From positions 1 through 64,000 of the forward strand of contig NZ_JAUOZU010000017.1 of the NCBI RefSeq assembly GCF_030551875.1: 64,000 bases of DNA. The letters run 5' to 3'. Made by a program: the position numbers and the translations under genes. A model generated the notes under the pieces. That model ran no database searches. It had not been told where the DNA came from and saw only the letters and a program-made list of their open reading frames with translations. The DNA is from Fluviirhizobium alvei (lineage in GTDB: Bacteria; Pseudomonadota; Alphaproteobacteria; Rhizobiales; Rhizobiaceae). Below are positions 1 to 64,000 of the stretch, piece by piece. Position 1 is the stretch's first letter. The number at the start of each line of letters is the position of its first letter.

Positions 1-77
<77 letters not shown>

Positions 78-280
78 ACCCCCCCAAAAAAAATAGTACT
101 TCAAAAGCTTCGGTCCCTAAGCATGGCAGCGCTTGCCTTGTGCCGCCAACAATCATCATCTGTGCCTAGACCGGAGACATGCGCAAGCGATTCAACGCGC
201 CTATCCTAGAAGAGAAGCGCGAGAAAACCCGTGCGCAGATCTTACGCCTTCGCGTTAGTCATGAGTTCTGGCAAAAAAAG
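78..280. other. Intergenic region after the tRNA
   Basis: No gene is confidently recognised here. A short open frame from the ATG at 178 runs about 55 codons and is rich in Lys/Arg/Glu at first, but it runs straight through the terminator hairpin at 281-312, so coding is doubtful. The position just downstream of a tRNA is a typical integrase target, but no repeat of the tRNA 3' end was noticed in the window. Confidence 0.4.
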
Positions 281-312
281 ACCCGGATCTCGACGGGGGC
301 GAGATCCGGGTG
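268..312 (-). terminator. Rho-independent terminator of the ssu operon
   Basis: An 11-bp perfect inverted repeat (CCCGGATCTCG / CGAGATCCGGG, 281-312) is followed on the minus strand by a run of seven T. It lies just after the last small ORF of the ssu operon and is correctly oriented for it. Confidence 0.88.
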
Positions 313-327
313 CCAAGGTGGCGAAGG

Positions 328-540
328 TCAGAGGCTACGGTAGGCGTAAAGCCAGGCCGGGATAGGCTCGATTGCCGCAGTCGGCTGCGACGATGTTTCG
401 GCGGATGCTGCAGGCAGGTTCTCGACGGTATCTGCAGACGCGAGCTCTACCCGCCCGGATGGGCGATCCGATTGTGCTTCAATGAAGGCCGCCTGCTTGG
501 GGAAGAAGAAACTCAATGTATGCCCAGTCAACAGCAACAT
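328..540 (-). CDS. Small hypothetical protein at the end of the ssu operon
   Basis: Encodes 70 residues. It starts 18 bases after the ssuB stop with a strong ribosome-binding site (AAGGAG, about 8 bases before the ATG) and ends just before the operon terminator, so it is very probably translated. The N-terminus is hydrophobic (MLLLTGHTLSFFF), and the rest is Ala/Ser/Glu-rich and low in predicted structure. There is no family I recognise. Its position suggests a role linked to sulfonate uptake or use, but nothing in the sequence states what. It could also be a short leader-like peptide kept only in close relatives. Confidence 0.6.
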   Translation of the reverse strand: MLLLTGHTLSFFFPKQAAFIEAQSDRPSGRVELASADTVENLPAASAETSSQPTAAIEPIPAWLYAYRSL

Positions 541-558
541 GATGCGATCTCCTTTCGA

Positions 559-1347
559 TCAATCACCCAGAATGGCGGCGAGAAGTCGCCCCTCGATTTC
601 CGCCAGTTCGGGATTGCTGTGACGGCGGGGATGCGCAAACGGAACCGGCTGATCGAGCTTGATGCGACCCTCTTCGAGCACGATGACGCGATCGGCGAGA
701 TGCACGGCTTCGGCGACATCATGCGTCACGAGAACAGCGGTAAAGCCACGTTCGCGCCAGACCTCCGACAATAGACGCTGCATCGAGATTCGGGTCAGCG
801 CATCGAGCGCGCCGAGCGGTTCGTCAAGCGCGAGAAAGCCGGGCCGGCTCACCAGCGCCCGGGCCAGGGCAACGCGCTGGCGCTGGCCTCCTGACAGCTG
901 CGATGGCCAGTCACCCTCCTTGGCGGACAGTTCAACCGAATGCAGGGCCTGACGGGCCAGTTCGCGGGCATCGTCCTTTTGGTGATCGCTGCCGAGCCCG
1001 ACGATGACATTGTCGAGGACATTGGCCCAAGGCAGCAGACGCGGCTCCTGGAAGACAATGCGGGCATCGGGCGCGACCGAATTGCCTTCGCCATCGTGAA
1101 ATTCGAGGCGACCGTTTGTTGGTGTATCCAGACCGAGCAGGATGCGGAGAAGCGTGCTCTTGCCGCAACCAGACTTGCCGATGATGGCGACAAAGCTGCC
1201 CGGTTCGATCTCGAGGTCGATGCCGCGAAGCACCCGGTTGGGGCCGAAACTCTTTTCCACACGGCTGAGGTTCAGTCCAGCCGCCGAACGAGCGCTATCA
1301 GCACGATTGATGGAGGGAACGGCGCGGGCGAGGTTGGCATTGCTCAT
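559..1347 (-). CDS. ssuB: Aliphatic sulfonate ABC transporter, ATP-binding protein SsuB
   Basis: ATPase that powers import of alkanesulfonates through SsuC; it acts on the cytoplasmic face of the inner membrane. In 262 residues it shows Walker [10 protein letters not shown] (57-65), the signature LSGGQRQR (151-158), Walker B FLALDEP (171-177) and the switch His in VTHD (209). Length fits the SsuB/TauB family. The ATG has a good AAGGAG site and lies 11 bases after ssuC. The gene follows two binding proteins, the monooxygenase ssuD and permease ssuC in one operon. The 20-30 residue N-terminal extension before the ABC core is slightly longer than in E. coli SsuB. Confidence 0.93.
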
Positions 1348-1358
1348 CTTGGATCTCC

Positions 1359-2201
1359 TTATGCCCTGTAGGCCGGGTTCCAGGCGAGGACCCGCTGTTC
1401 GAGGTAGCGGACGGCAATATCAGCGGCCTTGCCAAGCAGCGCATAGATGACGAGTGCCAGGACCACGATATCGGTCATCATGAATTCGCGCGCCTCCATC
1501 GCCATATGGCCGATACCGGATGAGGCGGCGATGGTTTCCGATACGATCAATGTCAGCCACATGATGCCGAGCGCATAGCGCAGTCCGACGAAGATCGACG
1601 GCAGGGCACCGGGGAAAATGACCTTGCGGAACAGGGTGAAGCCGCTCATCCCATAAACGCGACCCATCTCGATCAGGTCGCGATCGACATTGCGGACGCC
1701 GTGATAGGTGTTGAGATAGACCGGAAAGAGCACGCCGAGCGAAGTGAGGAACAGCTTGGATTCCTCGCCGATGCCAAACCAGAGGATGACGAGCGGAATG
1801 AGTGCCAGATGCGGGATCGTCCGCAGCATCTGCAGCGTCGTATCGGTGAGCTGTTCGGAGAGGCGCGAGATGCCATTGGCGATCCCGAGCGCAAAGCCGA
1901 TTGCGCCGCCGACCAGGAGACCGGCCAGTGCGCGGCCAGCACTCACGGCGATATCATGCGGCAGATCGCCGGACAGGGTCGTGGTCCAGAATGCCTTGAG
2001 CACATCGGCCGGCGACGGCATGATCCGGGTCGAGATGATGCCGAAGGAGGACAGGACCTGCCAGACGATGATCGTGGCCAGAGGCAGAAGATAGGGCAGC
2101 CACAGGGACCGGTTCAGAAATGTCATCCTGTCCAAAATGCTCGTGCGGACATTGCCGGCCTTGGACCTCTGATCAAGGGTCACGCTGTCGAGAATGGTCA
2201 T
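1359..2201 (-). CDS. ssuC: Aliphatic sulfonate ABC transporter permease SsuC
   Basis: Inner-membrane permease of the sulfonate importer, 280 residues with about six hydrophobic helices and the cytoplasmic EAA-type loop (around [15 protein letters not shown]) that docks on SsuB. The frame stays open further upstream into ssuD, but the ATG at 2201 (MTILDS) is chosen because GGAG lies just upstream and the family begins near there. A 58-base gap carrying a strong hairpin separates it from ssuD. The protein is typical of the SsuC/TauC group; the substrate is inferred from the neighbouring ssuD. Confidence 0.92.
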
Positions 2202-2227
2202 GGCTTTCTCCAGGAGAGTTGGGGGAA

Positions 2228-2249
2228 AGCGGGTGCCGGGGCACCCGCT
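2228..2249 (-). other. Intra-operon hairpin between ssuD and ssuC
   Basis: Ten-base perfect arms (AGCGGGTGCC / GGCACCCGCT) around two bases, with no following T run. It is more likely an mRNA-stability or processing element than a terminator, and could give unequal expression of ssuAAD over ssuCB. Confidence 0.5.
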
Positions 2250-2259
2250 GCCGATCGGA

Positions 2260-3426
2260 TCAAGAGCCGGATACGACCCGGAGATTGCCGCCATGGCCGC
2301 CGCCGCCGAACACCTGGTCCTTGCTGAACGACACCGGCAGACGGTGATTGGGCAGGCCAAGCCCCAGTTCCGGGAACAGCAATTCGGAGACGCGATAGGC
2401 CTCCTCGAGATGCGGATAGCCCGAGGCAACCACGGTATCGATGCCGAGCGCCTGATATTCGCGCAGGCGGGCTGCGACTGTCTTTGCCGAGCCGACAAGT
2501 GCTGTCCCGGCGCCCGAACGCACCAGCCCGATCCCGGCCCAGAGATTGGGCGACACTTCCAGCTTGTCGCGGCGGCCACCATGCAGTTCCCACATCCGGG
2601 TTTGGCCGACCGAATCCGATTCCTTGGTGAAACGGGCGCGTGCCGCCTCGATCGCCTCGTCCGGCAGTCTTGAAATCAGCCGGTTGGCGGCATCCCAGGC
2701 CTCTTCATCCGTCTCGCGGACGATGAAATGCAGACGGATACCGAAGGAGACCTTGCGACCGCGGGCGGCGGCGGCCTTGCGGACGCGTTCGATTTTCTCG
2801 CCTACCTGGGCCGGTGTCTCGCCCCAGGTCAGGTATTTGTCCGTATGTTCGGCCGAGAAATCGATCGCAGCATCGGAAGAGCCGCCGAAATAGAGCGGCG
2901 GACGCGGCGCCTGTACCGGCGGGAAGCCAAGCTGGGCACCGATTGCCTTGATGTATTTGCCATCAAGTGTGGAGTTACCGGTGGCGAGCAGCTCGTTGAA
3001 CACCTGGAAGAACTCGACCGCATGGTCATAGCGTTCATCGTGCGGCAGGAAGATGCCGTCGCCGGCCAGCTCCTGTGCCGAACCGCCAACCACGATGTTG
3101 AGCAGCAGACGGCCGTTCGAAACGCGATCGAGCGTCGAGGCAAGGCGGGCATAATAGGCCGGCGATGCAACGCCCGGACGGATGGCGACGAGGAACTTCA
3201 GCCGTTCGGTGACCGGAGCCAGCGAGGCTGCGATGATGAAGCTCTCCTCGCAGGCAACCCCTGTCGGGATCAGCACGCCCGAATAACCGAGGCGATCGGC
3301 GGCAATGCCGATTTCCTTGAGATAGGCCGGATCGGCCGAGCGGGCGAGATCGTTGGTGCCGAGATAGGCGCCGTCGCCGGATGTGGGGATGAACCAGAGG
3401 AAATCGAGCGGTTTTTGTTGAGACAT
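2260..3426 (-). CDS. ssuD: FMNH2-dependent alkanesulfonate monooxygenase SsuD
   Basis: Splits alkanesulfonates to aldehyde and sulfite using reduced FMN and O2 in the cytoplasm; a separate NAD(P)H:FMN reductase must supply FMNH2. The 388-residue luciferase-fold protein has the family's Cys (C59, in GVACEE), the RLH motif (R231, H233) that corresponds to the catalytic Arg/His of E. coli SsuD, and the mobile-loop region rich in Arg near residue 300. Length matches the family. No ssuE is next to it; msuE at 13.5 kb is the likely reductase. It is preceded by two ssuA genes in the same operon. Confidence 0.95.
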
Positions 3427-3455
3427 GATGTTTCTCCAAATGAAAGTGATGTTGA

Positions 3456-4412
3456 TCAGCTGGCCTTGGGCTGCCAGACGATATCGTCGACGCGGAGCGA
3501 CTTGGGCAGGATGCCGAGGCTATGGAATTCATCAGCCAGCGCTTGCTGGTAGGCCACCGCTTCAGGCGACAGGAGCTGAACCTGTCCGAGATCGGCTCCC
3601 GGCCGGGAGAGCGCCTTGAGGGTGATCGGTTCGGGAACACCGGTGATGGCCGAAAGAGCGCCAGCGGTGGCCGGCAATGCAGCCTGCGCCGCCTTGCCCA
3701 CCGATTTCAGTTCATCGAGCGTTTCGAGCACGATCTCGGAGTGGCTGTTGGTGAAACCGGTATTGCCGAGGAAGTAGCTCCAGGTATCGACGATACCTTC
3801 TGCGGTCGACAGAACACGCGTTTGCGCAACCTCTTCTGCGACGGCGAAATAGGGATCCCAGATCGCCCAGGCATCGATGGCGCCGGTCTTGAAGGCAGCC
3901 GCTGCATCAGGCGGCGGCAGATCGACCGCCGTGATGTCGGCGAGCGAGAGCCCGGCCTTGCGCAGCGCCTTGACGGTGAAATTATGTGCCGACGATCCGC
4001 GCTTGAAGGCAACGCGCTTGCCTTTGAGATCTTCGAGCGCCTTCACGGGCGAATCCCGATGAACGAGAATGGCCGACGATGCGGAAGAGCCCCGATAGGA
4101 GCCGACATAGAGAAGATTGCCGCCGGCGGCCTGGGCAAAGAGCGGCGGCACATCGCCGGTCGGCCCGAAATCGAGCGCATCGGCACCAAGGGCCTCAAGT
4201 AGCGGTGGACCGGACGAGAATTCCGACCAGGTAACGGTGACACCCTTGCTGGCGAGCCGCTTCTCCAGCGCGCCGGTGGCCTTGGCGAGCGCCAGGACAC
4301 CATTCTTCTGCCAGCCGATCCTGAACTGGACCGACGCCCTGACAATGGCCGGAAACGAAAGTGCTGCAACCGTGGTGGCTGCCGTCTTGAGTGCTTGTCT
4401 GCGGGTAATCAT
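3456..4412 (-). CDS. ssuA: Sulfonate-binding periplasmic protein SsuA, copy 1
   Basis: Periplasmic receptor that delivers sulfonates to SsuBC. The 318-residue protein starts with MITRRQ, an Arg-rich n-region and hydrophobic segment ending near [11 protein letters not shown], consistent with a Sec or Tat-like signal. It carries the family hallmark [14 protein letters not shown] and ends in DIVWQPKAS. The upstream open frame is rejected because the signal peptide fixes the start at 4412. It lies 31 bases after a second, clearly homologous ssuA (4444-5412). Differences between the copies lie mostly outside the shared core, so a different ligand range is possible. Confidence 0.9.
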
Positions 4413-4443
4413 GGCGTCGGTCCTTTCGGGTTGTGCGATCGCG

Positions 4444-5412
4444 CTAGCTGGCCTTCGGTCGCCAGACGATGTCGCTGATGGTGAGCTTCTTCGGCAGCAC
4501 GCCCCAGGCATGGAAGTCATCGGCGAGCTGCTGTTGATGGTTGACCGCCTCGTCGCTGACGGTCGCGACAAGGCCGAGATCGGAACCGGTGCGGGTAAGG
4601 GTGACCCGGGTGATCTCCGGCTTGACGCCGGTCAGATCGGAAAGTGCCTTGGTGGTTCCGTCGATATCCTTCTGTGCGGCGGCGCCGACCTTGGCGAGCT
4701 CGTCGAGAAGATCGACGACGATATCCGGATGTGCGGCGACAAAATCACCATTGCCGAGGAAGAAGCCCCAAGCGTCGACGATCCCTTCGGATGTCGTCAG
4801 CACACGGGTATCAGGGTCGGCCTCAGCAACGGCATAGAAGGGATCCCAGATCGACCAGGCGTCGATGGAGCCATTCTTGAAAGCGGCGCCGGCATCGGGC
4901 GGCGGCAGATCCACGCTTTCGACGTCATCCGGCGTCAGACCGGCCTTGGCGAGCGCCTTGAAGGCGAAAGCATGCGCGGAAGAACCACGCTTGTAGGCGA
5001 CTTTCTTGCCCTTGAGATCGGCAAGCGTCTGGATAGGGGAATCCTTCTTTACGAGGATGCCGTGGAAGCCGGCCGGCGGACGATAGGTGCCGACATAGAG
5101 CAGGTTGCCGCCCGCTGTCTGGGCGAAGAGCGGCGGCACATCGCCCGTCGGTCCGAAGTCGACGGCACCAGCACCGAGCGCCTCGAGCAACGGCGGCCCG
5201 GAATTGAACTCGGCCCATTCGATTTCGACATTCTTGCCGGAGAGACGCTTTTCGAGGGCCCCGGTCTGCTTGGCGAGCGCCAGAACGCCGAACTTCTGCC
5301 AGCCGATGCGGAGCTTGACGGGTTCGGCAGCAAAAGCAGTCTGAAAGGTTGGCAGCAGCCCTGCGGCAACCGATGCTCCTATGAGAGAAAGTGTCTGTCT
5401 GCGTGTGACCAT
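4444..5412 (-). CDS. ssuA: Sulfonate-binding periplasmic protein SsuA, copy 2
   Basis: First gene of the ssu operon, 322 residues, with an MVTRRQTLSLIG signal region that ends after AFAA. It shares with the downstream copy the IGWQKxGVLALAK opening, [31 protein letters not shown] and the C-terminal DIVWxPKAS. The promoter just upstream holds an AT-rich inverted repeat also found in front of msuE and other genes of the island. GGAGG precedes the ATG. Two adjacent binding proteins with one permease/ATPase pair imply a tandem duplication. Confidence 0.92.
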   Translation of the reverse strand: MVTRRQTLSLIGASVAAGLLPTFQTAFAAEPVKLRIGWQKFGVLALAKQTGALEKRLSGKNVEIEWAEFNSGPPLLEALGAGAVDFGPTGDVPPLFAQTAGGNLLYVGTYRPPAGFHGILVKKDSPIQTLADLKGKKVAYKRGSSAHAFAFKALAKAGLTPDDVESVDLPPPDAGAAFKNGSIDAWSIWDPFYAVAEADPDTRVLTTSEGIVDAWGFFLGNGDFVAAHPDIVVDLLDELAKVGAAAQKDIDGTTKALSDLTGVKPEITRVTLTRTGSDLGLVATVSDEAVNHQQQLADDFHAWGVLPKKLTISDIVWRPKAS

Positions 5413-5453
5413 GATTGTAGTGCCTCCAGGTTGATGGCGACCATATTGATATA

Positions 5454-5472
5454 ATCTACATAATTAGTCGAC
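5454..5472 (-). promoter_or_regulatory. Candidate Rrf2 operator in the ssuA promoter
   Basis: The plus strand reads ATCTACATAATTAGTCGAC. It matches the 19-base site before msuE (GTCTATATAATTGATAGAC) at 14 positions and sits about 40-60 bases before the ssuA start. Binding by the Rrf2 protein at 16.4 kb is inferred from recurrence only. Confidence 0.6.
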
Positions 5473-5572
5473 ATTATGTGGTTCTGAAAATGCGCCGATC
5501 TGGAGATTTTTTTTCCAAGTTTTCTGCCCGGAAGGATCCGGTGCGGAAACTTTCCCCTCGGAGAAACGCAAA

Positions 5573-5592
5573 CGGCGCCCCGAGGGGCGCCG
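5573..5592 (-). terminator. Terminator of the msuE-sfnB operon
   Basis: Nine-base perfect arms (CGGCGCCCC / GGGGCGCCG) with a minimal loop, followed on the minus strand by TTTGCGTTT. It is 24 bases after the sfnB stop and ahead of the ssu promoter, so it isolates the two operons. Confidence 0.75.
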
Positions 5593-5615
5593 CTGATGAT
5601 CCATACGGATGGGAA

Positions 5616-6857
5616 TCAGCTCCAGGCGTGGAGCGGCGGCTTTTCGCCGTTGAGGTAGTATTTGCCGAGGATCGAGTATTTCCAGCGCACCGGATCATGG
5701 AGCGTGTGGGTGCGCGCATTGCGCCAGTGTCGATCGAGATTATGTTCGGCAAGCGTCGAACGCGTACCGGCAAGCTCGAACAGCTTGTTGGTGGCCTCGA
5801 TGGCGATTTCGGTCGAAAGCACCTTGGCTTCGGCAGTGATGATCTGCGCCTCGGCGACCGTTTCCGCGTTGGGTTCGGCGACCGCCCGATCGATCGCCTG
5901 GCCGGCTTTTTCCAGCAGCGCCTGTGCCGCATGCAACCTGATCTTCAGGCTGCCGATGGCCTGGATCGTGTAGGGATCGTCCCAGGCATGATCGAGACCG
6001 CTATCCACCCAGGGACGCGACTTGGTACGCACGAAATCGATCGTTTCCTTGATCGCCGCCGAAGCAATGCCGTTATCGACCGCCACCTGGATGACCTGGA
6101 AGATGGCGCCATCGGCGGTCGGGCGTTCATAGCCCTTGTAGCCCGGCACCAGCCAGGCCTTGTCGACCTTGACATTGTCGAGGATCACGGTGCCGGACAG
6201 CGTCGTGCGCTGACCGAAGCTCGACCAGTCGTCGATCACTGTCAGGCCGGGCGCATTGCGATCCGCAATCGCATACCAGGCACGGCCCTGATCATCGAGG
6301 GCGACGATCGGCACCTTGTGGGCAAGGAGCGCACCGGACGAATAGAACTTGCGGCCATTGACCACGACATGGTCACCGTGATCGGTAAACTTCGTCTCGA
6401 AATCCGCCGCCCGCTTGGAACCGAATTCCGAAAAGGCATTGCCGAACCGTGTGCCCTTGAGCACCTCGCCGAACAGCAGTTTCTGTTGGGCGGGATCGGA
6501 GACGGTGCGGATAGCGGCAACGACGCCAAGATGGTTCTGCGACACCTGGCCGATCGAAGGATCGGCTTCCGAGATGATCTCGACGACCTTGCCGAGGGTG
6601 GCATAGGAAACATCCGGTCCACCAAACTCCTGCGGAACATTGATGGACCAAAGACCGCTCTGGGAGAAGGCATCGAGTTCGGCCGCCGGCCAGATCCGTT
6701 CGCGGTCGCGTTTGGAGGCTCCCTTGACGAATTCGGCCGCGAGCTTGTGGGCGATCTCGATCGCCTCATCGTCTGACCTGATGATATAGGCCGGTTCAGC
6801 CGGACGGGCGACGCCGGGCACGCCGACGGGTTTGTTCACATTGGCATTGACGTTCAT
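5616..6857 (-). CDS. sfnB: SfnB-family sulfur-acquisition flavin oxidoreductase (acyl-CoA dehydrogenase fold)
   Basis: A 413-residue acyl-CoA-dehydrogenase-fold flavoprotein. It shows the N-terminal helical domain (VPQEFGGPDVSYATLGKVVE), the mid beta domain (KFYSSGALLAHKVPIVALDD) and the C-terminal helical domain ending in DPVRWKYSILGKYYLNG, typical of the SfnB/DszC-like group rather than true acyl-CoA dehydrogenases. In Pseudomonas, sfnB belongs to the dimethyl sulfone utilisation regulon; the reaction is not well defined but is probably an FMNH2-dependent oxygenation or dehydrogenation of a C-S compound. It is the last gene of the operon, 18 bases after the livF-like gene, with AGGAG before its ATG. 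Confidence 0.88.
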   Translation of the reverse strand: MNVNANVNKPVGVPGVARPAEPAYIIRSDDEAIEIAHKLAAEFVKGASKRDRERIWPAAELDAFSQSGLWSINVPQEFGGPDVSYATLGKVVEIISEADPSIGQVSQNHLGVVAAIRTVSDPAQQKLLFGEVLKGTRFGNAFSEFGSKRAADFETKFTDHGDHVVVNGRKFYSSGALLAHKVPIVALDDQGRAWYAIADRNAPGLTVIDDWSSFGQRTTLSGTVILDNVKVDKAWLVPGYKGYERPTADGAIFQVIQVAVDNGIASAAIKETIDFVRTKSRPWVDSGLDHAWDDPYTIQAIGSLKIRLHAAQALLEKAGQAIDRAVAEPNAETVAEAQIITAEAKVLSTEIAIEATNKLFELAGTRSTLAEHNLDRHWRNARTHTLHDPVRWKYSILGKYYLNGEKPPLHAWS

Positions 6858-6875
6858 GGGATACTCCTGTGGTGG

Positions 6876-7646
6876 TCAGGCAGCCGGCCTGTCGGTGGAA
6901 AAACTGCCGCTTTCGCCGAGATAGAAGGCCTTGATATCGGCGCGGTCACGGAGCTCGGCTGCGGGTCCCGACAGGACCGTGCGGCCGTTCTCGATCACGG
7001 TGGCGACATCGGCAAATTGGAGAGCGACGGTGGAATTCTGTTCGGCCACGAGCAGCGAAAGTCCGTTGTCGCGGTTGAGTTTTTTGAGAGCCCGGAAAAT
7101 GTCCTGGATCACCATGGGCGCAAGTCCCATGGATGGCTCGTCCAGAACGAGCAGGCGCGGTCGTGACATCAGCGCACGGCCGATGGCCGTCATCTGCTGC
7201 TCGCCGCCGGAAATGAGACCGGCGGATGTGTGGCGCTTGTCCCTAAGACGCGGAAAGGTGGCGTAGACATGGTCGAGATCGCGCGCAATGTCGGCCCTGC
7301 CTGATCCGCGACCCAGAGCGCCGGATACGAGATTTTCCTCGACGCTGAGGCTCTTGAAGCAATGCCGCCCTTCGAGCACCTGTACCAAGCCCGCCCTGAC
7401 GAGCTCGGCCGGACTATGCCGCTGGACATCGCGACCGTCGAAAACAATCGATCCTGATTTGACCTGGCCGCGCTCGGCTGGCAGCAGGTTTGAGACGGCC
7501 TTGAGCGTGGTACTCTTGCCCGCACCGTTGGAGCCGAGCAGCGCCACGATCTCGCCATCGCGGACGCGGATGCTGACGCCGGACAATGCCTTGATCGTTT
7601 CACTGTAGCTCGCATGGATCGCATCGATTTCAAGCAGGTTGGACAT
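6876..7646 (-). CDS. LIV-type ABC transporter ATP-binding protein (LivF-like)
   Basis: One of two ATPases of a branched-chain-amino-acid-type (HAAT) importer, 256 residues, with Walker A GSNGAGKST, an ABC signature in the form ISGGEQQM and Walker B LLVLDEPSMGLAP. It is longer at the C-terminus than LivF of E. coli (about 237 residues). It lies between the binding protein and sfnB in a sulfur-utilisation operon, so its substrate is more likely an organosulfur compound than an amino acid; this is inference from context. Confidence 0.88.
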   Translation of the reverse strand: MSNLLEIDAIHASYSETIKALSGVSIRVRDGEIVALLGSNGAGKSTTLKAVSNLLPAERGQVKSGSIVFDGRDVQRHSPAELVRAGLVQVLEGRHCFKSLSVEENLVSGALGRGSGRADIARDLDHVYATFPRLRDKRHTSAGLISGGEQQMTAIGRALMSRPRLLVLDEPSMGLAPMVIQDIFRALKKLNRDNGLSLLVAEQNSTVALQFADVATVIENGRTVLSGPAAELRDRADIKAFYLGESGSFSTDRPAA

Positions 7647-7690
7647 GGGAAAACCCTTTCAGATGATCGCGCCCTCGATTTGGGTCAACG

Positions 7691-7713
7691 CCCCTCCCCA
7701 CAAGGAGGAGGGG
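7691..7713 (-). other. Intra-operon hairpin before the livF-like gene
   Basis: Seven-base perfect arms (CCCCTCC / GGAGGGG) around nine bases in an 80-base gap. No T run follows on the minus strand, so a processing or stability element is more likely than termination. Confidence 0.4.
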
Positions 7714-7726
7714 TCTTTTCCAATCC

Positions 7727-9064
7727 TCAGTTCACCGCGCCTTCGGCATCAGCCTCGGTCCTGAGCTTGAGCCCCTTTTCCTTGGCATAGGCTTCGGCGC
7801 TCTTTTCGATGATCGGGCGCAGCAGCTTCCAGTCCGGCGCGATCCAGTCCGAGACGACGTTCCACTTCTTGCCATCCCATTGCTGGAAGGTGACGTAGCC
7901 TTCGCCTTCGTGGTTGTCCCAGGACACATTGATCGAATGGAACAGGTCCTTGGCGCCAAGGGCTTCCACCTTCGCCTGGTCGAGCTTGAGATGTTCGAAG
8001 CCCCAGCGAACCTCATCGCCGGTCAGCGTGCGCTTGCCGAACTTCTCCTGGGCGATGCGGATCGCCTCGACATTGAGGATGCCGTTGACGATGCCGAGAT
8101 TGTGATAGACCGAGCCGATGCGCTTCTTGTCTTCGAGATTGCCCTGACCCTTGTCATAGAGGTTGGCGATGATCTCCTTGACGATCGGATAATCGGCACC
8201 GGATGCCTGGGTGGTGATGGCGGTATAGCCGATGGCCGCATCGCCGGCCGGGATCACGTCCTCTTCCGAGTTGGACCAGACATTGCCGACGATCTTGGTA
8301 ACCGGAAAGCCCACCTTCTGGGCAGTCTTCAGCGCCACCGGGTTCATGACCCCCCAGCCGCGCAGCACCACATAATCCGGCTTGGCGCGGCGGATGGTCA
8401 GCCATTGCGACTGCTGCTCGTTGCCCGGATGCGGCACCTCGATCTGCTGCAGCGTAAATCCGTATTTCTCTGCCAGCAGTTCATAGATCGGGATCGTTTC
8501 CTTGCCATAGGGCGAGCCGTGATAGAGGACGACGATCTTCTTGCCCTTGAGCTTTTCAAGCCCGCCTTCCTTGGAGGCGAGATAGTTGATGATGCCCGAG
8601 GTTTCCGAATAGGGATTGAGCAGCAGCGGGAAGACGTAAGGGAAGACGCGGCCATCTGTGGAGTCGGTGCGACCGTGATTGACAGTAACGAGCGGCACCT
8701 TGTCGGTGGAGATGCGATCGATCATCGCATAGGCAATACCGACAGACAGCGGGTTCCAGGCGGCGGCTCCGGCGCGGCTCTTCTGGCGTTCGTAGCATTC
8801 GACGCCGCGTTCGACCTCATACTGGGTTTCGCACTCGTCCCAGGTCAGCTTGACGCCGTTCACACCGCCGTCGCGGGTGTTGATGAGGTTCATATAGTCG
8901 ATGAAGCCGCCGAAGAAGCCGGTACCGCCGGCAGCATAGGGGCCGACGCGATAGGATTGCAGCGGAAAATACTGCTCGTCGGCCTTGGCCGGCAGGCTGG
9001 TGCCGGCAATCAGGATGGCGATGCCGGCTGCGGCAGCGCGAAGGGTGTTGGTCAGGTATTTCAT
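7727..9064 (-). CDS. LIV-type ABC transporter periplasmic binding protein
   Basis: Type I periplasmic-binding-fold receptor, 445 residues, beginning with a clear signal peptide (MKYLTNTLRAAAAGIAILIAG, cleavage expected after LPAKA). It is longer than LivJ/LivK (about 370) and belongs to the larger HAAT receptors that bind diverse small molecules. Motifs include KKIVVLYHGSPYGKE and a TITTQASGADYP region. Two Cys (in WDECETQYEVERGVECYE) may form a disulfide. It follows livM by 87 bases. The operon context with sfnG and sfnB suggests that it binds an organosulfur ligand. Confidence 0.88.
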   Translation of the reverse strand: MKYLTNTLRAAAAGIAILIAGTSLPAKADEQYFPLQSYRVGPYAAGGTGFFGGFIDYMNLINTRDGGVNGVKLTWDECETQYEVERGVECYERQKSRAGAAAWNPLSVGIAYAMIDRISTDKVPLVTVNHGRTDSTDGRVFPYVFPLLLNPYSETSGIINYLASKEGGLEKLKGKKIVVLYHGSPYGKETIPIYELLAEKYGFTLQQIEVPHPGNEQQSQWLTIRRAKPDYVVLRGWGVMNPVALKTAQKVGFPVTKIVGNVWSNSEEDVIPAGDAAIGYTAITTQASGADYPIVKEIIANLYDKGQGNLEDKKRIGSVYHNLGIVNGILNVEAIRIAQEKFGKRTLTGDEVRWGFEHLKLDQAKVEALGAKDLFHSINVSWDNHEGEGYVTFQQWDGKKWNVVSDWIAPDWKLLRPIIEKSAEAYAKEKGLKLRTEADAEGAVN

Positions 9065-9151
9065 CAGGCAAGCTCCTTCTGTTGACCGGATTGACTGTCC
9101 GGCCCTGATGACGATTTCACTGGGATTGATTGGGGTCGCGGTCCGGGGCGC

Positions 9152-10201
9152 TCAGCCTTCGGAGAGAGACCTGGTTCTGGATCCGATCCTTAACCAGAGG
9201 CGCTGGGCCAGAGCGGCCAACCCATCGGGTTCGAGGATCAGGAATACGATGATGAGGGCACCAAGGACGATACGCTGGCTCATGTCGAGGACGCCGGAGT
9301 CAAAGAGATCGCCGAGCAGAAACGTGCCGACCTGCGACAGGACCACCGGGAAGACCACGATCAGCGCCGCTCCGAGAAAGGCGCCACGAATGGTCGCCAA
9401 CCCGCCGATGATAACGATGAACAGGATCTGGAACGAACGGTCGAGATTGAAACCAGCCGGCTCGACGGTGCGAAGATAGGCAAAGGCCCAGAGCGCGCCC
9501 GCCACCCCGATGATGAAGGACGAGAGCGCGAAAGCGAGCAGTTTTGTCTTCAGCACCGGCACGCCGATGAAGCGGGCCGCCGTCTCATTGTCGCGAACGG
9601 CAACGAAGTTGCGGCCGGTCTGAGACGTCGCCACCCGCCAGGCCAGTGTGGTGAGCAGCGTCACGATGATGAGCGCGAAATAATAGCGGCCGAGCGAACC
9701 TTCGAACGCAATCCCGAGCAGCGACAGCGCAGGCGCATCGATGACGCCCGATGGATTGTCGTTGGAGAACCAGCCGAATTTGGTCAGCGCCCATTGAACG
9801 AAGAACTGCGCTGCGAGCGTCGATACTGCGAGATAGAAGCCCTTGAGGCGCAGGCTCGGCAGGCCGAAGACGATGCCGACTGCCGCTGCCACGCCGCCGG
9901 CCAGGAGAATGCTGACGACGAGCGGCAGTCCTTCGATACGAAGGTTGAAATTGAAGGCGGCGAAGGCACCCACTGCCATGAAGGCGGCGCTTCCGAGCGA
10001 CACCTGGCCGGCATAACCGGTGAGAAGGTTGAGGCCGACTGCCGCAAGCGATAGCGCCAGAAACGGCATCATGATCGCTTCGATGAGATAGTTCGAACCG
10101 AACAGCGGTACGAGAACGAAGGCAGCGAGGAGCACGGCAAGCGGGCCGGCCCAGTCCGGGTGTTTGAGCGTGGTAACCGTTTCGGAAGCAAGGATGGCCA
10201 T
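9152..10201 (-). CDS. LIV-type ABC transporter permease (LivM-like)
   Basis: Inner-membrane permease, 349 residues with about ten hydrophobic segments and the LivM hallmark LNLLTGYAGQVSLGSAAFMA. The open frame extends far upstream into livH, but the ATG at 10201 is two bases after the livH stop and fits the family start. It pairs with the LivH-like permease upstream. C-terminal residues after LILEPDGLAALAQRLW are cytoplasmic. Nothing in the permease itself tells the substrate. Confidence 0.9.
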   Translation of the reverse strand: MAILASETVTTLKHPDWAGPLAVLLAAFVLVPLFGSNYLIEAIMMPFLALSLAAVGLNLLTGYAGQVSLGSAAFMAVGAFAAFNFNLRIEGLPLVVSILLAGGVAAAVGIVFGLPSLRLKGFYLAVSTLAAQFFVQWALTKFGWFSNDNPSGVIDAPALSLLGIAFEGSLGRYYFALIIVTLLTTLAWRVATSQTGRNFVAVRDNETAARFIGVPVLKTKLLAFALSSFIIGVAGALWAFAYLRTVEPAGFNLDRSFQILFIVIIGGLATIRGAFLGAALIVVFPVVLSQVGTFLLGDLFDSGVLDMSQRIVLGALIIVFLILEPDGLAALAQRLWLRIGSRTRSLSEG

Positions 10202-10203
10202 GA

Positions 10204-11103
10204 TCAGACCCTTTCGACAAGTTTCTGGCCGAACAGACCGGAGGGACGGATGAGCAGGAAGACGAGCGCCAGCACATAGGCGAACCAGCCCTCGATGCCG
10301 CCACCGACATAGTCGCCGATATAGACCTCGGCGAGTTTTTCGGAGGCGCCGATGATCAGGCCGCCGATGATGGCGCCGGCAATCGAATCGAATCCTCCGA
10401 GCACGAGGACCGGCAAAGCCTTGAGCACGACGAGCGACAGCGAGAACTGCACCCCGGAACGGGCACCCCACAGAAGACCGGCAACGAGAGCGACAAGCCC
10501 GGCTGCTGCCCAGACGGTGGCCCAGATGCGGGGCAGGCGAAGGCCGACGGCGAGGGCGGCGAACTGATCGTCAGCAACAGCCCGGAACGATAGGCCGACA
10601 CGGGTGTAGCGGAAGAAAAGCGTCAACAGCAGCACCATCAGCGCGGCCGATCCGGCAGCAAAGAGATCGAACTGCGAGATGAAGATGCCGTGGAATTCGA
10701 AGGGAATATCCTCGATGCCGAGATCGAGCGCATGAACCTGGGTGCCCCAGAGAAGCTGTGCAGAACCCTCGATCACATAGGACAGGCCGAGCGTCGCCAT
10801 GAAGAGGGTGATCGGCGGCTTGTTGACCAGCGGCCTGAGTACAGTGCGCTCCACCATCAGACCGATCAGGACCATGATCGCGAAGGTGACAACCAGCGCA
10901 AGCCAGAACGGAACCCCGCGCTCGACGAGCGACACGAAGGTGAGTGCCGCAAAAAGGAGCATGGCGCCCTGGGCAAAGTTCAGGACACCGGACGTCTTGT
11001 AGATCAGCACGAAACCGATCGCGACCAGCGAATACATGACGCCCGAAAGAAGCCCTCCGGTGAGAACCTCAAGGAAGAAGAGATAGTCGAAGCCTTCGGA
11101 CAT
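10204..11103 (-). CDS. LIV-type ABC transporter permease (LivH-like)
   Basis: Second permease of the HAAT importer, 299 residues, with about eight hydrophobic helices, the GVMYSLVAIGFVLIYKTSGVLNFAQG opening typical of LivH and a C-terminal LIRPSGLFGQKLVERV. Its ATG overlaps the stop of the livG-like gene by one base, indicating translational coupling. It forms a heterodimeric channel with the LivM-like protein. Confidence 0.9.
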   Translation of the reverse strand: MSEGFDYLFFLEVLTGGLLSGVMYSLVAIGFVLIYKTSGVLNFAQGAMLLFAALTFVSLVERGVPFWLALVVTFAIMVLIGLMVERTVLRPLVNKPPITLFMATLGLSYVIEGSAQLLWGTQVHALDLGIEDIPFEFHGIFISQFDLFAAGSAALMVLLLTLFFRYTRVGLSFRAVADDQFAALAVGLRLPRIWATVWAAAGLVALVAGLLWGARSGVQFSLSLVVLKALPVLVLGGFDSIAGAIIGGLIIGASEKLAEVYIGDYVGGGIEGWFAYVLALVFLLIRPSGLFGQKLVERV

Positions 11104-12023
11104 CAGATGCCCTCCTCGAAATCGTCATGGCGGGCAACGCCGAGATAGGCATCGATGACCGCCTGGTCTGCGCGAACTTCGGCGGGCGTGCCATCGGCAA
11201 TCTTTCGGCCGTAGTCGAGAACGGCAATCCGATCCGACAGGCCCATCACGACACCGATGTCATGCTCGATCAGGATGATTGTCGTGCCGTAATCGTCGCG
11301 CACGGAACGGATGAAACCTGCCATCTCCTGCTTTTCGGTGACGGTCATGCCGGCCATCGGCTCGTCGAGCAGCAGGATTTCGGGATTGGCAACAAGAGCA
11401 CGGGCCATCTCGACCCGTTTCTGCAGTCCGTATGGCAGCGATCCGGCAAGCCGGTCGGCATGGGCCTCCAGCTTGAGGAACGATAGAATGGAGTGCGCCC
11501 TCTCGCGCGCATCGCGGTCTTCGCGGCGGGCTCGCGGCAAGCCGAAGGCCTGGCCGATGAAGGTGGATCGGCGGGTGAAGGCGAGCCCGGCCATGACATT
11601 TTCCAGCACCGTCAGCCCCTTGAACAGCGCAAGATTCTGGAAGGTGCGCGCAAGGCCAAGGCGAGCGGCGCGGCTGGCCGGGACCTGCCGGAACACCTGA
11701 CCGCCAAGGGTGATGAAGCCGGTGTCGGGCCTGTAGAGCCCGCTGATGATATTGATCAGCGAACTCTTGCCGGCACCGTTGGGGCCAATGATTGCACGGA
11801 TTTCTCCGGGATTTACCGAGAGGCTGATCTCTGCAAGCGCCGTCAGGCCGCCGAAGGACAGCGTGACATCATCAAGCGCCAGGACCGGCTGCGGTGTCAG
11901 GCTGAGAGCAACCGGGGCCTGAACACGCGACGCGCGGTTGGGCAATTGCACATTGACCGACGGGAATTCACGGAACGACGCGCTGCCGTCCAAAGCGGAG
12001 AAAGTGTAATGGGTATCCAGCAT
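11103..12023 (-). CDS. LIV-type ABC transporter ATP-binding protein (LivG-like)
   Basis: ATPase of 306 residues with Walker A GPNGAGKSS, a LivG-type signature (LPYGLQKRVEMARAL) and Walker B LLLDEPMAGM. The start at 12023 (MLDTHYTF, AGAGGG upstream) gives about 45 residues before the ABC domain; a start further inside is possible but has no better ribosome-binding site. A 106-base gap with a strong hairpin separates it from sfnG. It partners the LivF-like ATPase encoded at the far end of the operon. Confidence 0.88.
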   Translation of the reverse strand: MLDTHYTFSALDGSASFREFPSVNVQLPNRASRVQAPVALSLTPQPVLALDDVTLSFGGLTALAEISLSVNPGEIRAIIGPNGAGKSSLINIISGLYRPDTGFITLGGQVFRQVPASRAARLGLARTFQNLALFKGLTVLENVMAGLAFTRRSTFIGQAFGLPRARREDRDARERAHSILSFLKLEAHADRLAGSLPYGLQKRVEMARALVANPEILLLDEPMAGMTVTEKQEMAGFIRSVRDDYGTTIILIEHDIGVVMGLSDRIAVLDYGRKIADGTPAEVRADQAVIDAYLGVARHDDFEEGI

Positions 12024-12075
12024 CTCGATCCCTCTCATCTGCGGAAAGCCATGGTTCTGGACGCACCGCCCCGAT

Positions 12076-12099
12076 CGGCATCCCGCAACCGGGATGCCG
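12076..12099 (-). other. Intra-operon hairpin between sfnG and the livG-like gene
   Basis: Ten-base perfect arms (CGGCATCCCG / CGGGATGCCG) with a four-base loop and no T run on the minus strand. Probably limits or stabilises transcript segments within the operon. Confidence 0.5.
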
Positions 12100-12129
12100 T
12101 CTGTTGTCGTTTCAGGATGGGCGGATGGC

Positions 12130-13242
12130 CTATTCGGCCGCCTGCAGGCTTCCGGCTTCCTGCGCTTCGAGTTCCCGCACCAGCGGGATGACCTTCTTGC
12201 CGAAATATTCGACCTCTTCCTGGAAATGCAGGAAACCCATGAGGATGAGATCGGCACCAGCCCGCTTGTGGGCGATGATGCGTTCGGCGACCTGTTCGGG
12301 CGTTCCGATCAGATTGGAACGGAAGCCATCGTTATATTGGACCAGATCCTGGAAGGTCGACTTGGCCCAGTTGCCTTCGCGCTCCGGCGATGAATTGCCG
12401 GCATTCTGGACTTCGTGATGGAAGCCGCGCACCGCATCGGGAATAGCCTTGTCGATGACTTCCTGCAGGACCGCTTTGGCTTCCTGCTCCGTTTCGCGCA
12501 CGATGCCGAAGGCATTCATGCCGATCCTGGCCGGCCAGGACTTGCCGAACGCCCGTTCCTTGCCGCGAATATCGTCGACCTGGGCCTTGAGACCTTCCGG
12601 CGTGTTGCCATTGGTGAAGTACCAGTCGGACACCCGGGCCGCCATGTCACGGGCGGCGCGCGACGAACCGCCCTGGAAGATCTGCGGAATGCCACCGAGC
12701 GGCTTCGGCTTCATCGAATAATCGGTGAAGCGGTAGAAATCGCCGCGCAGATTGTAGCTGTCCTCGGTCCAGATGCCGCGGATGGCGCGGATGAATTCTT
12801 CCGAACGGCGGTAACGTTCGTCATGATCGAGCCAGGGCTCGCCAATGGCGGCGAATTCGCCGCGGAACCAGCCCGAGACGATGTTGACATCGATGCGGCC
12901 ATTGGTGATGTGGCTGATCGTGGCAATCTGCTTGGCGAGCAGCGCCGGGTTCCAGGGGCCGGGCAGCACGGCTGCGATGACACGCAGCTTTTCGGTGGCA
13001 GCCAGCAACGCATGGCTGAAGGATACCGATTCATGCTGGTTATCCGCACCATAGCCGGCCGTGAAGCGGATCTGGCTCAGCGCATATTCGAAACCGTTCT
13101 GTTCGGCGATCTGCGCCAGCTTGCGATTGTAATCGATGCCCCAGTCGGTTCGCTGTTCGATCGAACTGATCACCAGGCCGCCGGAAACGTTCGGCACCCA
13201 ATAGGCAAACTTCAGCGGTTCATTCTTCTTCGGATTCGTCAT
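12130..13242 (-). CDS. sfnG: FMNH2-dependent dimethyl sulfone monooxygenase SfnG
   Basis: Luciferase-fold flavin monooxygenase of 370 residues that converts dimethyl sulfone to methanesulfinate with FMNH2 and O2. The sequence follows the SfnG pattern closely: FAYWVPNVSGGLVISSIEQR, a WGIDYNRKLAQIAEQ helix, SQIRFTAGYGADNQHES and NIVSGWFRGEF. The product can be oxidised to methanesulfonate and desulfonated, feeding sulfite assimilation. FMNH2 would come from msuE two genes upstream. Start has GGAGAACG-type spacing and lies 11 bases after a small ORF. Confidence 0.94.
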   Translation of the reverse strand: MTNPKKNEPLKFAYWVPNVSGGLVISSIEQRTDWGIDYNRKLAQIAEQNGFEYALSQIRFTAGYGADNQHESVSFSHALLAATEKLRVIAAVLPGPWNPALLAKQIATISHITNGRIDVNIVSGWFRGEFAAIGEPWLDHDERYRRSEEFIRAIRGIWTEDSYNLRGDFYRFTDYSMKPKPLGGIPQIFQGGSSRAARDMAARVSDWYFTNGNTPEGLKAQVDDIRGKERAFGKSWPARIGMNAFGIVRETEQEAKAVLQEVIDKAIPDAVRGFHHEVQNAGNSSPEREGNWAKSTFQDLVQYNDGFRSNLIGTPEQVAERIIAHKRAGADLILMGFLHFQEEVEYFGKKVIPLVRELEAQEAGSLQAAE

Positions 13243-13253
13243 GTCGTTCTCCG

Positions 13254-13469
13254 TTAGCTCAGATATGGATCGGTAGAAGGGATGTCGGCGCAGACGACCT
13301 GTGCGGCTGCGAAACGCTCCTGGCGAAGGCGTTCGTCAGGGTCGGAAAAGCCGCGGAAGGCGTCAAAGGGAGTATCATCCTCGTCTCTGAAGGCTCGCCA
13401 ACGGGCCGAAAGACGCTCAAAAAAACTGGGCGGCAGATCCGCTCCCACGGCTGTGACGACCTGTTTCAT
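13254..13469 (-). CDS. Small hypothetical protein between msuE and sfnG
   Basis: A 71-residue, charged protein (many Arg, Asp, Phe) with a single Cys near the C-terminus. Its ATG overlaps the msuE stop as ATGA, a classic translational-coupling arrangement, and it ends 11 bases before sfnG, so it is almost certainly expressed with them. No signal peptide or membrane segment and no recognised domain. A small partner of the flavin reductase/monooxygenase pair is an attractive guess but is not shown by the sequence. Confidence 0.65.
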   Translation of the reverse strand: MKQVVTAVGADLPPSFFERLSARWRAFRDEDDTPFDAFRGFSDPDERLRQERFAAAQVVCADIPSTDPYLS

Positions 13470-14071
13470 GCGACTTCTCCTCTCTGAAAGTCATTGCGGT
13501 GAGACGGGATGGAACGGAAAGCGGGGACCGGATGCCGTCCGAGTTCCGCAAAGGCGATGAGCTCTTCGACGGCGGTTTCGATGCGGGCACCGATATCCGG
13601 GTTGCTGATGGCGTAGTCGGTGAAATCGGTTTCCAGCGCATAGATTGCCGTCGGAAGCGTGAGCGCCTTGAAGAAGGAGAAGAGCGGCCGGAGCTGATGG
13701 TCGATCATCAGACCATGAAGGGGGCTACCGCCAGTCGCGACCAGCACCACCGGCTTGCCGATGAGTGCACGAAAATCGACGAGATCGAAAAGATGCTTGA
13801 GCGCACCTGAATAGGACGCCCGATAGACCGGCGATCCGACCACCAGCACATCCGCATTCTCGATGGCCGAGACGATCTCCCGGCCCTCTTCATCCAGCTG
13901 ATCGGAACGAAGCGCACGAAACAGAACCGGCGCCTTCGCTGCCAGATCGATATGGTGCGGGGAAAGCTCGGTTCGCTCCTCGATCCGCTTGAGAACCGAG
14001 GCAAGGAGCGCACTGGTGCGCGACGGTGCCTTGACGTTGCCAGATATGCCGACGATTCTCAGATCACTCAT
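13466..14071 (-). CDS. msuE: NAD(P)H-dependent FMN reductase (MsuE/SsuE family)
   Basis: Flavodoxin-fold reductase of 201 residues that supplies FMNH2 to two-component monooxygenases. Shows the N-terminal phosphate-binding segment (GISGNVKAPSRTSAL), GSPVYRASYSGALKHLFDL and ATGGSPLHGLMIDHQLRPLF, as in MsuE/SfnE. The longer open frame (to 14116) is rejected: the ATG at 14071 has AAAGGG upstream, and the longer version would place its start inside the operator. It leads an operon with sfnG and could also serve ssuD. Confidence 0.9.
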   Translation of the reverse strand: MSDLRIVGISGNVKAPSRTSALLASVLKRIEERTELSPHHIDLAAKAPVLFRALRSDQLDEEGREIVSAIENADVLVVGSPVYRASYSGALKHLFDLVDFRALIGKPVVLVATGGSPLHGLMIDHQLRPLFSFFKALTLPTAIYALETDFTDYAISNPDIGARIETAVEELIAFAELGRHPVPAFRSIPSHRNDFQRGEVA

Positions 14072-14095
14072 GTTGCGCCCTTTCATCTTCATATT

Positions 14096-14114
14096 GTCTA
14101 TATAATTGATAGAC
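14096..14114 (-). promoter_or_regulatory. Candidate Rrf2 operator in the msuE promoter
   Basis: GTCTATATAATTGATAGAC: perfect six-base arms GTCTAT/ATAGAC around seven bases. It lies 25-43 bases before the msuE ATG and overlaps the likely -10 region on the minus strand. It is the most symmetrical of the five related sites in the island. Confidence 0.7.
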
Positions 14115-14167
14115 ATTAAGGGAAAAGAAAATCTGTCTCTTTTTAGATGGCTTTGGAGAATTCCGTT

Positions 14168-15691
14168 TCAGCTGTCCGCGCTTTGTCGTCTGCTTGCGGT
14201 CTTCAGGCTGCGGGCAGCCAGGATCTCGATCGCGACTGCATGCGCATGGTCCGAGACTTGCGGCAGGCCCATCAGTTCGCCAAAGGTGCCGCGTGCGAGC
14301 GGACCGGCAACATAGAGACCTTCGACGGGATGGCCGCTGCGATCGAGAATGTGCGCGTTGGCATCGCACCAGAGACCGAGACGCAAAGGATCCTGTGCCA
14401 CCAGCCCTTCCGCTTCAAGCGCCGCAAGGTAAGGCTGGCTTGCGATGATGGCATCATGGGCGGGTCCCGTCGTCACGACCACCGCATCGAAATCGCGGAT
14501 CAATGTGCCACCGGCACGGGCGCGTTTGAGCGCGATGCGAATTTTTGCGCCCTGATAGGTCACGGCTGCGACGGATGCTGCCAGCGTTACGAGCTGGCCG
14601 CGCTCTGTAGCCACGGCAAGCGCTCTTTCGATCTGTGGCGCGATCCGGAACCGGTGCACATCCCAGAAGGGGCGCAGATGTCGGACCAGCCGTCGACGCT
14701 CTTCGACGGACAGATTGCTCCAGATCTCAGACCCCTGTGCGCGGGCGGCATCGAGCACCGCATGCCAGCTGACGCCAAACAGGGCGGCCTGATCTATGGC
14801 TTCGCGGACGCGGCGCGCCAGAAGCCGTGCTGACCGAATGGGGCGGCTGACAAAATCGCCATGCAGATCCTGCTGCACCGGAGAATGCCCACGCGACCGC
14901 AGGCCGCGGCGGGAAATCGAGGTGATCGGCCCCGTATGGCCGCGTGCCAGGAGCGAGGCGATTACATCGGCCGATGTCAAACCATTGCCGACCAGCAGCG
15001 CCGCATCTGTCGGACGGATGACATCGAGCGCACCGGCAACGGTGGCATCGGGTACAAAACGCGGATGGCCTTCGAGCATGGAGTGCAAAAGCCGCGGCGG
15101 CGATGGCGTCGGATGGCTGGTAGCAATGACCACCTCCGAAGCCTGAAAATGGTTCCCGCCGTCACTTTCGATCGTCCAGTGATCTTCCGTTCGATGAAGG
15201 CTCGAGACCCGCGCTTTGACATGCACGATCCGCCCCGCAGAGAGGTAAGGTTCAAGCCGCGCCGCTACATAGTCTCCAAATGCGGCCCGGCGCGGAAAGA
15301 GGCTGCCATCGGGCAACATCGCATCCGGATCCTGCTCTGCATAGAAGCGGTCATGCAGCCAGTCGGCAAAATCCTGCGGCCGGTCCGGGTCGAGGCTCAT
15401 GCGGCTCGCCGGTACGTTGATCCGATGGATCGGATCTTGCGTGTCATAGGCAAGACCTGCGCCCAGCTTGGTGCGGGGTTCGAAGACCAGAACGTGAATG
15501 GACGGGTCGGTGGAAACGAGGTTCCACGCTGTGGCCGCACCGGTGAAGCCACCGCCGATCACCGCGATCCAGTCCGTTGTCGTTTGGGACGCGCTGACCG
15601 GATGCGGTCGCGTCGCTTCTGTCAGATTCCGAGGTTTCAGGTTTACGTCGTGGCTCTGCAGATCGATTGCCGGATGCGGATTCTGGGACAT
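14168..15691 (-). CDS. FAD/NAD(P)-binding protein, copy 1 (sulfur island)
   Basis: A 507-residue flavoprotein of the FAD_NAD(P)-binding (HydN/YdhS-like) type with Rossmann motif GGGFTGAAT (46-54), an INVPASRMSLDPDRPQDFADWL block and a second nucleotide-binding stretch (ALLVGNGLTSADV). No substrate is known for this family. It is paralogous to the 454-residue protein at 17000-18364, sharing the VPAxRMSLxPDRPxDxxDWL block. The start at 15691 is preferred over 15697 for ribosome-site spacing. Its divergent promoter faces the flavin reductase gene, and its context suggests an oxygenase or oxidoreductase step on an organosulfur compound. Confidence 0.8.
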   Translation of the reverse strand: MSQNPHPAIDLQSHDVNLKPRNLTEATRPHPVSASQTTTDWIAVIGGGFTGAATAWNLVSTDPSIHVLVFEPRTKLGAGLAYDTQDPIHRINVPASRMSLDPDRPQDFADWLHDRFYAEQDPDAMLPDGSLFPRRAAFGDYVAARLEPYLSAGRIVHVKARVSSLHRTEDHWTIESDGGNHFQASEVVIATSHPTPSPPRLLHSMLEGHPRFVPDATVAGALDVIRPTDAALLVGNGLTSADVIASLLARGHTGPITSISRRGLRSRGHSPVQQDLHGDFVSRPIRSARLLARRVREAIDQAALFGVSWHAVLDAARAQGSEIWSNLSVEERRRLVRHLRPFWDVHRFRIAPQIERALAVATERGQLVTLAASVAAVTYQGAKIRIALKRARAGGTLIRDFDAVVVTTGPAHDAIIASQPYLAALEAEGLVAQDPLRLGLWCDANAHILDRSGHPVEGLYVAGPLARGTFGELMGLPQVSDHAHAVAIEILAARSLKTASRRQSADS

Positions 15692-15732
15692 CGTCATCCC
15701 TCACTCGTTTCGTTTCGTCTCTTAATCCATAA

Positions 15733-15752
15733 TGTATATAATTTTTATTGAC
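15733..15752. promoter_or_regulatory. Weaker candidate Rrf2 site in a divergent promoter
   Basis: TGTATATAATTTTTATTGAC shares the TATATAATT core and a GTCAAT half with the msuE site but has two extra bases in the spacer. It lies between the divergent FAD protein and flavin reductase genes. Confidence 0.4.
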
Positions 15753-15807
15753 AATATGCGTTTTGAATTTATCGTTCGTCCCATCATCGCCTCTGAAAGG
15801 AACGTCA

Positions 15808-16341
15808 ATGAACATGATTCAGACCCAGCCGGCCTTCGATAGCCGTTATCATGCCGATCACGCCGAACCGGCGGATGTGAAGCGCGCATTGCGTAGTCTT
15901 GCCGGCGGCGTCAGTGTGATTACCGCCGGTCGCGGTGACGAACGCACAGGCGCGACCGTCACCTCGGCCACGGGTCTTTCGATGGATCCGCCGACCATGA
16001 TCGTGAACATCAACAAAACTTCGTCAAGCTGGCCGGTGATCAAGCGACATGGGCATTTCTGCGTCAACATCCTGAACGACCGCCAGCAGGAAATCGCCAA
16101 CCGTTTTGCCGGAATCGGCGGCATCAAGGGCGTGGCGCGCTATGAGGGCGCGCAATGGACGACGCTTGCGAGCGGCGCACCGGTGCTGATCGATGCGCTT
16201 GCCGCCATCGATTGCGAAGTCGAGGAAGTCATCGAACGGCACAGCCACGCAATCATCCTCGGTCGGGCGCTCGCCGTTGCCATCGGCGATGGCGGCTCGC
16301 TCGTCTACCAGAATGGCGGTTACGGCCAATTCGTTCGCTGA
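15808..16341 (+). CDS. Flavin reductase-like protein (FMN-binding split-barrel)
   Basis: A 177-residue flavin_reduct-domain protein of the DIM6/HpaC type, with the typical ALRSLAGGVSVITAGRG opening, TVTSATGLSMDPPTMIVNINKTSSSWPVI and HFCVNILND blocks. Such proteins reduce FMN or FAD with NAD(P)H for a partner monooxygenase. The ATG at 15808 (GAAAGGA upstream) is chosen over the longer frame. It is divergent from the first FAD protein and convergent with the Rrf2 regulator, separated by a bidirectional terminator. It may be a second flavin source for the island's monooxygenases. Confidence 0.88.
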   Translation: MNMIQTQPAFDSRYHADHAEPADVKRALRSLAGGVSVITAGRGDERTGATVTSATGLSMDPPTMIVNINKTSSSWPVIKRHGHFCVNILNDRQQEIANRFAGIGGIKGVARYEGAQWTTLASGAPVLIDALAAIDCEVEEVIERHSHAIILGRALAVAIGDGGSLVYQNGGYGQFVR

Positions 16342-16375
16342 GTTGGTTTTCGCCGGCAGGCTGGACCGGAGAAAT

Positions 16376-16415
16376 AGAAAGGCCGCAGGTCACTGAACGG
16401 ACCTGCGGCCTTTCA
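16376..16415. terminator. Bidirectional terminator
   Basis: Fifteen-base perfect arms (GAAAGGCCGCAGGTC and its complement, 16377-16391 / 16400-16414) with an eight-base loop, A and T on the flanks. It sits between the convergent flavin reductase and Rrf2 genes and can serve both. Confidence 0.9.
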
Positions 16416-16435
16416 TGTTCCGGATCTATGACAGG

Positions 16436-16903
16436 TCAGGTCGCGACCTTTGTTCGATCCATGTCGAGGTCGATATCCAATTCGGCATAGTCGCCCGAAA
16501 TCAGTTGTTCGAGTGTGAGCTTGTCGAGAATCTCGGAAATGGCATCGCGCACCTGGGTCATCGCCTTGCGCACCAGACAGCTTGCCGGATCGGCGCAATC
16601 GTCGCAGGCCTCGTAGGCGGTGCGGCTTGCGCAACGGATCGGCGCCAGCGGTCCGTCGATGACGCGGATCGCATGGCCGATCCGGATCTCGGATGCAGGC
16701 CGCGATAGCGAATAACCGCCCGTGGGGCCCTTGCGCGAACGCACGATGCCGGCATTGCGCAATTCGAGCAGGATCGTGTCGAGAAATTTCTTCGGGATCT
16801 GGTTAGCCAGCGCGATCTCACCGCTGAAGGCGGTTTCGCCCTCCGGCAATCGGGCGAGGGCGATCAGGGCCTTTAGGCCGTATTTTCCCTTTTTGGTGAG
16901 CAT
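16436..16903 (-). CDS. Rrf2-family transcriptional regulator of the sulfur island
   Basis: A 155-residue Rrf2 protein with an N-terminal winged helix (MLTKKGKYGLKALIALA, recognition region KKFLDTILLELRNAGIV, wing RKGPTGGYSL). It carries four Cys at 91, 100, 103 and 109, where IscR, NsrR and RirA hold their Fe-S ligands, so cluster or thiol sensing is possible. Relatives include CymR, the cysteine-metabolism repressor of Firmicutes. It is embedded between FAD/flavin genes and has an AT-rich repeat upstream of its own start, consistent with autoregulation. Control of the ssu and sfn operons is inferred from shared sites. Confidence 0.88.
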   Translation of the reverse strand: MLTKKGKYGLKALIALARLPEGETAFSGEIALANQIPKKFLDTILLELRNAGIVRSRKGPTGGYSLSRPASEIRIGHAIRVIDGPLAPIRCASRTAYEACDDCADPASCLVRKAMTQVRDAISEILDKLTLEQLISGDYAELDIDLDMDRTKVAT

Positions 16904-16942
16904 GAAGGAGCACCTGAGTTTCGAGTCGGTCTCGGAAGCGAG

Positions 16943-16968
16943 CTATATAGACTTTATAGATATAATTT
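16943..16968 (-). promoter_or_regulatory. Candidate Rrf2 autoregulatory site
   Basis: An AT-rich stretch (CTATATAGACTTTATAGATA followed by TAATTT) upstream of the Rrf2 gene. It holds the ATAGAC half and TATAATT core of the island's sites, though not in one clean palindrome. Confidence 0.4.
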
Positions 16969-16999
16969 TCGCTTACATTCTCAAGCGCAGCCGACATCA

Positions 17000-18364
17000 T
17001 CAACCGGACATTTTCTCCACGATGCGGTTAGCGACGTCGCGAGCCTGCACCCTGATATCCGGAACCGCGAAGATTTCGAAGAACTGCCCCGTCGTCATCG
17101 GGCCGATGGCGTAAGCCGATTGCGCGACCGAACCATCGGATCGCAGAAGCTGCGATTGGGCGTTGACCGCAACGCCGAGGCCGAGGGCATCCGCCCCGAT
17201 CAGCCCGCGCGCCGACATTTTCTTGAGCAGCGGAACCTTCGAGATCGAGCATTTCTCCATACCGGTGCAATTGACGACCCAGTCGGCGCTCAACTGACGC
17301 AAGGTGCCTGTGTGGCGGTCGCGATAGGCGACCCGGGCGCGCCCATCCTTTTCATAGACCTCCTGCAGCCAGCCGGCGCGGATCGTGAGCTGGCCGCTTT
17401 CCCGCATTGTGTCGAGATTGGCTCGGACATCAGGTGCCATCCGGTGGCGGTGAATGTTCCACCAGCTGTTGGCATGGCGCAAAAACCGCTGCCGCTCTTC
17501 CAGACAAAGATGCTGCCAGAGCGCCTGTGTGACAGGGCGGATACCATCGACCACGCTGCGCCAGTCAGAAGCCTGTCGGGCAGCATCCCGCAACTGTTGC
17601 ATCATCCGGCTCAAGGGAGCCGTTCCAGGTGTGAGGACCGGCGCTGTCGCGTCGCTTCGGGGTACGACATGCGGCAAAGGCAAAAGCCCGTGGCGCGACA
17701 GAACATGGATCGGGCCGCGATGGCCGCGAGAGCGCAGCGACATGACCTGATCGACCATGGTCAGACCGGAACCGAGCATGAAGATGGTATCATCCGGTGC
17801 TGTCCGTTCGATCCAGAGATCGGCCCAGACATTGAGACAGATATGCCGGCGCGCGGCATCCGCAATCCGGCTTTCCGCGATCGGAAGCCGCGCGGGCGTG
17901 CCGCCGATACAGAAAACGCTGGCGCGCGCTGCAATCCTCGCACCATTCGACAGGTGAAAGACCTGCCGGTCATCGCCCAATTCTTCGCAATCAATCGCAT
18001 CGGCATCCTCGAAGGAGACGCCGGCACGATTGTCGAGCTGCGCCAATCGCTCATCCAGCCGTTGTTTCACATATTGGCCGAAGACCGGACGCGGCACGAA
18101 ATCCTCCGGGCCTGAAGCGACGCCGGTCTCGCTGAGCCAGTCACAAAGATCGTCCGGACGATCGGGAAACAGGCTCATCCTCGCAGCCGGAACATTCAAA
18201 CGGTGAACCTCCTCAGGCGTCGAATAGGCGACACCCTGTCCCATCGTTCTGGAGCGACCGACCACCGCGACATGCAGCCGCCTTTCGGCATTCGCGGCGA
18301 TGTTCATGAGGGTAACGGCTGAGGAAAGGCCATTGCCAATGACCGCAATATCAACGGACTTCAT
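17000..18364 (-). CDS. FAD/NAD(P)-binding protein, copy 2 (sulfur island)
   Basis: A 454-residue flavoprotein related to the protein at 14168-15691. N-terminal dinucleotide motif VIGNGLSSAVTLMNI, then LNVPAARMSLFPDRPDDLCDWLSE, and a second motif FMLGSGLTMVDQVMSL. No signal peptide is seen. The gene has its own promoter with a strong copy of the island's inverted repeat 14 bases before the start, and a perfect AGGAG site. Substrate unknown; the family has been annotated as hydroxyacylglutathione-related or ydhS-like without firm biochemistry. Conservation of two paralogs in one regulon argues for separate roles. Confidence 0.82.
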   Translation of the reverse strand: MKSVDIAVIGNGLSSAVTLMNIAANAERRLHVAVVGRSRTMGQGVAYSTPEEVHRLNVPAARMSLFPDRPDDLCDWLSETGVASGPEDFVPRPVFGQYVKQRLDERLAQLDNRAGVSFEDADAIDCEELGDDRQVFHLSNGARIAARASVFCIGGTPARLPIAESRIADAARRHICLNVWADLWIERTAPDDTIFMLGSGLTMVDQVMSLRSRGHRGPIHVLSRHGLLPLPHVVPRSDATAPVLTPGTAPLSRMMQQLRDAARQASDWRSVVDGIRPVTQALWQHLCLEERQRFLRHANSWWNIHRHRMAPDVRANLDTMRESGQLTIRAGWLQEVYEKDGRARVAYRDRHTGTLRQLSADWVVNCTGMEKCSISKVPLLKKMSARGLIGADALGLGVAVNAQSQLLRSDGSVAQSAYAIGPMTTGQFFEIFAVPDIRVQARDVANRIVEKMSG

Positions 18365-18377
18365 GTAAACTCCTATA

Positions 18378-18396
18378 GTTTATATAATTTATAGAC
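18378..18396 (-). promoter_or_regulatory. Candidate Rrf2 operator upstream of FAD protein 2
   Basis: GTTTATATAATTTATAGAC matches the msuE site at 17 of 19 positions. An additional short palindrome (AGACTTTAAAGTCT) overlaps its right end. Confidence 0.68.
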
Positions 18397-18513
18397 TTTA
18401 AAGTCTGGTGGAAGTCAAGAGACGAGTTGGTCCAGGCGCTTCATCCGAGCGCTTCATCCGACTTCAGAAGCGTTGCCAGCACATGGTTAGCCTGTAACCG
18501 GTTTCGGCTATGA

Positions 18514-18852
18514 AGGGCCGATCGCAAAAACGCGGGAGACAACCTCGACGGCTACTATGGAAAGCACGATGTCCTGACCGGCAACGGCGGCAAGGATGTC
18601 TTCAATTTCCGCGCGGGCGAGCCGATCAACCATGTGACGATCACCGATTTCGTGAAAGGCGCCGACAAAATCGATCTGCACGAATTCAACAATCTCTACT
18701 TCATCGACACCCTAGCAGAGGTCAAAGCCCTGCCTCACAACGACGGCGACAATCTCGTGTTCGATTTCAGTTCGCTGCAGGATCATACGACCTTTACCCT
18801 GCTCGGGATCCACAAGGCCGAACTGTCGGCAGGTGATTTCATCTTTGTCTGA
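18514..18852 (+). pseudogene. Remnant of an RTX-type calcium-binding protein C-terminus
   Basis: An open stretch with no proper start encodes a typical RTX/serralysin-like C-terminal segment: GKHDVLTGNGGKDVFNFRAG, then VTITDFVKGADKIDLHEF, and a terminal AGDFIFV. Such domains end type-I-secreted proteins. A stop codon lies just upstream in frame (18511) and no glycine-rich repeat array precedes it, so only the tail of a larger gene survives. It stands next to another pseudogene, marking a decaying region. Confidence 0.75.
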
Positions 18853-18995
18853 AAGAAGTGAAACGGGAAAACCGAACAGCCGAGATCTCGGCTCTTGTCC
18901 ACCGCATTAGTGGGGGCTGAGGTCACGATAATGAAACGAGAGTGATCATCCTAAGATTTTCCCGCGGCCTATGATCCTTCAAAGGATGCGCCGAT

Positions 18996-19789
18996 ATGGA
19001 TTTCCGCATGCGGATTTCTTATGCCGACGACTTGAACTTCGGCCAGGTTTTGACGGCACAGGAGCCGTTTTGAACGGGGCAAGACGAACTGCTGTTCTTC
19101 GTCGAGCATCAGTTATCCGAACTTTGGATGAAGCTGGCCCTTTGCGAACTGAGCGTGGCTCGGACCGTGATTGCAGTCGACTAGAGGCTTGAGGCCTTGA
19201 AAATGCTGGCACACATTGCAAGGTTCGTCGAACAGTTGAATTCGTCCTGGGATGTCCATCGGACGATGACACCTTCGGAATATTTCGGTTTTCGCATGGA
19301 ACTCGGCTAGTTGGCGGACTTTCAATCATGGCAACAGCGACTGATCGAAGATGCGGTTGGCAATCGCAACCTGGCGATGCTCAAGGCGCAGGAGTACCGA
19401 GCGACCTCGTGGGAAAGTTTGACCCCGATCTTGCGTATCCCCCTCTCCATGACGCGGTCCTGTGCCGCCTTTCCCGTTTTGGCTTTTTCACCCGAAGAGA
19501 TTCTTGACCGAAACCTGCGTGAAGTCTCGAAGTCTTAAGTCCGCGCCATCGCCGACTGGGTGACAGTCCATGGCGATCGGTCTAGTTACCGGGAAGCCCG
19601 CGAAGTGGCCTCGAAGGCGGTAGATTTTGAAGTCAATTTCCGACGCGGCCGTTTCAAACATGTCTCGGCGATCGCAAGCGTAATCGGTTTCGAGCGCGCT
19701 TGAGGAGGGCAGCGAGTATCTCTTACCTGAGGCGCATTCTCAAAGCTGAATTTTTCACCGAACTCTGGCGGGTGCGAACGGAACTCTAG
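18996..19789 (+). pseudogene. kynA: Degenerate tryptophan 2,3-dioxygenase (kynA)
   Basis: Reading across frames gives an almost full-length tryptophan 2,3-dioxygenase: LNFGQVLTAQEPF, then QDELLFFVEHQLSELWMKL, LEALKMLAHIARFVEQLNSSW, MTPSEYFGFRMELG, FQSWQQRLIEDAVGN, then a frameshifted VNFRRGRFKHVSAIASVIGF and finally SYLRRILKAEFFTELWRVRTEL before TAG at 19787. In-frame stops occur at about 19071, 19183 and 19307, and at least two frameshifts follow. The intact enzyme oxidises tryptophan to N-formylkynurenine using haem. No other kynurenine-pathway gene is in the window. Confidence 0.85.
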
Positions 19790-19831
19790 GTTCCTCGGCC
19801 TCCAGCTATATGCAGCTAAACGCTTCTACGA

Positions 19832-21022
19832 TCAGGCGCCGGCCTTGCGATAGAGTGCTGCGAGTTGGGTCCGCGAAGAGGGCAGTTCCGGCACCACGAC
19901 CAGCATGGTGACATGGCCGCGCTTGAAAGCCTTCAGGAACGGCTGGTAGTTCTGGAAGGCGACGCAACCATGCGAGCCGATCTGGCCGCGCAGAAGGTTG
20001 GTGTGGGTCAGAAGTCCGGTGCGGTTCTTTGGATCGCGACCGTCGATCGAGGTCATCCGGATGGCTTCGACGCCATAGAAGCGCTTTTCGCGCATCGACA
20101 GGCGATAGATGCCGGCCGGTGTCGGGCCCGTCATCTTGACATGTTCGTAGCGCGGATTGTCGCGCATACGGCCAATGCCGGAATGGGCGCGCAGCCTCGT
20201 GCCATCCGGCATATAGACTGTGGCATTGGAGACGTCGTAGATCGCGACCCGCGTGCCCTTGCCGGGCCAGCCGCTGTCGTTCGACTTGCTCTTGAAGAGA
20301 TCGCCGAACAGCGAGCGCTCCGGCTTGGCATAGGCCAGTTCGCGTACGGGCTTCTCGTTTTTCTTTTTCGCGCGCAGGGAAGGCTTTTCGTCATCCGGTT
20401 TCGGTTCCGTGACAACCGTTTCGATCAGCGGCCGGGTCTCCGGCAGCGGAATGATGCCGGGTAGAGCGAAATCCTCTTCCGTCTCTGTTTTCGCAAGCAC
20501 AAGGCTAAAGGGCGGCATGTCCCGTGTTGGCACAGCCTCGGCATAGGCGAGCACCATGGGGGAGGTCTGAATGACCTTGTCTTCCTGTGGTGCCGGATCT
20601 TTGATGCGTGCAAAGGCGGTTACGATCTTCGACGCCACATCCTTGCGTTTCGCTTCTGCCATCGCAGGATGGCTATCCGGATGATGCTGCTCGGTCAGGC
20701 GGATGGCCGCGGCAGCGAGCTGTCGTCTGCGGATCTCATCTGTGGTTGGCTTGGAGACGGATGTAAAACGCGCCGCTTTTGCCCAGCGTTCGGAATGACG
20801 TTCGGCAGCCATGTCCCTTGCCGGATTGAGCCGCGTATCGAGGCTCATGCGCGCTTCGTGCCAGCCAAACGCGGCTTCGTGCATTTCGTGGAGGGTTGAA
20901 GCGAGGGCCCAGACGCCTCCGGCGAGGATGCTGCAGGCCAGGAGGCCGCTGGCAACAATGGTGAGGGAACGGCTCGTGCGGGATTTCGACGCGGCACGCG
21001 CAGGCTTGCTTGGAGACGCCAT
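19832..21022 (-). CDS. Tlde1-domain (DUF2778) L,D-transpeptidase-like protein, membrane-anchored
   Basis: A 396-residue protein with an N-terminal membrane anchor (SLTIVASGLLACSILAGGVWAL, about 20-42), a long Ala/Lys/Glu-rich middle and a C-terminal DUF2778/Tlde1 catalytic domain. The domain has GTRVAIYDVSNATVYMPDGTRL, TPAGIYRLSMREKRFYG and the active-site motif GSHGCVAFQNYQPFLKAFKRG, in which His and Cys match the YkuD-type catalytic pair. Members act on peptidoglycan stem peptides in the periplasm. In some bacteria Tlde1 is a type VI effector, but the anchor here and lack of T6SS genes suggest a housekeeping cell-wall role. Confidence 0.82.
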   Translation of the reverse strand: MASPSKPARAASKSRTSRSLTIVASGLLACSILAGGVWALASTLHEMHEAAFGWHEARMSLDTRLNPARDMAAERHSERWAKAARFTSVSKPTTDEIRRRQLAAAAIRLTEQHHPDSHPAMAEAKRKDVASKIVTAFARIKDPAPQEDKVIQTSPMVLAYAEAVPTRDMPPFSLVLAKTETEEDFALPGIIPLPETRPLIETVVTEPKPDDEKPSLRAKKKNEKPVRELAYAKPERSLFGDLFKSKSNDSGWPGKGTRVAIYDVSNATVYMPDGTRLRAHSGIGRMRDNPRYEHVKMTGPTPAGIYRLSMREKRFYGVEAIRMTSIDGRDPKNRTGLLTHTNLLRGQIGSHGCVAFQNYQPFLKAFKRGHVTMLVVVPELPSSRTQLAALYRKAGA

Positions 21023-21473
21023 GACTCAGTTACCCATTACTCGTTACTCGACGCAGCCCTGACAACAGTGTCGGAAGCCCGTTACACATCCGGCGAGATG
21101 CGAAGCAGTGGCGCGCGCATCGGTGCCGGATAGGCGAAGTGTGAACAAATGTGGTAATCAAATCCTAAACGGTGCCTCGATTTCTGCGATAAGTCCGAAA
21201 AAGGTGGCTGCGGTGTCTGTGCGGCGCGCGGCTTTCAGCCCTTTACGGCGCCTTTACTGGCTCATGCCCCTCGAACGGAAGAGCCAGCCTCAATGCCGGG
21301 CCGTTCCTGCAGGATAAACTTGACGCTTTTGAGGCTGTCGGCCGGCAGGGTATCTGGTCTGTTTGGACGGATCGCTAAGGACTTGCGCTAACAGGTCCGG
21401 CTGCGTTTGCGCCGTTTCGGGGATCAGGTTAAAGATCAGCCTATGGAATCGGAGGGGAGGGAGACTGGTCTCG
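21023..21473. other. Intergenic region, no gene recognised
   Basis: About 450 bases between the divergent Tlde1-domain and isochorismatase-family genes. Short open frames in it lack good ribosome-binding sites and familiar sequence. A six-base inverted repeat (TGGCTC / GAGCCA, near 21260-21290) is the only structure noticed. Confidence 0.4.
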
Positions 21474-22055
21474 ATGGCACGTGCAATTCTCGTTATCGAT
21501 GTGCAGAAGGTCTATACTGCCCCGGCATCGCCGCTTTACTGCGTTGGCCATGAGGCCGCCATCGCCAACATCAACCGTGTGCTTGCAGCAGGTGAGAAGG
21601 CTGGCGATCTCATCGTCCATATCCGCCATAGTCACAAGGCCGATGGTTCGGATGCCGGCCGCATGTTCGATTTTGCCGGTGAGGCTTCAGAAATCGGCTT
21701 CGTCGCCGGCACGATCGACGTCGAGGATGATCCGCAGTTGACGGTGCCGGCAGGGGCGCTGGAAATCAGCAAGCAGCGCTATTCCTCCTTCATCGGCACC
21801 GGGCTCGAGACAATCTTGCGCGCTCGCGGCATCGATCGGATCGTCATCACCGGCTTCATGACCAATTTCTGCTGCGAGGCGACGGCCCGGAACGGCCATG
21901 ACCTCGATTTCTTCGTCGATTTTCTTATCGATGCCACGGGTTGCCCCGATCTTTCGGAAACCGCGACGCAGGAAGCGATCAAGGCAGCCACCGCCGCAAC
22001 CTTATCGGCGGGCTTCGCGCGCGTGATGTCGACCGATGAATGGATGGCAGGCTGA
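21474..22055 (+). CDS. Isochorismatase-family cysteine hydrolase
   Basis: A 193-residue hydrolase of the isochorismatase/nicotinamidase superfamily. It shows the catalytic Asp in LVIDVQKVY (D9), the Lys in LEISKQRYSSF and the nucleophile region TGFMTNFCCEATARNG. The preceding Met-Thr-Asn-Phe-Cys pattern is common to members that hydrolyse amides or isochorismate-like bonds. Exact substrate cannot be told. GGAGGGAG lies 11 bases before the ATG at 21474; the longer frame lacks one. No functional neighbours. Confidence 0.85.
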   Translation: MARAILVIDVQKVYTAPASPLYCVGHEAAIANINRVLAAGEKAGDLIVHIRHSHKADGSDAGRMFDFAGEASEIGFVAGTIDVEDDPQLTVPAGALEISKQRYSSFIGTGLETILRARGIDRIVITGFMTNFCCEATARNGHDLDFFVDFLIDATGCPDLSETATQEAIKAATAATLSAGFARVMSTDEWMAG

Positions 22056-22149
22056 GCCGAAGCCGTTCTGCCAAGCGGGAAATTCCATAATGCAAAAGGT
22101 CGCGCTTACAGTTCCATAAGATGTCTTATGCGATTTCACTCTTGTAGCC

Positions 22150-22367
22150 GCAAAGTTGGAATGTCCTGTTTCTGCAAAGTTAGAGTGTCACACTCCCCGC
22201 GTTTGATAACGCGGAGGCAAGCAGATGGGATTGATTGCGATCAGCGATCGCGATCTGCAGCGGATCGAAGTTTTGTCGAAGGTGATCGGCGGTCGGATGA
22301 CCATTGTGTCAGCGGCACGCGTACTTGATCTGAGCGAGCGCCAGGTGCGCCGGCTTCCGAACTGCGT
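22150..22367 (+). mobile_element. Truncated ISNCY-type insertion sequence (left end and transposase start)
   Basis: Two near-identical 16-base direct repeats (GCAAAGTTGGAATGTC at 22150 and GCAAAGTTAGAGTGTC at 22174) look like the end sequence of an insertion sequence. From the ATG at 22225 follow 44 codons of an ISNCY-like transposase N-terminus (MGLIAISDRDLQRIEVLSKV, then a helix-turn-helix ending SERQVRRL). The sequence breaks off at the 3' end of the adjoining LysR gene, so the rest of the element is gone. Confidence 0.7.
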
Positions 22368-22371
22368 AACT

Positions 22372-23289
22372 TCAGTCGACGCCAGGTTCATCGGCTTGCC
22401 GCGCGAGCTCACGCGCCAGCTCCAGCAACGCTCTCACGCCCGCCGAAAGATTTCGCCGCCCGGGATAGTACAGGCAGAGCCCGGGATAGGGCGGGGTCCA
22501 GTCTTCCAGGACACGTATGACCCGCCCCGCTCTGATGTCCGGAAGAATGTCCTGTTCAAACAGGTAGCCAAGACCAGCCCCCTCGAGCACCGCGGCCCGC
22601 GTGAGGCTGGCTTCATCGAGTGAGATCTGGCCCCTGACATCGATCTGAACCTGCTCTCCGTCCTTCTCAAACCACCATCGGTACAACGACCCGTCAGGCA
22701 ACCGGACGCGAATGCACCGGTGGCCAAGAAGATCCGGTGGAACCATTGGTTTGCCGTGTTTCTCGAAATAGCCAGGAGAACCGACCACAGCATGTCGTTG
22801 CGGCCGGCCGAGGGAAACCGCGATCATGTCGCTGGGAACAAGGCCTGCGACCCTTGCTCCCAGATCGAACCCGTCCCTGACGATATCGACCATCCTCCCC
22901 TCGGTCACGATGTCGACATTCATCTCGGGATATCGGCGCAGGAACTCCAACACGAGAGGCGACAGGATGGCTCGGGCGGCAAACGGAGCGGCGTTGATCC
23001 TTATTGTTCCGGTAGGTGTTTCGCGCTGCTCGCGGACGGTCTCCAATGCCTTGTGCAGATCCTGCAGCGTTGGCGCGACGTTTTGAATGAACAGCCGACC
23101 CGCATCCGTCAGTGAAACGCTCCGGGTCGTGCGGTTGAACAACCTCACCCCAAGGGCTGCCTCCAGCCTGCCTATCGTATGACTCAAAGCGGTCGTCGAG
23201 ATGCCGAGATCGATAGAGGCCGCACGGAACGTCCCACGCCGGGCAACCGCGAGAGCAGCCTCCAGTTCCTTCAGGCTCGCCTGCTCCAT
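22372..23289 (-). CDS. LysR-family transcriptional regulator
   Basis: A 305-residue LysR protein: N-terminal helix-turn-helix ([21 protein letters not shown] ... [19 protein letters not shown]) and a substrate-binding domain of the CrgA/aroma type. It is divergent from an NTF2-like gene and an SDR gene, which it most likely controls; a symmetric site lies between them. Its last codons abut a truncated insertion sequence, suggesting that the cassette arrived by, or was later trimmed by, recombination. Confidence 0.9.
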
Positions 23290-23336
23290 TGTCCTGTTTC
23301 TTTCATCAGTACATGCAATTTAATCCCGCTTATTTG

Positions 23337-23353
23337 AGCAATAGTTGATTGCT
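23337..23353 (+). promoter_or_regulatory. Candidate LysR-type operator
   Basis: AGCAAT-AGTTG-ATTGCT, six-base perfect arms in the divergent gap between the LysR gene and its likely target, about 30 bases before the NTF2-like gene start. Confidence 0.5.
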
Positions 23354-23382
23354 ATCTTTCCTGCAAGCAAAGGAGAACGCAC

Positions 23383-23709
23383 ATGATCCCGGCACTACCC
23401 AAACCCATCGCAGACTATGTCGAAGCCAACGCACATCTCGATGTGGACGCCATGTTGAAACCTTTCGCGGCCGACGCCGTCGTGCTCGACAATGGGCGCC
23501 GTTACGATGGCAAGATCGAACTGCGAGCCCTGCTCGTCGAGGCGGCAGCAGTGAAGGCGATTTTCACACCGGAGAATGTCCGCCACGAGAATCGTCAGGT
23601 CGTGGTCGAAGGCCCGGCGCACGGCGGCTTCAAGGGTAGCCCAATCCGTTTCACCTACCGTTTCACGCTTGAAAATGACGCAATCAACAGCCTGGAGATT
23701 GTGGCATGA
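23383..23709 (+). CDS. SnoaL/NTF2-fold protein
   Basis: A 108-residue small-barrel protein of the NTF2-like superfamily (pattern [20 protein letters not shown] ... [11 protein letters not shown] ... [12 protein letters not shown] ... INSLEIVA). Such proteins act as small isomerases, hydrolases or ligand binders, and are common partners of SDR enzymes under LysR control. Its last bases overlap the SDR start (ATGA-type), so the two are co-translated. No catalytic residues can be assigned with confidence. Confidence 0.8.
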
Positions 23710-24494
23710 ATATCAAGGTGGATGCGACTGAGTTCGCCGGGAAACGCGTGCTGGTCAGCGGAGGGACCAAAGGTGCTGGCCGCGCCACTGTCAACCGCTT
23801 TCTGGCAGGCGGCGCGCGGGTGATCACCGCGGCCCGCGGAATGCCGGATTTCATTGGTGGCATTGAGTTCGTCCAGGCCGACCTGACGACGGCCGAGGGA
23901 GGAGCAATGCTGGCCGAGGCTGCATTCGAGCGCTTTGGCGGCATCGACATTCTGGCCCATGTTCTTGGCGGTTCATCGGCCCCCGGCGGGGGTTTCATTT
24001 CCCTGACGGACGATCACTGGCTGTCAGAACTGAACCTGAACCTTCTGGCGGCCGTTCGCCTCGATCGTCTTCTCGTTCCGCAGATGATCGAACGCGGCAG
24101 CGGGGTGGTGGTGCATGTCACCTCGATCCAGTCAGTGCTTCCCCTGCCCGAGGCCACGACCGCCTATGCCGCTGCCAAGGCGGCGCTCAAGACCTACAGC
24201 AAGTCCATCTCCAAGGAACTTGGTCCCAAGGGGGTTCGGGTCAATGTCGTCTCCCCCGGCTGGATCATGACCGAGTCCTCCGGCGACCTGCTCAAGCGAC
24301 TGCAGGCTGCCAATGGCGGAACGATCGAGGACGCACGGCAGGTCGTTCTCGACAGCCTCGGCGGGATCCCGATCGGTCGCCCGGCGGACCCCGATGAGGT
24401 CGCTGACCTCATCGCCTATCTTGCTTCCGATCGCGCCGCCGCGATCCACGGCGCCGAGTTTGTCATTGACGGCGGCACCGTTCCCACTGTCTGA
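23706..24494 (+). CDS. Short-chain dehydrogenase/reductase
   Basis: A 262-residue classical SDR with the cofactor motif [10 protein letters not shown] near residue 18, HVLGG as the NAG-equivalent, catalytic Ser in VTSIQSVLP and the YAAAKAALK (YxxxK) motif, then [10 protein letters not shown]. It would reduce or oxidise a carbonyl/alcohol with NAD(P)(H). Overlaps the NTF2-like gene. Substrate not deducible; the LysR/NTF2/SDR trio is a recurring mobile cassette in Rhizobiales and Burkholderiales. Confidence 0.9.
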
Positions 24495-24558
24495 GTTGAT
24501 CGCCCCGGCGTTCCTGCACCTTCGAATGCCGGGCGATGGGAGGAGCCACTTCACCAGC

Positions 24559-25446
24559 TCAGGTCGATCCCATCCTTGCGCTGCGCCTTGCCATCGCCTC
24601 GCGCCAGATGGTGAAAAGTCCCGCGCAGACGACAATCACGGAGCCCAGCACCACATTGGCGCGGATGACTTCGCCGAACAGGAACATGCCGATCAGGCTG
24701 GCGAATACCAGTTGCAGATAGGACAGCGGCTGTACGAGCACCGCATCGAGCGTCTCGTACGACTTGATCAGGCAGAAATGGCTCGTCATGCCGGTGATGC
24801 AGATGATTGCGATGAACCCCCAGTCGGCGAGCGTCGGAGAACTCCAGAAAAAGGGGCCGATCAGTGTCATCGCCACGGCCCCGACAACGCCGGTGTAGAA
24901 GAAGCTGGTCATCGAACTGTCGGTGCGGTTGGCAAGCCGGGTCAGAACGCCATAGACCGCCAGCCCTAGCACATTGAGGACCGGGATCAGGAGATCGCTT
25001 TCAAGCGCCCCGCCCTCGGGTTTCAGAATGATCATCACGCCGATGAAGCCGATGCAGATCGCCGTCCAGCGCCGCCAGCCAACATGCTCGCCGAGCAGCG
25101 GAACAGAAAGGACTGCGACCACCAGCGGCGCGGCGGAAAAGATCGCCTGCGAATGGGCAAGCCCGACGGTGGCAAAGGAGAGAATGGCCGTGATGATCTG
25201 GCCGGCCAGCAACAGGCCGCGCGCGATCTGCAGGAATGGCCGGCTGGTCGATGCGACCGCTTTCAGGCCGCCGCTCGAGCGCATGGCCCAGATGATGGCG
25301 AAGGCTCCGAACCACCAATAGCGGATCATGGCGATGAAGACCGGCGAATAGAGTTCACCGAGATGCTTGGAAATGGCATCCTGTGCTGCGAAAATCGAAA
25401 ATGCCAACAGCGCGTAGATATAGCCGCTGGCCTGCGTCTGCTTCAT
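24559..25446 (-). CDS. DMT-superfamily (EamA) transporter
   Basis: A 295-residue inner-membrane protein with about ten hydrophobic helices in two EamA repeats (each near 130 residues), beginning MKQTQASGYIYALLAFSIFAAQD. The longer open frame upstream is rejected because helix 1 starts at this ATG (25446). Family members export or exchange metabolites, often amino acids or nucleosides. Ribosome site is weak. It lies downstream of a TetR gene in the same orientation, 173 bases away, so co-transcription is possible. Confidence 0.85.
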   Translation of the reverse strand: MKQTQASGYIYALLAFSIFAAQDAISKHLGELYSPVFIAMIRYWWFGAFAIIWAMRSSGGLKAVASTSRPFLQIARGLLLAGQIITAILSFATVGLAHSQAIFSAAPLVVAVLSVPLLGEHVGWRRWTAICIGFIGVMIILKPEGGALESDLLIPVLNVLGLAVYGVLTRLANRTDSSMTSFFYTGVVGAVAMTLIGPFFWSSPTLADWGFIAIICITGMTSHFCLIKSYETLDAVLVQPLSYLQLVFASLIGMFLFGEVIRANVVLGSVIVVCAGLFTIWREAMARRSARMGST

Positions 25447-25619
25447 TTTAGCTTCTCGGCTTTCGTTCGGGTGGGCAGCAAAGAGGCACCGCAGACGCGT
25501 CACCCCATGGCTGCCGAACCGGTTTAGGGGGCGTTTGCCGAATTGAACAGGTCGATTTGCCGCCCAAACGTCGGTTGCAGGCGATTTATTTCGCGAGCGC
25601 AGCAAAAATGGCGCGACGC

Positions 25620-26276
25620 TCAGGCATAGGCGCCACGCCGCAAACCTTCGATCCAGTTGTTGCAGAGGCGCACGCCATCTTCCGGACGAAAGGCGTCCGG
25701 GTTCAAGCACCAGGCGAGCCAGAGCCCGTCCATCAAGGCGGTAAAGGCCATCGCAGTCAGTTTGAGGTCGCCGATCGTGAAACGTTCGGCGGCGGCGAGA
25801 TCTCCAAGCAAGCCTTCGACTGTTGCAACATAGTCGGTATATTCCTGTTGCTGCGACATGCTCATGCGCGGCGAATGCAGGATCAGGCCCCAGAACACCA
25901 CCCAGACGCCGAGCACGTCACGATCGAGCATGATCGGCGAGAAGGATGCTGCAATGAAGGCATCGAGGCGTGCTTTCGGTGTCGGTTCGGCTTCATGGAC
26001 CGATTTCAGGATCGATTGCATGAGCCCGGTCGACATGATGTCGAACGCGTAGGCCACCAGTTCGTTGATCTCGCCGAAATGGTGGGTGATGAGCCCCTGC
26101 GTGACGCCGGCCTCGGCCGCAATCTGGCGCACGGAAACCCCGGCATTGCCGTTCTTGACGATACAGCGCAGCGCTGCCTCCCCCAGTTGGCGTCGCCTCT
26201 CTTCCGGTGTTTCGCGGCGAAAGCGTGCGCGCGCCTTCGTTTTTGTTTTTGGGGTCGTCAAATCATCAGCCCACAA
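25620..26276 (-). CDS. TetR-family regulator (BetI-like)
   Basis: A 218-residue TetR protein: N-terminal helix-turn-helix (RRRQLGEAALRCIVKNGNAGVSVRQIAAEAGVTQGLITHHFG) and a ligand-binding domain resembling BetI-type regulators. The start codon is a TTG at 26276 with AGAGGGGC upstream; no ATG is available in the right place. It is divergent from the amine-oxidation cluster at 26.4-38.7 kb and a long inverted repeat lies in the gap, so it probably represses that cluster until a pathway ligand binds. Confidence 0.88.
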   Translation of the reverse strand: MWADDLTTPKTKTKARARFRRETPEERRRQLGEAALRCIVKNGNAGVSVRQIAAEAGVTQGLITHHFGEINELVAYAFDIMSTGLMQSILKSVHEAEPTPKARLDAFIAASFSPIMLDRDVLGVWVVFWGLILHSPRMSMSQQQEYTDYVATVEGLLGDLAAAERFTIGDLKLTAMAFTALMDGLWLAWCLNPDAFRPEDGVRLCNNWIEGLRRGAYA

Positions 26277-26344
26277 CGATTGCCCCTCTAAATAGCTTTT
26301 AATGCATTCATTCGCAACCGGCTAGTTTTCAGCCGTTTTCGCTG

Positions 26345-26366
26345 TTGTTATAAACTCGTATAACAA
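26345..26366. promoter_or_regulatory. Candidate TetR operator
   Basis: TTGTTATA-AACTCG-TATAACAA, eight-base perfect arms around six bases. It lies directly upstream of the -35 box of the adjacent plus-strand promoter. Confidence 0.65.
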
Positions 26367-26369
26367 GTC

Positions 26370-26397
26370 TTGACAATGGTCATGCATTTTCTATGCT
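26370..26397 (+). promoter_or_regulatory. Promoter of the methylated-amine cluster
   Basis: TTGACA, 16 bases, TATGCT, followed 38 bases later by the flavoprotein ATG. The -35 box abuts the TetR-type palindrome. Confidence 0.6.
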
Positions 26398-26435
26398 GAC
26401 GTCAATGATCGGCTCAGCCGGCAAAGGGGAACTGA

Positions 26436-28550
26436 ATGAATGTGATGGCAAAACCGCAGTCGCGGTACGATGTCCTGTTCGAACCTGTCAGGATTGGCCC
26501 GGTGACCGCGCCGAACCGGTTTTTCCAGGTGCCGCACGCCTCGGGCATGACCAATGCCCTGCCCCGCGTTCGCGCCGGTTTTCGTGAAATGAAGGCGGAA
26601 GGTGGCTGGGGTGTCATCTGTACCGGTGCCTGTTCCATCGATGTGAGCTCTGACGATACGCCCCTACCGATGGCGACGATGTGGGACGACAACGATATCC
26701 GGGCGCATGCGATGATGACGGATGCCGTGCACAAGCATGGGGCGCTTGCCGGTGTCGAACTCTGGCATGGTGGCGCTTCGGTCATGAACCGGTCGAGCCG
26801 GATTGCGCCGCTTTCTCCCTCCGGCATTCCCTGGATGGCCACCCATGTCGGCTTCATGGGCAATCTCCGGCCGCGCTCGATGGACAAGCAGGATATCCGC
26901 GACGTTCTGCGCTGGCAGGCGGAAGGTGCCCGCAAGGCCCGCAGCGCCGGTTTCGACGTGGTCTATGTCTATGCCGGCATGGGCTATCTCGGCTATGAAT
27001 TCCTGCTGCCGGAATACAATCATCGCAGCGATGAATATGGCGGTTCGCTCGAAAATCGCGTTCGCTTCGTTCGCGAGATGATCGAGGTCACCAAGGAGGC
27101 GGTCGGGCAGGATTGTGGCGTTGCGCTGCGCATCTCGCTTGAGGAATTGCGCGGACGCCCCGGCCAGAACCTGGCCTCGGAGGCGCACGAAGTTATTGCC
27201 CTGCTTGCTGATGTTCCGGATCTTTTCGATGTGAAGATGGATTCGAGCCCGACGGACTGTTCCGCCTCCCGCTTCACCGGCGAAGGCAGCCACGAGCCAG
27301 TGATCGATTTCGTCAAGACCCTGACCGACAAGCCCGTGGTCGGCGTCGGCCGTTTCACCTCGCCCGATACGATGGTAAGCCAGATCCGCCGTGGCGTTCT
27401 CGATTTCATCGGCGGCGCCCGCCCCTCGATTGCCGATCCGTTCCTGCCGAACAAGATCCGCGAGGGACGGATCGAGGAAATCCGCGAATGTATCGGCTGC
27501 AACATCTGCATTTCGAGCTGGCATGATGGCGTGCCGGTGCGCTGCACGCAGAACCCCACGGCCGGCGAGGAATGGCGGCGCGGCTGGCATCCGGAAAATC
27601 CGGGCCGGGCGGAAAAAGGCGAGCGCGTACTGGTGATCGGCGGTGGTCCGGCCGGGCTTGAGGCTGCCTTGACGCTCGGCCGTCGCGGCCATGAGGTGAC
27701 GCTTGCCGATGCCGGGTCGATCTTCGGTGGCCGTCTCACCTTCGAACGCACCCTGCCCGGGCTTTCCGCCTGGAACCGCGTCGTCGATTACCGGCTCGGG
27801 CGGCTAAACGAGATGCCGAATGTCTCGCTCTATCTCGAAAGCCGACTGGGCGCTTCCGATATTGCCGATCTCGCGCCAGACCATGTGGTCGTCGCCACCG
27901 GATCGCGCTGGAGCAATTTCACCTATTCCTCGATGGAAATTCCGGTCGGCCGCATCACGCATCCGAATGTCTTCACGCCGGATGACATCGCAGCCGGACG
28001 GTTGCCGGTCGGGCCGACGCTCGTCTTCGATTTCGACAATTACTACATGGGCGGTGTGCTGACCGAACATCTGGCAGCACTCGGCATACCGGTGAGCTAC
28101 GCGACGCCGGCGGGACAGGCTTCGGCCTGGACGATCATGACCAATGAGCTGCCGCTGGTGCATCGGGCGCTTGCCAAGCGCAATGTGCCGGTCACCACCC
28201 TTGTCACGGTCAGCGCCTTCGACGGCAAGGCGGCGACGCTTACGCAGATCTTTACCGGCGAACAGACCGCTTTCGCCTGCGAAAATCTGGTCATCGTCGG
28301 TCTTCGTCTGCCGAATGACGAACTCTACCAGTCGCTGATCGCCGATCCGGCATTTCTGGCCGCTGCTGGCATCAAGACCGTCGAACGGATTGGCGATGCC
28401 CTGGCTCCGGGCGCAATCGTCCATGCGGTCCATAGCGGCCATCGGTACGGGCGCGAACTCGGCCTTCAGCCCCAGCCCTTCCGTCGCGATGCGCCGGTGG
28501 TGGATTTCGAGCCCGCCTTTACCTCCCGCGCTGGACTGGCGGAGGGTTGA
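26436..28550 (+). CDS. Trimethylamine-dehydrogenase-like iron-sulfur flavoprotein
   Basis: A 704-residue three-domain flavoenzyme: an old-yellow-enzyme FMN barrel (1-340), a 4Fe-4S cluster site with C352, C355, C358, C370 (CIGCNICISSW) and an FAD/NAD-type dinucleotide domain (GGGPAG at 402-407). It follows trimethylamine dehydrogenase closely around SIADPFLP and TAGEEWRRGWHPE. The Cys that binds FMN covalently in TMADH (C30) is Ala35 here, Tyr60 is Ala65 and His172 is Met182, while Trp355 is kept (W362). So it probably demethylates or dehydrogenates a different amine, as N-methylproline demethylase StcD does. It leads the cluster; AAAGGGGA precedes the ATG. Confidence 0.88.
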   Translation: MNVMAKPQSRYDVLFEPVRIGPVTAPNRFFQVPHASGMTNALPRVRAGFREMKAEGGWGVICTGACSIDVSSDDTPLPMATMWDDNDIRAHAMMTDAVHKHGALAGVELWHGGASVMNRSSRIAPLSPSGIPWMATHVGFMGNLRPRSMDKQDIRDVLRWQAEGARKARSAGFDVVYVYAGMGYLGYEFLLPEYNHRSDEYGGSLENRVRFVREMIEVTKEAVGQDCGVALRISLEELRGRPGQNLASEAHEVIALLADVPDLFDVKMDSSPTDCSASRFTGEGSHEPVIDFVKTLTDKPVVGVGRFTSPDTMVSQIRRGVLDFIGGARPSIADPFLPNKIREGRIEEIRECIGCNICISSWHDGVPVRCTQNPTAGEEWRRGWHPENPGRAEKGERVLVIGGGPAGLEAALTLGRRGHEVTLADAGSIFGGRLTFERTLPGLSAWNRVVDYRLGRLNEMPNVSLYLESRLGASDIADLAPDHVVVATGSRWSNFTYSSMEIPVGRITHPNVFTPDDIAAGRLPVGPTLVFDFDNYYMGGVLTEHLAALGIPVSYATPAGQASAWTIMTNELPLVHRALAKRNVPVTTLVTVSAFDGKAATLTQIFTGEQTAFACENLVIVGLRLPNDELYQSLIADPAFLAAAGIKTVERIGDALAPGAIVHAVHSGHRYGRELGLQPQPFRRDAPVVDFEPAFTSRAGLAEG

Positions 28551-29815
28551 TGACCGAGCCCACGCCCAGCCTGTCGCCATGGTCAGTCGCCTCGCCGCTT
28601 GCCGGCGGCGCGCTTCATGCGGTCGGCTCGGGCCTGTTTCACACCCTGTTGCCGCTGAAGCTGGTCGCGGCGGGTTATGGTCCGGATGCCGTCGGTCTTG
28701 TCGTTGGCGCGGAAGGGGCTGGCTTTCTCATTGGCTGTATCGGCTCGATCTATCTTATCCGTTCGGTGGGTGAGGTGCGCGCCTATGCAGCCCTCTCGGC
28801 GATTTCGGCGGTTCTGATCCTGTCGCTCGGTCTCGACCCGCATCTCGCTCTCTTCATGGTCATCATGGCCGTCATCGGCTTTTCCAATGCCGGCCAGGCG
28901 GTGGTGATCGAAAGCTGGATGAATGCGATGGTCTCCAACGCCAATCGCGGCCGCATCCTCACGCTTTATGTGCTCATCCTCGGCCTGTTCTATGGGCTCG
29001 GCCAGTTGCTTGCCACCGGTGTCGACCCGGCCCGCGAGGCGATGCTGATGATTGCCGCCGGCTTCTACGTCATCGCACTGGTGCCGGTGACCGCGATCTG
29101 GGTCGGCGAACCGCAATTGCATGTGCCGGTCGGCATCCGCCTTGGCCGGACATTTGCGATTTCGCCGATCGGCGCGCTCGCCTGCCTGATGACCGGGCTT
29201 GTTTCGTCCACCTTTGCCTCGGTCGGTCCGCTCTATGGTCTGGAGCTGAAATTCAACCAGCAGACCATCGTGCTTCTGATGGCGGCAACGCAACTGGGCG
29301 CGCTTTTCCTGCAGTTTCCGCTCGGTTATCTTTCCGATCGCACCGACCGACGCAAGATGATGCTCTGGCTCTCGGTCGGTCTGGCGCTGGTCTGTGTCCT
29401 CTTCCTGTTCATGCGCCCGGATTCGCCCTTCTGGCTGTTTCTCATCCTGTTTTCCCTGTTCGGCGGTATTTCGGAAATCTTCTATCCGCTCGGGGTTGCC
29501 CATGCCAACGACAAGGCGGAGCCGAGCGAATTCGTCATGCTCTCGTCCAACCTTCTCCTGATCTGGGCCTTCGGCGGCACCATCGGCCCGGCCATCGTCA
29601 CGGCCGGCGTTGGTCCGTTCGGCGCCGAAATCTTCTTCTGGTATGGCATTGGCCTGTCCATCCTGTTCGGCACCTACGCGTTTGTTCGGCTCGTGCGCCA
29701 GCCGCCGGCACGCTCCCGCGAACAGTTCGTCGCCTACCCGCAAACCTCGCCGATGGTCTATGAATGGACACCGCATGACGAGGCGGACCATGGCGATGAG
29801 GGAGGCAAGCGATGA
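28550..29815 (+). CDS. MFS transporter
   Basis: A 421-residue major-facilitator permease with twelve likely helices and the loop motif GYLSDRTDRRKMM between helices 8 and 9. The ATG overlaps the previous stop (TGATG), so it is translationally coupled to the flavoprotein. C-terminal 40 residues are hydrophilic. It may export a toxic demethylation product or import the substrate alongside the ABC system of the same operon. Confidence 0.88.
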   Translation: MTEPTPSLSPWSVASPLAGGALHAVGSGLFHTLLPLKLVAAGYGPDAVGLVVGAEGAGFLIGCIGSIYLIRSVGEVRAYAALSAISAVLILSLGLDPHLALFMVIMAVIGFSNAGQAVVIESWMNAMVSNANRGRILTLYVLILGLFYGLGQLLATGVDPAREAMLMIAAGFYVIALVPVTAIWVGEPQLHVPVGIRLGRTFAISPIGALACLMTGLVSSTFASVGPLYGLELKFNQQTIVLLMAATQLGALFLQFPLGYLSDRTDRRKMMLWLSVGLALVCVLFLFMRPDSPFWLFLILFSLFGGISEIFYPLGVAHANDKAEPSEFVMLSSNLLLIWAFGGTIGPAIVTAGVGPFGAEIFFWYGIGLSILFGTYAFVRLVRQPPARSREQFVAYPQTSPMVYEWTPHDEADHGDEGGKR

Positions 29816-31830
29816 GCCGGATCGTCGATACCTTTCCCCGCCGCGTCCGGACCCTCGATCCGGTCTTCATCCCGATGCCGGATGGCGTCAGGCTCGCCGC
29901 CACGATCTGGCTGCCGGAGGATGCGGCGGAGGATCCGGTTCCCGCCATTCTCGAGCTCATTCCCTATCGCCGCCGCGACGGAACCGTGTTCCGCGACATG
30001 AAGATGCATCCCTATATTGCCGGCCATGGCTTTGCCTGCGTCCGGGTCGATATTTGCGGATCGGGGGATTCCGAAGGACTTCTCGCGGACGAATATACCG
30101 AACGCGAACAGTGCGATGCCGAGGCGATCATTGCCTGGCTTGCGGCCCAGGACTGGTGCAGCGGTTCCGTCGGCATGACCGGTATTTCCTGGGGCGGTTT
30201 CAATGCGCTTCAGGTTGCCGCCCGGCGCCCGCCGGCGCTGAAAGCCATCATCGCGCTTTGCTGTTCGGATGATCGCTACGCCGACGATGTCCATTATTTC
30301 GGCGGCAACCTGCTGACCGAAGACGGCATGTGGTCGAGCTTCATGCTCGGGCTCGGAGCTCTTCCGCCTGATCCCCAGATTGTCGGCGATCGCTGGCGCG
30401 AGATGTGGCGCGAGCGGCTTGAAGCGACCACCTGTTGGTCCGACACCTGGCTCCGCCACCAGCATCGCGACGCCTACTGGAAACGCGGCTCGGTCTGCGA
30501 GGATTTTGCCGCCATCGACATTCCCGTCTATGCGATCAGCGGCTGGGACGACACCTATTTCAATGCCGTGCCCAGGCTTCTCGAAGGGTTGAGCGGACCG
30601 AAAAAAGGCCTGATCGGCCCCTGGAGCCACAGCTATCCTTTTCTCGGCGATCCGGGTCCGGCGATCGATTATCTCGGCGAAGCGATCCGCTGGTGGCGGC
30701 ACTGGCTGAAGGGCGAAGAAACCGGCATCCTGGATGGGCCGATGCTGACGGTCCATATCCGCGATCCGCATCGGCCGGCGCATTTCTATCCGGATCATCC
30801 GGGAGTTTGGGTTGGCGAACCGGACTGGCCGTCGCCGAATGTCGTTGCACAGACGCTCTTTCTCAATGATGGCGCCCTGGCTTCCGAGCCAGCAAGCGGA
30901 CCGTCCCTCATCCTCAAATCGCCGGTCACCGCCGGGCGCGATTGCGGCCGCTATGGCGGCTATGGCGGAACGGTGCCCGATATGGCCGGCGACCAGCGCC
31001 GCGAGGATGGGCTCGGCCTCGCCTTCGATCTCGCCCCGCTTGCGGAGGATATGGTTCTCCTCGGCGCTCCGGCGGTTGAGGTCACGCTGTCATCCGATCA
31101 GCCGCAGGCGAGCCTGATCGCTCGGCTCTGCGAAGTCTGGCCGGATGGAACCTCCACCCTCATCACCTGGGGTGCGCTCAATCTCAGCCAGCGCCTGTCG
31201 CGCGAACATCCCGAGACGCTTACGCCCGATGCACCCGCTACCGTGCGTCTCAACCTCAATCACTGCGGTCGGCGGATTGCGCGGGGCAATCGTTTGCGGC
31301 TCGTTCTCTCCAACCAGCATTGGCCGATCCTCTGGCCCGCACCCGTGATGGCGACCTTTACGATCGAAAGTGGAAAAAGCCGGCTCCTGTTGCCGGTGCG
31401 GCCTGACCGGCCGGAGGATGGAACGATCGCCTTTGATGATGCCGCCATTTCACCGCCTGTCGAAATCGAGGAACTGGCGGAAGCCAGGGACAGCCGCATC
31501 CTGACGATCGATGCCGGTGCCCGCAGCGAAAGTCTCGTTCTTTCAAGCGATTATGGCCGCCAGCGATTGCTCGATCGCGGTATCGAGACCTGGTCGACGG
31601 TGCGCGACTGTATGGCCATCACCGAGGATGATCCGCTTTCGGCACGGCTCGACACCGGCTGGGTGCTTGGCTTCAAGAGCGGCGATTGCGATGCCGAAAG
31701 CCGCTCGCAGGTCATCCTGACATCGACGGAAACGCAATTTCATCTGCAATGGCGGCTCAAGGTGAGCGACAGTGGCGCCTTGATTTTCGAGAGGGAGGGC
31801 GAGGCATGGATCGACCGCGATCATCTGTAA
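29812..31830 (+). CDS. CocE/NonD-family alpha/beta hydrolase
   Basis: A 672-residue serine hydrolase of the X-Pro dipeptidyl-peptidase/cocaine-esterase family. The N-terminal alpha/beta hydrolase domain has an RVDICGSGDSEG segment, the nucleophile elbow GISWGGFNAL, ISGWDDTYFN (Asp) and IGPWSHSYP (His); a C-terminal jelly-roll domain follows (from about 330). No signal peptide. It overlaps the MFS gene by 4 bases. It would cleave an ester or amide in the imported compound, releasing the methylated amine for the flavoprotein; substrate unproven. Confidence 0.88.
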   Translation: MSRIVDTFPRRVRTLDPVFIPMPDGVRLAATIWLPEDAAEDPVPAILELIPYRRRDGTVFRDMKMHPYIAGHGFACVRVDICGSGDSEGLLADEYTEREQCDAEAIIAWLAAQDWCSGSVGMTGISWGGFNALQVAARRPPALKAIIALCCSDDRYADDVHYFGGNLLTEDGMWSSFMLGLGALPPDPQIVGDRWREMWRERLEATTCWSDTWLRHQHRDAYWKRGSVCEDFAAIDIPVYAISGWDDTYFNAVPRLLEGLSGPKKGLIGPWSHSYPFLGDPGPAIDYLGEAIRWWRHWLKGEETGILDGPMLTVHIRDPHRPAHFYPDHPGVWVGEPDWPSPNVVAQTLFLNDGALASEPASGPSLILKSPVTAGRDCGRYGGYGGTVPDMAGDQRREDGLGLAFDLAPLAEDMVLLGAPAVEVTLSSDQPQASLIARLCEVWPDGTSTLITWGALNLSQRLSREHPETLTPDAPATVRLNLNHCGRRIARGNRLRLVLSNQHWPILWPAPVMATFTIESGKSRLLLPVRPDRPEDGTIAFDDAAISPPVEIEELAEARDSRILTIDAGARSESLVLSSDYGRQRLLDRGIETWSTVRDCMAITEDDPLSARLDTGWVLGFKSGDCDAESRSQVILTSTETQFHLQWRLKVSDSGALIFEREGEAWIDRDHL

Positions 31831-31858
31831 TCGCCGCGCGCCGGATCGGAGCCACCCG

Positions 31859-32803
31859 ATGACGGCCTTCATCCTTCGCCGCACGCTGCTTGGCATCCTC
31901 ATCCTGTTCATCGTCTCGATCCTCCTGTTCCTGATGCTGCATATGATTCCGGGCGATCCGACCGTTGTGGCGCTGGGTCCGCGTTCGACGCCGGAAATGC
32001 GCGAAGCCTTCCGCCAGATGATGGGGCTCGACCAGCCGCTCCTCAACCAGATCGGCGCGCATTTGCTGCGTCTCCTAAAATTGGATCTCGGCCAGGATGT
32101 CTGGAGCCGCCGGCCGGTGACGGAAATCGTGCTCGAAGTCCTGCCCTTTACCGTCGCACTGGCCTTTTCCAGCTTCATCTGGGCGGTTGGTCTCGGAACC
32201 TTGCTCGGCTGCACCGCCGTCATTCATCACGGACGCTGGCAGGACTGGCTGATCGGCCTCTTCTCGGTCGGGTTCGTGGCGGTGCCCTCCTTCGTGGTCG
32301 CGCTCTATTCGCTGCTCATCTTCGCTGTCAGCCTCAACTGGCTGCCGGCCATTGGCGCCGGTGACGCGTCCGAACCGCTGTCGCAGGTCCGGGCGCTGAT
32401 CCTGCCCTCCTTTGCGATCGGCATCGGCTGGGTCGGCTATGTGTCCCGCATCATCCGCGCTTCCATGATCGAAGCGATGGGCGAGGCGCATATCCGCACC
32501 CAGCGCGCCTTCGGGGTCAGCGAAAGCCGCATCGTCTACGGCTATGCCCTGCGCCAGGCCTTCCTTGCAGCGCTCCCCGTCATCGCCATCGGCTTCGGCG
32601 GTCTGTTGACCGGCTCGGTCTTCGCCGAGATCGTCTTCACCCGCCCCGGCCTCGGCAAGCTCACCTATGATGCGGTGATGTCGCGCAACTATCCGCTGGT
32701 CATGGGCACGGTGCTCGTGACCTCGGCGCTCTATATCGCCTGCATGATCCTTGCTGATCTTCTGGCCGCTATCCTCGATCCCCGAATCCGGAGCGCGCTC
32801 TGA
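31859..32803 (+). CDS. Peptide/opine-type ABC transporter permease (DppB-like)
   Basis: A 314-residue inner-membrane permease with six hydrophobic helices, N-terminal FILRRTLLGILILFIVSILLF and the EAA-loop (RIIRASMIEAMGEAHIRTQRAFGVSE) typical of DppB. It forms the channel with the DppC-like product whose gene begins directly after it. Part of a complete five-gene peptide/nickel/opine-type importer in the amine cluster. Confidence 0.9.
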   Translation: MTAFILRRTLLGILILFIVSILLFLMLHMIPGDPTVVALGPRSTPEMREAFRQMMGLDQPLLNQIGAHLLRLLKLDLGQDVWSRRPVTEIVLEVLPFTVALAFSSFIWAVGLGTLLGCTAVIHHGRWQDWLIGLFSVGFVAVPSFVVALYSLLIFAVSLNWLPAIGAGDASEPLSQVRALILPSFAIGIGWVGYVSRIIRASMIEAMGEAHIRTQRAFGVSESRIVYGYALRQAFLAALPVIAIGFGGLLTGSVFAEIVFTRPGLGKLTYDAVMSRNYPLVMGTVLVTSALYIACMILADLLAAILDPRIRSAL

Positions 32804-32804
32804 G

Positions 32805-33701
32805 ATGGCTGCAATCGAAACATCAACAGGCGAACGGGAGAGCGGCAGGCTGGAGCGGATCGGCGCCGTGATGCTGTCGGTCGTCACGACACCACTCGGC
32901 TTCATCGGAACTGTGCTGGTGCTGCTCGTGATCCTGACCGCCATCTTCGCACCGCTCCTGGCGCCCTATGCGGCAACGGCGATCAATGTGAAGGAGAGGC
33001 TTGCCGATCCGTCGCTTGCCCATTGGCTGGGAACCGACCAGCTCGGCCGCGATCTCCTCTCCCGCGTCATCATCGGCACGCGAACGGCCATGAGCGTGGC
33101 GCTTGTCTCGCTGGCGATCGCATTGGCCGCCGCTCTGCCGCTCGGCCTCATCGCCGGCTACGGGCCGCGCTGGCTCGATGCATTCCTCATCCTCATCTTC
33201 GACAGTTTCTCCTCGCTGCCGATGATCATGTTCGGGCTGGCCATGGTGGTGCTGCTCGGCGCCGGCCTCGGCACCGTCATTCTCGTCATCGTTCTCTATT
33301 GCATCCCGAGCTATGCGCGGCTGGTGCGCAGCCAGGTCCTCGGCCTGAAATCGCTCGATTTCGTCAAGGCCGAACAGGCGATGAATGCCGGCACGGCCCG
33401 CATTCTCTTCGTCCATCTGCTGCCGAATGTCATCGGCCCGCTCCTGATCCTCGCCTGCCTCGATCTTTCGACCATCATCACGCTCGAGGCCGGCCTGTCC
33501 TTCCTCGGTCTGGGCGTCAAGCCGCAGGTGCCGAGCTGGGGCAATATCCTGAGCGACGGTTTCGCCGTGATCCGCAAGACGCCGGTGCCGGTGCTGGCGG
33601 GCGGACTGCCGCTCATTCTCGCCACCATCGGCTTCACCTTCTTCGGCGAGGCGCTGCGCGATGCGCTCGATCCGAAACTGGCGCGGAGGCGTTCGGCATG
33701 A
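32805..33701 (+). CDS. Peptide/opine-type ABC transporter permease (DppC-like)
   Basis: A 298-residue permease with six helices, LGTDQLGRDLLSRVIIGTR and the SYARLVRSQVLGLKSLDFVKAEQAMNAG EAA-loop of DppC proteins. The ATG at 32805 follows the DppB stop by one base; the earlier frame start lies inside dppB and is rejected. Its stop overlaps the first ATPase gene. Confidence 0.9.
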   Translation: MAAIETSTGERESGRLERIGAVMLSVVTTPLGFIGTVLVLLVILTAIFAPLLAPYAATAINVKERLADPSLAHWLGTDQLGRDLLSRVIIGTRTAMSVALVSLAIALAAALPLGLIAGYGPRWLDAFLILIFDSFSSLPMIMFGLAMVVLLGAGLGTVILVIVLYCIPSYARLVRSQVLGLKSLDFVKAEQAMNAGTARILFVHLLPNVIGPLLILACLDLSTIITLEAGLSFLGLGVKPQVPSWGNILSDGFAVIRKTPVPVLAGGLPLILATIGFTFFGEALRDALDPKLARRRSA

Positions 33702-34546
33702 CCCCAACGCCTATCCTCGACCTTGACGATATCAGCATCTCCTATAGCGGCGTCGCCCGGGCTGTCTCCAGCGTCAGCCTGCGGGTCATGCCGGGCGAGG
33801 TGGTCGGTTTGATCGGCGAAAGCGGTTCTGGCAAATCGACGCTTGCCCATTCCATCCTCGGCTTGCTGCCCGCAAGCGCCAGCGTCGAAGGACGGCACAT
33901 GCGTCTGAACGGGCAGGATCTTCTGGCAGCGTCTGCGAACGCGCGGCGGCATCTTCGCGGTCCGGGTGCGGCGATGGTGTTCCAGAATCCAATGGCAACC
34001 TTCAGCCCGCTGCATCGCATCGGCCGGCAGCTGATGGATTTTCTCTGGCGCGACCGTGCATCGAGCCCGGATGAAAAGCGCAGACGGATCATCCACGCAC
34101 TGGCGGATGCCGGGATCTCCGATCCCGAAGCCCGGTTTGATGCCTATCCGTTCGAATTGTCCGGCGGCATGCTGCAGCGGATCTCGATTGCGGCTGCGCT
34201 TCTCATGCAGCCGGCGCTCCTGATCGCCGATGAGCCAACCACGGCGCTTGATGTGACCATGGAAGCGCAGATCCTGCATCTGATGCGGGAGTTGCGGCAG
34301 CGCACCGGCGTGTCGATCCTGATGATCTCCCATCAGCTGGGCGTGATTGCCGAGATCTGCGACCGCGTCGCGGTCATGTATGCCGGGCGGATCGTCGAGG
34401 AAGGACCGGTCGAGCGGATCTTTGCCGATCCCCGGCATGGTTATACGAAGGCCCTGCTCTCCTGCGAACTGTCGCTGGTCGAGGATGGCGCTGCCCGCCT
34501 GCCGGCCATTTCCTGGCGTGATGAACCAGGTGAGGTGCGCCCATGA
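33698..34546 (+). CDS. Peptide/opine-type ABC transporter ATPase (DppD-like)
   Basis: A 282-residue ATPase with Walker A GESGSGKST, signature LSGGMLQRISIAAAL and Walker B LLIADEPTTALD. Starts at 33698 within an ATGA overlap of dppC. Shorter at the C-terminus than DppD, without the oligopeptide C-terminal domain found in many homologues. It pairs with the next ATPase. Confidence 0.88.
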   Translation: MTPTPILDLDDISISYSGVARAVSSVSLRVMPGEVVGLIGESGSGKSTLAHSILGLLPASASVEGRHMRLNGQDLLAASANARRHLRGPGAAMVFQNPMATFSPLHRIGRQLMDFLWRDRASSPDEKRRRIIHALADAGISDPEARFDAYPFELSGGMLQRISIAAALLMQPALLIADEPTTALDVTMEAQILHLMRELRQRTGVSILMISHQLGVIAEICDRVAVMYAGRIVEEGPVERIFADPRHGYTKALLSCELSLVEDGAARLPAISWRDEPGEVRP

Positions 34547-35517
34547 GTGCGCCGTCCGTCCTTGAAGCACAATCGCTTTCGGTCTCGGTGCCCGGTCGCA
34601 GCCGCCTGCCCTTCGTGAAGCAGCCTCGCCTCGATATTCTCAGGGATATCTCGCTGACCATCGGTGCCGGCGAAATCCTTGCCATGGTGGGCGAAAGCGG
34701 CTCCGGCAAATCCACCTTCGGCAAGGCGCTGGTCGGGCTCATGAAACCATCGGCCGGCCAGCTCGTGCTCGATGGCGAGATCCTTCCCGATTGGTCGCAG
34801 AAAAGTTTCCGGCGCATGCGGCAGGCAACGGCCCTTCTGTTCCAGGATCCGGTCACCTCGTTTGATCCGCGTCAACGCATCGCCTCGATCATTGCCGAGC
34901 CGCGCCATATTCAGGGTGTCGGCAGCACCCGGCTCGATGCGATTGCCGAAATGGCGGAGCGGGCCGGACTGTCGCGCCATCTTTTGGCGCGGTTTCCGCA
35001 TGGTCTCTCTGGCGGCCAGGCCCGCCGCGCAGCGGTGGCGCGCGCCCTTTCGGTGGTGCCGAAGCTGATCGTTGCCGACGAGCCGACCGCCGGGCTCGAT
35101 CTGTCGGTGCAGGCCGGCGTGCTCAACCTCTTTCTCGATATCCGCGACGAATACCGGACTGCCTTTCTGATCATCACCCACAATCTGGCCGTCGCCCGCC
35201 ATGTGTCGGACCGGATCGCCATCATGTATCTCGGTCAGATCGTCGAAACGGGCCCCACGCGGTCGATTTTTACCGCGCCGCGCCATCCCTATACGGCCGC
35301 CCTGCTCGCGTCCGAACCGGTGCCGGATCCAGCCCGCCGCCGTACGGAGCCGCCGGTGATCGGCGAAGTCCCGAGCCTCGCCAACCGGCCGCAGGGCTGC
35401 GAGTTCCATCCGCGCTGTCGTTTCGCGCAGGAGCGCTGTCGTCGCGAAGCGCCGGCCGAGACCAGACCAGCGCCGGACCATGTGGTCCGCTGCCATTTTC
35501 CTTTGGCGCCGCCCTGA
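34543..35517 (+). CDS. Peptide/opine-type ABC transporter ATPase (DppF-like)
   Basis: A 324-residue ATPase, Walker A GESGSGKST, signature LSGGQARRAAVARAL, Walker B LIVADEPTAGLD. It ends in the oligopeptide-type C-terminal domain with a Cys-rich block (CEFHPRCRFAQERCRREAP) characteristic of DppF/OppF. Overlaps the preceding ATPase by 4 bases. Confidence 0.9.
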   Translation: MSAPSVLEAQSLSVSVPGRSRLPFVKQPRLDILRDISLTIGAGEILAMVGESGSGKSTFGKALVGLMKPSAGQLVLDGEILPDWSQKSFRRMRQATALLFQDPVTSFDPRQRIASIIAEPRHIQGVGSTRLDAIAEMAERAGLSRHLLARFPHGLSGGQARRAAVARALSVVPKLIVADEPTAGLDLSVQAGVLNLFLDIRDEYRTAFLIITHNLAVARHVSDRIAIMYLGQIVETGPTRSIFTAPRHPYTAALLASEPVPDPARRRTEPPVIGEVPSLANRPQGCEFHPRCRFAQERCRREAPAETRPAPDHVVRCHFPLAPP

Positions 35518-35560
35518 CGGATCGCCCCGCATTCAACGCATGATAACAGAGGGAACGAAC

Positions 35561-37117
35561 ATGACCGGAATGATGATGAATCGCAGGCATTTCCTTCAGG
35601 CGTCGGCCATGGCCGCGGCGGCATTCGGGCTTCGCCCCGGCCTCTCCTATGCGGTGGAGGGCGACACGCTCGTCATTCGCGGTGCATCCGATATCGAAAT
35701 TCTCGATCCGGCCTTCCAGAACGGCTTGCTGGAGGAGGAGATCGGCCGCGCCCTCTTCCTCACGCTCAATCGTCTCGGCGATGTGCGGGGCGGCACCAAG
35801 TGGGATCTCTATGCCGCCAAGGAACTCAACCAGCTGTCGCCGACCGAAATCGGTTTCGAGCTGCAGGATTGGCTGGAATGGACCGGCGGTTATGGTCCGG
35901 TGACGGCCGAGGATGTGAAATTCTCCTTCGAACGCGTAAAGAACCCGGCCAATGGCTCGGCCTGGGCCTATGCCTTCGATGCGATGGAGAAGGTGGAGGT
36001 GACGGGCGAACGCACCGGCATCATCAAGCTCAATGCACCTTCGGCGCCGTTCTGGCTCACCACCCTGCCCTATTACATGGGCAAGATCGTCTGCAAGGCG
36101 GCGGTCGAAAAGGCGGGCGGCAAGTTCACCACCGAAGTGCCGGCGAGCGCCGGTCCCTATGTCATCGAAAACTGGACGCCGAAGCAGAACCTGACGCTGG
36201 CGCTCAATCCGCAGTGGAAGGGGCCCGCCCCTCAATTCGCGAAAATCCGTTTCGAGATCGTTACCGATGACGAGGCGGCGGCTCTGGCCTATGAATCGAA
36301 GGCGATCGACTATTCCAAGATCAGCCTCAACACGCTTGCCACCTATCGTGACAAGCTGCCGGCCGAGACAAACCTGATCGAAATGGATGGCAACCGCTTT
36401 CTCTGGCTCTCGATCAACGTCAACAACGAGAAATTCAAGGATGAGCGCATCCGCCGCGCCATCCAGTATGCGATCGATGTCGGCCAGATCATGGAAGGCT
36501 CCTATTCCGGCCTTGCCAAGCCGTCCACCGGCGTCATTCCGCCCGGCATGACGGGTCATCGCGAGGCGATCCTCTATCCTGCCGATGCCGCGAAGGCGCA
36601 GGCGTTGCTGGAAGAGGCCGGTGTGACCGATCTGACCATCGAACTTTCCTGCCAGAACGACAAGACCAGCCAGTTGACCTGCCAGATCGTCCAGGCGCTG
36701 CTCGCTCAGGTCGGGATCACGGTCGAGATCAAGGCGCTTGATGACGGTGTTTACTGGACCATCGGCGACAAGAGCTCCGGCGATGGCTGGAAGACGTTGG
36801 AAATGGTGCTGATGAACTTTGCCGGCGGCGTCGATCCGTCCGAAAACCTCACCTGGTTTCGGCCCTCGCAGATCGGGGTCTATAACTGGTCGCAGTTCGA
36901 CAGTCCCGAGTTCGAAAAGCTCTATCTCGAGGGCATGGCCGAGACCGATCAGGCCAAGCGCGATGGCATCTACAAGAAGATGCAGGATCTGATGGAAGAG
37001 TCCGGCGGTTTCGTGTTCCTGACCCACGAGACCTTTGCCGCGGTGGCGCGCGGTAGGCTGAAGCCGCTCATCCTCGCCGATGGCTATCTCGACGTCACGC
37101 GGTTCGCCAAGGGCTGA
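35561..37117 (+). CDS. Peptide/opine-type ABC substrate-binding protein (Tat signal)
   Basis: A 518-residue class C (SBP_bac_5) receptor. The N-terminus MTGMMMNRRHFLQASAMAAA carries a twin-arginine motif (NRRHFLQ), so it is probably exported folded through Tat. Contains SAGPYVIENWTPKQNLTLALNP and the helical C-lobe typical of DppA. The ATG at 35561 (GAGGGAACG upstream) is used; the longer frame lies in dppF. It delivers the cluster's substrate to the permeases encoded just upstream. Confidence 0.9.
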   Translation: MTGMMMNRRHFLQASAMAAAAFGLRPGLSYAVEGDTLVIRGASDIEILDPAFQNGLLEEEIGRALFLTLNRLGDVRGGTKWDLYAAKELNQLSPTEIGFELQDWLEWTGGYGPVTAEDVKFSFERVKNPANGSAWAYAFDAMEKVEVTGERTGIIKLNAPSAPFWLTTLPYYMGKIVCKAAVEKAGGKFTTEVPASAGPYVIENWTPKQNLTLALNPQWKGPAPQFAKIRFEIVTDDEAAALAYESKAIDYSKISLNTLATYRDKLPAETNLIEMDGNRFLWLSINVNNEKFKDERIRRAIQYAIDVGQIMEGSYSGLAKPSTGVIPPGMTGHREAILYPADAAKAQALLEEAGVTDLTIELSCQNDKTSQLTCQIVQALLAQVGITVEIKALDDGVYWTIGDKSSGDGWKTLEMVLMNFAGGVDPSENLTWFRPSQIGVYNWSQFDSPEFEKLYLEGMAETDQAKRDGIYKKMQDLMEESGGFVFLTHETFAAVARGRLKPLILADGYLDVTRFAKG

Positions 37118-37176
37118 TCCGTCAGAAGGGCGGCCGGATGACCGGCGGTTCCCCCCATTCGAAGCAGGAGAGATGC

Positions 37177-38715
37177 ATGACCAGACAGCCAGGACGACGC
37201 GAAGGACGCCGCGCCCAGGGCGCCGGCACCCGCCAGATGCCGTTTGCCAATGTCGTCAACCGCTATCCGCCGATTTCGCTCCTGAGCACCGACGAGATCG
37301 AGGCGATCCACCGGTCGTCGCTCGATCTCCTGTCGATGACAGGCATGGAGGTCATGCATGAGGAAAGCCGCAGGCTTCTCAAGGCGGCCGGCGCCGATGT
37401 CGATGAAGCGAACCAGCGCGTGCGTTTCGATCCGGCGATGATCGAGGAGGTGATCGGCACAGTGCCCGCCGCCTTCACGCTACAGGCGCGCAATCCGGCA
37501 AAGAATCTCAGGGTTGGGGATGGCAATCTGATCTTTGCGGCAACCGGCGGCCCCGCCTTCGTCTCCGACCTCGATCGCGGCCGGCGCGCGGGCAATTTTC
37601 AGGATATGTGCGACTATATCAAGGTCGTGCACAGTCTCAATGTCATCCATCAGGAGGGTGGCTGCCCCTGCGAGCCGACCGATCTCGATCCGGATTCGCG
37701 GCATCTCGATTTCTATCAGGCCGCCATCCGTTTTACCGACAAGAACTGGCAATGCTGGGCGCTGGGCGGCTATCGGGTAGAGGATGCGCTCGAGATGCTG
37801 TCGATCACGCTCGGTCAATCGCGCGAGGAACTGCGCGCCAACCCGGCCACGTTGACGGTTGTCAACTCGAACTCGCCGCTGAGGCTCGATATTCCGATGG
37901 GCGAGGGATTGCTGGCGATGGCGCGTGCCGGCCAGCCTGTGGCCATCACACCGTTTACGCTTTCGGGCGCCATGAGCCCGGTCACCATTGCCGGTGCGCT
38001 GACCCAGCAGAATGCCGAGGCGCTGGCCTTGATAGCGCTGTCGCAGATTGCCGCGCCGGGGGCGCCCGTGCTCTATGGCGGTTTCACGTCCAATGTCGAC
38101 ATGCGCACCGGTTCGCCCGCCTTCGGGACGCCGGAATATGCCAAGGCCCAGCTCGCATCGGGTCAACTGGCGCGCAAATATGGCGTACCGTTCCGCTCGT
38201 CCAATGTCACAGCCTCGAACGCGGTCGATGTCCAGGCGGCCTATGAGAGCGGCATGTCGCTCTGGTCGACCATCATGGGCGGCGTGCATCTGATCGAACA
38301 TGCGGCCGGCTGGCTCGAGGGCGGCCTGACCGCCTCGTTCGAGAAACTGATCCTGGATGCAGAGATGCTGCAGATGATGCGGAGCTTCCTCGATCCGCTC
38401 GCGGTCGATACCGAAAGTCGCGCCGTCGAAGCGATCGGCGAAGTGGGACCCGGCGGACATTTCTTCGGCACGCCGCATACGCTGGCCCGTTTCGAGAATG
38501 CCTTCTACGAACCGATGCTGTCGGACTGGCGCAACTTCGAGACCTGGTCTGAATCCGGTGCCCGCACCGGCACCGAACGCGCCAACGCAATCTGGAAGGA
38601 CCTGCTCCGAACCTATGAACAGCCGCCGCTGGATCCGGCGGTCGATGAGGCGCTCGAAGCCTATGTCGCCCGCCGCAAGGAGGAGATCGGACGCGGACAT
38701 CTGAATGCGGCCTGA
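37177..38715 (+). CDS. mttB: MttB-family (non-pyrrolysine) methyltransferase
   Basis: A 512-residue protein of the trimethylamine methyltransferase superfamily, which transfers a methyl group from quaternary or tertiary amines to a corrinoid protein. Visible family features include EAIHRSSLDLLSMTGMEVMHEES, FVSDLDRG, a VIHQEGG segment and TIMGGVHLIEHAAGWLEGG. No amber codon interrupts the frame, so this is the pyrrolysine-free type that acts on betaines in other bacteria. No corrinoid protein (MttC) or activation protein is in the window. The ATG at 37177 has GGAG upstream. It ends the TetR-controlled cluster. Confidence 0.88.
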   Translation: MTRQPGRREGRRAQGAGTRQMPFANVVNRYPPISLLSTDEIEAIHRSSLDLLSMTGMEVMHEESRRLLKAAGADVDEANQRVRFDPAMIEEVIGTVPAAFTLQARNPAKNLRVGDGNLIFAATGGPAFVSDLDRGRRAGNFQDMCDYIKVVHSLNVIHQEGGCPCEPTDLDPDSRHLDFYQAAIRFTDKNWQCWALGGYRVEDALEMLSITLGQSREELRANPATLTVVNSNSPLRLDIPMGEGLLAMARAGQPVAITPFTLSGAMSPVTIAGALTQQNAEALALIALSQIAAPGAPVLYGGFTSNVDMRTGSPAFGTPEYAKAQLASGQLARKYGVPFRSSNVTASNAVDVQAAYESGMSLWSTIMGGVHLIEHAAGWLEGGLTASFEKLILDAEMLQMMRSFLDPLAVDTESRAVEAIGEVGPGGHFFGTPHTLARFENAFYEPMLSDWRNFETWSESGARTGTERANAIWKDLLRTYEQPPLDPAVDEALEAYVARRKEEIGRGHLNAA

Positions 38716-38840
38716 GTTGGTAAAGCGGCCAGCCTTACAAAAAGCAACAGTTCAGACATAAAGACGCAAAGGGGGAGCCTCAATGTGATGGCGCGCGACG
38801 TTGGCCCGACGGGCGCGCACGATCAAACGAGGAACCCGCC

Positions 38841-39101
38841 ATGAAATCGTTACTGCCATGTCTTTTTCTGGTTCTTGCCGCGAGCACAAGCCAGGCCGCC
38901 CAGTTGAACAAACAGGATATGCAGGCGATCCGCGATGTCTGCCAGTCAGACGTCATGCGTCTGTGTTTCGGAGTCCGGCCGGGCGGTGGCCGCCTCAAGC
39001 AATGTATCGACGACAAGCGCGACAGACTGTCTGAACCCTGCCGCGCCAAACTGGCGGAAGTCGAGGCAGCCCGCAACAAGGCTGAGCAGGCTGCCGAATA
39101 G
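38841..39101 (+). CDS. Small secreted Cys-rich repeat protein
   Basis: An 86-residue protein with a clear signal peptide (MKSLLPCLFLVLAASTSQAA) and a 65-residue mature part with four Cys in a Cys-rich repeat pattern (VCQSDVMRLCFG ... KQCIDD ... EPCRAKL). These periplasmic proteins are common in Rhizobiales with no known function. AGGAACC precedes the ATG. The C-terminus is Ala/Glu-rich and probably helical. Confidence 0.75.
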   Translation: MKSLLPCLFLVLAASTSQAAQLNKQDMQAIRDVCQSDVMRLCFGVRPGGGRLKQCIDDKRDRLSEPCRAKLAEVEAARNKAEQAAE

Positions 39102-39110
39102 GGATCTGGT

Positions 39111-40421
39111 TCAGGCCGAAACGCTCGAAACCTCGGCAACGCGAGCGCCCTTGGCGATCGTCGGCGGCGACTGGTTAAGCTTCTCGATCGCAAAGCCGGC
39201 CGCCGCTTTGTAGCCGGCCATGAATTCGATGCGTTCGGCTTCCGGAATGACATCGTCGATCTTGTCGAAATGGCCGCCGCAGCGTTCATCGACCAGATTG
39301 AGAAGACCGAAGGGGCCAGCGCCGCGATTGCGCAGGATCAGCTGCGAAACAGGACCGCAAAGCGCCTGATCGAAGGCTGCGAGCGCTTGCATCGTCGCGC
39401 CGTGCTCGACCATCTTCGCACCCAGAATGCGGGCATCCATGATCGCCTGGCTGGCTCCGTTCGAGCCGGTCGGGTACATGGCATGGGCGGCATCCCCGAG
39501 CAGGATAACCGGCCCATCCTGCCATGTCGGTACCGGATCGCGGTCGATCATCGGGTTCTCGAAGGCGATGTCGGCGCCACGGATCAGGCTCGGCACATCC
39601 AGCCAGTCCCAGGTCCAGGAGGCGAAATGATCGATGAAATCGGCGATCTCGACCTGCCGGAACCAGCCGCTGTTCTTCCAGCCTTCGGAATTGTCGAGCG
39701 TGACCTCGGCAATCCAGTTGATCATTGCAAGACCGGTCTCGGGATCGGCCGGCGAGATCGGATAGATCACCATACGATGGCGGTGGGTGCCGAGCCCGAC
39801 GAAGGAGGATCCGGTGCGGATCGGCCTGGCCTTGGTCGTGCCACGCCACATCACGGCCCCACCCCAGTGGATCGGGCCCTGGTTCGGATGCATCTGGGCG
39901 CGGATTGCCGAATGGATACCGTCGGCGCCGATCAGCAGGCGTCCTGCCTGTTCGTAACGGCTGCCGTCTGCATTCTCGATGAAGGCGGTGACGGAACCAT
40001 CGGCTTCCTTGCGATATCCGACCACCTTCGAGCCGGTGCGCACCGCGCCTGCCCCCATGCGCTCGACCAGCTTGTCATGCAGCATCATGTGGAAGGCGCC
40101 GCGATGCACCGCATATTGCGGCCAATTGTAGCCAGCCAGCTCGCCGCGCGGTTCGGAATAGATGTCGTTACCGTTCAGCCCGACAAGAGCCCATTCCTTC
40201 GCCGGAACGCCGACCGCGTCGAGATCGGCGGCGCTGATCCCGAGATCGAACAGTTCGCGCACCGCATTCGGCTGGATGTTGATGCCGACGCCGAGCGGGC
40301 GCAACTCGCGCACCTGTTCGAACACGATGCAATCGACGCCGATCTGGTTGAGGGTCAGGGCTGTCGCCAGACCGCCGATACCGCCGCCGGCGATGAGGAC
40401 AGGAAGTTGCGCGTTTGTCAT
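39111..40421 (-). CDS. FAD-dependent monooxygenase (PhzS/6-hydroxynicotinate-3-monooxygenase-like)
   Basis: A 436-residue group A flavoprotein monooxygenase. It has the FAD motif IAGGGIGGLATAL, the NADPH-associated DG motif in LLIGADGIHSAIR, and GDAAHAMYPTGSNGASQAIMDA. Length and ILLGDAAHAMYPTGSNGAS place it near PhzS-like enzymes acting on N-heteroaromatic acids. It forms an operon with a DUF3237 protein upstream, 29 bases away. Substrate unknown. Confidence 0.88.
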   Translation of the reverse strand: MTNAQLPVLIAGGGIGGLATALTLNQIGVDCIVFEQVRELRPLGVGINIQPNAVRELFDLGISAADLDAVGVPAKEWALVGLNGNDIYSEPRGELAGYNWPQYAVHRGAFHMMLHDKLVERMGAGAVRTGSKVVGYRKEADGSVTAFIENADGSRYEQAGRLLIGADGIHSAIRAQMHPNQGPIHWGGAVMWRGTTKARPIRTGSSFVGLGTHRHRMVIYPISPADPETGLAMINWIAEVTLDNSEGWKNSGWFRQVEIADFIDHFASWTWDWLDVPSLIRGADIAFENPMIDRDPVPTWQDGPVILLGDAAHAMYPTGSNGASQAIMDARILGAKMVEHGATMQALAAFDQALCGPVSQLILRNRGAGPFGLLNLVDERCGGHFDKIDDVIPEAERIEFMAGYKAAAGFAIEKLNQSPPTIAKGARVAEVSSVSA

Positions 40422-40450
40422 GGGAAGGTCCGCTCAATCAAATCGTGGGG

Positions 40451-40912
40451 TCACTGGACCCGGAACAGGGTCAGCCTAACGCAATCCGGCTCGCGGATTC
40501 CTTGCGAGAGGAAAAGGCGCTGGTTGAGGAAGTCGTAGCGTGTATCGGCCGTATCGAGCCGGATCGTGGTGACGAAATAGATCTGGTCCTGGTCGATCTT
40601 CTCCCCCCGCATGAGTGCCGCCATCACCTCGGGCGGCCCGGACCGCAAGCCCTGGCTATCGACGCGGACAAGGGCGCCGTCATGGGTTTCGATGACATAA
40701 CGGGCGTGAAGCCGCGTCAGACCATCCTCACGGATCATCTGTTCGTCCGATCCGCCGGGAAGAATGCGGCCGCGCAGTTCCTCGCCTTCAACGGTGCCGC
40801 CGGTCAGCGGAATGATGCGCGTCTCGCCGAAGCCGCCCGTTCCGAGTCGGATGGGCTTATCCACGGTCACGAAAAAGGTGCAGAAAGGCGAAAGAGCAAT
40901 CTGTTTCGGCAA
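40451..40912 (-). CDS. DUF3237 (UPF0311) protein
   Basis: A 153-residue DUF3237 protein with LSPFCTFFVTVDKP, GTVEGEELRGRILPGGSD and a TRYDFLNQRLFLSQGIREPDCVRLTLFRV end. The family has a beta-barrel fold and is often next to aromatic-degradation monooxygenases; the activity is not established. It leads a two-gene operon with the PhzS-like monooxygenase. Confidence 0.82.
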   Translation of the reverse strand: MPKQIALSPFCTFFVTVDKPIRLGTGGFGETRIIPLTGGTVEGEELRGRILPGGSDEQMIREDGLTRLHARYVIETHDGALVRVDSQGLRSGPPEVMAALMRGEKIDQDQIYFVTTIRLDTADTRYDFLNQRLFLSQGIREPDCVRLTLFRVQ

Positions 40913-41015
40913 GGGTCTTCTCCTCCGGGCATGCCATGCGGCGGTTCATAGCGCCGGGCGCCATGCCAGTCCACCGGAGAATCCGTGCCTTTTGCCGAAA
41001 TGTACCGCAGATAAG

Positions 41016-41131
41016 GAAAGAGCCCGGTGTGGGAGGAGGTACACCGGGCTCCAATCATGATCGGACAACTGGGAGGAGGAGTGTTGCCGATCGCCAGAGA
41101 ACCGTTTGGGAGGAGGTAAACTGTTCTCTTG
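41016..41131 (-). ncRNA. Alpha-r14-type small RNA (CUCCUCCC-loop, copy 1)
   Basis: Three hairpins in a row on the minus strand, 41097-41128, 41059-41092 and 41020-41051, each with the loop sequence CCTCCTCCC. The last (GAGCCCGGTGT / ACACCGGGCTC) is a terminator followed by a short T-rich stretch. A promoter lies just upstream (TTGCAA at 41160-41165, TTATAA at 41138-41143, 16-base spacing). This is the architecture of the alpha-r14 / cuckoo family of rhizobial and Rhodobacter sRNAs, whose anti-Shine-Dalgarno loops bind ribosome-binding sites. Located 70 bases downstream of htpG. Confidence 0.85.
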
Positions 41132-41137
41132 ATTTCT

Positions 41138-41165
41138 TTATAATGTTGCGGCGCACCAATTGCAA
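41138..41165 (-). promoter_or_regulatory. Promoter of the alpha-r14 sRNA copy 1
   Basis: On the minus strand TTGCAA, 16 bases, TTATAA, seven to eight bases before the first sRNA hairpin. Confidence 0.6.
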
Positions 41166-41202
41166 GCGGAATTTTGTTGCGCCGCGAAAAAGTTGATGCT
41201 TG

Positions 41203-43086
41203 TCAGTCCGCGGCGGGAAGGGCTCGGTCGAACAGGAGGCCGAGCCGCCGGGCAAAAGCCCGTGGATCTGCGGGTTTCTCGCCATCGAGAATCCGGGCTT
41301 CATCCAGCAGCAGCCAGGCAAGATCCTTGCGGAACTCCGCTTCCGATTCCGGAACCGATGCCATGCTCCTGATCAGCTTGTGGGTCGCGTTGATCTCAAG
41401 CACCGGCTTGGCGCTGTCACTGAGGCGGCCGGCACCCTGCAGCAGTTTTTCAAGCTGGCGGTCCGGGCCATATTCCGGGGCGACGAGGCAGACCGGGCTT
41501 TCGGTCAGCCGCTCGGATGTGCGCGCATCGACCACCGCATCGGCCAGCGTTTCCTTGACGAAGGCAATGAAGCCGGCGATGCCGGGATCGACATCCTTGT
41601 TCTTGCTGTCGGCATCCTTGTCGCCAACCTCGGCAAGGTCGGACGCGCCCTGGGTGATGGACTTGAGCGGCTTGCCTTCGAAATCGGCAATCGCCTGCAC
41701 CCAGAAACTGTCGATCGGATCGGTGAGATAGAGAACCTCGATGCCGCGCGCCATGAACCCTTCGAGGTGCGGTGACGCGGCAATATGAGCCACGCTGTCG
41801 CCGGTCGCGTAAAAAATGGCGCTCTGGCCGTCCTTCATGGCGCCGACATAATCGGCGAGCGAACGGGTCGCATCGCCGGATGTGCTCGTCTTGAAGCGCG
41901 ACAGGGCGAGGATCTGCATCTTGCGTTCGAAATCCTCGTAGATGCCTTCCTTCAGCACGCTGCCAAAGGCATCCCAGACCTTTGCATAGGCGTCCTTGTC
42001 GTTCTCGGCGAGTTTTTCGAGGCTGGTCAGGATGCGGTTGGTCACACCCTTGCGGATCGCCGCCAGGATCGGGCTCTCCTGGATCATTTCGCGCGAGACG
42101 TTGAGCGGCAGGTCGGCCGTATCAACAAGGCCGCGCACGAAACGCAGGTAGCGCGGCAGGAGTTCAGCCTCATCGGTAATGAAGACGCGCTTCACATAGA
42201 GTTTCATGCGGCCGGCGCGATCCGGATCGAAAAGATCGAAGGGACGCGACCCGGGCACATAGGCCAGCGTCGTATATTCGTGGCGGCCTTCGGCGCGGAA
42301 ATGCACGGTCAGCGCCGGATCGTCGTAGAGCCCGGAAACGCCGCGATAGAAATCATTATATTCCTGTTCGCTGATCTCGTTCTTGGATCGGGTCCAGAGC
42401 GCGGTGCCGTCGCCGATCGATTCCGATTCCTCGCCGGGCTTTTCGATCAGCAGGATCGGCACCGGCACATGGCCAGATTGCTGGCGAACAATGCGTTCCA
42501 CCGTGTGGCGCTCGGTATATTTATCGGCGTCGTCCAGCAGATTGAGGGTCACTCGGGTGCCGCGCGCGGGCGCATCCTCGGTGGCGGCAATGGTAAAGGC
42601 GCCCTTGCCGTCAGACGACCACAGCCAGGCCTGTTCGCTGCCGGCGCGGCGCGAGGCGACCTCGACAGTTCCGGCCACCATGAAAGCGGAATAAAATCCG
42701 ACACCGAACTGGCCGATCAGCTGGGCGCCATCGCCCGCCTTTTCGGCTTCGAACCGTTCCATGAAAGCGCGGGTGCCGGAATGGGCGATCGTGCCGAGCG
42801 CTTCGATCATCTCGTCGCGGCTCATGCCGATGCCGTTATCCTCGATCATCAGGCGCCGGTTGTCCTTGTCGAGGGTCAGGGTAATCCGCGTTGCCGCCTC
42901 CCCGGCCATAAGAGCGGGTTCGGCAATGGCTTCATAGCGAAGCTTTTCGCAGGCGTCGGCGGCGTTTGAAATCAGTTCCCGGAGAAACACGTCGCGGTCG
43001 GAATAGACCGAGTGCACCATCATGTGCAGGAGCCGCGCGACATCGGCGGCGAAGACGTGGTTTTCCGGATTGGCTTCTATGGTCAT
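41203..43086 (-). CDS. htpG: Chaperone HtpG (Hsp90)
   Basis: ATP-dependent Hsp90 chaperone of 627 residues. The N-terminal GHKL ATPase domain has VFLRELISNAADACEKLR, DNGIGMSRDEM and GQFGVGFYSAFMV. The middle domain holds LYVKRVFITDEAELLPRYLRFVRGLVDTADLPLNVSREMIQ with the catalytic Arg, and the C-terminal dimer domain follows. The start at 43086 (MTIEAN, GGGAG upstream) gives the normal length; a start at 43104 is possible but less likely. Stand-alone gene followed by an sRNA with its own promoter. Confidence 0.97.
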   Translation of the reverse strand: MTIEANPENHVFAADVARLLHMMVHSVYSDRDVFLRELISNAADACEKLRYEAIAEPALMAGEAATRITLTLDKDNRRLMIEDNGIGMSRDEMIEALGTIAHSGTRAFMERFEAEKAGDGAQLIGQFGVGFYSAFMVAGTVEVASRRAGSEQAWLWSSDGKGAFTIAATEDAPARGTRVTLNLLDDADKYTERHTVERIVRQQSGHVPVPILLIEKPGEESESIGDGTALWTRSKNEISEQEYNDFYRGVSGLYDDPALTVHFRAEGRHEYTTLAYVPGSRPFDLFDPDRAGRMKLYVKRVFITDEAELLPRYLRFVRGLVDTADLPLNVSREMIQESPILAAIRKGVTNRILTSLEKLAENDKDAYAKVWDAFGSVLKEGIYEDFERKMQILALSRFKTSTSGDATRSLADYVGAMKDGQSAIFYATGDSVAHIAASPHLEGFMARGIEVLYLTDPIDSFWVQAIADFEGKPLKSITQGASDLAEVGDKDADSKNKDVDPGIAGFIAFVKETLADAVVDARTSERLTESPVCLVAPEYGPDRQLEKLLQGAGRLSDSAKPVLEINATHKLIRSMASVPESEAEFRKDLAWLLLDEARILDGEKPADPRAFARRLGLLFDRALPAAD

Positions 43087-43185
43087 GATCCAGACATCTC
43101 CCATCCATGGCGATACGTGAAAGCGCGCTTCAGATGGCAGTGACCGGAAGGATTTTCAAGCCTGTATTTGCGTCCAAAACAGTTG

Positions 43186-43203
43186 CGCCGGCTTTCGCCG
43201 GCG
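43186..43203 (-). terminator. Possible terminator of the zeta-subunit gene
   Basis: CGCCGGC-TTTC-GCCGGCG hairpin with a GAAA tetraloop on the minus strand, followed by a loose T-rich stretch; 38 bases after the DUF1476 gene. Confidence 0.4.
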
Positions 43204-43240
43204 ACAACCGCATCATTTGGCTGGAGGAGGCCAAGGTTAT

Positions 43241-43552
43241 TCAGGCATGGTCGTGGAGTTCGCGGGCGGCATTGCGAAGGAGCTCGACCATGCGATCGTT
43301 GAGAGCCTCATCGGTGAGCTGGACCCCGGCATGGGTGAAATCGGCACGCAGCTTGTCGTAAACCTTGCGGTCGCCTTCGACAGCAAGGCCCGCCAGTTCC
43401 TGGGCGTAGGCTTCCGGATCGGTCTTGCCGATCATCGGGGCGGCCCATTTGCCGACCATGGCATTACGGCGCGCTTGCGCGCGGAAGGACATTTCGGCTT
43501 CGTGGGCATAGATGGTTTCGAGGGCCTGAGCCCGCTTCTTCAATGCGTTCAT
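43241..43552 (-). CDS. F1F0-ATPase zeta subunit (DUF1476)
   Basis: A 103-residue helical protein of the DUF1476 family, which in Paracoccus is the zeta subunit that blocks reverse rotation (ATP hydrolysis) of the F1 motor. The N-terminal helix (MNALKKRAQALETIYAHEAEM) contains the inhibitory region; FRAQARRNAMVGKWAA follows. Found only in Alphaproteobacteria, which supports the taxonomic call. Stand-alone gene. Confidence 0.88.
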   Translation of the reverse strand: MNALKKRAQALETIYAHEAEMSFRAQARRNAMVGKWAAPMIGKTDPEAYAQELAGLAVEGDRKVYDKLRADFTHAGVQLTDEALNDRMVELLRNAARELHDHA

Positions 43553-43680
43553 AACTTGTCCCCGTCTGGTTTTTGTTGTTCATCGACTGTCTCCGTCGAT
43601 GGACACACTTTATGCGAGGGGATTTGAAACTCGGTTGCATCGAAAGATACAATTTTATCGATCGTCGTTTTTTCTGTGGA

Positions 43681-45897
43681 TCAGGCAGCCAGCGCCTGCT
43701 GGCAGACGCTGATCGTCCTGTGGAGTTCCGTCCATTCGCCTTCTCCGAACGGCTTGCGGCGCATGCCTTCCGCAAGTTCGGCGATCGGTATTAGCCCGAT
43801 ATTGCCCGCGGCCCCCTTGATCGTGTGCAGCAGACGATCCTGTGTCTGCGGATTTTCCGAGTGAAGTTCCTTTTTGAGATCGGAGAGGATGGACGTGATA
43901 TCGGTGAAGAAACTGTCGAGCAGTTCGGCGAAATCCTCCTCGCCAAGCACTTCCACCAGTTCTGCCCGCCGCTCCTGGAAGGAGGTCAGATCCGGCTCTT
44001 CCTGAGCGGGGTGTTTGATTGTGGATTCGGGGGCCGGAAGTGTCTTTCCAAGCCGGCCGGCTGTCTCGATGATCATCTGTCGCAACTTGTTCATGTTGAT
44101 CGGCTTGGATTGAAACCCATCCATACCCGCTTCGAGGCAAAGTCTTGCATCATCGTCGGAGGCGTTGGCCGTCAGGGCATAGATCGGGCTTCGGCGTGAC
44201 TTCCCTTCTCCGGCGCGGATGCGGCGCGCGGCCTCGATCCCGTCCATCACGGGCATCTGCATGTCCATGAGAATGAGATCGAACGCGGTCTCTTCCGCCT
44301 TTTCGATCGCGATGGCTCCGTTTTCAGCGGAGACGACATCCTGGCCGAGATGGTTGAGGAACTTCAAAGCGACATGCAGGTTGATCGGGTTGTCTTCGAC
44401 AATGAGAACGTTCAGCCGTGGCACCAACGTCGCGATGGCATTTGTGTCGTTCTGTTGCTTCGGGGGCTGGCCGGCTTCGACCGGGATTTCGAACCAGAAC
44501 GTGCTGCCATGCCCGAACACGCTTTCGACATCGATCACGCCGCCAAGCTGCTCGACGATTTCCTTGCAGATCGTGAGGCCAAGTCCGGTGCCGCCATATT
44601 TGCGCGCGATGCTGGCATCGACCTGCGAGAAGGGCTTGAACAGTTTGGCGCGCCCTTCCTCATTGATGCCGATGCCGGTATCGATCACATCGAAACGCAT
44701 GCGAAGCGTGCCATCCTCATTCCGTTCCGAGATGCGCAGCGTCACGGACCCGTTGCGGGTAAACTTCGCCGCATTGCTCATCAGATTGAGCAGCACCTGG
44801 CGCAGCCGCGTGACGTCGGTCCGGATATAGGGCAGCGAGAGGGATTCCGGCGCATCGAGCGAAATCCGGTTGCCGCTTTCAAGCGCGCGACCGCGGATCA
44901 TCTCCACGATGCTCTCGGCCATGGCACGGATGTCCACCGAGCGCATCTCAAGCTCGATCCGGCCATGTTCCATCTTGGAGAAATCGAGGATCTCGTTGAT
45001 GATGTCGAGCAGGGCTTCGCCGGATGTGCGGATGGTTCTGAGGTTTTTCGCGCATTCGGGTGAATTCTGGGTGAGCTCCATCAGCTCGACCGTTCCGAGG
45101 ATGGCATTGAGCGGGGTTCTGATCTCATGGCTCATTGTCGCCATGAACTGCGATTTCGCCCGACCCCCCGCTTCGGCAGCCTGATAGGCGCCTTCAAGCC
45201 GCTCGGCCATCCGTTCGAAGGAAAGGCCGGCGGCGCGCACGCTGGCAAGCTGCCGCCGCAGCATGAGAATGATCACGCCGATGATCAGCGCGAGGAAGCC
45301 GATCAGGATCAGCGACTTCATTTCGAGCGCAGCGACCGCTTCACGTTGATCGGCGCGATCGGCGCTGAGCGAACTGTTTGTGAAGGTCACCAGTTGTTCG
45401 GTGTTGACCACAACTTTCTGGAAATCTGCACTTGCGGCCTGGAGTTCGGCGGTGCTGGCGGCTTCTCCGGCGTTGATGGCGTCGAAGATGCCGACCTGTT
45501 CGAACACGTCGCGGCGAATATCCGTGAGCAGCCCCGCTAGCTTGTCATTGACGGTGAATGTCTGCTCAAAAGTCGCCTTCGCCAGCATATCCATCCGCGA
45601 ATAGAGGATGTCATAGCGGGTCGCCAACTGCTTCTGGGATGTGAGAGAAAGATCCTTGGTGGCAAGCATGACCGCGAGCCGTGCATTGAGATTGCGGGCT
45701 TCGCGATCGAGCTGATAGACCGACCACATGGCGTTTTCGCGGATGCCGCTCTGCATGGCGGTATAGCGTTCGGAAATGTCGTAATAGATGAAGCCGAGAA
45801 CGACCGAAAGACCGATTGCAAAGAACTTCAACACCGAGGTGCTCAGTCCGGCCTTGCGGATGGCGATGCGGTCGGCCTCAGGCGTCGACATTGTCAA
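43681..45897 (-). CDS. Hybrid sensor histidine kinase with receiver and Hpt domains
   Basis: A 738-residue membrane kinase: helix 1 (about 22-40), a periplasmic helical sensor of about 150 residues, helix 2 (about 195-213), HisKA with FMATMSHEIRTPLNAILG, HATPase_c with LLNLMSNAAKF and GTGLGLTICKEIVEQLGG, a receiver domain with LILMDMQMPVMDG, and a C-terminal Hpt domain with LLHTIKGAAGNIGL. A full internal phosphorelay, so the final target is a response regulator elsewhere, possibly the HD-GYP protein two genes upstream. Its start overlaps the preceding gene (ATGA). The periplasmic protein encoded next door may be its ligand receptor. Confidence 0.92.
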   Translation of the reverse strand: MTMSTPEADRIAIRKAGLSTSVLKFFAIGLSVVLGFIYYDISERYTAMQSGIRENAMWSVYQLDREARNLNARLAVMLATKDLSLTSQKQLATRYDILYSRMDMLAKATFEQTFTVNDKLAGLLTDIRRDVFEQVGIFDAINAGEAASTAELQAASADFQKVVVNTEQLVTFTNSSLSADRADQREAVAALEMKSLILIGFLALIIGVIILMLRRQLASVRAAGLSFERMAERLEGAYQAAEAGGRAKSQFMATMSHEIRTPLNAILGTVELMELTQNSPECAKNLRTIRTSGEALLDIINEILDFSKMEHGRIELEMRSVDIRAMAESIVEMIRGRALESGNRISLDAPESLSLPYIRTDVTRLRQVLLNLMSNAAKFTRNGSVTLRISERNEDGTLRMRFDVIDTGIGINEEGRAKLFKPFSQVDASIARKYGGTGLGLTICKEIVEQLGGVIDVESVFGHGSTFWFEIPVEAGQPPKQQNDTNAIATLVPRLNVLIVEDNPINLHVALKFLNHLGQDVVSAENGAIAIEKAEETAFDLILMDMQMPVMDGIEAARRIRAGEGKSRRSPIYALTANASDDDARLCLEAGMDGFQSKPINMNKLRQMIIETAGRLGKTLPAPESTIKHPAQEEPDLTSFQERRAELVEVLGEEDFAELLDSFFTDITSILSDLKKELHSENPQTQDRLLHTIKGAAGNIGLIPIAELAEGMRRKPFGEGEWTELHRTISVCQQALAA

Positions 45898-46394
45898 TGG
45901 ACCTCGATGGCCTTGATCTGCCAGACGGAACGCGAGAAGTATTTCTCGTTATAGAGTTCCGGTTTCTCGTCGAACGGATAGATGAGGAAGAGCGGCCCCT
46001 TGTCACGCACGGACATCAGCTTTCCATCCATGCGGGTTGCCAGAATGGTGTCGAAGTCCTTCGCGTCCGACATCGGAACGTCGGCGGCATAGTCGTTGAG
46101 AGCCTTGATCGTCAGGGTCTCGCCATCTGCCCCGGCTGCCTCCAGAATAGCATTCAGCATCGGGCCGGAGAATGTGACTTTGCCGGTGGTCCATGGCGTT
46201 TCCATCGTTCCTGTGCGCGACACGAGCTTTTCGAGCATGTCGATGTCAAACTCTGCCTTGTCGCCCGCGTTCGGCTGGCTGATCTTGCCGGTCACGGTCA
46301 GGACCACATCACCGGTCGGCTTCTCAAGTGCAACAGCTGTGGTGGCGTTCAGAATGAGCAACGCGGCTGCCAGGATGCCATTTCGAATGTTCAT
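45894..46394 (-). CDS. Periplasmic molybdopterin-oxidoreductase-fold-like protein
   Basis: A 166-residue exported protein (signal MNIRNGILAAALLILNATTAVA) with a C-terminal stretch resembling the SUOX/molybdopterin-binding fold (PWTTGKVTFSGPMLNAILEAAGADGETLTIKALNDYAADVP, then FLIYPFDEKPE). No Cys is present, so it cannot ligate molybdenum in the usual way and may only bind a ligand. It is wedged between the HD-GYP regulator and the hybrid kinase, overlapping the latter by 4 bases, which points to a sensory accessory role. Confidence 0.7.
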   Translation of the reverse strand: MNIRNGILAAALLILNATTAVALEKPTGDVVLTVTGKISQPNAGDKAEFDIDMLEKLVSRTGTMETPWTTGKVTFSGPMLNAILEAAGADGETLTIKALNDYAADVPMSDAKDFDTILATRMDGKLMSVRDKGPLFLIYPFDEKPELYNEKYFSRSVWQIKAIEVH

Positions 46395-46407
46395 GATCTT
46401 TCCTCGT

Positions 46408-47496
46408 TCAGGCGGCGACTTCGGCAATATTCGGTTGTTCGGGATCGGTGCTGGATTTCATTTCGTTGTTGATCCCCGCGAGCATGATTCTCATGATTTC
46501 GGGCAAGGCCTTGTCGAAGGCTGCAACACATTCGGGATCAAACTGGATACCCGCGCGGCTGCGAATATGCTCGACGGCCCGCTCGACCGGCCAGGCTTCC
46601 TTGTAGGGTCGCGCCGTCGTCAGCGCGTCGAAGTTGTCGGCAATCGCCACGATCCGTCCCGATAGCGGGATACTAGTACCGGCGCGGCGCAACGGATAGC
46701 CGTTGCCATCCCAGCGTTCATGGTGGCTGCCGGCGATTTCGGCGGCCAGTTGCAGCAGGCTGGATTTCGATTCCTTCAGGATATCGCAGCCGGCCACGGT
46801 ATGGCGTTGCATTTCGGCGAATTCGCCTTCCGTGAGCTTGCCATTCTTCAAGAGCACGGCATCAGGTATCGCGACCTTGCCGATATCATGCATCGGAGCG
46901 GCCAGCCGGATATCGAAGCATAGTTCCAACGGCAGGCCGTAGGCTTTCGCGATCACCTCAGAATAGGCGCCGACCCGGAACGTATGATTGGCCGTATCGC
47001 TATCCTTGTAGGATGCAGCGACTGCGAGACGATGAATGATTTCTTCTTCCCGTTCGCGGATTTCGGCCAGTGATCGGTCGACTTCCGCACGAAGCCAGGC
47101 GGCCTTGTCCGCAAGTTTGGCGCGGGCATCGGCAAGGGCCATGAGATTGCGCAAGCGCGCCCGGAACTCGAGCGGATTGACGGGTTTGGTGAGAAAATCG
47201 ATCGCTCCGGCATTGAGTGCAGCCATTCGTGTTTCGACATCCGTGTCGGCAGTCACGATGACGACCATCTTGTCCTTGTACTTGTCGAAACGCATCACCT
47301 CGGTAACGAATTCGACGCCGTTATAGACGGGCATCTGGAAATCGACGATGGCAATGTCGAAATCGATTGCCGGCATGGCCGCAAGTGCTTCCTGCGGGCT
47401 GCCGAACGGCAAAGGTTCGCAATCCTCGAGCTTGGAAGCGAGCTTGTGAAGGACCATTAGACTGGTCCGGTTGTCATCAACGATGAGGATACGCAT
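46408..47496 (-). CDS. HD-GYP response regulator (RpfG-like c-di-GMP phosphodiesterase)
   Basis: A 362-residue protein: an N-terminal receiver (MRILIVDDNRTSLMVL, phospho-acceptor region IAIVDFQMPVYNG, TKPVNPLEFRARL), a coiled linker (about 125-160) and an HD-GYP domain with HTFRVGAYSE, MHDIGKVAIPDA and HHERWDGNGYP. The GYP motif is intact, so it should hydrolyse cyclic di-GMP when phosphorylated. First gene of an operon with a periplasmic protein and a hybrid kinase carrying an Hpt domain, a plausible cognate phosphorelay. Confidence 0.92.
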   Translation of the reverse strand: MRILIVDDNRTSLMVLHKLASKLEDCEPLPFGSPQEALAAMPAIDFDIAIVDFQMPVYNGVEFVTEVMRFDKYKDKMVVIVTADTDVETRMAALNAGAIDFLTKPVNPLEFRARLRNLMALADARAKLADKAAWLRAEVDRSLAEIREREEEIIHRLAVAASYKDSDTANHTFRVGAYSEVIAKAYGLPLELCFDIRLAAPMHDIGKVAIPDAVLLKNGKLTEGEFAEMQRHTVAGCDILKESKSSLLQLAAEIAGSHHERWDGNGYPLRRAGTSIPLSGRIVAIADNFDALTTARPYKEAWPVERAVEHIRSRAGIQFDPECVAAFDKALPEIMRIMLAGINNEMKSSTDPEQPNIAEVAA

Positions 47497-47947
47497 GTTG
47501 TCCTCTGTACGGTTCTCATAATCATTGCGGTTTTCTGACCAACCGATCGTGAGATGTTGTACCGGACAGAGTCTAAAACGTTATGAACTGCTTATATATA
47601 TTTTTAGCGATATCATTTCTGAGCATTAAGCGGCTGAAATTTAACGGAAATAGAGGCGGGAACATTTTCTGGTCCGCAGCGTTTACATGCCGCGTGTTTT
47701 GGGATTGCTGTGCCGAATTGGGTCTTTGGGGCCAATATGCATGTCAATTTGAGACAGGAATCGCCGGACGCGCCGGGTCCGGATCAAATTGGAGCCTGCT
47801 GTCTGCACGGAATCCCAATTCGGCACGGCAATCGGTTTGCTACCTTCGGGTTGTTGTCTGCAGGGCGCTGCATCTTTAGAAACTGGCTTGCTCGAGGAAA
47901 CATAGTCACGGAGTGGCAAGACATTCACAAAACATTGGAGGTATCCG
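47497..47947. other. Long divergent intergenic region with a nested palindrome
   Basis: About 450 bases between the HD-GYP regulator and an Xre-type gene. AT-rich near 47580-47640, consistent with promoters. The central 130 bases form a large inverted repeat listed separately. No convincing coding frame. Confidence 0.6.
47704..47832. repeat. 129-bp nested inverted repeat
   Basis: Outer 19-base arms at 47704-47722 and 47814-47832 (ATTGCTGTGCCGAATTGGG and its complement with one mismatch) enclose eight-base arms (CAATTTGA at 47745-47752, TCAAATTG at 47784-47791) and six-base arms (CCGGAC at 47764, GTCCGG at 47777). The symmetry suggests a structured RNA or a small mobile palindromic element. 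No sRNA family recognised. Confidence 0.6.
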
Positions 47948-48193
47948 TTGTTTGAGAACCACGCAATCAATCTCTCGCCTTCCCTTGAAACAGAACACCC
48001 GAACAGGATCGGGTTGCATGTGAAGAAACTCCGGCTTGATGCCGGATACAGTATCGAGAACCTGGCCGTGACATGCGGCCTCACGACAAGCGAAATAGAA
48101 GACATAGAAAATGGCCTGGATGACAATCCGGCCCGATTGGCCCGAGTTGCCAACGCGTTGAAGATCACGCCAGATCGGCTCGGTCAGTTTTAG
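47948..48193 (+). CDS. Small Xre-type helix-turn-helix protein
   Basis: An 81-residue protein whose residues 20-75 form a Cro/CI-type helix-turn-helix (NRIGLHVKKLRLDAGYSIENLAVTCGLTTSEIEDIENG ... ARLARVANALKITPDRL). The start is a TTG at 47948 with GGAGG six bases upstream. It is followed by a strong terminator, so it is a single-gene unit. Target unknown; it may regulate its own promoter. Confidence 0.75.
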   Translation: MFENHAINLSPSLETEHPNRIGLHVKKLRLDAGYSIENLAVTCGLTTSEIEDIENGLDDNPARLARVANALKITPDRLGQF

Positions 48194-48214
48194 CATAAGT
48201 TGGATCTATTGCAT

Positions 48215-48247
48215 CGCCGCCCGGCTTTTGGTGCCGGGCGGCGTTTT
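48215..48247 (+). terminator. Rho-independent terminator after the Xre gene
   Basis: Eleven-base perfect arms (CGCCGCCCGGC / GCCGGGCGGCG), seven-base loop, followed by TTTT. Confidence 0.85.
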
Positions 48248-48377
48248 GCGGTTGGGCTCGACAGATCCGCTTCGGTCATTCTGCTCTCTTCGGAGCTCGC
48301 CAGCGCGACTGCAGCGAGCCGCAGTCAACGACGATATTTCCTGACGCCAGATATTGTTCGCGAGGCCCCAGTCTCGC

Positions 48378-48416
48378 TTGACACTTGTCATCTCCCATGT
48401 ATTAGTTGAACGACCA
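48378..48416 (+). promoter_or_regulatory. Promoter with operator 1 of the aromatic cluster
   Basis: TTGACA (48378-48383), 16 bases, TATTAG (48400-48405), overlapped by TAGTTGAACGACCA (48403-48416), a copy of the motif also found at 54940 and 55084. Positioned over the expected transcription start, as for a repressor. About 120 bases before the first permease gene. Confidence 0.6.
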
Positions 48417-48536
48417 ACCAAAGAGATTGGTGCCGGGGGAAGCATGGGAGCCAGGCCGCAGGATGCGTTTGCGTCAGCGGTATTGCCCATGAAGGCATCG
48501 GGTGAATTGGCTGGATGTTGAACGGGAGGACATGGC

Positions 48537-49310
48537 GTGGAATCGTCGCGGACGAAACTGTTGGCCTATCAGGCTTTGGCCGTGCTGGCCTTGCTGGTGC
48601 TCTGGTGGGTATCGACGAGGCTCGGGCTGATTGACACGGCCATCCTGCCGCCGGTCGAGCAGGTGGCCACGCAAATTGTTCTCGTTCTCGAACGTCCGGA
48701 ATTCTATTCCGCGATCGGCAGCACCGTTTTCGATGCCGTCCGAGGCCTGCTCATTGCGGCATTCCTGGCCATACCTCTGGGCATCCTGGTCGGCATGTTT
48801 CCATCCGTCGACAAGGCGACCCGGATGATCATCGATTTCGGCCGCTCCTTCCCCGTGATCGCGCTTCTGCCCATTCTGGTCCTGCTGTTGGGCGCAACCG
48901 CCCTGATGAAGGTGGTTGCCATCGCGATTGCCTGCTTTTTCCCCATTCTCATTCAGACGATTTATGGAGCGCGGCGGCTCGAGCCGACCATTGTCGATAC
49001 GATCCGGAGCTATCGCATTCCGGCCCATCTGCGTTTCTTCAAGGTGCTGTTGCCGGCCGCCGGGCCCTATATCGCGACCGGACTCAGGATTGCGACCACC
49101 ATTTCGATCCTCGTTGCGGTTGGTGTGGAGATTGTCAGCGTGACACCGGGGATGGGACGCGAGATTGCGCTGTCGCGCAGTTACAACGAGACCGGCACAA
49201 CATTCGCCTACATTTTCTATGCCGGTTTCCTTGGCGTTGTCCTGACATTCCTCTGGGATCAGCTCGAAGCGCATTTGCTGGGCTGGCACCATCGCAGCTC
49301 GGCTGAATGA
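48537..49310 (+). CDS. NitT/TauT-type ABC transporter permease 1
   Basis: A 257-residue inner-membrane permease with six hydrophobic helices and the EAA-loop (RSYRIPAHLRFFKVLLPAAGPYIATGLRIA) of the SsuC/TauC family. Starts at a GTG with GGGAGGA six bases upstream; the nearby ATG is out of frame. First gene of a transporter operon with two permeases, an ATPase and a binding protein. The cluster context points to an aromatic or heterocyclic acid as substrate. Confidence 0.88.
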   Translation: MESSRTKLLAYQALAVLALLVLWWVSTRLGLIDTAILPPVEQVATQIVLVLERPEFYSAIGSTVFDAVRGLLIAAFLAIPLGILVGMFPSVDKATRMIIDFGRSFPVIALLPILVLLLGATALMKVVAIAIACFFPILIQTIYGARRLEPTIVDTIRSYRIPAHLRFFKVLLPAAGPYIATGLRIATTISILVAVGVEIVSVTPGMGREIALSRSYNETGTTFAYIFYAGFLGVVLTFLWDQLEAHLLGWHHRSSAE

Positions 49311-49321
49311 AGGGGCCTGCC

Positions 49322-50152
49322 ATGAACCGCTATCTCGTCGTTGATCTCTTCCTTGATATCGTCAAGTCGCTCTGGGTCGCCGGCTTGCTTGTCGCAATCT
49401 GGCTCTGGCTTTCCGCCGGTTCGACCTCATTCTATTTTCCGCCTCTTGCCGATATTCTGTCGGTGCTCTGGAACGAGCTAGTTCATGGTCCGCTTGGAAC
49501 GCATCTGGCTGCCAGCCTGAGCAATCTCGCCTATGGACTGCTGATCGCCTGCGTTTGCGGGGTCGTATTCGGATTGGTGATCGGGCGATCGCAGCAGGGG
49601 CGCAAGGTCCTGTCGCCGATCCTCAACTTTTTGAGAGCCGTTCCGCCGGCGGCCATCGTTCCGATCGTCATTATTGCCCTCGGCGTCGGATCGGCACCGA
49701 AGATCTTCATCATTGCACTGGGCTGCTTCTGGCCGATCCTGCTCAATACGATCGATGGTGTGCGGGGAACGTCGCCTTCGCTTCTGGAAACCGTGCGCGC
49801 CTATCGGATCCCGCCACATCTCGCCCTCGTTCGCGTGGCTCTGCCCGCCGCCCTGCCGCAGATCATGGCGGGTATCCGCGTCGCGCTCGCCGTGGGCCTG
49901 GTGCTGATGGTGATCTCCGAATTCTTTGGCGCCGATCAGGGTATCGGCTTCTACATCACCGATGCGTCGACACGTTTTGCAATCCGGGAGACCTGGGCTG
50001 GCACGCTCTTGGTCGGCATCCTGGGCTACATCCTGAGTTTTGCCTTTCTCCTGATCGAGCGGCGCCTCCTGCGCTGGTACTTCCAGGATGACGGCACATC
50101 GATCTGGGCCCGCTTGCGGGCCGCCCGGCTCAGAACCGGAGGAGGAGCATGA
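49322..50152 (+). CDS. NitT/TauT-type ABC transporter permease 2
   Basis: A 276-residue permease homologous to the preceding one, with six helices and the EAA-loop (RAYRIPPHLALVRVALPAALPQIMAGIRVA). The ATG at 49322 has AAGGGG upstream; the earlier ATG at 49307 overlaps the stop of permease 1 and is the alternative. Two different permeases in this family usually form a heterodimer; most sulfonate and taurine systems use a homodimer. Confidence 0.88.
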   Translation: MNRYLVVDLFLDIVKSLWVAGLLVAIWLWLSAGSTSFYFPPLADILSVLWNELVHGPLGTHLAASLSNLAYGLLIACVCGVVFGLVIGRSQQGRKVLSPILNFLRAVPPAAIVPIVIIALGVGSAPKIFIIALGCFWPILLNTIDGVRGTSPSLLETVRAYRIPPHLALVRVALPAALPQIMAGIRVALAVGLVLMVISEFFGADQGIGFYITDASTRFAIRETWAGTLLVGILGYILSFAFLLIERRLLRWYFQDDGTSIWARLRAARLRTGGGA

Positions 50153-50949
50153 ATACGATGAGCATGAACCGACAGAACGCCGTTCCGGTCGTCAAACCGC
50201 TGGTGGTCGAGGGCTTGAGCAAGAGCTACGGCGCCGTTCAGGTCCTGTCGAACCTTAACCTGCGCGTCGATCCGGGCGAGATCATCTGCATCGTCGGGCC
50301 GTCAGGCGCCGGAAAGACAACGTTGCTGCGATGCCTTTCGGGCCTTCTGGCACCGACAGCCGGCGGCGTGCGGGTGGGCACCGAGACGATTTCCGCACCG
50401 GTTTCGGAAATCGGCATTGTCTTTCAGGATTATCGCGGCTCGCTTCTTCCCTGGATGCGTTCGGCGGAGAACGTTGCCTTCCCCTTGCAGGGCAAAGGCG
50501 TTCCCAAGGCGGAACGGATGGAAAGAGCGCGCTCCAGCCTCGAATCGGTCGGCTTGCCACAGGTGGCGGAGCGCTACCCCTGGCAACTCTCCGGCGGCAT
50601 GCAGCAGCGTGTGGCGATTGCGCGGGCGCTTGCCTATGACGCCCACATCCTGCTCATGGACGAACCGTTCGGTTCGCTCGACGCGCAGACACGGTTTGAT
50701 CTCGAAGATCTCGTGCTTTCGCTGCGCAAGCGGCTGGAAATCTCGATCGTTGTCGTGACGCACGATATCGACGAGGCTGTCTATCTCGCCGATCGGGTGG
50801 TCGTTCTGTCGGGCCATCCCGCGACCGTCATCGATACGGTCGAAATCGATCTCGGTGCCGAGCGCGACCAGATCGCCACCAAAGCCGATCCACGCTTTGC
50901 CGAATACCGCAGCCGGATTCTGAGCCAGATCCGCCGGCCGGTGAAATGA
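50149..50949 (+). CDS. NitT/TauT-type ABC transporter ATPase
   Basis: A 266-residue ATPase with Walker A GPSGAGKTT, signature LSGGMQQRVAIARAL, Walker B LLMDEPFGSLD and switch His in VVTHDIDEAV. Overlaps permease 2 by 4 bases with GGAGGAG upstream. Drives import of the same substrate. Confidence 0.92.
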   Translation: MNTMSMNRQNAVPVVKPLVVEGLSKSYGAVQVLSNLNLRVDPGEIICIVGPSGAGKTTLLRCLSGLLAPTAGGVRVGTETISAPVSEIGIVFQDYRGSLLPWMRSAENVAFPLQGKGVPKAERMERARSSLESVGLPQVAERYPWQLSGGMQQRVAIARALAYDAHILLMDEPFGSLDAQTRFDLEDLVLSLRKRLEISIVVVTHDIDEAVYLADRVVVLSGHPATVIDTVEIDLGAERDQIATKADPRFAEYRSRILSQIRRPVK

Positions 50950-50980
50950 AGCCATTATCCCAATCAGGAGGAGTAGGGAC

Positions 50981-51940
50981 ATGATGACGAAAATGAAAAG
51001 GCGCACTGCCACCGGTTTGCTGGCGGCAATTGCCGCTCTGGCCATGCTGCCCGCCGGTGCTGCTTTGGCACAGGAAAAGGTGATCCGCGTGCTGCGGTCG
51101 CCGGTCGGAACCTTCCAGGGTCTCTATATTGCCGAAGAGCAGGGCTACTTCAAGGAAGCCGGCATCAAGGTCGAGGTCACCATCGGCGGTGCTCCGACGC
51201 AGAATATCGCCCAGCTGCAGGCCGGCCAGACCGATGTGATCATGTCGGGTGCCTTCGATATCATCACCGCTGTGGCGCAGGGACTTCCGGTAACGGCCGT
51301 GCTCAACACCCAGAATCAGGGTGATGTTCCCACCACCGGTCTGCTCGTGCCGCCGAATGGCACGGTAAAGGCGATCGCTGATCTCAAGGGCAAGGCTGTC
51401 GGCCTGCCGGGCGGCGTCCAGAGCACGCAGGGACTGCTGCTGCTGCGCGCGCTGGAATCGGCCGGGATCGCGCGTGAAGACGTCAAGATCGTCAACCTGC
51501 CCTTCGATGCGATGATCGAAAGCGCCGAACGCGGAGCCGTCGATGCCATCATCCCCATCGGGCTCTTTTATTCGCTTGCGCAGAGCAAGGGTTTCACGTC
51601 GGTCGATGAAGCCTATCAATTCATCAAGGGCAATCCGGCCGTCATCTTCGCCTCGTCGAAATCCTTCGTGGCTGAGAATGCCGATGCGATGAAAGCCTTC
51701 GTGGCGGCGATGGAAAAGGCCTATGCCTACGGCAACGAACACCAGGACGCCGTGCGTGCAGTCGACGCGGCGCAGACCAAGATGCCGCCGGACTATATCA
51801 AGACACGCTATATCGCGCCTTTCGTTGCCGCTTTCCCGCGCGACGTCTGGGGCAAGGCCGTTGCCGATATGGAGCGGTTCGGTTTCATTCCGAAAGCACC
51901 GGCCGAAGCCGACTACATCTGGGAAGGCGCGCCGAAGTAA
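50981..51940 (+). CDS. NitT/TauT-type ABC substrate-binding protein
   Basis: A 319-residue periplasmic receptor with a clear signal peptide (RTATGLLAAIAALAMLPAGAALA) and the SsuA/ThiY-like fold: SPVGTFQGLYIAEEQGYFKEAGI, QLQAGQTDVIMSG, LKGKAVGLPGG. Resembles receptors for aromatic or pyrimidine ligands rather than sulfonates. Followed by a strong terminator. Confidence 0.9.
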   Translation: MMTKMKRRTATGLLAAIAALAMLPAGAALAQEKVIRVLRSPVGTFQGLYIAEEQGYFKEAGIKVEVTIGGAPTQNIAQLQAGQTDVIMSGAFDIITAVAQGLPVTAVLNTQNQGDVPTTGLLVPPNGTVKAIADLKGKAVGLPGGVQSTQGLLLLRALESAGIAREDVKIVNLPFDAMIESAERGAVDAIIPIGLFYSLAQSKGFTSVDEAYQFIKGNPAVIFASSKSFVAENADAMKAFVAAMEKAYAYGNEHQDAVRAVDAAQTKMPPDYIKTRYIAPFVAAFPRDVWGKAVADMERFGFIPKAPAEADYIWEGAPK

Positions 51941-51972
51941 GGCTTGAACATTAGAGATGCGGCGGGATCTTG

Positions 51973-51999
51973 GGGGAGCCTCACAGGGCTCCCCTTTTT
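51973..51999 (+). terminator. Terminator after the transporter operon
   Basis: GGGGAGCC / GGCTCCCC arms with a six-base loop and TTTTT. It separates the transporter from the YciI-like gene, which may be reached by read-through. Confidence 0.85.
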
Positions 52000-52015
52000 C
52001 GTGGGGGATCAGACT

Positions 52016-52390
52016 ATGAATGAAGAAATCGAAGCGATTGGGAAGAACTTCTATCGCAAGCGGCTTTGGGTGGTCATGACGCGTCCGGTGGCGCCCATGG
52101 ACGCAATTGTGCCCTATCTTTCCGATCACCTCCGTTACCAGATCGCGCTGGAAAAGCAGGGCCATCTCTTCGCGGCGGGACCGCTGACGCCTTCAGCGGG
52201 AGATGCAATTGTTGGGGCCGGATTGATCCTCCTTCGGGCCGGTAATGAGGAGGAAGCCCGGCACTATGCCGACGGAGATCCGTTCCACCGGCTCGGCTTG
52301 CGCACTTACGATTTGTTCTGCTGGGATATCCACGAGGGAAGGATGACGATCAGTATCGATCTGTCGGATAGCCGGTTTCGGCTGGAGTGA
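52016..52390 (+). CDS. YciI-family protein
   Basis: A 124-residue YciI-like protein with a ferredoxin-like fold (LWVVMTRPVAPMDAIVPYLSDHLRYQIALEKQGHLFAAGPL ... ARHYADGDPFHRLGL). Members of this family include muconolactone isomerase-like and small aromatic-pathway enzymes with a catalytic His/Asp pair; here H70-like and the ADGDPFH segment could play that role. The start at 52016 (GGGGGATC upstream) is preferred over an in-frame ATG further upstream that would run through the terminator. Convergent with the next operon. Confidence 0.82.
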   Translation: MNEEIEAIGKNFYRKRLWVVMTRPVAPMDAIVPYLSDHLRYQIALEKQGHLFAAGPLTPSAGDAIVGAGLILLRAGNEEEARHYADGDPFHRLGLRTYDLFCWDIHEGRMTISIDLSDSRFRLE

Positions 52391-52430
52391 CGGCGCGCAT
52401 GGTTGCGCGCCGGTCTGTTCGCATGATCGA

Positions 52431-53039
52431 TCAGTAGCCGATGGTGATCCGTTCGCGCAGATGCTTGCCCTGTTCGAGACTGTCGACGATTTCGAGCGCC
52501 ATGTCCTCGTAGGAAAGCTTTGTCGGCTCATCCTCCGCCATCAGCATATGATCCTTGCCGTAGCGATATCTGCCGGTCCGTTCGCCGGCGATGAAGAAGC
52601 GCGGCGGCGAAATGAAGGTCCAGTCCAGCCCTTCGGTTTTCTGAAGGGCGAGGAGAAGATCCTTGCCACGCGCCGAATTTGCCTGTGCCACGGCCGGGAA
52701 CCCGGGATGGTTCATCTCCTCGACGCCGTCGGGATGCAGCAGGCTTCCGGCGCCACCGACGATGAGATGGCGCTTGACGCCAGACGCGAGCACCGCCGGA
52801 ACGAGGATTTCGGGAACCAGATCGACAAAGCGGGCCGAGCTGATGATGGCATCATGGCCGGCGAGCGCCGTTGCAAGATCTTCCTTGGTGCCATCCACGC
52901 CGCGTACGGTCACGCCATCACTTGCCTCGATCCGCTCGGGATTGCGCGCGATTGCCGTAACCTGGTGGCCACGGCTGAGCAACTCCTTGAGAACGCGGGA
53001 GCCCGCCTTGCCGGAGGCACCGATAAGTGCAACTTTCAT
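52431..53039 (-). CDS. NmrA-like NAD(P)-binding protein
   Basis: A 202-residue atypical SDR with MKVALIGASGKAGSRVLKELL (GxxGxxG cofactor motif), no YxxxK catalytic motif and an NmrA/YwnB-like arrangement. It may be a quinone or flavin reductase or a redox sensor. Last gene of the NTF2-LigB-LigA operon. GGAAGGAG precedes the ATG. Confidence 0.82.
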   Translation of the reverse strand: MKVALIGASGKAGSRVLKELLSRGHQVTAIARNPERIEASDGVTVRGVDGTKEDLATALAGHDAIISSARFVDLVPEILVPAVLASGVKRHLIVGGAGSLLHPDGVEEMNHPGFPAVAQANSARGKDLLLALQKTEGLDWTFISPPRFFIAGERTGRYRYGKDHMLMAEDEPTKLSYEDMALEIVDSLEQGKHLRERITIGY

Positions 53040-53058
53040 AGTCTCTCCTTCCTTGTTA

Positions 53059-53346
53059 TCAGGTCTCGATATCGCCGAGTTCCAGTCCCTTCAGAGCCTC
53101 CACATAGTCCAGCATGAACTGGTAGCTCCAGCCGCGGTTGCGCTGGATGGCGAAGGAATAGACGAGGAACGGATGGGCTCCGAGCTGGAATATGGCCCGG
53201 ATATCCGCAGCGGCCAGTGCCGCCCTCTCGTCCGTTTCAAGTTCAGCCTCGGCAATCGTTGCTGCCGCATCCCTGTCGAAGGCGGCGCGATAGTCGGCAT
53301 CCCGGCCATAGGTCCAGAGGATCTTGTCGACGGCATAGCGTGTCAT
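53059..53346 (-). CDS. Extradiol dioxygenase small subunit (LigA-like)
   Basis: A 95-residue LigA-type alpha subunit (MTRYAVDKILWTYGRDADYRAAFDRD, then ADIRAIFQLGAHPFLVYSFAIQ). In protocatechuate 4,5-dioxygenase LigA caps the LigB active site. Its ATG overlaps the LigB stop (4 bases), so the two subunits are made in concert. The longer open frame is rejected because it lies inside ligB. Confidence 0.85.
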   Translation of the reverse strand: MTRYAVDKILWTYGRDADYRAAFDRDAAATIAEAELETDERAALAAADIRAIFQLGAHPFLVYSFAIQRNRGWSYQFMLDYVEALKGLELGDIET

Positions 53347-54221
53347 GCCCGACCTCCCGTCAGTGAAGTTTCGTCCCATCCCAGGAAGGCGCAGGCCGGC
53401 TGTGCCTTCGTGGCAACCATTTCGGCGAAACTCGGTGGTGCGCCACGCGCCAGTCCGAAGGCGAGCACGTAACCCAGGAAGCCCGGTGTGCCATTGCCGA
53501 CGGCAAAAAGCTGGTCCCATGTGCTCAGTCGCACCACTTCATCGATGTTGTTCTCATTGATCAGCCGCCAGATATTGCGGTCCCATTCGCTTTCCGGCTC
53601 GACGAGGCTGCGCATCATGTTCGGACCGCCGACGGAATTGGACAGGTGACCGGTCGCGATCACCGCCACACGACGGTCGGAGCCGTCATCCTCGATTGTC
53701 GACCGGATCACGTCGCCCACCTGGCGGTAACGCCATCCTGGCGGCACCGGCGGCACGAGCAGGTTGATGAAGACCGGCACGACCGGAAGATCATCTTCCG
53801 GGCGCAGGAAGTTGAGCGGGATGGTGAAGGAATGGTCGGCGACGAATTCGTCGGAGAAGGCGAAATCAACGCCGCGTTCAAGGCCGCCCCTGAGAATCTG
53901 GCGTGCCAGTTTTCCATCGATCGGCAGGTCGCAGCTCTTGAGGCCCCAGGAAGCGATCTCGGCCGGAAACGGGCCTTTCATGCGGGTTGCCTTGCCCACC
54001 ATGAAGGGCGCCATATTGTTCATGAACCATTGGCCGAGATGGTCCGAGCCGATGACGACGATCGTGTCCGGCCGCGCATCGGCCAGGCGCTGGCGTAGCG
54101 TCGCAAGATGCGCAAGTGCCGGCAGCGCTCCGGGATCGGCCTTGCCCTCGTGGGCCAGACGTTCCGAAATCGGTAGCGTCGGATCATGCGGAACGGCAAT
54201 CAGACTGACGAGTTTTGCCAT
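53343..54221 (-). CDS. Extradiol dioxygenase catalytic subunit (LigB-like, class III)
   Basis: A 292-residue class III ring-cleavage dioxygenase. The Fe-binding His are in AVPHDP (H12) and GSDHLGQW (H61), the same positions as in Sphingobium LigB; the acid-base His is H192 in TGHLSNS. The third ligand Glu of LigB (Glu242, in a GxEGVEL context) falls where this protein has NGTPGFLG, so it appears to be Gly247. If so, the metal site is altered. It works with the LigA-like product; substrate a dihydroxylated aromatic. Confidence 0.8.
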   Translation of the reverse strand: MAKLVSLIAVPHDPTLPISERLAHEGKADPGALPALAHLATLRQRLADARPDTIVVIGSDHLGQWFMNNMAPFMVGKATRMKGPFPAEIASWGLKSCDLPIDGKLARQILRGGLERGVDFAFSDEFVADHSFTIPLNFLRPEDDLPVVPVFINLLVPPVPPGWRYRQVGDVIRSTIEDDGSDRRVAVIATGHLSNSVGGPNMMRSLVEPESEWDRNIWRLINENNIDEVVRLSTWDQLFAVGNGTPGFLGYVLAFGLARGAPPSFAEMVATKAQPACAFLGWDETSLTGGRA

Positions 54222-54230
54222 TTCCGCCCC

Positions 54231-54905
54231 TCACAGATAGATACGAACGGCATGCAGCCTGCCCGGCGTGGCACTGCGCTGATAGAGCGCCACCGCCGGC
54301 CGACCGGATGGCATATAGACCTCCGCAGCGCAGGTGGTGCCATCGTCGGTAAACTGGCAATACTGCACGCGAATGCCGCTCGAACCCATCATCTTGGTGA
54401 AATCGATGCGCAATTCATCGCGACCGGTAAAGGTTTCTGCATTGGAATGGCGGAAGTAACCGTCATGGTCGAAGAGGTCGAGCACCTCTTCCAGCCTGTT
54501 GCCATTGAGTGCCTGGAAATAGGCATAGAGCACATCGCTTTCCGATTGCCAGGGATGGATATCGTCGACGACCGGCAGGATCGGCGCCCTGTCCTCTACC
54601 AGATGGTGGTCGGAATAGACCCGGACCTCGGAGGATCCATCCGGCCGGCTTTCGAACATGAAGCCGACCGGCAGAAAGGCGCGGCTGCCGTCCTTCGGAA
54701 TATAGCGATATTCCTCGAACCGGCGATTGCCGGCTTCGGTCGTGTTCGTCCATTCGATCGAGGCCCAGGCCGGGGCGGCGGGCGAAAGCGGACTGTCTGC
54801 GATGAACTTGGCGGCGTCTGTTATGCCGGTGAACATGTCGTTGACGTTGGACTGGGCACCGACGCGTGCCAAGAGTCCAGCGCGCGTTTCGTCGAGCTGT
54901 TGCAT
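54231..54905 (-). CDS. NTF2-fold protein of the aromatic cluster
   Basis: A 224-residue protein with a SnoaL/NTF2-like C-terminal half (ALNGNRLEEVLDLFDHDGYFRHSNAETFTGRDELRIDFTKMM) and an unusual N-terminal half of about 110 residues (FMFESRPDGSSEVRVYSDHHLVEDR). First gene of the operon with LigB, LigA and the NmrA-like protein. GGGAGGTCAC before the ATG. It may be an isomerase of a ring-cleavage product. Its promoter carries operator 2. Confidence 0.78.
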   Translation of the reverse strand: MQQLDETRAGLLARVGAQSNVNDMFTGITDAAKFIADSPLSPAAPAWASIEWTNTTEAGNRRFEEYRYIPKDGSRAFLPVGFMFESRPDGSSEVRVYSDHHLVEDRAPILPVVDDIHPWQSESDVLYAYFQALNGNRLEEVLDLFDHDGYFRHSNAETFTGRDELRIDFTKMMGSSGIRVQYCQFTDDGTTCAAEVYMPSGRPAVALYQRSATPGRLHAVRIYL

Positions 54906-54929
54906 GTGACCTCCCTTGATCTCGCCTGC

Positions 54930-54958
54930 ATGATGTAATTGGTTGGACGACCAGTCAA
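54930..54958 (-). promoter_or_regulatory. Promoter with operator 2 of the aromatic cluster
   Basis: On the minus strand TTGACT (plus 54953-54958) is followed within the spacer by the operator TGGTTGGACGACCA (plus 54940-54953) and a weak -10. Placement between -35 and -10 fits repression. Confidence 0.55.
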
Positions 54959-55083
54959 GAACAAAAAATACATTTTGCGGTTTTGCCAGTTGGCAACGAA
55001 TGGGCGTCGGCGATTGCTGGCATAAGGAAATCGGATAGGTGGAGTGATTGCATCGGCGCGAAAAACCGTTAAAGTCTTTTAAC

Positions 55084-55097
55084 TGGTCGTACGACCA
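55084..55097 (+). promoter_or_regulatory. Operator 3 of the aromatic cluster
   Basis: TGGTCGTACGACCA, a perfect 14-base palindrome 24 bases before the dehydrogenase gene start. Best copy of the motif shared with 48403 and 54940. Confidence 0.65.
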
Positions 55098-55121
55098 AAT
55101 AAGGAATGTCGGAGGGGAATC

Positions 55122-56045
55122 GTGCAAATCGCAATCATCGGCGCGGGCGGATTTGTCGGCCAGCGTCTCGCCAGGATCATGCTTCAGGAAACGGTCGGCC
55201 TGGAACGGCTAGTCCTTGTCGATCAGATCGAAGTGGAGGATTTTGCCGCCAGAAGGGTCGAACGGTTTGTCGGCGATTTTTCCGAGCCGGATCTGATGCG
55301 CAAGGCGCTTCTTGGTGTCGACAAGGTCATCCTGCTGGCAGCCATCCTGGGCGGCGGTGCGGAGAGCAACTATTCGCTTGCCCGCAAGGTCAATGTCGAT
55401 GCGACGCTCGATCTTTTCGAATTTCTGCGCGATGCCAATCCCGCCACACGACTTGTCTTCGCATCGACGATCGCCGTGTTCGCCAAGCCGATGCCGTCGC
55501 TCGTCACCGATACGACGCCGACCGGCCCTTCGATGATCTACGGGGCGCAAAAGCTGATGATGGAAGTCGCCCTGTCGAATTTTGCCACCCGCGGCTGGCT
55601 CGACGGTGTTTCCCTGCGCCCCTCCGGCGTCATGGCGCGGGATGGCGCCGATGCCCGCCTGCGGACGGCCTTCATGAGTCGTGTCTTCTATTCGGTGATG
55701 CGGGGAGAGGATATCGTGCTACCGGTGCATCCGCATTCCCGAACCTGGCTGACCTCGGTCGACTGCGTTGCGCGCAATTTTGCCCATGGCGCGATGATCG
55801 AAAGTGCGATGCTCGGCAAGGATCGCGCCTTCACGCTGCCCGCCCTGGTCCTCTCGTTCGAGGAGCTTGTCGCTGCCCTGTTCAGGAAGTTCCCTGACAG
55901 CCGTTCGCGCGTCACCTATGCGCCGGACGAGGAGATCGTTGCCCTGTTCGGCTCCTATCCCGATCTCGAGACACCGATTGCCGACCGGTTGGGCTTCCAG
56001 CGCGACGCCGATGCCGATGCGCTTGTCGCGCGCGCCTTTTCCTGA
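55122..56045 (+). CDS. NAD-dependent epimerase/dehydratase (DenD-like)
   Basis: A 307-residue extended SDR: cofactor motif IIGAGGFVGQRLA near the N-terminus, ASTIAVF, and YGAQKLMME as the YxxxK motif. Similar to D-erythronate dehydrogenase-type enzymes, which oxidise short hydroxy acids; here it probably acts on a hydroxylated cleavage product. Starts with GTG at 55122 and GGAGGGG upstream. Transcribed divergently from the LigAB operon, with a downstream FAH-family gene. Confidence 0.88.
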   Translation: MQIAIIGAGGFVGQRLARIMLQETVGLERLVLVDQIEVEDFAARRVERFVGDFSEPDLMRKALLGVDKVILLAAILGGGAESNYSLARKVNVDATLDLFEFLRDANPATRLVFASTIAVFAKPMPSLVTDTTPTGPSMIYGAQKLMMEVALSNFATRGWLDGVSLRPSGVMARDGADARLRTAFMSRVFYSVMRGEDIVLPVHPHSRTWLTSVDCVARNFAHGAMIESAMLGKDRAFTLPALVLSFEELVAALFRKFPDSRSRVTYAPDEEIVALFGSYPDLETPIADRLGFQRDADADALVARAFS

Positions 56046-56098
56046 AACACCGATCGGTAGCCTGAGTTGCCGACAACAATCCATGTGGAGGATCAAGA

Positions 56099-57070
56099 AT
56101 GAAACTTGCTACGCTTGCCAATGGCACTCCGGACGGACGCCTGCATGTCGTGTCGCGAGACCTGACCAAAGCCGCGCCGGCAAAGGCGGCGGCAACGCTT
56201 CAGGCCGCGATGGAAAACTGGGAAGGCCTCGAGGCCGGTCTCAAGGCCGAACATGACGCGGTCAATGCCGGAACCGCCGAGGGCCTGATCAATTTCGATC
56301 CGGCCAAGGCTCTGGCGCCGTTGCCGCGCGCCTGGCAGTGGCTTGATGGTTCGGCTTTCGACAGCCATGGCGAACTCATGGATGCCATCCTCGGCATCAA
56401 GAAGGAAAAGACCGGCCGGCCGCTGATGTATCAGGGCGTATCCGACAAGTTCTATGGCCCGACCGAAGATGCACGCTTCATGAGCGAGGCGGATGACATC
56501 GATTTCGAAGGCGAATTCGGCATCATCACCGATCGCGTGCCGATGGGTACCGACAAGGCGACGGCGATGAAGCACATCAGGCTTCTCGTGCAGATCAACG
56601 ACTGGTCGCTGCGACGGCTGGCGCCGATCGAAATGAAGACGGGTTTCGGCTGGGTACAGGCCAAGCCGCCCTGCTCGATGGCGCCTGTTGCCGTGACCCC
56701 GGACGAACTGGGGGCGAACTGGCGCGACGGCCGGGTGGATCTCGAACTTTCCGTTTACTGGAACGATGCGAAATTCGGCGGCGCCAATGGCTATCACATG
56801 AGCTGCGGCTTCGACGATCTCGTCTCGCATGCCGCCTATTCGCGTGATCTGGTGGCCGGCACGGTCATCGGTTCGGGCACGGTTTCGAACAAGAACTATC
56901 GCGAGATCGGCTCGAGCTGCATCGCCGAGCGTCGCGGCATCGAAAAGCTCGATACTGGCACCCCTACCACGCCCTTCATGACATTCGGCGAAACGGTGCG
57001 GATGGAAGCACGCAATGGTGATGGCTCGGTTCTGTTCGGTGCCATCCATCAGAAGGTGGTCAAGGCCTGA
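56099..57070 (+). CDS. Fumarylacetoacetate hydrolase-family protein 1
   Basis: A 323-residue FAH-fold enzyme with YQGVSDKFYGP, the metal-ligand segment DIDFEGEFGIITD, QINDWSLRRL and SGTVSNKNYREIGSSCIAERR. Cleaves or isomerises beta-diketo acids from ring cleavage, with Mg2+ or Mn2+. It has a separate N-terminal domain of about 75 residues. Follows the dehydrogenase by 53 bases and is followed by a terminator. Confidence 0.88.
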   Translation: MKLATLANGTPDGRLHVVSRDLTKAAPAKAAATLQAAMENWEGLEAGLKAEHDAVNAGTAEGLINFDPAKALAPLPRAWQWLDGSAFDSHGELMDAILGIKKEKTGRPLMYQGVSDKFYGPTEDARFMSEADDIDFEGEFGIITDRVPMGTDKATAMKHIRLLVQINDWSLRRLAPIEMKTGFGWVQAKPPCSMAPVAVTPDELGANWRDGRVDLELSVYWNDAKFGGANGYHMSCGFDDLVSHAAYSRDLVAGTVIGSGTVSNKNYREIGSSCIAERRGIEKLDTGTPTTPFMTFGETVRMEARNGDGSVLFGAIHQKVVKA

Positions 57071-57091
57071 TCCTTCGCTTCCGTAAGCGAT

Positions 57092-57121
57092 GAACGCCGC
57101 CCTGGTCGCGGCGTTCTTTTT
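57092..57121 (+). terminator. Terminator after the FAH-family gene
   Basis: GAACGCCGC / GCGGCGTTC with a seven-base loop and TTTTT. Confidence 0.9.
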
Positions 57122-57179
57122 GCGCTTCTTCTTGCCATTTGGCATCAATTGAACTATTTTAGGCCAAAAGGAGAATGCT

Positions 57180-57593
57180 GTGATTGTTCTGACCCCGGTG
57201 CATACTGAAAGCGAACGGTTCGTACCTTCGCCGATCACCGACGAAGAGGCGGCGGCTATGTTCCGTGCCGCCATCAATCTCTTCCGGCTTTGGGACCTGA
57301 CCGATGAGCAGGCTGCCATTCTTCTCGACATGCCGGTGCGATCCTTCCGGCGATGGAAGGCAGAAGGGCCCGGCCGGATGGGACGGGACGGCAAGGCGAG
57401 GCTGTCGAACATTCTCGGCATCCACAAGGCCCTCCGGCTGATCTTTCGTGAAGCGCAGCGCGGCTATGACTGGGTGCGGGCGAACAACGCGGCTTTTGGC
57501 GGCCAGTCGGCGCTGAACGTCATGCTCGGCGGCGAACTTAGCGATCTCATGCGTGTGCGCCGCTATCTGGATGCCGTACGTGGCGGCTGGTGA
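57180..57593 (+). CDS. MbcA/ParS/Xre-type antitoxin
   Basis: A 137-residue antitoxin of the RES-Xre type. The N-terminal helix-turn-helix-like domain (AAINLFRLWDLTDEQAAILLDMPVRSFRRWKAE) is followed by the DUF2384 toxin-binding domain (LSNILGIHKALRLIFREAQRGYDWVRANNAAFGGQSALNVMLGG), which normally blocks the toxin active site. GTG start with AAAGGAG upstream. The toxin gene overlaps its end. Confidence 0.88.
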   Translation: MIVLTPVHTESERFVPSPITDEEAAAMFRAAINLFRLWDLTDEQAAILLDMPVRSFRRWKAEGPGRMGRDGKARLSNILGIHKALRLIFREAQRGYDWVRANNAAFGGQSALNVMLGGELSDLMRVRRYLDAVRGGW

Positions 57594-58290
57594 CTTTCCG
57601 ACTGCCTCCGTCGAATGGCCTTCGGCTGTTCGTATCATCCGCAGCCTTTATCCGCCGATCGACCTGTTCGAGGATATTGCCGATCCGGCGGATTGGGCCC
57701 TGCTTCTCTCTGCCGAACAGAAGACCAATCCGCGCCTGATGGAAACGATCGGCAATCTCGATCTCGTCGCACCCGAAAATCGCGTCGGCGGGTTAGGGGC
57801 CAGCTATCTCATGGCACCCTTCACCCATATCAGCACCGATCGCCCGAGCCGCTTTTCGGACGGGACCTTTGGCGTTCTCTATGTCGGTGACCGGTTCGAA
57901 GTGGCGCTGATGGAAACGATCCACCATCATGAACGGTTCATGCTCGCTACCGAAGAAAAGCCGGGCTGGACATCGCAGTTTCGTGAAATCCTGCTCACGG
58001 TAACCGCCAGTCTCGTCGACCTCAGACAGGTGGAAGCCACCGATCTTCTGCATAGGGACGATTATAGGGCCGCACAGGCGTTTGCGCGCGGGCTGCGCCA
58101 GAAACAGGCGGAAGGTATCGTCTATCCGAGCCAGCGTTATGAGGGGGGTGATTGCGCCGCCCTGTTCCGGCCCAATCTGGCATCGGCTCCGCGTCAGGGT
58201 CGCCATCTTGATTATCACTGGAACGGGCAGATGGTGGATTTCATCCGCGATGCGGGTTCCGGCACCGTTTACCGGATCGACCGGACCTGA
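57571..58290 (+). CDS. RES-domain toxin (NAD+ phosphorylase/hydrolase)
   Basis: A 239-residue RES-domain protein; relatives deplete NAD+ by phosphorolysis or hydrolysis. RES core: PSRFSDGTFGVLYVGDRFEVALMETIHHHERFM (the R, Y and E positions correspond to the conserved NAD pocket) and YPSQRYEGGDCAALFRPNL near the end. The start at 57571 overlaps the antitoxin by 23 bases; GTG at 57580 is an alternative. No visible truncation, so likely an active toxin-antitoxin module. Confidence 0.85.
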   Translation: MPYVAAGDFPTASVEWPSAVRIIRSLYPPIDLFEDIADPADWALLLSAEQKTNPRLMETIGNLDLVAPENRVGGLGASYLMAPFTHISTDRPSRFSDGTFGVLYVGDRFEVALMETIHHHERFMLATEEKPGWTSQFREILLTVTASLVDLRQVEATDLLHRDDYRAAQAFARGLRQKQAEGIVYPSQRYEGGDCAALFRPNLASAPRQGRHLDYHWNGQMVDFIRDAGSGTVYRIDRT

Positions 58291-58323
58291 TCGGTCCGGT
58301 CAAATCGATGCCATGGTTCGGCT

Positions 58324-58594
58324 TAGGGTCAAAACTCAATCAGGATTTGGAGCGTGGTATGTGGGAAAATCGTTCGGTTTTAGAAGCAGATTCGAAGATG
58401 GATCGAACATCCATCGAGAATCTGCGCCGCCAAACCGGGCGATTTTCACCATATCCCTTCGGGACGCGGCGGATTTTCGCTCGGAATGCGTCGAAAACCC
58501 TTTGTGGAGTTGGGCTCCACGGCAGGCTTTTCTCCTGTTCCGATCCAAAATCCGTCTCGCGCCACGCCCGAAACCTGATTGATTCTTGACCCTA
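58324..58594. repeat. MITE-like element with about 33-bp terminal inverted repeats
   Basis: A 271-base stretch begins TAGGGTCAAAACTCAATCAG and its complement at the other end reads TAGGGTCAAGAATCAATCAG. The two ends match at about 27 of 33 positions. It has no coding capacity and sits between the RES toxin and a monooxygenase gene. TA at both tips resembles Tc1/mariner/IS630-type insertion. Probably a non-autonomous derivative of an insertion sequence. Confidence 0.65.
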
Positions 58595-58598
58595 GGGC

Positions 58599-59747
58599 TC
58601 AGCGATAGGGCTCGGCAATAGCTGCCAGCGAAGCGCCCATGATGGCTGCCTGTTCGCTCATCGGCGCACTGGCCATTTCCAGTTCACCGAGCCGGAGCGA
58701 ATTGTTGACAACCACCGAGGCACGCGGAATGCGGCGCCTGTTGTAGGCCTCGAAAGCTTCATCGATCGAACCGGCACGACCGAGTTCCTCGACGAGAACG
58801 ATCGCATCTTCGACGGCTGCTCCTGCGCCGGAGCCGAGATGCGGCGTTGTCGCGTGGGCGGCATCGCCCAGAAGCGCCACGCGGCCCTTGGTCCAGGTGT
58901 CGGTCAAAAGGAGGGCTTCGAGCGGGCGATAGACGATATGGCTCTTGTCGTTGATCTGGTCGCGCAGTTCGGCAACCGGTCCTTGGAAATCGTCCATGAG
59001 GCGTCGCAGAATGGCGGGGAATTCGCTCTCGTTGCGCCACGGATTATCCGGCACATGTTCGAGCAGATACATATACATCTTGTTCGGCGAACAGAGGCTG
59101 AAGCCGACCTTGACCTTCTCGCCCAGGAACATGCGGCCCTTTTCCCAGCCTTCCGGGATATCGAAGAGCACGCGCCAGCAGGCCTGGCCGGTGAAACGCG
59201 GCTTGGGCGCATCCGGGAATGTCAACGCGCGCGTCTTCGAAAACAGCCCGTCGGCACCGATGACGAGATCGTAGCGACCCTGCGATCCGTCCGAAAAGAC
59301 GACATCGACGCCGCTTTCATCCTGTGCGTAGCTCTCTATCGTAATCCCAAGACGGGCCTTGATGCCGAGATCCGTGACCTTTTTTTTCATCATCGCATGC
59401 AACACGGGGCGCAACACACCGCCTTCGCCGGGAACATCAGGCGAAAACAGCCTTGGTGCCGCGATGTCGCGCAGAAGATTGCCCTTGTTGTCGCAAAGGA
59501 AGATGCCATCATAGCAATTGCCTTCCGTCATCAGTTGCGGCGCAAATCCGAGATCGCCAAAGGCGCGGAGCGTCAGCATCGAAAGGGTGATCCCGGTGCC
59601 ATAGACACCCCATTTCGGATCGCTGTCGATCAGGTCGATCCCGGTCACACCGGCTTCCGCCAGGCGGATTGCAACCGCCATGCCGCCCACGCCGCCACCG
59701 ACGATCAGGACCCTGCCGGCCAGCTTTCGCACATTCTCGTTGGACAC
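58599..59747 (-). CDS. FAD-dependent aromatic-ring monooxygenase
   Basis: A 382-residue group A flavoprotein hydroxylase, FAD motif VGGGVGGMAVAIRLAEAG near the N-terminus, DG motif VIGADGLFSKTRALTFP and GDAAHATTPHLGSGAGAAVEDA. GTG start at 59747 with GGGAGGG six bases upstream; the longer frame is rejected. Likely hydroxylates an aromatic or pyridine carboxylate ahead of ring cleavage by the extradiol enzyme encoded upstream. Confidence 0.88.
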   Translation of the reverse strand: MSNENVRKLAGRVLIVGGGVGGMAVAIRLAEAGVTGIDLIDSDPKWGVYGTGITLSMLTLRAFGDLGFAPQLMTEGNCYDGIFLCDNKGNLLRDIAAPRLFSPDVPGEGGVLRPVLHAMMKKKVTDLGIKARLGITIESYAQDESGVDVVFSDGSQGRYDLVIGADGLFSKTRALTFPDAPKPRFTGQACWRVLFDIPEGWEKGRMFLGEKVKVGFSLCSPNKMYMYLLEHVPDNPWRNESEFPAILRRLMDDFQGPVAELRDQINDKSHIVYRPLEALLLTDTWTKGRVALLGDAAHATTPHLGSGAGAAVEDAIVLVEELGRAGSIDEAFEAYNRRRIPRASVVVNNSLRLGELEMASAPMSEQAAIMGASLAAIAEPYR

Positions 59748-59839
59748 GATATTCCCTCCCGCGGACTGAATGGTCCGCACTCCTTCAAAAGATCTCATGC
59801 GCCCGATCGGAACCCGATCGGGAACGGTTGCCGCCTGCC

Positions 59840-60835
59840 TCAATCCCAGCCGGCATCCGCCTTTGTGTCGTCCTTCGGCACGAATTCCGGATGCAGACGG
59901 AACTCCCATTTCTGCGAAGTGCCGAGAAAGGCAGGAATCTTGTGCATCCAGCTATAGGTGCCGAACACCTGGTTCCATTCGCGCGGGATCCAGTTGTCAT
60001 CGATATAGTCTGAATCGGCGCCATATTCGGCTTCACCGCCGGCGGGGCATTCGAGATAGGAAAAGAGTGCCGATGCAATGCGGTGCCGGCCCGAACCGAG
60101 CGGACCCGTGTTCCAGCCGCGGCGGGTCATGTAGTTGGTGCCGATCATCAGCTCATCGATGTCTTCGACGCCGAAATTGGTGTGGTGATAGACAGGGTAA
60201 CCCGGCAGCGCCGGAAACTTCATGTTGATCAGAAACAGGTTGTGATGCTCGTTCGCTCCATCGGCCCTCAGATAGAAGCCCATGCCGAGCTGCTCTTCCG
60301 ACATCCGGAAATCGAGGACATCGCGGTACCATTCATATTCGGCGCGCGGATCGGGAACGGCAAACACGGTGTGGGTGATCGTCTTCGGCTTGGCGCGTGT
60401 CTTCCATTTGCGCGGCGTATTGAGCCGGTTGACGTGCCCGGGCGCATTCAGCGGATCCGGAGCATAGGTGACCTTCTTGCGATTGAAGACCTTGAGCCCG
60501 ATGGGAAGGCCCGAACAGGTGGCGAAATGGACAGTGCCATCCTCGGTCCTGCGAACCTCCTGGGTCTGCGACACACGCGCCACCAGGGCCTCGAGATTTT
60601 CAGCAGTGTCGACGCCCCAGATCACTTCCTTGACGCCCTTGCCGATATAGGGCGACTTCGGCACCAGCGGATCGTCGAGATAACGCAGGATGACGTTGGA
60701 GCCTTCATCGAGGCGATAGTGGGTATGGTCGTTGCCGGCCGATTTCTGCACGAGGCCGAAATCGTCAAAGAAACGGGTGCAAAGCGAGAGATCCTCAACG
60801 CCGAACAGCAGGGTCTCGATGCCGATGATAGCCAT
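59840..60835 (-). CDS. VOC-fold extradiol ring-cleavage dioxygenase
   Basis: A 331-residue two-domain vicinal-oxygen-chelate protein. The second domain offers a plausible 2-His-1-Glu iron site: H in ITHTVFAVPD, H in PVYHHTNFGVED and E in SYLECPAGGEAEYGAD, as in type I extradiol dioxygenases. It precedes the FAD monooxygenase in one operon, which together give hydroxylation then meta-cleavage. GAAAGGCGG before the ATG. Confidence 0.85.
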   Translation of the reverse strand: MAIIGIETLLFGVEDLSLCTRFFDDFGLVQKSAGNDHTHYRLDEGSNVILRYLDDPLVPKSPYIGKGVKEVIWGVDTAENLEALVARVSQTQEVRRTEDGTVHFATCSGLPIGLKVFNRKKVTYAPDPLNAPGHVNRLNTPRKWKTRAKPKTITHTVFAVPDPRAEYEWYRDVLDFRMSEEQLGMGFYLRADGANEHHNLFLINMKFPALPGYPVYHHTNFGVEDIDELMIGTNYMTRRGWNTGPLGSGRHRIASALFSYLECPAGGEAEYGADSDYIDDNWIPREWNQVFGTYSWMHKIPAFLGTSQKWEFRLHPEFVPKDDTKADAGWD

Positions 60836-60923
60836 GGGGCCGCCTTTCCTCGAAAGTCACGTCAGCCATCCCTCGCAAGGAAGGTGGCAGTTCAATGGTG
60901 GTGCGGCGATTTCCTCCCGCCTC

Positions 60924-60939
60924 ATCTTGTTTATACAAG
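60924..60939 (-). promoter_or_regulatory. Palindrome upstream of the VOC dioxygenase operon
   Basis: CTTGT-TTAT-ACAAG, about 90 bases before the dioxygenase gene start. A possible operator for a GntR- or LacI-type regulator. Confidence 0.4.
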
Positions 60940-61012
60940 CGCCCAAACAATCTGAAAAATGGATTGCTGAGATAGGATTTATCACCTGCACCAATACATG
61001 ACTATCGTCAAA

Positions 61013-61939
61013 TCAGCCTTTGCGGCTGGCTTCGAGGCTTGTCCGCATCGCGTTGAGGGTCTGCTGGCCAAGACCCCGCACGGCTGCTTCGATGATGTCG
61101 CCATCGCCCAGTGCTGGCCGATCGGACAAGACCGGGCCTGAATCGGTGCCGCAGCAGACAAGATCGCCAGGGAAGAGATGGAAATCGTGCGTCAACCGGG
61201 CAACGGTCGCGGCAATCGTCTCGCTCCGCGATGCGAGGTTCGCTTTCAGGTTGGTTTCGCCATTGAAGGCGATGTTGGTATCGACTGCATCAATCGCGTC
61301 GGCAAAGGCGGCCGGGACGAAATAGGGACCGGTCGGAAGGAATGCCGGCTGCGATTTTGCCTTGAGCCAGTCGACACTTTCCGTGCCATCGATTAGGGAA
61401 AGATCCGTGACGGTCATATAGCCCGCTATGGCATTGACGGCCTGTGCCGGGTCCAGTTCATAGCTCGGATGGGCGATGACGGCGCCGACCTTGACTTCGC
61501 CGACGACCTTTCCGTCGCGCGACGGCAAATGGATCTTCGCTTTTGGGCCGACCACCGTGGAGGCAAGCTTGTTCACGAACAGACCTGGTTTCTCACCGGC
61601 ATTGGTCACTTCGCACAGAACCTGGCGTGGTGTTTCAAGCGGCGCGACCGGTGTCAGAAACTCGATCGCCGTAAAGGCGCTGCGGAAATATTTACCCGCT
61701 TCGGCATCATCGAGGGCGGCAACGGTGGCGCAAAGTGCACGGAAATTATGATCCCAGTTCTGCAACAGGCCGAACAGGGATTCCTTGCCCGTAAGCGCCA
61801 GGCCAAGACGTGCGGCCAGAGTGGCGATCGCCTCGATGGAGATGGCGGCTTCATCATCGAGAACAATGGCCGGAAAGGCCGGGCTGCCGCTGACGGTGAA
61901 CATGCCCAGGACGAACGGGATTGGTGTGCTGTCGATCAT
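61013..61939 (-). CDS. Fumarylacetoacetate hydrolase-family protein 2
   Basis: A 308-residue FAH-fold enzyme with KLASTVVGPKAKIHLPSRDGKVVGEVKVGAVI, GYMTVTDLSLIDG and DLVCCGTDSGPV near the C-terminus. Likely hydrolyses the product of the VOC dioxygenase. The start at 61939 has GGGAGGA five bases upstream; the longer frame is rejected. Transcribed in the same direction as the dioxygenase/monooxygenase pair, 177 bases upstream of it. Confidence 0.85.
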   Translation of the reverse strand: MIDSTPIPFVLGMFTVSGSPAFPAIVLDDEAAISIEAIATLAARLGLALTGKESLFGLLQNWDHNFRALCATVAALDDAEAGKYFRSAFTAIEFLTPVAPLETPRQVLCEVTNAGEKPGLFVNKLASTVVGPKAKIHLPSRDGKVVGEVKVGAVIAHPSYELDPAQAVNAIAGYMTVTDLSLIDGTESVDWLKAKSQPAFLPTGPYFVPAAFADAIDAVDTNIAFNGETNLKANLASRSETIAATVARLTHDFHLFPGDLVCCGTDSGPVLSDRPALGDGDIIEAAVRGLGQQTLNAMRTSLEASRKG

Positions 61940-62107
61940 ATCTTCCTCCCTTTTCCTTTCATTAGGCGGCAAGAGGCGGCCAACAAAGGCCTTTTCAAAG
62001 ATAGCGGCTATCGGAAACGGCAATGGCAAGCCGGCGGTCATGCATCGCCTTTACGATTTGGAAACCAGCCTTGCGCTATCGTTGATGCTGCTTTGCAAAA
62101 AGCGCAT

Positions 62108-62136
62108 TTGCGTTATGTGCGATGCAGCAATATAAA
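62108..62136 (+). promoter_or_regulatory. Promoter of the alpha-r14 sRNA copy 2
   Basis: TTGCGT, 17 bases, TATAAA, ending about nine bases before the first sRNA hairpin. Confidence 0.6.
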
Positions 62137-62142
62137 TGACGT

Positions 62143-62258
62143 CAAGAAGTCGATACTCCTCCTCCCAATCGGCTTCTGGCGACCACCGGCACTCCTCCTC
62201 CCAGCCGTTGGTCAATATCAAAAGCCCGGTGCATCCTCCTCCCGCACCGGGCTTTTTT
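62143..62258 (+). ncRNA. Alpha-r14-type small RNA (CUCCUCCC-loop, copy 2)
   Basis: Three hairpins at 62146-62176, 62181-62213 and 62220-62258, each loop containing CCTCCTCCC. The last (AAAGCCCGGTGC / GCACCGGGCTTT followed by TTT) is a strong terminator. Promoter at 62108-62136. Same length and layout as the copy at 41016-41131, with different stems but the same loops, as in alpha-r14/cuckoo RNAs whose loops pair with Shine-Dalgarno sequences. Confidence 0.88.
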
Positions 62259-62301
62259 GTGTCTTTCGGTCAGCCATGCTGTCGAATTCGAGCCGCGCCT
62301 T

Positions 62302-63606
62302 TCAGCGCGGCCGGCCCTCGTAGAGCGGTACGAAATCGCGGCCGCCATCGATCGAAGAGGGGCGTCCATCAAGAAAGAGTTCGCCGATCCTGGGTGCTGT
62401 GCGGGCAATCACCTTGCCACGGCGGATCACGGCGAGCCGGTTCGGCTTCAGCCGCAGCGCTTCATAGACATCTTCAGCTTGCAGGATCACAAGATCGGCG
62501 TTGCAGCCCTTGGCGAGACCATAATTCTCAAGCCCCATCGTCCTGGCCGAGTTGACCGTCAGTGCATCGAAGATCTTCCGTTTGTCCTCAAGCCCGGCCA
62601 TCTGTGCAACATGGATCGCCATATGGCCGACTTCCAGCATGTCGCCCGATCCCATCGAATACCAGGGGTCCATCACGCAGTCATGGCCGAAGGAGACGTT
62701 GAGGCCTGCCGCCATCAGTTCCTTCACCCGCGTCATGCCGCGCCGCTTGGGATAGGTGTCGTGGCGGCCCTGCAGCATGATGTTGATCAGCGGATTGGGA
62801 ATCACATTGATCTCGGCTTCCGCCATCAGCGGAATGAGCTTCGAGACATAATAATTGTCCATCGAATGCATCGAAGTGAGATGCGAGCCCGCCACGCGGC
62901 CTTGAAGACCGAAGCGGATCGTCTGGGCGGCGAGCGTTTCGATATGGCGCGACATCGGATCGTCGGTCTCGTCGCAATGCATGTCGACCGGCAGGCCGCG
63001 ATCGGCGGCGATGCGGCAGAGCGCTTCGACCGACAGCCGCCCATCCTCCATCGTGCGTTCGAAATGGGGAATGCCGCCGACAATGTCGACGCCCATGTCG
63101 AGTGCACGTTCCAGTGATGCGACCCCATCGGCGGCGCGATAATAGCCGTCTTGCGGGAAGGCGACGAGCTGCAGGTCGATATAGGGTTTGACCTTCTCGC
63201 GTACCTCGATCATCGCTTCGACCGTCACCAGTCGCGGATCGGACGTATCGACATGGCTGCGGATATGCAGAAGGCCCTGGGTGACTGCGAGATCGCAATA
63301 ACGCAGCGCCCGCTCGACCAGTTCTTCCTTCGTTACGATCGGACGCAGTTCGCCCCAGAGTGCGATGCCTTCGAGAAGCGTGCCGGAGACATTCATGCGC
63401 GGCAAGCCAAGCGAGAGCGTCGCATCCATATGAAAATGCGGATCGACGAAGGAGGTCGAGACGAGCCTGCCGGTCGCATCGATCGTCTCGGCCGCTTCGG
63501 CGGTGATGTTGGCCTCGATCGCTTCGATTATCCCGTTGCGGATGGCGATATCGACGCCCTTGCGACCATCCGGCAGGTTGCCGTTCTTGAGGATGAGATC
63601 GAACAT
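62302..63606 (-). CDS. codA: Cytosine-deaminase-like amidohydrolase
   Basis: A 434-residue metal-dependent amidohydrolase. It has the HxH metal site in SFVDPHFHMDATLS, HIRSHVDTSD, a second site in DMHCDETDDP and GHDCVMDPWYSMGSGDML, the CodA signature. Could deaminate cytosine, isoguanine or an N-heterocycle; the neighbouring nucleoside-type permease and ring-cleavage genes favour an N-heterocyclic compound. GAAAGGAACC before the ATG. The gene symbol is by family resemblance only. Confidence 0.78.
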   Translation of the reverse strand: MFDLILKNGNLPDGRKGVDIAIRNGIIEAIEANITAEAAETIDATGRLVSTSFVDPHFHMDATLSLGLPRMNVSGTLLEGIALWGELRPIVTKEELVERALRYCDLAVTQGLLHIRSHVDTSDPRLVTVEAMIEVREKVKPYIDLQLVAFPQDGYYRAADGVASLERALDMGVDIVGGIPHFERTMEDGRLSVEALCRIAADRGLPVDMHCDETDDPMSRHIETLAAQTIRFGLQGRVAGSHLTSMHSMDNYYVSKLIPLMAEAEINVIPNPLINIMLQGRHDTYPKRRGMTRVKELMAAGLNVSFGHDCVMDPWYSMGSGDMLEVGHMAIHVAQMAGLEDKRKIFDALTVNSARTMGLENYGLAKGCNADLVILQAEDVYEALRLKPNRLAVIRRGKVIARTAPRIGELFLDGRPSSIDGGRDFVPLYEGRPR

Positions 63607-63622
63607 GGTGGGTTCCTTTCGG

Positions 63623-64000
63623 TCAGCGTTCGCCGCGGCGATAGGGTTGCATCAGCGCCTGCGGCACCCGGGCCCGGCGGGCCATGATGGCAAGAGCTGC
63701 AATCGAGAGAATGTAGGGCGTCATCAGGAAGATCTGGTAGGGCACGCCCTCGATGGCGGTTTGAAGCCGGAGCTGGAAAGCATCGAAGAAGGCGAACAGA
63801 AGCGCGCCGAACAGGGCGCGACCCGGCCTCCAGGAGGCGAAGACGACGAGCGCGATGCAGATCCAGCCGCGACCCTGCACCATGGTCGGAAAGAAGGAGT
63901 TGAAGGCCGACAACGTCAGGAAGGCGCCGCCCATGGCCATCAGCGCCGAGCCTGCGAGCACCGCGCCATAGCGCACGACCATCGGATTGACACCCTGGGC
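63623..64000 (-). CDS. Nucleoside/BMP-type ABC transporter permease (partial)
   Basis: The last 126 residues of a BPD_transp_2-type permease, continuing past the window edge. Segments such as YGAVLAGSALMAMGGAFLTLS and GRGWICIALVVFASW are typical of the second permease of nucleoside (BmpA-type) importers. It ends 16 bases before the amidohydrolase gene, indicating uptake and first processing of the same nucleobase-like compound. Confidence 0.85.
   Translation of the reverse strand, partial: AQGVNPMVVRYGAVLAGSALMAMGGAFLTLSAFNSFFPTMVQGRGWICIALVVFASWRPGRALFGALLFAFFDAFQLRLQTAIEGVPYQIFLMTPYILSIAALAIMARRARVPQALMQPYRRGER

Follow-up and report, generated by a model that had tools for sequence, protein, structure and literature searches.

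Predicted operators for an Rrf2-family protein in an organosulfur island of Fluviirhizobium alvei

Gene content of the island

The window analysed here is a single stretch of 64,000 nucleotides of F. alvei DNA. The genes of interest are listed below.

559-2126, minus strand: ssuC and ssuB (ATPase 559-1347, permease about 1359-2126), ORFs named by position and by reading
2260-3426, minus strand: ssuD, alkanesulfonate monooxygenase (TIGR03565, 574.8 bits, cut-off 518.2)
3456-4412, minus strand: ssuA2, second sulfonate-binding protein (TIGR01728, 212.5 bits, cut-off 163.5)
4444-5412, minus strand: ssuA1, sulfonate-binding protein (TIGR01728, 236.4 bits, cut-off 163.5)
5616-6857, minus strand: sfnB, sulfur-acquisition oxidoreductase (TIGR04022, 616.8 bits, cut-off 430.9)
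6876-12032 (upper end approximate), minus strand: branched-chain amino acid-type ABC transporter (its binding protein, 7727-9064, by PF13458; the other four genes by reading)
12130-13242, minus strand: sfnG, dimethylsulfone monooxygenase (TIGR04021, 615.9 bits, cut-off 382.95)
13466-14071, minus strand: msuE, FMN reductase (TIGR03566, 236.4 bits, cut-off 212.5)
14168-15697, minus strand: FAD1, FAD/NAD(P)-binding protein (PF13454, E 2.9e-35)
15808-16341, plus strand: flavin reductase (PF01613, E 5.6e-38)
16436-16903, minus strand: Rrf2-family regulator of 155 aa (PF02082, E 2.7e-36)
17000-18364, minus strand: FAD2, FAD/NAD(P)-binding protein (PF13454, E 1.3e-29)

The gene calls hold: SfnB, SfnG, SsuD and MsuE all score above their NCBIfam cut-offs, as do the two SsuA copies with SsuA_fam. 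The Rrf2 gene had been placed in the middle of the island, whereas its position is near one end. By reading, no gene for SfnR, CysB/Cbl, SsuR or another known organosulfur regulator of this kind was seen among the island ORFs.

A 25-bp palindrome at four promoters

A motif learned from relatives only is the 25-bp palindrome ATaaTCTAyaaAnTttrTAGAttAT, that is, TCTA-N9-TAGA. The de novo search of 20 promoters of relatives gave a log-likelihood of 191.4, compared with 34.5-42.1 in 12 resampled sets, these promoters having been chosen after inspection of upstream sequences and the related genomes not being independent. Even-width palindromes fitted less well (149.9 at width 26). An unconstrained model of width 26 (224.1) and a palindrome of width 27 (207.3) scored above width 25 with more free positions, and width 25 was retained as matching the symmetric core in length. 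The sites in the window are the following.

5451-5475, minus strand: predicted operator before the ssuA1 transcription unit (24.1 bits, window rank 3; conserved in loci L035, L039, L043 and L045)
14093-14117, minus strand: predicted operator before the msuE unit (27.0 bits, window rank 1; conserved in L039 and L045)
15731-15755, no strand assigned: predicted operator in the divergent promoter of FAD1 (minus) and flavin reductase (plus) (22.8 bits; conserved in L035, L039 and L045)
16944-16968, minus strand: weak candidate site before the Rrf2 gene (11.0 bits, equalled somewhere in 2 of 30 Markov copies)
18375-18399, minus strand: predicted operator before FAD2 (24.4 bits; conserved in L035, L036, L039, L043 and L045)

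The msuE gene is probably the first of a unit that continues through sfnG and the ABC transporter to sfnB. With the matrix from relatives alone, the four predicted operators hold the top four scores of the window, whereas the best score per copy ranged from 2.1 to 15.1 bits in 30 Markov-2 copies of it. A matrix built anew without the known same-genus loci again put these four sites on top, the next score being 9.4 bits. The shorter form GTCTAT-N7-ATAGAC, with up to three mismatches, occurs at 22 places in the window against 7.97 expected, a number reached in none of 100 shuffles. Rfam models at their gathering scores gave no match in loci L032-L036.

The first-pass annotation had described near-identical sites before ssuA, msuE and the FAD protein, and all three lie within the palindromes listed above; the msuE copy of GTCTAT-N7-ATAGAC is exact at 14096-14114 and the one at 18378-18396 has a single mismatch. 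A further site at 15733-15752, regarded then as a weak form, is on the contrary strong. Of the five promoters said to be marked by the repeat, four are thus confirmed; the fifth, before the Rrf2 gene (16943-16968), is indeed as weak as had been noted, and a score also reached in Markov copies does not establish it as a site. It may be a diverged site. In 7 of the 80 named loci sites of 18.6-19.2 bits precede the Rrf2 gene, where the window has only this weak one, and any autoregulation of the Rrf2 gene in the F. alvei genome is putative.

Occurrence in the F. alvei genome and among relatives

In the 5.2-Mb F. alvei genome, the 25-bp pattern with up to two mismatches was found at four places, three of them in the island and one near a second Rrf2 gene that is linked to cysH. 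With up to three mismatches it was found at eight places, the same number as for the backward control. The short pattern GTCNAYNAATTATRTA has three exact matches in this genome, all within the island; at up to two mismatches its 18 matches do not exceed the backward control (21), and for this reason weight was given to exact matches only. Its one match with a single mismatch (C43:248558), upstream of a recA-like gene named by reading, was dropped. A three-mismatch match at C8:128520 remained a candidate, since in L038 the homologous hydrolase gene carries a site.

Absence of the sites from orthologous promoters of relatives had been set beforehand as one result that would refute the proposal; they were found in such promoters in the same genus and also beside homologues in named Rhizobiaceae. 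Identity to the orthologous promoters of the same genus was 69% in the sites and 38% in their flanks (14 ungapped comparisons). Of the 289 genomes of the class, only nine, that of F. alvei among them, encode the Rrf2 protein itself at E <= 1e-40. When genomes of the family were divided by the presence of the island Rrf2 group, which was delimited by E-value and not by tree, the strict core of the pattern occurred in 77 of the 130 genomes with the group (158 matches) and in 15 of the 167 without it (19 matches). The pattern read backwards occurred in 28 (36 matches) and 20 (22 matches) of these genomes, respectively, so that the control was also slightly biased toward genomes with the group (P 0.038). 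No strict core was present in 53 of the 130 genomes with the group. Among the matches listed, 19 of 67 strict-core copies lie within 10 kb of the Rrf2 gene, where 0.27 would be expected.

No site above 17 bits was present in 33 of the 80 named loci, each taken with up to 10 kb of DNA on either side; in the Rhizobium clade that includes R. leguminosarum and R. phaseoli, this applied to 20 of the 29 distinct rows. The gene neighbours of the sites are largely sulfur genes, with ssu, tau, msu, sfn, flavoprotein and DmoA-type genes among them. In R. tropici, for example, a site precedes the homologue of FAD1 (L142/L154). Neither a searched-for sulfur gene nor an Rrf2 gene was beside the site in 14 of 30 loci found with the family-wide pattern, four of these 14 being from genomes without the group. 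The island Rrf2 group is very probably common in Rhizobiaceae, rare in the remainder of the class and devoted mainly to organosulfur use. The earlier proposal of the Rrf2 protein as a candidate regulator of these sites is strengthened, as the sites recur in orthologous promoters, co-occur with the group and cluster near its gene.

The Rrf2 protein

The protein encoded at 16436-16903 matches the family profiles PF02082 (125.1 bits, cut-off 30) and TIGR00738 (107.5 bits, cut-off 73.3). Its scores stay below the equivalog cut-offs of CymR (NF047409, 80.8 bits against 195), IscR (TIGR02010, 70.9 against 207.55) and RirA (NF008886, 49.5 against 193). The AlphaFold model had a mean pLDDT of 80.5, and 35 of its 38 Foldseek matches at E <= 0.001 are titled CymR, RsrR, IscR, NsrR or Rrf2 family, the other three being only "putative". 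The nearest solved structure is that of CymR (2y75), both by sequence (E 4.9e-18) and by fold. The protein has cysteines at positions 91, 100, 103 and 109 (C-x8-C-x2-C-x5-C). All four are present in each of the 19 aligned sequences of the island and paralog groups and in each of the 35 chosen island-group sequences.

Proposed regulation and alternative explanations

The site centre lies 0-100 bp before an ORF start in 77 of 104 oriented site contexts; for sites above 19 bits, 13 of 91 were inside an ORF given by a simple ORF caller and six had no nearby ORF start. When a shared -10/-35 architecture was looked for, only the overlap of a -10-like TAT with the gene-side arm stood out, seen in 39 of the 73 sites where the other side had 17. 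Since the sites are at core promoters, they are best read as serving repression while sulfur is sufficient. We consider it highly probable that the four palindromes are operators of the Rrf2 protein, which would repress ssu, the msuE unit, FAD1/flavin reductase and FAD2 while reduced sulfur suffices. A dimer would bind TCTA-N9-TAGA inside or beside the core promoters of these four units, and under sulfur starvation it would be released and all units expressed together. Direct binding, the dimeric state, repression rather than activation and the signal are what we infer here. The signal could be a metal or Fe-S group bound to the four invariant cysteines; alternatively, a partner as in CymR could report O-acetylserine/cysteine.

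That the palindromes are mere AT-rich core promoter elements, alike by chance or through shared sigma-factor contacts, would agree with their AT-richness and their overlap with -10-like sequence, yet we regard it as extremely improbable: column-permuted palindromic matrices of the same composition (n = 200) average 0.02 matches above 17 bits in the window where the real matrix has four, none of them reaching four, in the 80 named loci 40 permuted matrices average 0.62 sites above 17 bits where the real one finds 93, and the presence of the palindromes depends on the Rrf2 group. Somewhat less improbable, though still unlikely, is that the Rrf2 protein binds these sites and activates the genes under sulfur starvation. 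Activation of suf by cluster-free IscR is known (PMC9973013), and by reading the site in the divergent promoter touches a TTGACA that could serve flavin reductase. The -10-like overlap of the gene-side arm and the closeness of most sites to an ORF start nevertheless count against it, as do two relatives: CymR, the nearest, is a repressor (PMC3828012), and RisR acts as a repressor at sites overlapping -10 and -35 (PMC9973013).

Another protein could also be the reader of the sites, the foremost candidate being the cysH-linked paralog (G000:C12:91139-91549, 45% identical to the island protein), with the island protein doing something else. The paralog has a nearby site of TCTA-N9-TAGA geometry before a sulfate-binding protein gene (L031 7696-7720; similar in L076-L079), some island-type sites are near cys genes (L116, L130, L136), and cross-talk is plausible. 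Scanning with a loose pattern for the paralog's site returned a single exact match together with numerous copies of a repeated GC-rich hairpin, and the pattern was abandoned. We think a reader other than the island protein improbable, because the sites adjoin the island-group gene and the strict core tracks this group: it was found in 48 of 83 genomes with a single match, of the island group, in 4 of 25 with the paralog only and in 11 of 142 with neither protein, a classification that could overlook paralogs not among the scored candidates.

A wider possibility, which we put forward tentatively and hold to be rather doubtful as a whole, is that sulfur supply in Rhizobiaceae is split between two Rrf2 paralogs that each have four cysteines and whose operators are related, one beside cysH and a sulfate transporter and the other for organosulfur. 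The four cysteines would hold an Fe-S or metal centre that itself senses cellular sulfur supply, and an Asp for Glu at position 42, which we take to be the equivalent of the DNA-reading Glu43 of IscR, might help to separate the two operator sets. If such a centre were the sensor, a sulfur-derived cofactor would gate the search for sulfur.

Comparison with known systems

Important sources of sulfur in soil include sulfonates, sulfones and sulfate esters, and little was found in print on the coordination of organosulfur use in alphaproteobacteria. The proposed regulon has a clear operator and a candidate regulator, and with targets predicted in Rhizobium, Shinella, Ensifer and Allorhizobium it is directly testable. 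Similar organosulfur target genes are controlled in other bacteria by SfnR, CysB/Cbl and SsuR, which belong to protein families other than Rrf2. Among the open-access papers listed, by title and start of abstract, none describes an Rrf2 protein regulating ssu, sfn or msu genes in Proteobacteria.

The RisR/IscR-type regulators of Fe-S biogenesis have palindromic operators with the same dyad geometry as the island sites. IscR has a three-cysteine pattern, in contrast to the C-x8-C-x2-C-x5-C of the island protein, and the genes adjoining island-type sites are sulfur acquisition genes. The RisR operator is described as GAC-N7-GTC with AT-rich flanks, overlapping -10/-35 (PMC9973013). An Rrf2-family protein of a non-Firmicute bacterium has been proposed as a global sulfur regulator from annotation and proteome data; the available part of that report gives no site for it and says that no sulfur metabolism proteins are encoded in its neighbourhood (PMC8557817).

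The closest parallel is CymR of Bacillus and Staphylococcus, the nearest solved relative of the island protein by sequence and fold. Genes that it represses in B. subtilis are cysK, ssu, mccAB and tcyP (PMC3828012), and Rrf2 control of ssu is therefore not new in itself; the open-access searches listed no report of the regulon proposed here. The two systems differ in that CymR has no cysteine in the aligned stretch where the island protein has its four invariant ones, and in that the genes adjoining island-type sites include msuE, sfn and flavoprotein genes. If the proposed regulation is true, CymR-like sulfur control would reach from the Firmicutes into a second phylum, where the sensor region is different and rich in cysteine.

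Probable operator sites in the island

Homologues of the Rrf2 protein were collected from relatives with the 20-kb regions around them, and several were found to sit among homologues of ssu, msuE, sfnG, sfnB, FAD protein and flavin reductase genes. A motif model was trained on 20 of the relatives' 39 upstream regions, selected after inspection, and the window was left out. Excluded were regions inside operons, those belonging to the opposite member of a divergent pair, and those without an obvious site, e.g. at locus L044. The width-25 palindromic model, with the consensus ATaaTCTAyaaAnTttrTAGAttAT, had a log-likelihood of 191.4, against 34.5-42.1 in 12 first-order Markov resampled sets; best matches were poor in three of the 20 training regions (L038 ssuD, 6.3; L046 ssuD, 7.8; L046 ssuA1, 10.0).

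Best matches in the window to the matrix from relatives
14093-14117, before msuE: 27.0, top match
18375-18399, before the second FAD protein gene (FAD2): 24.4, second
5451-5475, before ssuA1: 24.1, third
15731-15755, before FAD1/flavin reductase: 22.8, fourth

The window was copied 30 times under a second-order Markov model, and the top scores in these copies were 2.1-15.1. Column-permuted matrices gave a mean of 0.02 matches above 17 against the four real ones, a number attained by none of 200. The first-pass annotation had placed one inverted repeat at five promoters, in three good and two weaker forms. All five were present on inspection of the sequence, and four are those ranked highest here, whereas the one before the Rrf2 gene (16436-16903, minus strand, 155 aa) scores 11.0 and is suggestive at most, because 2 of the 30 Markov copies get that high.

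The form GTCTAT-N7-ATAGAC, allowing up to three mismatches, occurs 22 times in the window versus 7.97 expected (none of 100 shuffles got to 22); it is exact only at 14096 and has one mismatch only at 18378. The short core GTCNAYNAATTATRTA has three exact matches in the whole 5.2 Mb genome, every one in the island, and looser genome-wide matching gave no excess over the pattern read backwards. With the 25-bp pattern, up to two mismatches returned four places, namely three island sites and one near a second, cysH-linked Rrf2 gene (the paralog); three mismatches returned eight, the same number as the backward control.

Association with the Rrf2 protein

Among 297 genomes of the family, 155 had an Rrf2 match at E <= 1e-25. 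The island group, delimited by E-value (<= 1.4e-41) and not by tree, comprised 130 genomes, the next best match being 3.3e-39 or weaker. The strict core TCTAYNNANTNNRTAGA was present in 77 of the 130 genomes with the group (158 matches) versus 15 of the 167 others (19 matches; Fisher P 3.8e-21), and thus absent from 53 with the group; read backwards it was found in 28/130 (36 matches) versus 20/167 (22; P 0.038). The genomes are related to each other, and these counts are not independent events. With up to 12 candidates scored per genome, so that a paralog may be missed, the core was present in 48 of 83 genomes whose one match was to the island group, compared with 4/25 with a match at paralog level only and 11/142 with neither protein. 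Among the 76 matches listed, 67 lay in genomes with a listed group gene, and 19 of these 67 were no more than 10 kb from it, compared with an expectation of about 0.27. The group is rare in the class (9/289 genomes at E <= 1e-40, own genome counted). As the core follows its group and the sites cluster near its gene, these patterns support the earlier proposal of the Rrf2 protein as candidate regulator.

Conservation in relatives

The sites recur in orthologous promoters of same-genus relatives, with 69% identity in sites and 38% in flanks (14 ungapped comparisons). A rebuilt matrix, for which 33 sites stood for 51 distinct ones at 83 loci outside the known same-genus loci (sites preselected by the first matrix, genus not verified locus by locus), returned the same four window sites at 27.7-23.1, followed by a drop to 9.4. 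Named loci with the regulator, the best 80 of 567, came from Rhizobium, Shinella, Ensifer, Allorhizobium, Agrobacterium vitis and others. One or more sites scoring above 17 turned up in 47 of them, and together the 80 held 93 such sites, against a mean of 0.62 for 40 permuted matrices.

In the R. leguminosarum/R. phaseoli clade of Rhizobium, 20 of 29 distinct rows lacked a site above 17 within the DNA examined around the gene. In many of 20 inspected loci of this kind, the best match is a diverged palindrome some 90-100 bp upstream of the Rrf2 gene, with scores of 9-14, to be read against the 11.7 that permuted matrices reach in 5% of 20-kb loci. The palindromes (near 9899 in L188, L177, L152 and others) read AAGCTAT...ATAGCTATT or AACCTAT...GGGTTATT, and their arms appear to change together, as a co-evolving operator might.

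Three same-genus relatives with solitary Rrf2 genes carry a long inverted repeat, CCTTCATAGA...TCTATGAAGG (L032 9644-9676; L033 and L034 have similar stretches), which lies upstream of these genes at about 28-60 nt from the start codon. L036 has other arms at about the same place, with pairing still possible. An Rfam scan of L032-L036 gave no match at gathering scores; the repeat may form an RNA hairpin or serve as an operator. In L043, the ssuA2 and FAD2 homologues (7697-8649 and 10291-11637) match in broken pieces, owing either to a frameshift in this genome or to an error in its assembly.

Predicted targets

A survey with a simple ORF caller covered 103 sites above 18 bits, with 116 ORFs starting nearby in 29 clusters; spurious ORFs probably account for many clusters with one member.

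ORFs starting near sites
FAD/NAD(P)-binding proteins: 39
sulfonate- or taurine-type binding proteins: 15
SfnB-like: 10
Rrf2 gene itself: 8
flavin reductase: 6
MsuE: 5
luciferase-like monooxygenases: 3
MetQ-like: 3
sulfate-binding protein: 3
hydrolase: 2

Family scans assigned a Shinella target to the taurine-binding proteins (TIGR01729), a second target to MetQ/NlpA and one in an unclassified Rhizobiales isolate to the NtaA/DmoA type. In the family-wide pattern search, the site adjoined a searched-for sulfur gene or the Rrf2 gene in 16 of 30 loci; the other 14 had neither next to it.

In the own genome, the palindrome TAACTCTATCTAGTAGGTAGAGTAT (L031 7696-7720; G000:C12:89695-89719) has its centre 40 bp upstream of a gene for a sulfate-binding protein and lies 1.4 kb from the second Rrf2 gene, which adjoins cysH; L076-L079 carry similar sites. 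Two genomes whose single Rrf2 match is of the island group (G266, locus L116; G096, L136) have an island-type site in the vicinity of cysH or of a gene for a sulfate-binding protein, as if the island-group protein were running sulfate assimilation there too. A three-mismatch match (G000:C8:128520-128544, L249) is centred 94 bp before a gene named by reading as an alpha/beta hydrolase, whose homologue in L038 likewise has a site, making it a candidate further regulon member. We take this hydrolase to be RBBP9/YdeN-like; an NCBIfam scan gave no match. Between msuE and sfnG lies a 71-codon ORF (13254-13469, minus strand), which overlaps the msuE end and is probably in an operon with both.

The protein and its proposed mode of control

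By profile match the 155-aa protein clearly belongs to the Rrf2 family, and it scores under the CymR, IscR and RirA cut-offs. Among solved structures, CymR is the nearest to it by sequence and also the nearest to its predicted fold (mean pLDDT 80.5). All of 14 island-group sequences and five paralogs have Cys 91, 100, 103 and 109, as do all 35 island-group sequences selected from 81. The tree separates island group and paralogs (96/90), but the columns behind it are few and many of its forks are unresolved. At position 42, both the 14 and the 35 island-group sequences have Asp, and the five paralogs have Glu; we presume this position equivalent to Glu43 of IscR, an assignment not taken from a computed alignment. 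Glu43 is described as touching a cytosine in PMC9338935. That the Asp/Glu change separates the operators of the two groups is a guess, given that cys genes have island-type sites in some cases (L116, L130, L136).

Of 104 oriented contexts, 77 have an ORF that starts 0-100 bp downstream of the site centre; 13 of 91 sites are inside an ORF as called and six have no start nearby. When sites were oriented by the nearest gene, TAT starting at +10 was found on the gene side in 39/73 and on the other side in 17/73. A -10-like element thus overlaps the operator edge, an arrangement that fits repression, like that of RisR (PMC9973013) and CymR (PMC3828012). The signal could be a cysteine-bound centre, or else a CymR-like partner.

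Comparison with known systems

The first-pass annotation named CymR-like control by Rrf2 as known in Firmicutes. B. subtilis CymR represses ssu and further genes (PMC3828012), and a Rhodococcus Rrf2 protein has been proposed as a sulfur regulator (PMC8557817). Among the papers listed by open-access literature searches, no title or abstract opening reported an Rrf2 organosulfur regulon in Proteobacteria. Taken with these precedents, the island would represent CymR-like logic in another phylum, built on a four-cysteine protein, an operator of its own and an sfn/msu/flavoprotein regulon.
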